IMG/VR virus record: IMGVR_UViG_3300020189_002207
Span: 1-25,533 of that record
Length of the DNA stretch: 25,533 nt
Origin: a virus
Reading direction: 5' to 3' (one strand)
Positions 1 to 25,533 of this stretch are shown piece by piece. How positions within the stretch are numbered: the stretch's first letter is position 1; every line of letters starts with the position of its first letter. Below the pieces are notes generated by a model. That model was not told the origin of the DNA. It searched no databases and saw only the letters and a list, made by a program, of their open reading frames with translations. The position numbers and the translations under genes are program-made.

Positions 1-126
1 TGCGAAACCGGGGTGGCAAAGATGTTGGGAAGCACTCAAGTGATTAGTGCCGACAACCCTCACATTCAGATCGAAGAGGTCACCTCACCTGGCATCCAGA
101 ATATTCACGAATTGTGTAAGCCTTAG
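1..126 (+). CDS. 3' end of an unidentified protein (partial)
   Basis: Frame 1 is open from the first base to a TAG at 124-126, giving 41 residues that end in NIHELCKP. The start lies outside the window. The composition is mixed and protein-like (VISADNPHIQIEEV), but no motif is recognisable. The next gene's promoter overlaps its last codons, as is common in compact phage genomes. The short length makes a chance open frame possible. Confidence 0.5.
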   Translation, partial: CETGVAKMLGSTQVISADNPHIQIEEVTSPGIQNIHELCKP

Positions 127-142
127 ACTCGTAGTTTATAAT
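114..142 (+). promoter_or_regulatory. promoter P1 (GTGTAA - 17 bp - TATAAT)
   Basis: A perfect -10 hexamer TATAAT (137-142) lies 17 bp after GTGTAA (114-119), 24 bases before the ATG at 167. The same arrangement, with extra shared bases (GTGTAAG, then TAGA, then TTATAATA), recurs at 466-494 before the next gene. The -35 element is far from TTGACA in both copies but identical between them. Confidence 0.6.
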
Positions 143-166
143 AGTCTCGAAGATAAGGAGCTAAAG

Positions 167-460
167 ATGGCTATCAACAACATCGACACCCAGTTCGCTA
201 ACGCTCGCGCAGAAGTTCGCGCGTTGATCAATCACTGCAAGGCTGATACCAACATTGGTGGTCGGAGCATCGAGGTCCTACAGAGCATCGTGGACACCCT
301 GGATGCCATCCAGAACGATAGCTACGATCATCCCACTAGCTTTGATCGCTATCCTACGGTTGAGGATCGCCCGGTCAACCCGAATGACGAGCCCACCAAT
401 CCCAACTTCCAGGCTTTCAAAGATCTAGAAGAGATGCGCCAGACCGATCGGCTGTGCTAG
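167..460 (+). CDS. small hypothetical phage protein
   Basis: This 97-residue protein begins MAINNIDTQF. The ATG at 167 is preferred because AAGGAG (155-160) sits 6 bases upstream and promoter P1 lies just before it; the in-frame ATG at 47 has neither. The N-terminal half looks helical (ARAEVRALINHCK, then VLQSIVDTLDAIQ). The C-terminal half is Pro/Asn/Asp-rich and probably flexible (DRPVNPNDEPTNPN). There are no membrane segments and no family is recognised. It appears to be its own transcription unit, followed by promoter P2. Confidence 0.7.
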   Translation: MAINNIDTQFANARAEVRALINHCKADTNIGGRSIEVLQSIVDTLDAIQNDSYDHPTSFDRYPTVEDRPVNPNDEPTNPNFQAFKDLEEMRQTDRLC

Positions 461-465
461 AAATA

Positions 466-494
466 GTGTAAGATCTAGAAGCTCCGGTTATAAT
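466..494 (+). promoter_or_regulatory. promoter P2 (GTGTAA - 17 bp - TATAAT)
   Basis: GTGTAA (466-471) and TATAAT (489-494) are separated by 17 bp, in the same register as P1. The two elements match at about 22 of 31 positions, including GTGTAAG, TAGA and TTATAATA. P2 lies in the gap between the genes ending at 460 and starting at 531. Confidence 0.6.
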
Positions 495-530
495 AAGAAC
501 GTAAATAACAAAACGCCTGGGGAGGCAATA

Positions 531-947
531 ATGGCAAACGCAACTCGAAAAACTTGGGTTCATGGCTTCTTTCTCAACACCTTCAACGCTGAGACTGGTA
601 ACTGGGAACTCCGCGATAGTCGTAACGAGGCTCTGATCGCCGAAGGTCCCAAGGCCGCTAAGCTCGGTAAGCTCGGTGCCGCTATGACCCGCACTGAGAA
701 GGCGTGGGACAAGCTCCGGAACCTGGAACGCCAGATGGAACTGGCTCAACGCGCCTACAGCCAGGCACACCGCGTGATGACTGACCTCTCGTTGGACATC
801 AGCATGGAAGAGAATGCTCGGGCTAGCGTGGAAGGACTTCGGGAAGAGACCCGCAAGAGCCTCCTCCGCATCGCTAAGCGTCGAGGCATCGTTGGCCGTC
901 ACAATCTCACCAAGGAGGAACTGGTCAATGCGCTAGCCGTCGACTAA
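531..947 (+). CDS. coiled-coil protein with C-terminal Rho_N/SAP-like domain
   Basis: The protein has 138 residues. The ATG at 531 follows a GGGGAGG ribosome site. Residues 1-45 look globular (WVHGFFLNTFNAETGNWELRD). Residues 50-100 are Glu/Arg/Gln-rich and helical, probably a coiled coil (AWDKLRNLERQMELAQRAY). The last 30 residues (LLRIAKRRGI, then LTKEELVNAL) have the two-helix pattern of the Rho N-terminal/SAP fold, which binds nucleic acid in other proteins. Such tails occur on many small phage proteins. A nucleic-acid-binding role is inferred from this tail alone. Codons are GC-rich compared with genes after 3 kb. Confidence 0.75.
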   Translation: MANATRKTWVHGFFLNTFNAETGNWELRDSRNEALIAEGPKAAKLGKLGAAMTRTEKAWDKLRNLERQMELAQRAYSQAHRVMTDLSLDISMEENARASVEGLREETRKSLLRIAKRRGIVGRHNLTKEELVNALAVD

Positions 948-954
948 GAACATC

Positions 955-1089
955 ATGGACAGACTCGAGGGGATCCTCATCGCCACGGGCTGCCTCCTTA
1001 CGGGGGCAGCTTTAGGCATTTTGGGGGAGATATTAGAAGAGAGAATAAGAACCTGGTGGAGAGCCAGGAAGTCCGGGAACAAAAATTGA
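955..1089 (+). CDS. 44-residue single-pass membrane protein
   Basis: A short frame starts at ATG 955, eight bases after the previous stop. The product begins MDRLEGILIATGCLLTG and has one hydrophobic segment (about residues 5-27), followed by a basic tail with WWRARK and NKN. This predicts a one-pass inner-membrane protein with a cytoplasmic C terminus by the positive-inside rule. Its TGA overlaps the TTG start of the downstream lipoprotein, a coupled small-membrane-protein/lipoprotein pair reminiscent in layout of Rz/Rz1 spanins. It is much shorter than Rz and lacks a periplasmic coiled coil. No clear ribosome site precedes it. Confidence 0.5.
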   Translation: MDRLEGILIATGCLLTGAALGILGEILEERIRTWWRARKSGNKN

Positions 1090-1376
1090 AAAACGCTATA
1101 GCACTACTGCTCTTACTCACCGCCTGTAAGACGCCCTCTCTATCTATCCAGGGATATACCATCTGGGAGACACCGACCCCTCAGACAGACTCCTGCTGTA
1201 AAGCGCTCACTCCACCCGAGGAGCAAGACACGGGATTCCGGTGCCCGGACGACCCACCACCCCAGTGTTCCGAGAGATGCTTAGCGGGAAGCCTGCACGC
1301 CCAGAACTGCTGTCACCGACCTCTGTACGCGTGCCCAGATGATGAGACGGTATCTCCCGACTGTGCGGAGTGGTGA
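1086..1376 (+). CDS. Cys-rich lipoprotein
   Basis: The protein has 96 residues from the TTG at 1086, which overlaps the preceding stop as TTGA. It opens with a short lipoprotein signal: a basic MKN, a hydrophobic AIALLLLL core and the lipobox LTAC, so Cys14 would be lipidated and the protein anchored to a membrane. The mature part has nine more cysteines, including CC pairs at 37-38 and 75-76, and is Pro-rich (PDDPPPQ), suggesting a disulphide-bonded extracytoplasmic protein. An in-frame GTG at 1056 would give an unusually long n-region, so TTG is preferred. An outer-spanin-like or surface-exclusion role is possible, but neither is shown. Confidence 0.6.
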   Translation: MKNAIALLLLLTACKTPSLSIQGYTIWETPTPQTDSCCKALTPPEEQDTGFRCPDDPPPQCSERCLAGSLHAQNCCHRPLYACPDDETVSPDCAEW

Positions 1377-1393
1377 CTCCCCTAAGTGAGTCT

Positions 1394-1458
1394 GCGCAGG
1401 GGGCTCCACGTGAGCCCTGGAGCGCGCGGGCCCCTCTAGGGGGCTAGGCGCAGGGGGC
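1394..1458. repeat. GCGCAGGGGGC direct repeat with GC-rich hairpins
   Basis: GCGCAGGGGGC occurs at 1394-1404 and again, identical, at 1448-1458, 54 bp apart. Between them GGGCTC (1401-1406) pairs with GAGCCC (1412-1417), and GCCCC (1430-1434) pairs with GGGGC (1440-1444). The second repeat runs into the palindrome GGGGGCCCCC. The first hairpin begins 25 bases after the lipoprotein stop, so it could end that transcript, but no T-run follows. Confidence 0.6.
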
Positions 1459-1530
1459 CCCCGCAAACTGTGTAGGGGGTAGGCTGCGCGGGCTGGGCCT
1501 AAGTGCACACTCACACTGCTCACGACTTTC

Positions 1531-1680
1531 CGAAAACTTTTTTCATTTCTAAAAATCGCAGAGTCAAAAAATTCTTCCGGAGAAATTTTGAAAAACTTTT
1601 CCCGAAACTAAAAAGAAACCGAAAAAGAGCAATCTCAAAAAAATCTTCGAGAGAAAATTTAGAAATCTTTTTAGTAAAGA
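1531..1680. other. A-tract-rich, possibly curved DNA
   Basis: Runs of 4-7 A or T recur every 6-17 bp. A-runs are at 1533-1536, 1551-1555, 1566-1571, 1591-1595, 1610-1614, 1622-1626 and 1637-1643; T-runs are at 1538-1543 and 1597-1600. The stretch sits abruptly beside the GC-rich repeats. Tracts spaced near the helical repeat bend DNA. The spacing here is only partly phased, so curvature is an inference. Confidence 0.4.
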
Positions 1681-2113
1681 GCTAGAAGCCTCGCCAGGAT
1701 CACGAGAATTGTGCGTGTGCGATTTCCATCGCGAACATGATGAGATACTAAGAGAAGACATCGTCTATACACAGAAGACAAAAACCCGCAGAAGTCTCAG
1801 AAGGGCGCTACTATCTCATGCGCTCCCTTACGAACGCATCTATCAGAGAACACACTGAATAGACTACACGAGAGCGCAACCGTCAACACTGTCGTCAACG
1901 CACACACAAGACTCGCCCACATCACGCATCATCTCGCCGCCAACAAATAACCAGATTATCTCACCCGTCAAAAACACCGGGATCAGAACAGCTTCCTCAG
2001 GGACGACGTTAGACGCAGACAACACTCCTCAGTCAGACACACGTATACAATCACATCTAACAAGATCGACACACACAAGACAATCTCTCTATAGAAGAGT
2101 CTAAGAACGCAGA

Positions 2114-2128
2114 GAGCGTCACACGCTC
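2114..2128. other. hairpin GAGCGT-CAC-ACGCTC
   Basis: This is a perfect 6-bp stem with a 3-base loop. It lies 12 bp upstream of a second, terminator-like hairpin. It could be part of a structured RNA or a protein-binding dyad. No gene overlaps it. Confidence 0.4.
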
Positions 2129-2140
2129 ATGACGCGCACT

Positions 2141-2166
2141 ACGCACGCTCACTTGAGTGCGTTTTC
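2141..2166 (+). terminator. terminator-like hairpin
   Basis: ACGCAC (2141-2146) pairs with GTGCGT (2157-2162), followed directly by TTTCT, giving TTTTCT from base 2162. The loop contains a second possible pairing, CTCA with TGAG. On the plus strand this resembles an intrinsic terminator. It lies 765 bases past the last plus-strand gene, so it would end a long non-coding transcript if it works. Confidence 0.4.
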
Positions 2167-2262
2167 TAGAAACGCTTGAACACTGGGACTCATGCACGAC
2201 AGTATTAAAAAACCGGGAACAGACAAGAGTCCTCAGTTGCAGCTATAGCGATGCAATCAGAT

Positions 2263-2320
2263 AGGGAAACGCTTATAGGGAGTCTAAGGGAGCGATAGGG
2301 ATCTCTAGGGAGTCTAGGGA
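2263..2320. repeat. six AGGGA boxes at helical spacing
   Basis: AGGGA starts at 2263, 2277, 2287, 2297, 2307 and 2316, so the steps are 14, 10, 10, 10 and 9 bp. Three boxes extend to AGGGAGTCT. The near 10-bp period puts the boxes on one face of the helix, as in arrays bound cooperatively by a protein. The array lies just past the 3' end of the minus-strand gene at 2374-2937, with no gene overlapping it. Confidence 0.65.
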
Positions 2321-2373
2321 GTGGGCTTATGCGGTGGGCCTTCGGCCGCGCGTGGGACCCTAAGTATTCGGGT

Positions 2374-2937
2374 TTAGCTCCCCGTGAACCACGTGTAAAG
2401 CTGATAGCCGTGATACGATGCCGCTGCGACCCCGATCCACGCGAACCCGTTCACCCACTTTCTCCAGAGCGAGTTCCAGTACTCTCGGGATTGCTCTCTG
2501 CGAATCTCCCGGTACTTCGCTGCGGGGTCCCACTCCTCTAGGGCGTGAGGACCGACGATCTCTTCTAGGAGCTGACCGACCTCTGGGACGGAGGTCCAGA
2601 ACCACTCCTTGCCTGGGGCGGACTCTACACGATTGAGCCGGCTGTGAATCTGTCTTTCTACCTGCCTGACATTGTCGACGGCGGCAGATATGAGAAGGAT
2701 TGCCTTCTCATTCGCGGCGGCACCCATCTGTTCATAGATTCTCTGTTCTGCACTTGCCTTGTCTGTGCATCCTATTTTCATTTGACATCGATCATCCGCT
2801 CGATTCTTCTTCGCATTGATGCACGACTCAAAAGTATACACGTAAATAAATCCACCACCATGCCCACATTTGTAAGCATTTTCGTTGTCAACTCGACTCA
2901 AGTAAGAGTCTCTAATTGCTTCTAAATCGTGCGGCAT
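2374..2937 (-). CDS. T5orf172-type GIY-YIG protein with hydrophobic C-terminal tail
   Basis: The 187-residue protein matches the T5orf172/Mug113 branch of the GIY-YIG fold: GFIYVYTF (29-36), KIGCT (54-58), an arginine at 66, E94 with H98 (VERQIH) and the closing EWFW (111-114). GIY-YIG folds are usually nucleases; this branch is common in phages and mostly uncharacterised. Residues about 163-184 (NGFAWIGVAAASYHGYQLYTWF) form an amphiphilic, possibly membrane-associated tail, unusual for the family. The domain-coding half is moderately AT-rich, while the 3' half after about residue 100 is clearly GC-rich, suggesting a fusion or recombination. It is the only minus-strand gene in the left part and has its own promoter. 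SD-like GAGG lies about 11 bases before the ATG. Confidence 0.75.
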   Translation of the reverse strand: MPHDLEAIRDSYLSRVDNENAYKCGHGGGFIYVYTFESCINAKKNRADDRCQMKIGCTDKASAEQRIYEQMGAAANEKAILLISAAVDNVRQVERQIHSRLNRVESAPGKEWFWTSVPEVGQLLEEIVGPHALEEWDPAAKYREIRREQSREYWNSLWRKWVNGFAWIGVAAASYHGYQLYTWFTGS

Positions 2938-2957
2938 TTCTAAAAGTCCTCATATCG

Positions 2958-2986
2958 ATTATATCATGTCAATAATCATAGTTCAA
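2958..2986 (-). promoter_or_regulatory. sigma70-type promoter for the GIY-YIG gene
   Basis: On the minus strand, TTGAAC (plus 2981-2986), a 17-bp spacer and TATAAT (plus 2958-2963) preceded by TGA form an extended -10 promoter. It lies 21 bp before the ATG at 2937. TTGACA also occurs twice on this strand (plus 2968-2973 and 2993-2998), one copy inside the spacer, which might be operator sequence. Confidence 0.6.
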
Positions 2987-3163
2987 AATGGCTGTCAAGA
3001 TTACGAGATTAACTTGAGATGAAAACAAATATACAATCTTATTAGTTTATCAATAAAAGAACCAGTTTGAATCCAGAAGTCAATTCAATGGAATGACACG
3101 AAGTGTTATGACATTGAAAAACATAGAAAACACAAGATTTTGAGTGACTCGCCTGCGCGTCTA

Positions 3164-3184
3164 AGAGCTTCGCTCTATATATTT
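3164..3184 (+). terminator. weak terminator-like hairpin
   Basis: AGAGC-TTC-GCTCT (3164-3176) is followed by ATATATTTT. The stem has only 5 bp, so activity is uncertain. It lies in the 285-bp AT-rich gap between the divergent genes at 2937 and 3223. That gap also holds the minus-strand promoter and a short dyad (ACAC-GAA-GTGT, about 3097-3107), but no obvious sigma70 promoter for the plus-strand genes. Confidence 0.35.
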
Positions 3185-3222
3185 TAATTTATTTAAATAG
3201 TTATATGTGGAGGGTTTCGGCC

Positions 3223-3732
3223 ATGTCAATCGAATTGATTAAAAAAATTATCGAAGAAGAAGTTAAAAACGCGCTTGAATATGACAAGCCAAGTGAAGTA
3301 GAAACTGTCAAAGATGCATTTGATGGGGGTGACAATTTGGAAGATCCGACAGAGCATATTCCCGAAGACGTACCAGCTGATGTTGAGAAACCTCAAGCCA
3401 AAATTCAGAAAATAAAAGATATGAAATCTGAGAATGTCGTAAAGCTGACAGAATCTCAGCTCAGATCCCTTATCGAGAGATGCATATGCGGGCACCCTTC
3501 CATGATGGATGATGACCATGAAGATCATCACGAAGATGAGCATGAAGATCATGAAGGTAAAATGGCCAAGTCTCAGCTTTACCGTACATCTAAAATGGCA
3601 CACATGATCTTTCAGTTAATCGAAGATGATGAGCAGCTTCCAGGATGGGTTCAAAGCAAAATTACCAAAGCTTCTGATTACCTTCAATCCGTTTTCTCTT
3701 ATCTTGATTACGAAGAACTCGACGAAGATTAA
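3223..3732 (+). CDS. acidic phage protein with LTESQL segment
   Basis: The ATG at 3223 is chosen because GGAGGG (3209-3214) lies 8 bases upstream; the in-frame ATG at 3205 precedes that site. The 169 residues show an N-terminal amphipathic helix (MSIELIKKIIEEEVKNAL), a flexible acidic/Pro region, the segment KLTESQLRSLIE, a His/Asp/Glu linker (about 100-116) that might bind metal, and a C-terminal helical domain with LPGWVQSKI and SYLDYEE. Both the LTESQLR and QLPxWVQSKI segments recur at the ends of many uncharacterised marine phage proteins. A structural or core role is possible but unproven. It begins the long AT-rich plus-strand block. Confidence 0.75.
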   Translation: MSIELIKKIIEEEVKNALEYDKPSEVETVKDAFDGGDNLEDPTEHIPEDVPADVEKPQAKIQKIKDMKSENVVKLTESQLRSLIERCICGHPSMMDDDHEDHHEDEHEDHEGKMAKSQLYRTSKMAHMIFQLIEDDEQLPGWVQSKITKASDYLQSVFSYLDYEELDED

Positions 3733-3741
3733 AATAATATA

Positions 3742-5745
3742 ATGAAGTTAAAAGCTAAAATTAATGCTTCCCAAAAAGTTGAAGCAGAATTAATTGAAGA
3801 AGGTATAGGGGCGGCTATTGCAAAATGGCTTGGTCTTGGCGCTAAAACCGCACCAAAAGTCACAGATGATGTAGCAAAAGCTAGCGCAAAAGTTGCGGCA
3901 ACTCTAACTGGCAAAGCTTGGATGGCACTATCTCAATTGGTTAAGTCCCCTCAAGCTAAAGAAAAGCTTTTGAAAACAATAGAGAAAGCCGAGTCTTCAA
4001 AAGTACCTCAATTATTTTCTCATAATATTGCGACTGGTAAACAGATTAACTTCTATGTAAAACCCGATGGTAAGATAGCAACAAAACTTACAGATGCAGA
4101 ACAAGCACTTGTTAAACAGACAGGTGGAGAAATATATCAAAAACTACCTTCTCTTGCGGCTCAAGATGCTGCAGCAGTAGGTGTGAAAACCGGTGCTAAA
4201 GTTGGTACAAAAGATATATCAGCTGCAGCAAAAATGAATCAAGCTGCAAAAGCTGCTAAGCCTGGTGAAAAAGTTGTCGCAGGAATTGTTAAGAAGTCCG
4301 ATGATGTTTTTGAAGCACCTATAGTTGGATCGGCAGGCAAAGTTAAAGATACAGCTAAGTTAAGCGCAAAGGAAGTGGGTCTAGTTAACAAGTTTAGAGA
4401 TTCGCTCACTGATATCAATTTATTCTTTTCAAAATCCGGTCGTGTTATTAAAAACGCAAAAGAAGCTAGAGATGCTGTTCTAAAAGCAAATCCCAAAGAT
4501 ATCAAAAGAGCTAATGCTGTCTTTAGAGACACCTTAGAAAAAGGTGGATTATCTCAAAATGAAATTAAGAGACAGTTACGAATATCTAAAAATCTTTCTG
4601 ATAAATTTGATAAACTAGGTTATCACCCCCAGCTAGCCAAAGGTGTTTTTGGTAATGTTAGGGCGACATTAAGCTCAAAAGAACTTAGCCTAGTAAGCAA
4701 AATAATGGGCATACCAAAAGCTGTTTTAAAGGATCTTTTTGGTCTGGGCAAATATGCTGTCATGTCTGTGTTTAAAACTACTCTTAAGCTTATGGCACTT
4801 GCTCTTGTTGGTGTAGGACTTATTTTTGGCACCGAAAGCTTATTTGGAATTGGCGAACCTGATCAAGGTGATCCTGACGTTGATCTAGAGCCTTACATGA
4901 CACATGTAAGATTTCTTGGAGATCCTAGCGCACCTGAAGTTGTTGACAAAGAAGACTTAGATTTTAGTGCAGCGATCGATGCTCTTTATGAGAGCAGATC
5001 TCCTATGACAATAACCAGTAAAATTAAGATTATTTCTTCTGATCATGCTATTCTAGTTAGTGAACAAAGATCTCAAGCTGAACTTGATCAAGAAAGAAAA
5101 GATTTTGAAAAGAAATATTTCTCAACACTTCCTGAGCAATTTAATCAGCTTGATTTCTTAGGTCCGGCCGGTCTTGCTCACTTATTCGGTCATGTAATGG
5201 AAGATGATAAACTTTCCAGATTGAGATCTGCTGCAAAAGAAAGTTACGGAGAATTTCAAGAAGAAATGGCTGGCATTTACTCTAGTGTTAGAAACTGGGA
5301 CTATCTCATGCTAGGCCTAGCTTCACTAGATGCGGCAACACCTTATTTTACCGTAATTGCAACATCTCTTGCTAAGATTTTTCCAAATGTTGGTGTTGGT
5401 GGAATTACTCTAGATCTTTTTGATTCTGAAAAATTTATGAGAGATGCCTCTGATGCTTTTAATAAGCTTGACTATACAGACTGGAAAGAATTTGTAACAC
5501 CAATAACTTATCAAATTATGCTTGAGCCAGGTTCTGACACTGTTGCAGGATTTAATGAGAAATTAGAGAAATACGCGGGTACAAAATTTTCAGACCTAAA
5601 AAAATACTATAAAGATGATGACCAAGATCAAATTCAGAAAAAAGAAGAAGAGTTGATAACTCAAAGTTCAGGAGGCGAATTATCTGAGCTTATCTCTCAA
5701 CTATCTACTGAGGACGTAAAAGAGTTTGTAAAAGCTGTTAAATAG
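3742..5745 (+). CDS. large phage protein with one central membrane segment
   Basis: This 667-residue protein starts 9 bases after the previous stop without a clear ribosome site, suggesting coupled translation. Residues 1-260 are rich in Ala and Lys (AAKMNQAAKAAK, KASAKVAATL) and mostly helical. One hydrophobic segment spans about residues 348-366 (LMALALVGVGLIFG). The rest is acidic and folded-looking, ending in a helical tail (LSELISQLSTEDVKEFVKAV). No enzyme motif is seen. The size, Ala-rich helices and a single hydrophobic segment would fit an internal or injected virion protein, but that is conjecture. Lysozyme or protease motifs were looked for and not found. Confidence 0.7.
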   Translation: MKLKAKINASQKVEAELIEEGIGAAIAKWLGLGAKTAPKVTDDVAKASAKVAATLTGKAWMALSQLVKSPQAKEKLLKTIEKAESSKVPQLFSHNIATGKQINFYVKPDGKIATKLTDAEQALVKQTGGEIYQKLPSLAAQDAAAVGVKTGAKVGTKDISAAAKMNQAAKAAKPGEKVVAGIVKKSDDVFEAPIVGSAGKVKDTAKLSAKEVGLVNKFRDSLTDINLFFSKSGRVIKNAKEARDAVLKANPKDIKRANAVFRDTLEKGGLSQNEIKRQLRISKNLSDKFDKLGYHPQLAKGVFGNVRATLSSKELSLVSKIMGIPKAVLKDLFGLGKYAVMSVFKTTLKLMALALVGVGLIFGTESLFGIGEPDQGDPDVDLEPYMTHVRFLGDPSAPEVVDKEDLDFSAAIDALYESRSPMTITSKIKIISSDHAILVSEQRSQAELDQERKDFEKKYFSTLPEQFNQLDFLGPAGLAHLFGHVMEDDKLSRLRSAAKESYGEFQEEMAGIYSSVRNWDYLMLGLASLDAATPYFTVIATSLAKIFPNVGVGGITLDLFDSEKFMRDASDAFNKLDYTDWKEFVTPITYQIMLEPGSDTVAGFNEKLEKYAGTKFSDLKKYYKDDDQDQIQKKEEELITQSSGGELSELISQLSTEDVKEFVKAVK

Positions 5746-5748
5746 ATT

Positions 5749-6054
5749 ATGGACTATTACGCAGGCACTAAAGTTCATTTTAAAGACATAACAAAAGGTG
5801 ATCTTATACAAGTCAAAAGAGGCGGTATCATGCCACCTCCGTCTTCTAATCGCTTTAAATTTTTAGCACTTATTCTATCTGGTCCTCACGGTAAAGCAGG
5901 ACATTATACTTTTGAATCAAAAAAAGGTCCAGGCGTCATACTTTTTAAAGAAGAAGACTACTCTTGTCAAATCTATTATGAAGCAATTGTCGAAGATAAG
6001 ATTTCCAAAGTTTACCTCAAACATTTTGTTTTAGACTCTCTCCAGAAAAAATAA
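5749..6054 (+). CDS. small hypothetical protein, probably beta-rich
   Basis: The protein has 101 residues and its ATG lies three bases after the stop of the 667-residue protein, implying coupling. Alternating hydrophobic segments (GDLIQVKRGG, FLALILSGP, VILFKEEDY) suggest a compact beta barrel resembling small SH3-like or KOW-like folds, with basic ends. No signal peptide, membrane helix or known motif is visible. Given its position it may partner the upstream large protein. Confidence 0.6.
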   Translation: MDYYAGTKVHFKDITKGDLIQVKRGGIMPPPSSNRFKFLALILSGPHGKAGHYTFESKKGPGVILFKEEDYSCQIYYEAIVEDKISKVYLKHFVLDSLQKK

Positions 6055-6090
6055 TTTTATACACACAAAACTGTTCTTGTTATTTTTACT

Positions 6091-6159
6091 ATGAAACAGA
6101 ATCTGAGACTGAGATTGAATCTGAGACTGATTATTATATTAATAATGAATCTGTTATGA
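6091..6159 (+). CDS. possible 22-residue leader peptide
   Basis: ATG 6091 opens a 22-codon frame whose TGA overlaps the ATG of the next gene (ATGA at 6156-6159). The peptide repeats NLRL (MKQNLRLRLNLRL) and ends in a hydrophobic run (IIILIM). It contains the direct repeat AATCTGAGACTGA (6100-6112 and 6118-6130). The overlap suggests a coupling leader, but no ribosome site is obvious. The frame of the next gene is also open here and would read an acidic repeat (ETESETEIESETD), so the true reading is unsettled. Confidence 0.25.
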   Translation: MKQNLRLRLNLRLIIILIMNLL

Positions 6160-6416
6160 ATAAGAATAAGATATCTGATAAGAAGAATAAAAAGAGAATA
6201 AAAAGAAAAAATATTCTCAAGAAAAATAATGAGAAAAAAGCAGCTGCAAAAAGAAAGCTAGCTAAGTTAGAAAAATTGATATCTGAATTTCCTGAAAAAT
6301 GTTCTTCATGTAAAAAGACTTTTTCACCTACAGATGAGACAATTGATAGTTGGAAAATTGTGTCTACTTCATCTACATTTGATATCTTTTGTGATGCTTG
6401 CTCTGATGAGATTTAG
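6156..6416 (+). CDS. small Lys-rich protein with CxxC...CxxC zinc knuckle
   Basis: The protein has 86 residues. The first 45 are strongly basic (KKNKKRIKRKNI, EKKAAAKRKLAKL) and probably helical. The C-terminal part holds C49-C52 and C79-C82 around a short beta segment (DSWKIVS), a typical small zinc-binding site. Small Lys-rich proteins of this design, with xxPxxCxxC, SWxV and FCxxC, recur in marine phages; their role is unknown. RNA or DNA binding is plausible from charge and zinc site. The frame stays open upstream of ATG 6156 as an acidic repeat, but no standard start codon is visible there. Confidence 0.7.
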   Translation: MNKNKISDKKNKKRIKRKNILKKNNEKKAAAKRKLAKLEKLISEFPEKCSSCKKTFSPTDETIDSWKIVSTSSTFDIFCDACSDEI

Positions 6417-6525
6417 ACCTAAAGAAGTCATAGAAAATATCGATAAGCTTTTTTTGCTGAGTAAAGCTAATTTATTTTTAAATTCTATAAATTTAGCTTT
6501 AATAATTTATCTCATTTTTACTTAG
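6406..6525 (+). CDS. possible 39-residue membrane peptide
   Basis: ATG 6406 overlaps the last codons of the zinc-knuckle gene and continues to a stop at 6525. The peptide begins MRFRPKEVIENIDKLF and ends in a hydrophobic stretch (INLALIIYLIFT) that could span a membrane. No independent ribosome site is seen. It fills an otherwise gene-free gap, and its basic N terminus and hydrophobic C terminus look protein-like. AT-rich DNA yields such runs by chance, so support is weak. Confidence 0.3.
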   Translation: MRFRPKEVIENIDKLFLLSKANLFLNSINLALIIYLIFT

Positions 6526-6557
6526 ACAATTTTCACAATCATCTTTCGATCAATACT

Positions 6558-6565
6558 TATAAATG
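6558..6565 (+). promoter_or_regulatory. T4-late-like promoter box TATAAATG
   Basis: TATAAATG lies 17 bases before the start at 6583. The same 9-mer, TTATAAATG, precedes the tail genes at 16765-16773. T4-like phages mark late genes with TATAAATA-type boxes without a -35 element. In an AT-rich genome such boxes also occur by chance, so position is the main support. Confidence 0.45.
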
Positions 6566-6582
6566 GCGAAAGGGAGATGAAA

Positions 6583-7029
6583 ATGTCAGATATCAATGAA
6601 GTCTTATCAAAGCTTTCTCAGATCGATGGTGCTATTAAAAATTCTTCTGCGCTAAACGGAGGATTTGATGCCCTAGTTGAAGATATCAAAGATCTTCGGA
6701 CAGATTTGCATGAAGTTAAAAATAGCTTACGAGAAATAAAAGATACTGTCAATCACCCAGATACAGGGGTTATTTCTAGAATACGTGATCTAGAATCTGA
6801 GCAATCTAGAAGAATGCCTCTTTTAGATAAACTCAATACAATGGGAATTAGATATGACGATCTTCTCCCATGGAGAGATGATACAGAAAAAAGATTAGAT
6901 CATCTAGTTATACAAAATACACAACTAGAAAATTGGCAAAAAAGTGCAACTAGACTAATTTGGATACTAGGTGGTACAGTTGGTTCATTATTTGTTAAAA
7001 TGCTATGGGAATTGATGCTTAAGGTTTAG
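6583..7029 (+). CDS. coiled-coil protein with C-terminal membrane anchor
   Basis: ATG 6583 is preferred over ATG 6577 because AAAGGGAG (6569-6576) sits 6 bases before it and would abut the other. The 148 residues are helical with heptad-like pattern (about 28-56: LVEDIKDLRTDLHEVKNSL), then a second helix region, and one membrane segment at about 123-144 (ATRLIWILGGTVGSLFVKML). Tail-anchored coiled-coil proteins of this shape include the XhlA-type phage lysis factors, but homology is not clear. It lies one base before the YeaH gene, so it could serve as membrane partner for the YeaH-SpoVR-PrkA set; this is inference from position. Confidence 0.65.
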   Translation: MSDINEVLSKLSQIDGAIKNSSALNGGFDALVEDIKDLRTDLHEVKNSLREIKDTVNHPDTGVISRIRDLESEQSRRMPLLDKLNTMGIRYDDLLPWRDDTEKRLDHLVIQNTQLENWQKSATRLIWILGGTVGSLFVKMLWELMLKV

Positions 7030-7030
7030 T

Positions 7031-8194
7031 ATGAGCACTTTTACAGAACATAAATCTATCGCAGACAGATCAGCAACTGATCGTGCTCGTCACAAAAAAA
7101 AGATTGATAAAGCACTCAAAGAAGGTATTAGAGAAATTGTTGCTGATGAGTCTATTATTGGTCAAGACGGTAATAAAAAAATAAAAATTCCTGTTCGTGG
7201 AATTAAAGAGTATCAATTTGTCTATGGAGACAACTCAAAAAAAGTTGGCGGCGCACAAGGAAAAGATATAAAACGTGGACAAAAAATTGCAGATGCCAAG
7301 AAAGACCAACCTCAAAAAGCTGGAAATCAAAGCGGTGAGGAACACTATGAAGTTGAAGTCACCCTTGAAGAATTGGCTGAGCATTTATTTGCTGATTTAG
7401 AGCTTCCAGACTTGGAGAGAAAAAAGTTTAAATTTATCTCTTCTGAGTCATATAAAAGAAAAGGTTACAGACCATACGGTATTCGTCCTAGGCTTTCTAA
7501 AAAACTAACTCTAAAAAATAAAATAAGAAGAAAAAAAATAGCAGAAAAATCGGGAACTTATTCTAAGGATGATGAAGAAAGATTTCCGTTTCATGAGTCT
7601 GACTTAAAGTACAAACATTTTCAAAATCAGCCTGTTGAAATAAGTTCAGCAGTAATCTTTTTTATAATGGATGTTTCCGGCTCCATGAGTACCGAAAAGA
7701 AGTATATTGCTAGAAGCTTTTTCTTTTTGTTATATCAATTTTTAAGACACAAATATGACAACATTGAAGTTGTTTTTGTTGCTCATACCACTGATGCTAA
7801 GGAAGTTTCTGAAGAAGACTTCTTTAAGCTTTCACCAAGTGGTGGCACATTTATTTCTCCAGCACTTGACTTAACTTTAAATGCAATTGAAAAAAGATAT
7901 CATCCTCAAAACTGGAACATATATACTTTTCACTGCTCTGATGGAGATAACTGGAGCGAAGATGAGGAAAAAGCCATAAGTGCTAGCTTAAAGCTAAAAG
8001 AGAAATGCCAGCTTTATGGATATTGTGAGATCGATCCAGACGGTAGAAACTTACAATGGAGAACATCTTCTTATTCGAGAACGTATGAGACTTACACTCC
8101 GCATGCTGATGAAAAATTTAAACTTCTTCTTTTGAACTCTTCAAAAGATATCTGGCCTGCCTTTAAGAGTCTTTTTGGTGGAAAAGAGGTGTAA
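7031..8194 (+). CDS. yeaH: YeaH/YhbH family protein (DUF444, VWA domain)
   Basis: The 387-residue protein carries the N-terminal DUF444 signature (RSATDRARHKKKIDKALKE, then KIKIPVRGIKEYQFVYG) and a basic middle. A C-terminal von Willebrand A domain has the metal site DVSGSMS (D214, S216, S218), GGT (PSGGTFISPAL) and SDGDNWSED. Length is near B. subtilis YhbH. In bacteria this family is linked with the PrkA kinase and SpoVR in nutrient-stress and sporulation physiology; its biochemical role is unsettled, and VWA domains usually mediate protein contacts. Here it heads the set YeaH-SpoVR-PrkA, separated by 1 base from SpoVR. The metal-site residues are intact, so it is probably functional. A close bacterial copy would suggest recent capture. 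Confidence 0.92.
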   Translation: MSTFTEHKSIADRSATDRARHKKKIDKALKEGIREIVADESIIGQDGNKKIKIPVRGIKEYQFVYGDNSKKVGGAQGKDIKRGQKIADAKKDQPQKAGNQSGEEHYEVEVTLEELAEHLFADLELPDLERKKFKFISSESYKRKGYRPYGIRPRLSKKLTLKNKIRRKKIAEKSGTYSKDDEERFPFHESDLKYKHFQNQPVEISSAVIFFIMDVSGSMSTEKKYIARSFFFLLYQFLRHKYDNIEVVFVAHTTDAKEVSEEDFFKLSPSGGTFISPALDLTLNAIEKRYHPQNWNIYTFHCSDGDNWSEDEEKAISASLKLKEKCQLYGYCEIDPDGRNLQWRTSSYSRTYETYTPHADEKFKLLLLNSSKDIWPAFKSLFGGKEV

Positions 8195-8195
8195 A

Positions 8196-9503
8196 ATGAC
8201 TTGGACATTTGAAGAGTTGAAAATGTGGGATGAAAAAATTTGTGAAATTGGAAGAAAGTACAATTTAGACTGGCATCCCATCGATTATGAAATCTGTGAT
8301 TATCATGACATGATTGGATATATGGCATACACTGGCATGCCAACTCATTATCATCACTGGTCTTATGGTAAATCTTTTGAAAGAACACATCAGATGTACA
8401 ATCTGGGAATGGAAGGTCTACCTTATGAGATGATCATCAATTCAAATCCCAGTATTTCTTATTTGATGACAGAGAACCCTATGTCTACGCATGTATTGAC
8501 TATGGCACACTGTGTAGGACATTCGGACTTCTTTAAAAACAATAGAATGTTTAGACATACAGATCCAGATAATATAATAGCAAGATTTAAAAATGCTGCT
8601 AAAAGAGTCAATAAGTATGTTGAAAATCCTTCTATTGGCATTGACGCTGTTGAGGAAATTTTAGATGCCGCGCATGCTTTAAAGTATCAGATGTCAAGAG
8701 AATTTAATGTCAAAAGGCTTTCTATTAAAGAGCAAAAAGAAAAATATTTAAAAATATTAAATGAAAATCCTGAAAGACTACCATCTGATTTCGATATTAA
8801 TCAAGTTCCAATTGAAAAAGATTACAATATTCTTGAGTTTATTAGAGATAATAGTAGAAACTTAGAAGACTGGGAAAGAGATCTTTTAACAATAGTTTCT
8901 GATGAAGGCAAATATTTTATTCCTCAAGCAATGACTAAGATAATGAATGAGGGATGGGCTTCATTTTGGCACTATAAAATTCTCCATGAGCTTGAATTAC
9001 CTCAAGAATATCATATGAGCTTTTTAAAGCTTCATAATCAAGTAATTAGACCTATTGTTGGAAGAATCAATCCTTATCACTTAGGTTTTACGATATTTAA
9101 TTGGATTGAAAAAAATATGGGATTAGATCATTGTTTTATAGCAAGAGAAAGCCATAATGACGAATCTTTTATTAGAACATATTTGAATGAAGAAATTTGT
9201 AGAGATTTAAATCTATTTACATACTCAAAGAAAAGAACAGAGTGGTCAATTGATGATATCTCTGATGATGATGGATGGAAAGTAGTAAGAGAAGAACTAA
9301 TAAAAAATGTTGGTCTTGGTAGTCTACCTCAAATTTTCATAGAAAGAATTGAAAAAAATCATACTTTGATATTAGGGCATGACCATGATGGAAGAGACTT
9401 AGAACTCTCTTATGCAGGAAAAGTTTGTGAACATATTGTCGATTTATGGGGAGACGATGTAAAATTATTCACGATTATTGAAGATGAACCTTTTGAAATT
9501 TGA
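8196..9503 (+). CDS. spoVR: SpoVR family protein (YcgB-like)
   Basis: ATG 8196 follows the YeaH stop by one base with GAGG upstream; an in-frame GTG at 8175 lies inside yeaH. The 435 residues follow the SpoVR family throughout: WTFEELKMWDEKICEIGRKYNLD at the start in split form, MPTHYHHWSYGKSFE, INSNPSISYLMTEN, AHCVGHSDFFKNN (A104-H105, H109) and NEGWASFWHY. The conserved His-rich segments may bind metal; the function is unknown. SpoVR is needed for normal spore cortex in Bacillus, while YcgB in enterics belongs to the stationary-phase regulon. It is slightly shorter than cellular forms (about 470-510), mostly at the C terminus. No spore-forming host is implied. Confidence 0.92.
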   Translation: MTWTFEELKMWDEKICEIGRKYNLDWHPIDYEICDYHDMIGYMAYTGMPTHYHHWSYGKSFERTHQMYNLGMEGLPYEMIINSNPSISYLMTENPMSTHVLTMAHCVGHSDFFKNNRMFRHTDPDNIIARFKNAAKRVNKYVENPSIGIDAVEEILDAAHALKYQMSREFNVKRLSIKEQKEKYLKILNENPERLPSDFDINQVPIEKDYNILEFIRDNSRNLEDWERDLLTIVSDEGKYFIPQAMTKIMNEGWASFWHYKILHELELPQEYHMSFLKLHNQVIRPIVGRINPYHLGFTIFNWIEKNMGLDHCFIARESHNDESFIRTYLNEEICRDLNLFTYSKKRTEWSIDDISDDDGWKVVREELIKNVGLGSLPQIFIERIEKNHTLILGHDHDGRDLELSYAGKVCEHIVDLWGDDVKLFTIIEDEPFEI

Positions 9504-9535
9504 TCATTTTTTAAGTTTTCTTTAATATTTACATA

Positions 9536-9552
9536 TGAGCACATGATGCTCA
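9536..9552 (+). other. hairpin in the spoVR-prkA gap
   Basis: TGAGCA-CATGA-TGCTCA forms a 6-bp stem with a 5-base loop, 20 bases before the PrkA start at 9573 and just upstream of its GAGG ribosome site. It could be an mRNA processing or stability element setting PrkA levels apart from its partners. An ATG at 9543 lies in the loop but has no ribosome site. Confidence 0.35.
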
Positions 9553-9572
9553 CCTTTAAACGAGGAAATAAA

Positions 9573-11504
9573 ATGCCGAAAACAGATTTTAAAAAGCTAA
9601 TCCAAGACCAGAGAAAGAATAAAAAAAGCGAAAAATTCTCAGGTACCTTTCTAGACTATCTTGATCTAGTTGAAAAAGGTGATGTAAAAGTAAGACTAGC
9701 TCATAAAAGACTGTATGACTCAATTGTCGATGATGGCATTGAAACTCTTGATGAAACTGATCCAAGATGTAGAAAACTATTCGGTGGAGAAAAAACCAGA
9801 GTTTACAGCTATTTTAAAGATCATTTTTTTGGAATGGAAAATTCAATTTCAAAAATTATGCGGTATCTAAGATCAGCGTCTCTAAAAGGTGAGGAAAGTA
9901 GACAAGTTCTTCTTCTTTTAGGTCCCGTTGGAGCCGGTAAGTCTGCCCTCATGGAACACATCAAGGCAGCACTTGAATCCTCCGAAGAAGTTTATCACCT
10001 TGAAGGTTGCCCAATTAGAGAAGAACCTCTTCATCTTTTACCTAGATCTCTTCGACCACAATTTGAAGAAATTTTAGGTACTAGCATTGAAGGTGATTTA
10101 TGCCCTGTATGTCGACATAGACTTTTAAATGAATTCAATGGTGAGTATGAGAAGTTTCCTGTAAAAACTTCTTCTTTCTCATCTAGAGGTCGAAGAGGTG
10201 TTGGTGTTGTGCCACCAGTCGATGCAAACACACAGGATACGTCAATCCTTATCGGAAGTGAAGATATTTCTAAGCTTGATATCTATCCTGAAGATGACCC
10301 AAGAGTTATGTCTCTAAATGGTGCGTTTAATGTTGGTAATCGTGGTATTGTTGAATTTGTCGAAGTCTTTAAGAATGAGATTGAATTTTTACATACGATG
10401 ATCACAGCAACGCAGGAAAAGAATGTTCCTTCTCCAGGTAAGGGACCAATGATTTATTTTGATGGTGTTATTTTAGCACACTGCAATGAAGCTGAGTGGA
10501 ATAAATTCAAGTCAACGCATACCAATGAAGCTATTCTTGATAGAATCGTAAGAGTTAATGTTCCTTACTGCCTCGAGCTTGACCAAGAAGTTAAGATTTA
10601 TCAAAAACTTATTAAGCACAGTGATTTTGATGCACACATTGCGCCACACACAATTCAGGTAGCATCAATGTTCTCAGTCATGTCTCGACTTAAGCCTTCA
10701 AATAAAGTTGAACCACTGGTAAAAATGAAAATTTATAACGGTGATGATATCATTGAAAAAGGAAGAGTTAAGAAGGTTGATATTAAAGATCTTCGTGAAG
10801 AAGCTAGGGATGAAGGAATGACAGGTATTTCTACTAGGTTCATTATGAAGGCTATCGATGCAGCAATATCAGACTCAGACAAGAATATGGTAACTCCTAT
10901 CTCAATTAGAGATGCCTTGATTAAGCAAGTTAAAGATCAAATAGTTAACGAAGAAGCCAGAGAAAGATATTTGCAATACCTTCAAAAAGATCTTCACGAA
11001 GAATACCTAAGAATTCTGGAAAAGGAAATTACAAAAGCTTTTGTTTCTGCTTATGAAGAACAAGCTGAATCTCTTTTTGACAATTACCTTGATCATGCTG
11101 AAGCTTATGTCAATAAGACAAACGTTAAAGATCGAGTGACAAGAGAAGAGATGGAACCTGATGAAAAATTCATGGCATCCATTGAAGAGAATATCGGTAT
11201 CACAGGATCTTCTAGAGATGGATTTAGAGCAGATGTAACTTCTTATATGTTTTCCCTCATGAGATCAGAAAAGAAGATTGACTGGAAAGCATATGGACCG
11301 CTTAAAGAAGCTATTGAAAATAAGCTTATGGCATCGGTTAAAGATCTTTCCAGAATTGTGACTAAGTCCAAAAGCAGAGATAAGAAGCAACAAGGAAAAT
11401 ACAATGAGATGGTAAAAACCTTGATTGATGACTACGGTTACAACGAAGACTCTGCTGAAGAAATTATTAAGTTTGCATCAAATAACTTGTGGAGAGATAG
11501 CTAA
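9573..11504 (+). CDS. prkA: PrkA family serine protein kinase (YeaG-like AAA+ protein)
   Basis: ATG 9573 is preferred for its GAGG site; the in-frame ATG 9543 has none. At 643 residues it matches cellular PrkA/YeaG (about 640). The N-terminal AAA domain has GPVGAGKS (117-124), the PrkA segments EEPLHLLPRSLRPQFEE and GDLCPVCRHRL, and FDGVILAHCNEAEWNKF. The C-terminal helical kinase-related domain follows, ending NNLWRDS. Known family: reported as a Ser/Thr kinase, and in Bacillus also as a protease-like ATPase, active under starvation. All main segments look intact. It closes the YeaH-SpoVR-PrkA set; in enterics the order is PrkA-YeaH with YcgB elsewhere. Host-stress signalling under phage control is the natural inference. 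Confidence 0.93.
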   Translation: MPKTDFKKLIQDQRKNKKSEKFSGTFLDYLDLVEKGDVKVRLAHKRLYDSIVDDGIETLDETDPRCRKLFGGEKTRVYSYFKDHFFGMENSISKIMRYLRSASLKGEESRQVLLLLGPVGAGKSALMEHIKAALESSEEVYHLEGCPIREEPLHLLPRSLRPQFEEILGTSIEGDLCPVCRHRLLNEFNGEYEKFPVKTSSFSSRGRRGVGVVPPVDANTQDTSILIGSEDISKLDIYPEDDPRVMSLNGAFNVGNRGIVEFVEVFKNEIEFLHTMITATQEKNVPSPGKGPMIYFDGVILAHCNEAEWNKFKSTHTNEAILDRIVRVNVPYCLELDQEVKIYQKLIKHSDFDAHIAPHTIQVASMFSVMSRLKPSNKVEPLVKMKIYNGDDIIEKGRVKKVDIKDLREEARDEGMTGISTRFIMKAIDAAISDSDKNMVTPISIRDALIKQVKDQIVNEEARERYLQYLQKDLHEEYLRILEKEITKAFVSAYEEQAESLFDNYLDHAEAYVNKTNVKDRVTREEMEPDEKFMASIEENIGITGSSRDGFRADVTSYMFSLMRSEKKIDWKAYGPLKEAIENKLMASVKDLSRIVTKSKSRDKKQQGKYNEMVKTLIDDYGYNEDSAEEIIKFASNNLWRDS

Positions 11505-11539
11505 GTTAAATTTATTTCCTTGTTGTGTTATAATGGCTT

Positions 11540-12868
11540 ATGCCTTACACAAAATCAATAAATAAAAACTGCTTTAATCACTCGCTTAATAGCTTTGTAG
11601 AAAAAATTAAAAAAGCTTGTCTAAGCAAAGATTCCAACTCTGTTTACTTCGCAGGTGATGGTACACCTATCATATCAAAATACTCCTTAAATACTGTTAG
11701 AATGCTCCCTGTTGACTCTAGGGAGGAAAATATTTTCAAACAAATAATCGTTGAATTTTTACTGAAAAGCGAAAATTTATCTGGCTTCTCTTCCGACATT
11801 TTTCTATCTTACTTTTTAGATTTGTTATCTCTCTCTAAAGACGAGAGTTTTAATAGTAGTAAAAATACTGAAAAAATAAAAGCTGAGATAAACAAATCTC
11901 TTTCAAAACCTATGCTCGGCGATTTAGAAAGTTTTCTTGATAGGAATTTTGAAAGCTTGTATAGCAAAGCAGTTTTTGAAGCTTTGAAATCTTTTGGTTT
12001 AAACGGAAGAATAGAGATTAAAAGAAAAAACTGTGATAAGGTAATTGTTGAAACTTCTAGAGGTTTTAGTTTTAAATGTCTTCCTGATGAGAACTTACTT
12101 TATTTTTCAAAAGGAAAATACGATAGAGAAAATGTAAAAGCATTTGTAATCGATGGAATTATCGAAAAAGTTTCTGAGCTTGACCGGATATTAAATTATG
12201 CTGCAAGTACAAAGCAATCGATTGCAATATTTTGTAGAGGATATACAGAAGAAGTTTTGTCAACAATTATGACAAATAACATGAGAGGAACTATCGATGT
12301 GCTTCTCTTAGCTTCAAAGATTGATGAAAATTCAGCAAATGATCTTTCTGATATTTGTGTCTGTACAGGATCAAAATTTTGTTCAGTATTTTCAGGTGAG
12401 CTAATTACATCAATTGACCCAGAAGAAGACTATGGATTAGTTGATAGAATGATTGCTACACCAGAAAAAGTTACAATCATAAATGAGAAAACTAAAACAA
12501 GCGTTAAAAAGAGAATAGCGGAATTAATTAAAAATAATTACGATAATATAAACTTAGACTACTACAAAAATAGAATCAAAAACCTTTCAGGTCACACATG
12601 CACAATATATGTCCCTGAAAAAGATGAGCAAAAGAATGTTTTTATGACTTCTAATTTTGATGCTACTCTAAGGTCTGCTAAGTCTGTTATTTCAAAAGGA
12701 TTAGTTATTCCTTCTAGCATTGTAGCTTTTAATGACATTAAGTTTCCTTCAATGATTGAAGTCAACAACAATATTCCTGCTGAAAGTTTTTTTGTGGGTG
12801 TTGAGATGGGAAATAAATGTTTTGAAAAAATTAAATCAATTGAAAAATTAATTACTATCGATCAATAG
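11540..12868 (+). CDS. divergent, shortened GroEL-like chaperonin
   Basis: The 442-residue protein aligns by eye along most of GroEL: PIISKYSLNTV (43-53) with PTITKDGVSVA; LYSKAVFEALKSFGLNGRIEI with LIAEAMDKVGKEGVITV; DGIIEKVSELDRILNYAA, MRGTIDVLLLASK and SDICVCTGSKF with the apical domain. FDATLRSAKSVISKGLV matches the segment holding the catalytic Asp, kept here as D374. Cellular GroEL has about 548 residues; both equatorial halves are shortened, and the nucleotide motif GDGTTT is replaced (GFSSDIF near 82-88). ATP binding and ring assembly are doubtful. It may be a chaperonin-derived substrate binder or decoy. No GroES gene is nearby. No ribosome site is visible; a TATAATG box lies just upstream (about 11529). 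Phage GroELs are known, but this one is unusually degenerate. Confidence 0.75.
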   Translation: MPYTKSINKNCFNHSLNSFVEKIKKACLSKDSNSVYFAGDGTPIISKYSLNTVRMLPVDSREENIFKQIIVEFLLKSENLSGFSSDIFLSYFLDLLSLSKDESFNSSKNTEKIKAEINKSLSKPMLGDLESFLDRNFESLYSKAVFEALKSFGLNGRIEIKRKNCDKVIVETSRGFSFKCLPDENLLYFSKGKYDRENVKAFVIDGIIEKVSELDRILNYAASTKQSIAIFCRGYTEEVLSTIMTNNMRGTIDVLLLASKIDENSANDLSDICVCTGSKFCSVFSGELITSIDPEEDYGLVDRMIATPEKVTIINEKTKTSVKKRIAELIKNNYDNINLDYYKNRIKNLSGHTCTIYVPEKDEQKNVFMTSNFDATLRSAKSVISKGLVIPSSIVAFNDIKFPSMIEVNNNIPAESFFVGVEMGNKCFEKIKSIEKLITIDQ

Positions 12869-12874
12869 TTTACA

Positions 12875-12888
12875 TTATCTAAAGATAA
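12875..12888. other. palindrome TTATCT-AA-AGATAA
   Basis: A perfect 6-bp inverted repeat with a 2-base centre lies in the 51-bp gap after the chaperonin-like gene. It could be an operator or a small hairpin; the centre is too short for a stable loop without opening a pair. No T-run follows. Confidence 0.3.
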
Positions 12889-12919
12889 ATTTAAGATTAA
12901 ATGTAAGTAGGAGTAAGTC

Positions 12920-13147
12920 ATGAGCTTAGAATCAGATATTTCTTACAGCGTAAAGTCGCTTGTAGACACTATTAAGGCAACTGTTAATTCAAATCTTAGA
13001 AAAGCAGTTCAAAATGGTCAATTAACTCTTGAGCAAGAAAAAATTGAAGGTGTTTCTCTTCTTGTTCAAAACTCTATCGACCAGGCTTTTATTGAAGGTA
13101 CAGATCTTTTAACAAATACGCTAAGAGCATACTCAAAAAATAAGTAA
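12920..13147 (+). CDS. small hypothetical helical protein
   Basis: This 75-residue protein begins MSLESDISYSVKSLVDTIKA. The start has AGGAG (12909-12913) 6 bases upstream, one of the strongest ribosome sites in this block, suggesting high expression. It is predicted all-helical, with two amphipathic helices (SYSVKSLVDTIKATVNSNL and ISLLVQ/DQAFIEGTDLLTNTL regions) and no cysteine or membrane segment. Family not recognised. Its stop shares a base with the next start (TAATG). Confidence 0.7.
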   Translation: MSLESDISYSVKSLVDTIKATVNSNLRKAVQNGQLTLEQEKIEGVSLLVQNSIDQAFIEGTDLLTNTLRAYSKNK

Positions 13148-13626
13148 TGGATGGTTTCAAGCACTTAGTGCAATGTCACTGTATATTACCTCAGTATAGA
13201 GATAGAAAAGATCCGGTCTTTCATAAGTTTGTTGTATTCTCAGAAATAGATGAGAATGATCAGGTAAAACCTAAGAATGCCCAGTGTAATAATTGTGGAG
13301 TGATCCACAAAGTATTTGATATCTGTAAAAGTGAAATAGTACACAGCAAAGAGGAAATGAAAACTCTTATAAGTAAAAAAGATATCCAGCTAATGTTACC
13401 CAATAAACTCTCTGAAATTCTTGATGCTTATAATGTTGATATCGCAACCTGGGAACAAGCTAAGTTTATTATCAAGAATAAAAAGTGGGGTAGTCACATT
13501 CTTCTAAATAGAGATGAAACAGACTACGAAGAAACAGGAAAGATACTAAAGATCATTGATAGTAATGAATTCATAGTTGATTTGGAGTCAACTCAAAAAT
13601 ATATTGGAGACTTTGAAGATGAGTGA
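13147..13626 (+). CDS. conserved marine-phage protein with zinc ribbon
   Basis: The 159 residues show QCHC (C10, C12) and QCNNCG (C47, C50), a likely zinc ribbon, with the family-typical DPVFHKFVVFS and NCGVxHKVxDICKSE between and after. The C-terminal part carries DIATWEQAKFIIKNKKWGSHI. Proteins of this exact design recur in cyanophages and other marine T4-like phages and have no known function; the ribbon suggests nucleic-acid or polymerase contact. It overlaps both neighbours (1 base upstream, 8 downstream), so the three genes are probably translated together. Confidence 0.8.
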   Translation: MDGFKHLVQCHCILPQYRDRKDPVFHKFVVFSEIDENDQVKPKNAQCNNCGVIHKVFDICKSEIVHSKEEMKTLISKKDIQLMLPNKLSEILDAYNVDIATWEQAKFIIKNKKWGSHILLNRDETDYEETGKILKIIDSNEFIVDLESTQKYIGDFEDE

Positions 13627-13873
13627 AGTTAAAAAATACGGTGAAACAGAAACTGAAAAATGGGCGATTTCTCTTTCTAAATCAAGAGATATTGTCAAAG
13701 AAATTATGGACTTTGGTGTGTCGCAAGATCAAATTCACCAAATTATAAATCTTTTATCTCTAGAGCTGGAAAATCCTGAACATATGAAGGCATATGTAAA
13801 TGTCTATAAAAATGTCAGAGACAACAAGGTAGAAGGCTCAGAAAATACAACAAAATTAATACTAGATAGCTAA
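13619..13873 (+). CDS. small hypothetical helical protein
   Basis: ATG 13619 overlaps the end of the zinc-ribbon gene by 8 bases; an in-frame ATG at 13577 lies deep inside it and is not needed. The 84-residue product (MSEVKKYGETETEKW...) is helical, with IVKEIMDFGVSQDQIHQIINLLSLEL as its core in two parts, and a polar tail. The core resembles short helical-hairpin proteins of marine phages that accompany the zinc-ribbon protein. Function unknown. Confidence 0.65.
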   Translation: MSEVKKYGETETEKWAISLSKSRDIVKEIMDFGVSQDQIHQIINLLSLELENPEHMKAYVNVYKNVRDNKVEGSENTTKLILDS

Positions 13874-13916
13874 TTCTTCTTTACTGAAATATTTACTCTT
13901 GATTGGTGTGATTTAA

Positions 13917-14621
13917 ATGAGAGTAAATAGAATTCTAAATGAAAAAATTTGGGACACAGTCTGTGATGATCCTGACTGTGAAGTATTTTCTGTCGAAATT
14001 AAACCTGAAGTTAGAAAAGCTCTTTTAAAGATTGCCTATGAATTCATTCAATCTTTAGATGTAAAAACTCCTATTGTTGACATAATTTTTACAGGATCAA
14101 TGGCTAACTACAACTACACTGATCAAAGTGATATTGATCTTCATATTCTTTATGACTTTGACGAGGTAAATCCTGATCAAGATCTAGTAAAGCAGTTTAT
14201 GGATGCGAAGAGAAGAATATGGAATTCAAATCATGATTTAAAAGTGTATGGTCATGATGTAGAGCTTTATCCGCAGGATTCAAAAGAGCCGCACCATTCA
14301 ACAGGAATATTCTCAGTACTTAAAAATAAGTGGGTTTTAATGCCTTTACGAACAGACCCTGTTATTGACGAAGAAAATGTTTCTAAAAAGACTGATGATT
14401 TAATGGATAGAATTGACAGCTTGGTCAAAATACAAAATAAAATTGACGGTCTTAAAAAAATAAAAGACAAGATAATGAAAATGAGAAAGTCTGGTCTTGA
14501 AAGAGAAGGTGAGTTTTCTGAAGAAAATCTTGTATTTAAAAATCTTAGAAACTCAGGGTACATCGGAAAATTAAACGATATTATAAAAGATGAATATGAT
14601 GATTCACTAAGTCTAATTTAG
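13917..14621 (+). CDS. predicted nucleotidyltransferase (phage family)
   Basis: The 234-residue protein has the NTP-transferase motif FTGSMANYNYTDQSDIDLH (58-76): G60-S61 and the metal-binding D72 and D74. A third acidic residue is likely in HDVELY. A family-typical tail follows (SVLKNKWVLMPL, then KIKDKIMKMRKSGL and EGEFSEENLVFKNLRN). Such proteins are frequent in marine and gut phages. The motif supports nucleotide transfer to a protein, RNA or small molecule; the target is unknown. Its place two genes before the tmRNA permits RNA modification as one guess. The 43-bp upstream gap shows no strong ribosome site. Confidence 0.8.
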   Translation: MRVNRILNEKIWDTVCDDPDCEVFSVEIKPEVRKALLKIAYEFIQSLDVKTPIVDIIFTGSMANYNYTDQSDIDLHILYDFDEVNPDQDLVKQFMDAKRRIWNSNHDLKVYGHDVELYPQDSKEPHHSTGIFSVLKNKWVLMPLRTDPVIDEENVSKKTDDLMDRIDSLVKIQNKIDGLKKIKDKIMKMRKSGLEREGEFSEENLVFKNLRNSGYIGKLNDIIKDEYDDSLSLI

Positions 14622-14639
14622 ATTTGAAAGGAAATTAAG

Positions 14640-14825
14640 ATGAGCAATCAAATTATTGATAAGTGGGAAGAGCTTAAAGTTCTTGTAGAATCTCTTGAGC
14701 TTGACGTGCATAAGAATGCTAGAGGTAATAAAAGTGCAGGAACCCGTGCCAGAAAAGGTCTAAGGTTGTTGAAGACTGCAGCTAGCGATCTTGTAAAAGT
14801 ATCTTTAGAAACAAATAAAGAATAA
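14640..14825 (+). CDS. histone H1-like (Hc1-type) DNA-binding protein
   Basis: The 61-residue protein has AAAGGAAA before its ATG. Residues 29-40 (GNKSAGTRARKG), followed by LRLLKTAASDL, match the core of bacterial histone H1-like proteins (GNKxAGTRARKxLxxLK), abundant in Bacteroidota and also in chlamydial Hc1. Known relatives bind DNA and compact the nucleoid. Only the short N-terminal core is present, without the Lys/Ala-rich tail. In a phage it could condense phage or host DNA. It ends 8 bases before the tmRNA and is probably co-transcribed with it. Confidence 0.75.
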   Translation: MSNQIIDKWEELKVLVESLELDVHKNARGNKSAGTRARKGLRLLKTAASDLVKVSLETNKE

Positions 14826-14833
14826 ACTTTGAT

Positions 14834-15153
14834 GGGGCCGACACGGTTTCGACGTGGTCGGATATTAAGGTGATGCAAGTCCTGGAGGTGCCTGGCCAGG
14901 TAAAAAGGCACAAAATAATAATCGCAAACGACGATTTTGAAACATACGCACTCGCTGCTTAATAACCAGTAGATGCGTGAGGCGGCAACAGCCAATAAAC
15001 AGAAAGTTGCTTGAGATAAGGTTTGCTCGCTCCTTCTAAAAGAGGGCATATTTTTGAGATGCGCTTGCTGGAGCCAAAAACCAGCTAAACTTGTAAATGA
15101 ATCCCTATAATTGAAAATTGCGGACGCGGGTTCGATTCCCGCCGGCTCCACCA
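14834..15153 (+). ncRNA. ssrA: tmRNA (one-piece), tag ANDDFETYALAA
   Basis: The 5' end GGGGCCGAC and TTCGAC match the tRNA-like half of tmRNA. The 3' end has the T arm GCGGG-TTCGATT-CCCGC (15126-15142), an acceptor strand pairing with the 5' GGGGCCG over 7 bp (one G-U), and an encoded CCA (15151-15153). The tag frame starts at the GCA resume codon (14924) and reads ANDDFETYALAA, then TAA TAA; E. coli reads ANDENYALAA, so the degradation signal ALAA is kept. tmRNA with SmpB rescues stalled ribosomes and tags broken products for proteolysis. No SmpB gene is visible, so host SmpB would be used. One-piece form differs from the two-piece tmRNAs of Alphaproteobacteria. No separate promoter is seen. 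Confidence 0.96.
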
Positions 15154-15177
15154 TTGTATTTTATTAGAAGGGAATAA

Positions 15178-15414
15178 TTATTTTAGGTCGTTCTTTATCT
15201 TTTTAAAGATATTTTTTTCGATCTGGCAAATTCTCATTCTTGTGAGGTTGAAAATGTCGCCTACTTCTTGCAAAGTCCTAGGTCCTGACTTAGCCGCTAG
15301 TAAGACACAATTATTTTCATTTTTGCAGTCTATCCAATTCTTGCACTCTTGCTTTGCGCAAGGTTTTTCCATAAGATCGTGTGCTTCAAAGCAATTTATT
15401 TTTTCTTTATTCAT
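15178..15414 (-). CDS. Cys-rich protein with sigma region 4-like HTH
   Basis: The 78-residue protein has an N-terminal cysteine set (C8, C19, C24, C30, C36) that could bind zinc, and a C-terminal helix-turn-helix: GPRTLQEVGDIFNLTRMRICQIEK (44-67) in the style of sigma-70 region 4, where LTRxRIxQIE is the DNA-reading helix. Similar small proteins recur in marine phages and are taken as transcription regulators. It is read opposite to its neighbours, convergent with the tmRNA and 22 bp from the start of phoH, so it is well placed to act on promoters here. Met15 is an alternative start; neither has a clear ribosome site. Confidence 0.75.
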   Translation of the reverse strand: MNKEKINCFEAHDLMEKPCAKQECKNWIDCKNENNCVLLAAKSGPRTLQEVGDIFNLTRMRICQIEKNIFKKIKNDLK

Positions 15415-15436
15415 ATTTTTATGTTAGGAAGTCATT

Positions 15437-16762
15437 TTGAAAAAAACATTTGTTTTAGATACCAACGTTTTACTTTATGATTCCGAAAGTATTTTTTCCT
15501 TCGATGATAATAATATTGTGATTCCTCTAATTGTTTTAGAAGAATTAGATCAAAAAAAGAACAGACAAGATGAAATTGGGAAAAATTCTAGAAAATCTTC
15601 CAGATATCTTGATGAGCTTAGAGATCAAGGGAGTTTGCAAAAAGGAGTCAAATTAAAGTCAGGAGGAATAATCAAGGTACTTTCTAAAGATCAAATAGAG
15701 GGTTTTGATAATGTTCTTTTGTCTGATATGGACGAATCTAAGCCTGATAGTATTATTATTGCTACAGCATACAGTTTGCAAAAAAATGAAAAAGATCCCG
15801 TAATACTTGTAACGAAAGACATAAATGTAAGAGTAACTTGTGATGTTTTAGGCGTACAGTGTGAAGATTATAGAAAACATAGAGTGGTTTCTGATGCAGA
15901 AACACTATACTCAGGTGTTCAAAGAATAGAAGTCTCACAGGAGATAGTTAATAAGTTTTACACAACAAGAAAATTAGAAATTGATGATACTTTTAAAGAT
16001 CATGAACTATATCCTAATCAATTCCTGGTATTGAAGGACAACAATTCAGGTCAGCAGTCAATAATATCCAGATTTAAAAATTGGAACCAACCTCTAACGC
16101 CTTTAATTGAAACAAAGCAAACATGGGGATTAATTCCAAGAAACAAAGAGCAAAAATTTGCGCTTGACATTCTTTTTGATGATTCAATAAAGCTTGTTAC
16201 TCTGGTTGGAAAAGCCGGAACAGGAAAGACGCTGTTAGCAATCTCTTCAGCACTTCAACAAACTCTTGAACCTACCAATAAGTTGTATAAAAAAGTTGTT
16301 ATATCTCGCCCTGTTCAACCTGTTGGAAAAGATATAGGATTCCTACCTGGGACTCTTGAAGAAAAAATGGATCCTTGGATCGCACCTATTAAGGATAATT
16401 TAAAGTTCTTGTTTAGCAACGACTCTTTTACGATGGACATGTACATTGAAAGAGGTGAGATAGAGATTGAAGCAATAACTTTTATTAGAGGGCGTTCAAT
16501 TGCTGATGCAATTATTATTATTGATGAAGCCCAAAATCTCACAACTCATGAACTAAAGACTATTATTACACGTGTCGGTGAGAACACAAAAATTATATTG
16601 ACTGGTGACATAGATCAAATTGATAATACATACGTTGATTCTGTCTCTAACGGATTGACTTATGCAATTGAAAAGTTTAAAGATTATCCTATAGCTGCTC
16701 ATATTACACTTTTAAAGGGAGAAAGATCCGAGCTTGCAACCCTAGGTGCAAAAATTCTTTAA
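15437..16762 (+). CDS. phoH: PIN-PhoH fusion ATPase
   Basis: The start is TTG 15437 with AGGAAG 5 bases upstream; the product begins MKKTFVLDTNVLLYD, the normal opening of this family. The N-terminal PIN domain (about 1-150) has the acidic residues D8, E35-E36 and DSIIIATA, and TKDINVR, as in toxin-type RNases. The C-terminal PhoH domain has GKAGTGKT (258-265), Walker B IIIIDEAQN (D363-E364) and LTGDIDQID. The 441-residue length is normal. Known relatives (PhoH2) couple RNA cleavage with ATP-driven unwinding. phoH is frequent in marine phages, though mostly without PIN. RNA turnover during infection is the likely role. No conserved residue is missing. Confidence 0.93.
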   Translation: MKKTFVLDTNVLLYDSESIFSFDDNNIVIPLIVLEELDQKKNRQDEIGKNSRKSSRYLDELRDQGSLQKGVKLKSGGIIKVLSKDQIEGFDNVLLSDMDESKPDSIIIATAYSLQKNEKDPVILVTKDINVRVTCDVLGVQCEDYRKHRVVSDAETLYSGVQRIEVSQEIVNKFYTTRKLEIDDTFKDHELYPNQFLVLKDNNSGQQSIISRFKNWNQPLTPLIETKQTWGLIPRNKEQKFALDILFDDSIKLVTLVGKAGTGKTLLAISSALQQTLEPTNKLYKKVVISRPVQPVGKDIGFLPGTLEEKMDPWIAPIKDNLKFLFSNDSFTMDMYIERGEIEIEAITFIRGRSIADAIIIIDEAQNLTTHELKTIITRVGENTKIILTGDIDQIDNTYVDSVSNGLTYAIEKFKDYPIAAHITLLKGERSELATLGAKIL

Positions 16763-16765
16763 TAT

Positions 16766-16773
16766 TATAAATG
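16766..16773 (+). promoter_or_regulatory. T4-late-like promoter box TATAAATG
   Basis: TATAAATG, in the context TTATAAATG, lies 31 bases before the first tail gene (ATG 16804). It matches the box at 6558-6565 exactly over 9 bases. Placement before virion genes fits late transcription in T4-like phages. Confidence 0.5.
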
Positions 16774-16795
16774 CTCCGATAATTATTATCGGGAG
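16774..16795 (+). other. hairpin covering the ribosome site of the first tail gene
   Basis: CCGATAAT (16776-16783) and ATTATCGG (16785-16792) form a perfect 8-bp inverted repeat with a 1-base centre. The right arm includes the first bases of GGGAG (16791-16795), the likely ribosome site of the gene at 16804. It may control translation or protect the 5' end of late mRNA. No T-run follows, so a terminator is unlikely. Confidence 0.5.
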
Positions 16796-16803
16796 TGTGT
16801 AAA

Positions 16804-17142
16804 ATGGGATCTACTAAGTTTACCAGAAGAGATCTGAACAGATTTAAAAAAGTGTATCCATATACACCAAGAAGAAAAGTAATCAGATCAGTATCAGATA
16901 ATGGATTTACTATCGAAGAAGGTACAATTACTTTCACTGATGCATCTTCTGGATCATATACTTTTTTAGAAACATATTCTTCTGCGCCAAATGTTGTTGT
17001 GACAGCTTACGATTCAGCTGGAAATGACCTTGTAGGTGTAGCTTTGAATATCACTGCCATAACAACAACAAGCGTAACAGTTGAGTCTACAGCCAACTTT
17101 ACAGGAACTGTAAATGTTCAAATACTGCAAGTAGGAGAATAA
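16804..17142 (+). CDS. lectin-like tail protein, copy 1
   Basis: ATG 16804 follows GGGAG by 8 bases; an in-frame GTG at 16795 overlaps the ribosome site. The 112 residues have a basic head (FTRRDLNRFKKVYPYTPRRK) and a beta domain (from about 35): IEEGTITFTDASSGSYTF, SAPNVVVTAYD, TTSVTVES and FTGTVNVQILQVG. This is the pattern of H-type-lectin-like domains on phage fibres, which bind sugars or form trimers. The next gene is a shorter paralogue. The basic head, absent from the paralogue, may attach to the virion. Confidence 0.7.
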   Translation: MGSTKFTRRDLNRFKKVYPYTPRRKVIRSVSDNGFTIEEGTITFTDASSGSYTFLETYSSAPNVVVTAYDSAGNDLVGVALNITAITTTSVTVESTANFTGTVNVQILQVGE

Positions 17143-17143
17143 G

Positions 17144-17383
17144 TTGCCGCTTTCAGGAAAAGTAATAGAAGAAGGAACAATAACACTTTCAGGTGCTTCA
17201 TCAGGTGCTCATAGCTTTTCTGCATCTTTTTCTACGACACCAAATGTAATATTGTCTGTTAATAATACAGGGGGAGGATTTGCAGTTACTGCTGTGGTTT
17301 CCTCTGTTTCAACAACTTCTTTTTCAATAGAGACTTCTGCCAGCATGACAGGAGAAATTCAATTTAGAGCGGTCGGGAGCTAA
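17144..17383 (+). CDS. lectin-like tail protein, copy 2
   Basis: The start is TTG 17144, one base after the previous stop, with TAGGAG upstream inside the preceding gene. The 79 residues (MPLSGKVIEEGTITLSG...) parallel copy 1: IEEGTIT, ASSG, TTPNVILSV, STTSFSIETSA, MTGEIQFRAVG. It lacks the basic head. Tandem copies suggest duplication and divergence, perhaps giving two receptor specificities or a mixed complex. It is followed directly by the tail fibre gene. Confidence 0.7.
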   Translation: MPLSGKVIEEGTITLSGASSGAHSFSASFSTTPNVILSVNNTGGGFAVTAVVSSVSTTSFSIETSASMTGEIQFRAVGS

Positions 17384-17385
17384 AA

Positions 17386-19227
17386 ATGGCAATTCCTTTT
17401 AGATCAAATGCGATATCTGGTTCTTTAACGCATTTAGTTGATGGCACTTCTTATCTTGTTGAGGGTGCCAATATTACAATCACGTCCCAGTCTAACGGGC
17501 AAGTTTCGATCGCATCATCCGGTGGTGGCGGAACTCCTGCAGGCTCAGATAGAGAAATACAGTTTAATGATGGTGGATCCTTTGGGGCTTCTGCAAATCT
17601 AGCTTTTGATAGCAATAGTCTTCTAAAATTATCAGGATCACTTCATATCTCTTCTTCAGTTGAAGGAGACGATAATCCACTCTTACGAATCGACCATGAA
17701 AATGCAACTGGGACCAAACCAATATTTTTTGTGTCAGGCAGTGGTGTGGTTGCTATTGGAACTGACAGTCCAAGAACTGATTCCGCGGATACAAATAGAC
17801 TACACATCTTAGCCGAAGGCGGTGCCGATCAAGGGGTGGACCCAGCACTTAATTCTGCTCTGGTTATAGAAAACAACGATCACGTTGCTCTAAACTTCAT
17901 TACCCCAAACATTAAATCAGGCTTGTTGATCTTTGGTGATTCAGACGAATCAAACAGGTCTTATTTTGGGTATGATCACGCCTCTGATCTTTATTCGTTT
18001 GATGCCTTGTATGGTCAAAGACTAATGACCATAAAGCGTGTGGGTGACTCTATCAACATGGGAGAGCGCGCTTCTAGCCATATGCTGACAAGCGAAGCCT
18101 CACTCCACATTTCTTCGTCCGCTGAGGGTACAGCACAGGGCGGTCCGGTGTTACTTAAGGTCGATCATGAAAACGCTTCAAATATCCTATTTGTAACAGG
18201 TTCAGGCCGAGTCGGCATTGGGACAAATGATCCACTGGCAGATCTAGATGTAAAAGACGATACAGATGCAACAGCTAGAATTGGTAGAGCTAACATTGGT
18301 GCAGTGGTTGGTGGCGTTTCTGACTACGCTTATTTCTCTCACAGAGACCACGCTTCTGTTAACAACTATGCTTTACAACAAAGATCCAATGGGACCACAC
18401 TTCTTAACGCCCCGGCAGGGGGAGTTTTAAGTTTCAGAGTAGGAAATGTTTCTACTGCTATGATAATTGATGGTGGCAATAATAACAATATTGGTATTAA
18501 CGGAACGCCAGCAGCCAGATTACATGTTCAGGCATCAGTGCCTGAGAAAGATGTTTTTCGTTGCGATGGAGATATAAATAACATTCTTTACGTTTCTGGT
18601 TCTGGTAAAGTCGGTATTGGAACAGGAACGCCAAGCGATAAATTTACGGTTTTCGGAAATACTTTAGATGATAGAGTCTTCTTCTTATCAGGTTCAGGTG
18701 GAGCTGGATCTGAAAACGAATCAAACTATGCAGACATCAACTTCTTCGTTTCAGGTTCACAAGGGTCTAAGAATTCTGCTTCCGTAAAAGGTACTGCGCT
18801 GTTCGGTGGTGACTTAGTTGTTTCTGGTACACTTCACGGTGGGTCACCTCTGAAGATAGGATCTATTCCAAAATACACAGTTGAAAGTATCGATCTAGGC
18901 GGATCAGCAGTTACTTCTGCTACAATTACTCCAACCACTCCTGTGATATTCTTAGACGCAGATTCTATCGGAGAATCAGGAGGCTTCTTTGTCATAACTT
19001 TAGCAACAACAGGATACACAGACGGCGAAACAGTTAAGTTTGTTGTTACAACAGACGTAAATGAAAATATTGTATTTGACACGTCAATATTGTCAGACCC
19101 CGTCAAGGCTTTTGGAATTCCATCAACGACGTTGGCTCAAACCAAAGGTGCATCTTTTGAACTTATATATGTTGCATCTGCATCAAAATGGGCAGTTCTT
19201 AACACTAATGGCCTAGCTTCTTTCTAG
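17386..19227 (+). CDS. tail fibre protein with SGSG-VGIGT repeats
   Basis: The 613-residue protein has GGGAG before its ATG. It opens with a Ser/Gly head containing AGSDREIQFNDGGSFG, a phrase common in marine phage fibres. Its body repeats a unit with LHISSS, then LLRIDHENA, then FVSGSGVVAIGT at about residues 85-125, 235-285 and again in variant form (LHVQAS, LYVSGSGKVGIGTGTP) near 380-415. These repeats suggest a beta-helical trimeric shaft. A different C-terminal domain (from about 490: SIDLGGSAVTSATITP) may be the tip. GC content is a little higher than neighbouring genes, as expected of exchanged host-range modules. No chaperone or peptidase motif is visible. Confidence 0.88.
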   Translation: MAIPFRSNAISGSLTHLVDGTSYLVEGANITITSQSNGQVSIASSGGGGTPAGSDREIQFNDGGSFGASANLAFDSNSLLKLSGSLHISSSVEGDDNPLLRIDHENATGTKPIFFVSGSGVVAIGTDSPRTDSADTNRLHILAEGGADQGVDPALNSALVIENNDHVALNFITPNIKSGLLIFGDSDESNRSYFGYDHASDLYSFDALYGQRLMTIKRVGDSINMGERASSHMLTSEASLHISSSAEGTAQGGPVLLKVDHENASNILFVTGSGRVGIGTNDPLADLDVKDDTDATARIGRANIGAVVGGVSDYAYFSHRDHASVNNYALQQRSNGTTLLNAPAGGVLSFRVGNVSTAMIIDGGNNNNIGINGTPAARLHVQASVPEKDVFRCDGDINNILYVSGSGKVGIGTGTPSDKFTVFGNTLDDRVFFLSGSGGAGSENESNYADINFFVSGSQGSKNSASVKGTALFGGDLVVSGTLHGGSPLKIGSIPKYTVESIDLGGSAVTSATITPTTPVIFLDADSIGESGGFFVITLATTGYTDGETVKFVVTTDVNENIVFDTSILSDPVKAFGIPSTTLAQTKGASFELIYVASASKWAVLNTNGLASF

Positions 19228-19263
19228 TCTAATTAAATTTCATATACTATTCTAAGCTTTCTT

Positions 19264-19272
19264 TATAAAATG
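19264..19272 (+). promoter_or_regulatory. late-promoter-like box TATAAAATG
   Basis: TATAAAATG lies 20 bases before the first glycan gene (ATG 19292), in the 64-bp gap after the tail fibre. It resembles the TATAAATG boxes at 6558 and 16766 with one extra A. If active it would start the six-gene glycan operon. Confidence 0.4.
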
Positions 19273-19291
19273 GGAAAGACTTGGAGTGTGT

Positions 19292-21220
19292 ATGTTTGAT
19301 CAAAATATATTTAGCGTAAACACAGAAAAATTAGTTCCTGCATCTGCAAGGATTGTTTTTGTTTCTGACGCATTTGTTGAAGATTATGTAGGTGGTGCTG
19401 AGTTGACATCTCAGGCACTTATTGACGCTTCGCCTTTCGAAGTTTTTAAGATTCACGCAAAAGATGTGACTATGAAGACTCTAGAGTCTGGTCATCAAAA
19501 ATATTGGATTTTTGGTAACTTCTCTTCTTTGGACTGGAAGCTAATCCCAGCCATTATCACAAATATGAAGTACTCTGTGCTTGAGTATGATTATAAATTT
19601 TGTAGATATCGATCACCTGAAAAGCATGAATCTATTGAAAAGCAAAAATGTAATTGTCATGAGGATCAGCAAGGAAAAGTAATATCAGCATTTTACCACG
19701 GTGCTAAGTCTCTCTGGTGGATGTCTGAGAAGCAGATGGGACTATATCACAGTAAGTTTCCTTTTTTGAGCCAGGGAAGAAATACTGTTCTCTCATCAGT
19801 CTTTGACGAAAACTTCTTTTCTCATATTAAGTCGCTGAGAGAGAAGTATCAAGATACTGACAGAAAAGGTTGGATTGTTTTAGGGTCTACTTCCTGGATT
19901 AAAGGATATGATGAAGCTGTAAAATGGTGTGAAGAAAACAATAAGGACCACGAAGTTGTTTGGAACGTACCTTACTTTGATCTCTTGGAAAAACTAGCAA
20001 AGTCTGAAGGTCTTGTATTCCTTCCTAATGGTGCAGATACATGTCCGAGACTTGTTATTGAGGCAAAACTACTAGGTTGTGAGCTTGAACTAAATGAAAA
20101 TGTTCAGCACAAAGATGAGATCTGGTTTGATACAGATGATATGTTTGACACCGAAGCTTATCTTTACGCAGCTAGAGAAAACTTTTGGAACGGTATCAAG
20201 TCAGATATGGGATTTGATGCATCAATAAGCGGATACACTACTACACTGAACTGCATCAAAAGCGGCTATCCTTGGCGTGAGTCGATCACATCTCTTCTGG
20301 GATTCTGCGATGAGGTTTGCATAGCCGATGGAGGATCAACGGACGGAACATGGGAAGAACTTCAGAACTGGGCAGAAAAAGAAGAAAAACTGGTAATATA
20401 CCGAAATGAAATTGATTTAGAAGATCCTAGGTTTGCGGTAAAATCCGATGGCTTATTAAAAGCTCTTGCTAGAAGTATGTGCACAAAAGAGTTTTGTTGG
20501 CAAATGGATGCCGACGAGATCGTTCATGAAGACGATTATGAAAAAGTTAAAAGTCTTTGTGTTCAATTTCAAAATGGATTAGATCTATTAGCGATGCCTG
20601 TAATTGAGTATTGGGGCGGCCCAGAAAAAGTAAGAGTTGATATTAATCCCTGGAAGTGGAGAATTAGTAGAAACAAGTCGCACATTACTCATGGTCCTCC
20701 TGCGCACCTAAGAAGATATGATGAAAACGGTGAGCTTTACTGTGCAAAAGGAACTGATAGTTGTGATTATATTAGAAATGATAGCTATCAGCCGATCCAG
20801 TTTGGAACATTTTATACAGACGATGTTCATAGGTGTCGAATGGCTGCTATGGAAGGAAACGAACATGCAATATCTCAATATCAAGCATGGTTTAATCACA
20901 TAACTGATATGCTTCCTTCTGTTCACCACTTTTCATGGTGGGACATGGAAAGAAAAATTAAAAACACAAGAGATCATTGGTCAAAGTTTTGGGGATCAAT
21001 GTACAATGAATCAATTGATGATACACCTGAAAACAACAAGATGTTTGATGTTGCGTGGACTGATGTTTCTGAGGATATGATTAAAGAGAGAGCTGAAGAG
21101 CTAACTGAAAAACTTGGCGGATGGATTTGGCACCAAAAATGGGACGGAGAAACTATTACTCCTCACGTTAAGCTCAATAAGCAAATTCCTGCTGTTATGA
21201 AAAATTGGATAGAAAATTGA
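19292..21220 (+). CDS. two-domain glycosyltransferase (GT4-like + GT2)
   Basis: ATG 19292 follows TTGGAG by 5 bases; an in-frame GTG at 19286 overlaps this site. The 642 residues hold two enzymes. Residues about 18-290 resemble a GT-B fold: RIVFVSDAFVEDYVGGAEL at the start, and FLPNGADTCPRLVIEAKLLGC, the sugar-nucleotide segment with its Glu. Residues about 310-600 are a GT2 (GT-A) domain: CDEVCIADGGSTDGTWEEL and the metal motif DADE (406-409). Such fusions transfer two sugars in sequence or to one acceptor. A long Trp/His-rich C-terminal region follows (HHFSWWDMERK). It opens the glycan operon; acceptors could be virion proteins or host envelope. Confidence 0.85.
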   Translation: MFDQNIFSVNTEKLVPASARIVFVSDAFVEDYVGGAELTSQALIDASPFEVFKIHAKDVTMKTLESGHQKYWIFGNFSSLDWKLIPAIITNMKYSVLEYDYKFCRYRSPEKHESIEKQKCNCHEDQQGKVISAFYHGAKSLWWMSEKQMGLYHSKFPFLSQGRNTVLSSVFDENFFSHIKSLREKYQDTDRKGWIVLGSTSWIKGYDEAVKWCEENNKDHEVVWNVPYFDLLEKLAKSEGLVFLPNGADTCPRLVIEAKLLGCELELNENVQHKDEIWFDTDDMFDTEAYLYAARENFWNGIKSDMGFDASISGYTTTLNCIKSGYPWRESITSLLGFCDEVCIADGGSTDGTWEELQNWAEKEEKLVIYRNEIDLEDPRFAVKSDGLLKALARSMCTKEFCWQMDADEIVHEDDYEKVKSLCVQFQNGLDLLAMPVIEYWGGPEKVRVDINPWKWRISRNKSHITHGPPAHLRRYDENGELYCAKGTDSCDYIRNDSYQPIQFGTFYTDDVHRCRMAAMEGNEHAISQYQAWFNHITDMLPSVHHFSWWDMERKIKNTRDHWSKFWGSMYNESIDDTPENNKMFDVAWTDVSEDMIKERAEELTEKLGGWIWHQKWDGETITPHVKLNKQIPAVMKNWIEN

Positions 21221-21924
21221 AAATAGTTTTTGTATCTCCGTGCTATAACGCAGAGAAAAATTTAAAAAACTTAATTGGATCTATAGCGTCACAGAATGAT
21301 TCCAGATGGCATCATGTTATCATAGATGATATTTCATCGGATAATACATACGAAATAGCTCTGGAGTTAACCCAGAGTGATTCTAGGTTTACTGTGATTA
21401 AAAACACAGAGAAGAAATACGCACTTAGAAACATTATCGAAACTAGTAGAATGTTCCAGAACGATAATGCTGTTATTGCTACTGTTGACGGAGATGACTC
21501 TCTTTGTAATGAAAGCACTGTCAATAAAGTTTTACAGTGTTATACAGCAGGAAGCGATATCGTATGGACTGCACACAAATGGGACTTGAAAAATCTAAAT
21601 ATCTCAAAAGAAATGCCTGGAAATGTGAATCCTTACCAGTGGCCTTGGTGTTCTTCTCATTTAAGGACTTTTAGATCATCACTTTTAAAAGATATCTCTG
21701 ATGAAAATTTTAAAGACTGGAATGGAGAGTGGTTTAAAAGAGGATATGATCAGGCGCTAATGCTGCCACTTCTATATAAAACACAAAAAAGATTCTATTT
21801 AAATGAAGTTTGCTACCAGTATAATATTGAGTCTGTGTCTATGACTTCTTCTGAAAGAATTAAAGCAGATCATTCTCAAATATCAACAGTGAATTTTGTA
21901 AGAGCAAGAGGCTTCATGAGTTGA
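21217..21924 (+). CDS. GT2 family glycosyltransferase
   Basis: TTG 21217 overlaps the previous stop as TTGA and gives the typical opening MKIVFVSPCYNAEKNL; the upstream TTG 21205 lacks support. The 235 residues show IIDDISSDNT (35-44) and the metal motif DGDD (91-94), the two nucleotide-sugar sites of GT2 enzymes, plus YDQALMLPLL, a plausible catalytic segment. The acceptor is unknown. Stop/start overlap on both sides implies translation tied to its neighbours. Confidence 0.88.
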   Translation: MKIVFVSPCYNAEKNLKNLIGSIASQNDSRWHHVIIDDISSDNTYEIALELTQSDSRFTVIKNTEKKYALRNIIETSRMFQNDNAVIATVDGDDSLCNESTVNKVLQCYTAGSDIVWTAHKWDLKNLNISKEMPGNVNPYQWPWCSSHLRTFRSSLLKDISDENFKDWNGEWFKRGYDQALMLPLLYKTQKRFYLNEVCYQYNIESVSMTSSERIKADHSQISTVNFVRARGFMS

Positions 21925-22814
21925 AAATACTCTTCGATAATATAAATTTTCAATCAAATTCAGGACCGAATAGTTTTGGTCTAAAGCTTGCACTAGAACT
22001 TGAAAAATCAGGCAACTCAATCAATAAAAATGAAATACCTGATATTCAACTATCCTTTATACAAGCAACTAGAAAAGTAGCACCTCTTATCCAAAGATTA
22101 GATGGTATTTATTTTAATTCTGAGCAAGATTGGAAATCACAGAATGCACCTATTCAATCAACTTATGATCATGCAGATGGCGTAATTTTTCAATCTAAAT
22201 TTAATAAAACACTTACTGAAAAATACTTTGGTAAAAAAGATAAAAATACTGTTATTCATAATGGAACTGATTTAGAAAAAATTAAATTAATTCCTGCAAT
22301 AAGCAATCCGCTCTTGAATGATTTTGAAAATGTTTGGACATGTGCTTCTTCTTGGCGCCCACATAAGAGACTGTCTGAAAATGTCAGATATTTTCTTGAA
22401 AATGCTGGTGAAAAAGATTGTCTTGTTATTGCTGGGAATAATCCTGACTTTGAATTAAAACATGATAGAGTTTTCTATGCTGGTAATTTAGATTGGCCTC
22501 AATTAATCTCTCTTTATAAGAGGTCTAAATACTTTCTTCATCTTGCGCTTTTAGACCACTGCCCAAATGTTGTAGTTGATGCCAGAGCAGCAGGATGCAA
22601 AATTATATGTAGTTCATCAGGTGGAACAAAAGAGATTGCTGGAGATAATTCTGTGATCATAGAGGATATGGAATGGGACTATCTTCCATTCAAACTATAT
22701 AATCCACCAAAACTAGACTTTTCTAAGAAAATCAAATATGAAACTTCTTGTTCAATTGATATCAAAGATGTTTCAAGTATGTATCTTAGTTTTTTTAATG
22801 AGGTTTTAAAATGA
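21921..22814 (+). CDS. GT4-like glycosyltransferase
   Basis: The start is TTG 21921, overlapping the previous TGA. The 297 residues have a GT-B layout: MKILFDNINFQSNSGPNSFG at the N terminus, VIHNGTDLEKI in the linker, and the donor-binding segment CPNVVVDARAAGCKIICSSSGG. The usual Glu of this segment (EALA) is Asp here, which may still work. It is short for GT4 (often 350-400), with a reduced N-terminal domain. Function beyond sugar transfer is not visible. Confidence 0.82.
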   Translation: MKILFDNINFQSNSGPNSFGLKLALELEKSGNSINKNEIPDIQLSFIQATRKVAPLIQRLDGIYFNSEQDWKSQNAPIQSTYDHADGVIFQSKFNKTLTEKYFGKKDKNTVIHNGTDLEKIKLIPAISNPLLNDFENVWTCASSWRPHKRLSENVRYFLENAGEKDCLVIAGNNPDFELKHDRVFYAGNLDWPQLISLYKRSKYFLHLALLDHCPNVVVDARAAGCKIICSSSGGTKEIAGDNSVIIEDMEWDYLPFKLYNPPKLDFSKKIKYETSCSIDIKDVSSMYLSFFNEVLK

Positions 22815-23728
22815 AGATTTTTGTACTTGCCCCGCAAGAAAATTGGATTTGTGATAGAATAGCAGCTGAGTGGAAAAAATACTGTAGCGATATAACTACT
22901 GATAATATTAAAGAAGCAGACGTAGTTTGGTTGCTAGCAGGATGGTGCTGGAATCATGTTCCCATGCATATCCTAAACGATAAAAAAGTTATTTTGACAG
23001 TTCATCATATAGTCCCTGATAAATTTGACAATTTAAAACTTAGAGAGTTTCAAGTAAGAGACCAATTTGTAAATGCATATCATGTTCCTAATGTTAAAAC
23101 AGCGGAGTTTGTAAAGCAGCTTACAAACAAACCAATTTTTATTTCATCCTACTGGTATGATCCTGACTGCTGGTCACCTTTAGATAAATCAGAATGTAGA
23201 AATATTCTTAATCTCCCTGAAGAAAAATTTATAGTGGGTTCATTTCAAAGAGATACTGAAGGTGGAACAAAAAATCCTAAACTTGAAAAAGGGCCTGATC
23301 TTTTTTGTGACTATGTTGAGAAGCTAAATAAAGAAAAAAATATTCACGTTCTTCTAGGAGGCTGGAGAAGAGAGTATGTCATTGAAAGGCTTCAAAAGGC
23401 AGGTATACCTTTTTCTTTTTTTGAAAAAGTTCCTCTCGAGCAATTAAAGATTATGTATGGGGCCTGTGACTTATATGTAGTTGCTTCAAGGTTTGAAGGA
23501 GGTCCACAAGCCATACTTGAAGCCTCGGCAATGAAAGTTCCTATAATTTCTAGGGATGTCGGTATTGCCAATGTAATACTGGAGTCAAACTGTGTTATTG
23601 ATATACCAAACGAGTCTTTTATTCCTGGCGAAGATAGTGTTGAAAAAAATTATCAAAATGTTCAAGATTACAGTATAGTCTTATATAAGAGCAACTATAT
23701 CCAAATGTTTAAAAGGGTTCTAAAATGA
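22811..23728 (+). CDS. GT4 family glycosyltransferase
   Basis: ATG 22811 overlaps the previous stop (ATGA). The 305 residues carry a reduced N-terminal domain (MKIFVLAPQENWICDRIA), GSFQRDTEGG and EKGPDLFCDYV as the start of the C-terminal Rossmann domain, and the GT4 donor motif FEGGPQAILEASAMKVPII with its conserved Glu residues. This is a better match to GT4 than its upstream neighbour. The donor may be the GDP-sugar made by the downstream dehydratase; this is inferred from gene order. Confidence 0.86.
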   Translation: MKIFVLAPQENWICDRIAAEWKKYCSDITTDNIKEADVVWLLAGWCWNHVPMHILNDKKVILTVHHIVPDKFDNLKLREFQVRDQFVNAYHVPNVKTAEFVKQLTNKPIFISSYWYDPDCWSPLDKSECRNILNLPEEKFIVGSFQRDTEGGTKNPKLEKGPDLFCDYVEKLNKEKNIHVLLGGWRREYVIERLQKAGIPFSFFEKVPLEQLKIMYGACDLYVVASRFEGGPQAILEASAMKVPIISRDVGIANVILESNCVIDIPNESFIPGEDSVEKNYQNVQDYSIVLYKSNYIQMFKRVLK

Positions 23729-24726
23729 AAAAAAGAGCATTAATTACAGGAATTAACGGAATGGATGGGTCTCATCTTGCTGATTTTTTGCTGGAGAAAG
23801 ACTATGAAGTTTTTGGAATGGAAAGAAGATCATCTGTTAAGATCCGAACAAATACAAATCATTTAGAAGGAAAAATAGAGTTTTTAAACGGTGATCTAAC
23901 TGATCAAAATTCTCTTTTTAGATGCTTAAAACTTTCAAATCCTGATGAAGTATATAATTTGGCGGCACAATCTTTTGTAGGAGAAAGCTGGAACACACCT
24001 GAACAAACGTCAGATGTAACTGCCCTAGGTGCCCTTCGAATGCTTGAAGCAATAAGAGAATTCGACACAAGTAAAAAAGTTAAATTTTATCAAGCAAGTA
24101 GTTCTGAGATGTTTGGAAGAATGGTTGAAAATCCTGCTAGAGAAACAACACCTTTTTATCCTAGAAGTCCTTATGGAGTTGCAAAATTATATGCTCACTG
24201 GATAACAAAGAACTATAGAGAATCTTATGGTATGTTCAATTGCTCTGGAATTTTATTTAATCACGAATCTGAGAGAAGAGGAATAGAATTTGTTACTAGA
24301 AAAATAACAGATGGAGTTTCAAAGATTCACTTAGGTCTAGCAGATCATATTTCCCTTGGCAATTTAGATGCAAAAAGAGACTGGGGCTATGCTCCTGACT
24401 ATGTTGAAGTAATGTGGTTGATGCTACAAAATGAAAGTCCAGATGACTATGTTGTTTCGACAGGAGAGACGCACTCCATCAGAGACTTTTTAGATGTAGC
24501 ATTTTCTCTTATAGGTGTTGATGATTGGTCCAACTACGTCAGACAAGATCCTAGATTTATGAGGCCTGCTGAAGTTGATGTCTTGAGAGGGGATTCCAAA
24601 AAAGCTAGAGAAGTTTTAAACTGGACACCAAAGACAACTTTTAAGGAATTGGTAAAAATCATGGTAGAAAATGATATCAAATTGAAAAAGTCCCAGCTAG
24701 GAATCTTTCAAGGAAGCGATCTTTAA
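23725..24726 (+). CDS. gmd: GDP-mannose 4,6-dehydratase
   Basis: ATG 23725 overlaps the previous stop (ATGA). The enzyme converts GDP-mannose to GDP-4-keto-6-deoxymannose, the precursor of GDP-fucose, GDP-rhamnose and GDP-perosamine. The 333 residues show the NADP-binding GINGMDG (9-15), the Ser-Ser-Ser-Glu catalytic segment (125-128, SSSEMFG), Y150 and K154 (YGVAK), FNHESERRG, and RDWGYAPDYVE, all typical of Gmd. The length is normal. No epimerase/reductase gene such as fcl is visible up to the window end, so the final sugar is unknown. Phage copies are known in large marine phages. Confidence 0.94.
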   Translation: MKKRALITGINGMDGSHLADFLLEKDYEVFGMERRSSVKIRTNTNHLEGKIEFLNGDLTDQNSLFRCLKLSNPDEVYNLAAQSFVGESWNTPEQTSDVTALGALRMLEAIREFDTSKKVKFYQASSSEMFGRMVENPARETTPFYPRSPYGVAKLYAHWITKNYRESYGMFNCSGILFNHESERRGIEFVTRKITDGVSKIHLGLADHISLGNLDAKRDWGYAPDYVEVMWLMLQNESPDDYVVSTGETHSIRDFLDVAFSLIGVDDWSNYVRQDPRFMRPAEVDVLRGDSKKAREVLNWTPKTTFKELVKIMVENDIKLKKSQLGIFQGSDL

Positions 24727-24744
24727 AAAATCCGGAGTAAAGTT

Positions 24745-25533
24745 TTGAAGACAAAGATTTTAAGCAGTTGGTCAGGACATGACAGTTCATTTTGTATCTT
24801 AGAAGATGGTGTACCAACTATTCATGCAGAATTAGAGAGATACATAAGGGAAAAAGAGCCGGCAGGAGATTCTATTTCTTTTTTCAAAGAAGTTTGTCCA
24901 GATCAATTTAAGGATATAAAGTATTTTATATCATGTTTTCCCACTAAAAAAACTTTTGATCACAAAGAGTCCTTCTTAGAGATTAAAAACATTGTGGAAG
25001 GTAATGGTGGACAAATTGCATTCATGGGTCATCATGAAGCGCATGCTGCAAATGCTTTTTTCTCAAGTAATTTTGAGGATGCTGTTATTATTACAATTGA
25101 CGGAGGTGGTGTCGAAAGCCAGGATGGATTTGCCACTGCAATGACAGTCTTTACGGGCAAAGGTAATAAGATCCAGAGGCATGTTACAACTCCACTTTCT
25201 CAAGTAAACATAGGTGGGCTTTGGACAAGAGCAACAAGATATATTTTTAATTTGCAGTCTGGTTGGCCAAGAGGTCATCAAGCAGGAACTGTTATGGCAA
25301 TGGCAGCTATGGGAGACGCTGAAAGATTTAAGCAAGATTTTTTAAACATGCTTACAGTTGAATTACCGCTTGCCTCTATGAAACCTCCAACACAACCTGC
25401 AGGTGCTAATACTGGAAACGATCCTGATCATCCGTATCTTCATAAGTGGAGAATGATTGCAGATGAATCAGAGCAAAATAAGTTTGATCTTGCGGCCGGT
25501 CTTCAGGCGGCAACTGAAGATTATCTTAAGAAT
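24745..25533 (+). CDS. NodU/CmcH family carbamoyltransferase (N-terminal part)
   Basis: The frame starts at TTG 24745 with GGAG 7 bases upstream and is still open at the window end, showing 263 residues. It begins MKTKILSSWSGHDSSFCILE; GHDSS (11-15), GHHEAHAANAFF with H96, H97 and H100, and TIDGGG (117-122) are the family's carbamoyl-phosphate/ATP and metal-binding segments. Known relatives move a carbamoyl group onto sugars (Nod factors, antibiotics, O-antigen). Full-length members have about 550-600 residues, so more than half is missing to the right. In this operon it may modify the sugar made through Gmd. TTG is the only plausible start near the ribosome site. Confidence 0.9.
   Translation, partial: MKTKILSSWSGHDSSFCILEDGVPTIHAELERYIREKEPAGDSISFFKEVCPDQFKDIKYFISCFPTKKTFDHKESFLEIKNIVEGNGGQIAFMGHHEAHAANAFFSSNFEDAVIITIDGGGVESQDGFATAMTVFTGKGNKIQRHVTTPLSQVNIGGLWTRATRYIFNLQSGWPRGHQAGTVMAMAAMGDAERFKQDFLNMLTVELPLASMKPPTQPAGANTGNDPDHPYLHKWRMIADESEQNKFDLAAGLQAATEDYLKN

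Follow-up and report, generated by a model that had tools for sequence, protein, structure and literature searches.

The YeaH-SpoVR-PrkA gene set as a repeatedly captured module of tailed phages

In bacteria, PrkA, YeaH and SpoVR are co-conserved (PMC2375023), with homologues acting in sporulation (PMC13001217) and, in the case of YeaG, in nitrogen starvation (PMC4664914). Loss of yeaH or ycgB leads to sensitivity to antimicrobial peptides, the result for ycgB being given as unpublished data in the paper concerned (PMC2375023), and yeaG mutations were selected in T7-resistant E. coli lines, which had many other mutations (PMC10044975). Regarding PrkA, the purified Bacillus anthracis protein, 88% identical to B. 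subtilis PrkA, oligomerised with ATP and exhibited neither detectable kinase nor detectable protease activity (PMC13001217); a weak protease activity of B. subtilis PrkA was described in an earlier report, as cited in PMC13001217. Among cellular systems, the Clostridia-type operon (e.g. Acetivibrio, Pseudobacteroides) has the same three families adjoining on one strand, and its proteins are 57-63% (PrkA), 43-50% (YeaH) and 45-49% (SpoVR) identical to those of the phages considered here; it differs by its prkA-yeaH-spoVR order and its location on a cellular chromosome, the phage copies forming their own clade.

Complete sets have also been annotated in viruses. The Thermus phages YS40, MN1, phiLo and Lalka8 carry DUF444, SpoVR and PrkA in the same order as the locus described below, except for one extra gene ahead of prkA in YS40, and their PrkA, only about 32% identical to that of the phages under study, belongs to a separate clade pointing to a separate capture. 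All three genes are likewise present in the huge uncultured phages LR745206, LR756502, LR756504 and LR756511, which differ by a prkA-first order and, in two of the four, by genes that are spread out; the sets of the first three are of Proteobacteria type and that of LR756511 is of Bdellovibrionota type. In the Ralstonia jumbo phage RsoM2USA, SpoVR and PrkA were annotated near each other and not reported as a trio (PMC8504454). Besides, in a virome study of an oxygen minimum zone, spoVR was the most abundant sporulation-related viral gene and was read as aiding sporulation (PMC8940887). In the open-access literature searched, no paper was found that treats the trio as a module of phages or deals with its repeated capture; the complete trio is not new to phages, because the Thermus phages possess all three as annotated genes, and the complete set recognised in an initial annotation of the present locus is no novelty as such. 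At the functional level, an analogy is provided by the MoxR-type pairs associating an AAA+ ATPase with a VWA/MIDAS partner, such as NorQ-NorD, RavA-ViaA and CbbQ-CbbO; the analogy stops there, as PrkA is not a MoxR-family AAA+ protein and there is no common operon or sequence membership.

The window, i.e. the whole stretch of DNA analysed here, corresponds to the viral IMG/VR record IMGVR_UViG_3300020189_002207 (25,533 nt). Intact yeaH, spoVR and prkA adjoin head to tail on its + strand, and Pfam matches and coordinates bear out the complete neighbouring set recognised in the initial annotation. The YeaH/YhbH (DUF444) gene (7031-8194; 387 aa) is separated by a single base (8195) from spoVR (8196-9503; 435 aa), which is followed by prkA (9573-11504, the longest ORF starting at 9543). 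Since the SD-like ACGAGGA lies just before the ATG at 9573, this position is the more likely translation start of PrkA; the previously given gap of 69 bases between spoVR and prkA holds with that start and becomes 39 bases with the longest ORF. One base before yeaH ends a gene for a coiled-coil protein with a C-terminal hydrophobic segment (6577-7029, + strand), and a divergent GroEL-like protein of 442 aa (11540-12868, + strand) is encoded downstream of the trio, followed by short conserved genes, a nucleotidyltransferase, a tmRNA, a PIN-PhoH protein, fibre-like genes and then sugar-processing genes.

Taken one by one, the three proteins have retained the motifs that had been noticed from the sequence. 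YeaH matches PF04285 with 368.8 bits for a Pfam cut-off of 27 (E=5e-110), and its best NCBIfam model, TIGR02877, scores 398 bits, under the equivalog cut-off of 468. Its predicted model (pLDDT 72) has a VWA fold (best PDB match E=1e-6), and the matches include MIDAS domains of AAA+ partners, namely Rea1/MDN1 and NorD bound to NorQ (E=3e-4), which rank no higher than generic VWA domains. The MIDAS is intact, the core DVSGS (D214, S216, S218; 7670-7684) and the further ligands T273 (7847-7849) and D304 (7940-7942) being invariant or nearly so in 48 sequences. SpoVR matches PF04293 (407 bits, E=8e-122) and SpoVR_C (PF24755, 32 bits), both above the Pfam cut-off. Its residues H105 and H109, in H105-C-V-G-H109 (8508-8522), and E252 (8949-8951), in NEGWA, do not vary among 47 sequences of phages and bacteria, nor in A1; they correspond to H112, H116 and E259 in the alignment numbering, counted from an upstream TTG. 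Together they look like a metal site of the gluzincin type lacking the Glu of HExxH, which makes SpoVR a putative metal-binding protein. A canonical HExxH zinc peptidase can be dismissed, the catalytic Glu being missing and no solved peptidase fold matching; the AlphaFold2 model of SpoVR (pLDDT 85) gave nothing convincing in a comparison with solved folds (best E=0.08, with a TM of about 0.1), and SpoVR has no relative of solved structure. As for PrkA, both AAA_PrkA (PF08298, 477 bits, E=6e-143) and the PrkA C-terminal domain (PF06798, 273 bits, E=5e-81) are recognised, far above the Pfam cut-offs, a solved relative is available (9xip, E=6e-98), and the AAA+ domain has an intact Walker A motif, GPVGAGKS (9921-9944), with G127, P128, K133 and S134 conserved wherever the site is covered.

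The database searches and co-occurrence mapping called for in the initial annotation reveal how common this arrangement is. Three independent IMG/VR queries returned 173 sequences, one of which is a fragment of the window, making 174 with the window itself. The exact yeaH-spoVR-prkA trio, in the same order and strand, occurs in 166 of these 174, an otherwise identical trio with yeaH split or doubled in four, and only two of the genes in the last four; since order and strand recur to this extent over three independent queries, the arrangement is not due to chance. There are 106 non-redundant trio loci, in which the two intergenic distances have medians of -4 and 3 bases, and relatives of SpoVR were detected on 360 viral stretches by an alignment-based query. 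Median dN/dS values for yeaH, spoVR and prkA are 0.041, 0.043 and 0.040, as calculated from pairs with 80-98% protein identity only, which share ancestry; these values denote a strong purifying selection, acting to a similar degree on each of the three.

The contigs bearing the trio are viral and belong to a large group of tailed phages, in line with the viral surroundings initially described: among the 25 longest (100-284 kb), a gp23-type (T4-type) capsid protein is encoded in 19 and a large terminase in 21. The window itself, a 25.5-kb fragment, has no gp23-type major capsid protein. That it would be chromosomal DNA of a cellular organism is extremely improbable; a shift in base composition near 3 kb (GC 0.51 to 0.33) and the presence of one relative inside a MAG labelled Halobacteriovorax could be taken that way, but the gp23 and terminase genes of most long relatives, which rule out bacterial contamination for the group, a syntenic phage neighbourhood and the distant PrkA (35%) that this MAG possesses elsewhere all argue against it. 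Of note, positions 1-3000 of the window have sparse coding and a GC content of 0.50-0.53, vs 0.30-0.44 elsewhere, and no similar DNA was found in the phage collection; this part may stem from joining during assembly or be of foreign origin. The contig binned with Halobacteriovorax (G026:C25, loci L264-L268; 101 kb) combines the trio with the phage neighbourhood and is therefore probably phage, so that the bin needs care; no match to gp23 or terminase was obtained on its first 100 kb. Halobacteriovorax was not retained as a host, a MAG bin being weak host evidence and the MAG's own PrkA being only 35% identical. With gp23 as the anchor of the search, one of 15 contigs proved to encode SpoVR; three of these contigs reach at least 170 kb, the others being fragments. 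It was not found in two long gp23-bearing relatives (175 and 183 kb), and the trio is thus frequent in, and neither universal nor essential to, this phage group, which excludes it as a universal core.

Phylogenetic trees of PrkA, SpoVR and YeaH (47-48 sequences each) place the phages of the window type in one clade (support 100/99 for PrkA, 100 for SpoVR and 98 for YeaH), separate from and not inside any one host clade. The two outcomes that were to refute the initial annotation, flanks of bacterial chromosome and trees with all three genes inside one host clade, thus did not materialise. For PrkA, this clade is sister to the Clostridia-type cellular set (99/100), SpoVR agreeing with weaker support (90) and the YeaH tree leaving the sister group open. 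Because the branch is long, this relationship would indicate a source lineage at best, and the reading of Clostridia as the host, drawn from these nearest cellular relatives, was discarded. In all three trees, three of the huge phages join Proteobacteria and one Bdellovibrionota; the Thermus phages, on long branches, make up a clade by themselves. Four switches between phage and bacterium are required in each gene tree, and a single phage clade is rejected by the AU test on PrkA (p 8e-63, long branches being a caveat), which leaves no room for a single phage origin. These concordant switches and huge-phage groupings indicate that whole sets were captured repeatedly and kept whole, by at least four phage lineages drawing separately on different bacterial sources. 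Concerning gene order, the one described as unlike that of enteric bacteria does differ from the common bacterial prkA-yeaH-spoVR, also encountered in the cellular sets nearest the phage clade; it is not exclusive to phages, since yeaH-spoVR-prkA recurs, beyond the window phages, in two Bacillota genomes (L256, L263) as well as in the Thermus phages, and rearrangement may have occurred more than once.

Within the phage genomes, the trio block is found in two layouts, either after the gp23 block (23/106 loci; four contigs measured give a distance of 5.7-5.9 kb to gp23) or far from gp23, where GroEL-like (48/106) and PhoH (45/106) genes commonly lie downstream; gp23 and GroEL-like neighbours never occur together (0/106). 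Between these two arrangements, the block travels as a whole. As retrieval of the loci relied on similarity to the trio, these figures hold solely for phages that possess it. The GroEL-like protein of the window matches phrog_5725 (chaperonin GroEL, E=1e-17), the match to GroEL models (E about 5e-14) being below the cut-off, and its gene is a frequent neighbour and only a candidate member of the module. The coiled-coil gene suggested as a fourth member does sit one base before yeaH; with homologues directly upstream in only 9/106 loci (one subclade, gaps of 1-19 bases), it is an accessory of that subclade and not a core member.

Several other genes around the trio deserve mention. In the window, positions 15437-16762 encode a PIN-PhoH fusion (PhoH2-like RNA helicase), which recurs in 45/106 loci and also in long relatives lacking SpoVR. 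A complete tmRNA gene (14834-15153; Rfam RF00023, 143.6 bits) specifies the tag ANDDFETYALAA; tmRNA is above the cut-off in 16 of the 25 long relatives, with tags that vary (ANDDFDIYAIAA, ANDADYDLALAA). From 19286 to 25533, glycosyltransferases, a GDP-mannose-dehydratase-like epimerase and a Nol-like carbamoyltransferase follow in a run, probably for surface-sugar or capsid/tail glycosylation. In other loci, a PLP-dependent cysteine-synthase-like gene lies directly 3' of prkA (about 10 loci; L022:13262-14239), and an HD_4 hydrolase of the RelA/SpoT kind is encoded two genes before yeaH (L180:2344-2922). A link to the stringent response via the latter was discarded, its homologues occurring in only four non-redundant loci.

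The reading we favour, with somewhat better than even confidence, is that of a functional phage-owned copy of the PrkA-YeaH-SpoVR set, kept as a unit by selection and reworking a stressed host. From the AAA+ domain of PrkA, the VWA model of YeaH and the His/Glu site of SpoVR, a motor-adaptor-effector scheme can be proposed: PrkA would form an ATP-driven AAA+ ring serving as motor, YeaH would be its VWA/MIDAS adaptor recognising a client via the metal site, and SpoVR would be the metal-binding effector (HxxxH plus E) that PrkA-YeaH loads, remodels or activates, presumably within a physical complex. In the course of infection, the trio, presumably expressed late, would probably keep or rework the starved or stressed host so that a large phage completes its cycle, a benefit suggested by the bacterial use of the trio in starvation, sporulation and envelope stress. 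The initial annotation went further in proposing that the trio would let the phage impose or mimic a stationary-phase state of the host; in this model, PrkA would act as a serine kinase and the programme would be that of stationary phase or sporulation. Such a programme would fit the roles of the bacterial homologues in nitrogen starvation and sporulation, the spore-forming class Clostridia as nearest cellular relatives and the interpretation given to viral spoVR in the oxygen minimum zone; it is nevertheless unlikely, considering that sporulation regulators were not seen near the trio block, that E. coli and other non-sporulators also have the trio, and that the purified B. anthracis PrkA is devoid of detectable kinase activity, which undermines the mechanism itself.

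The position of the trio among structural genes could instead point to an AAA+/MIDAS machine of the late genes, taking part in the assembly or maturation of virions or in packaging, and not in host physiology. In Lalka8 the trio lies between the portal/minor head protein and TerL genes, and that of YS40 is followed, three genes further on, by TerL; among the present phages, in addition to the layout following the gp23 block, the trio is on the gp23 strand in 17/19 contigs and a capsid- or fibre-type family lies within 8 kb in 72/106 loci, a count that includes some fibre-like genes recognised by weak similarity. This role is doubtful, though, given that gp23 is 63-114 kb distant in 15/19 contigs, that long gp23-bearing relatives lack the trio, that the sister bacterial sets function without virions, and that the T4-type late promoter TATAAATA was not enriched upstream of the trio block. 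Equally tentative is a broader version, in which a general protein-remodelling machine, and not a sporulation or stress switch, would have been repeatedly taken whole by large phages and run during virion production, the late-gene neighbourhood in unrelated phages then being functional. A contribution to host takeover or counter-defence, the AAA+/VWA pair disabling host defences or remodelling the envelope against competing phages, appears quite improbable: the selected yeaG mutations and the peptide-sensitivity phenotypes, which suggest an envelope role, speak for it, but the T7-resistant lines bore many other mutations, and the search for known defence families gave only marginal PADLOC matches, none over the main domain, which also disqualifies the trio as a known anti-phage defence system.

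The PrkA-YeaH-SpoVR module is thus real and repeatedly captured, although not new to phages. While these proteins are widespread in bacteria, their biochemistry is unsettled, and the fact that the whole set is under strong selection and was captured at least four times speaks for a single functional unit made up of the three proteins, paying off in infection. The phage copies offer a small and separable test system for the trio, the Thermus phages that carry it being culturable. Beyond this, the reports of viral "sporulation genes" in virome surveys, such as spoVR, would then concern a machine of three proteins instead of isolated auxiliary genes.
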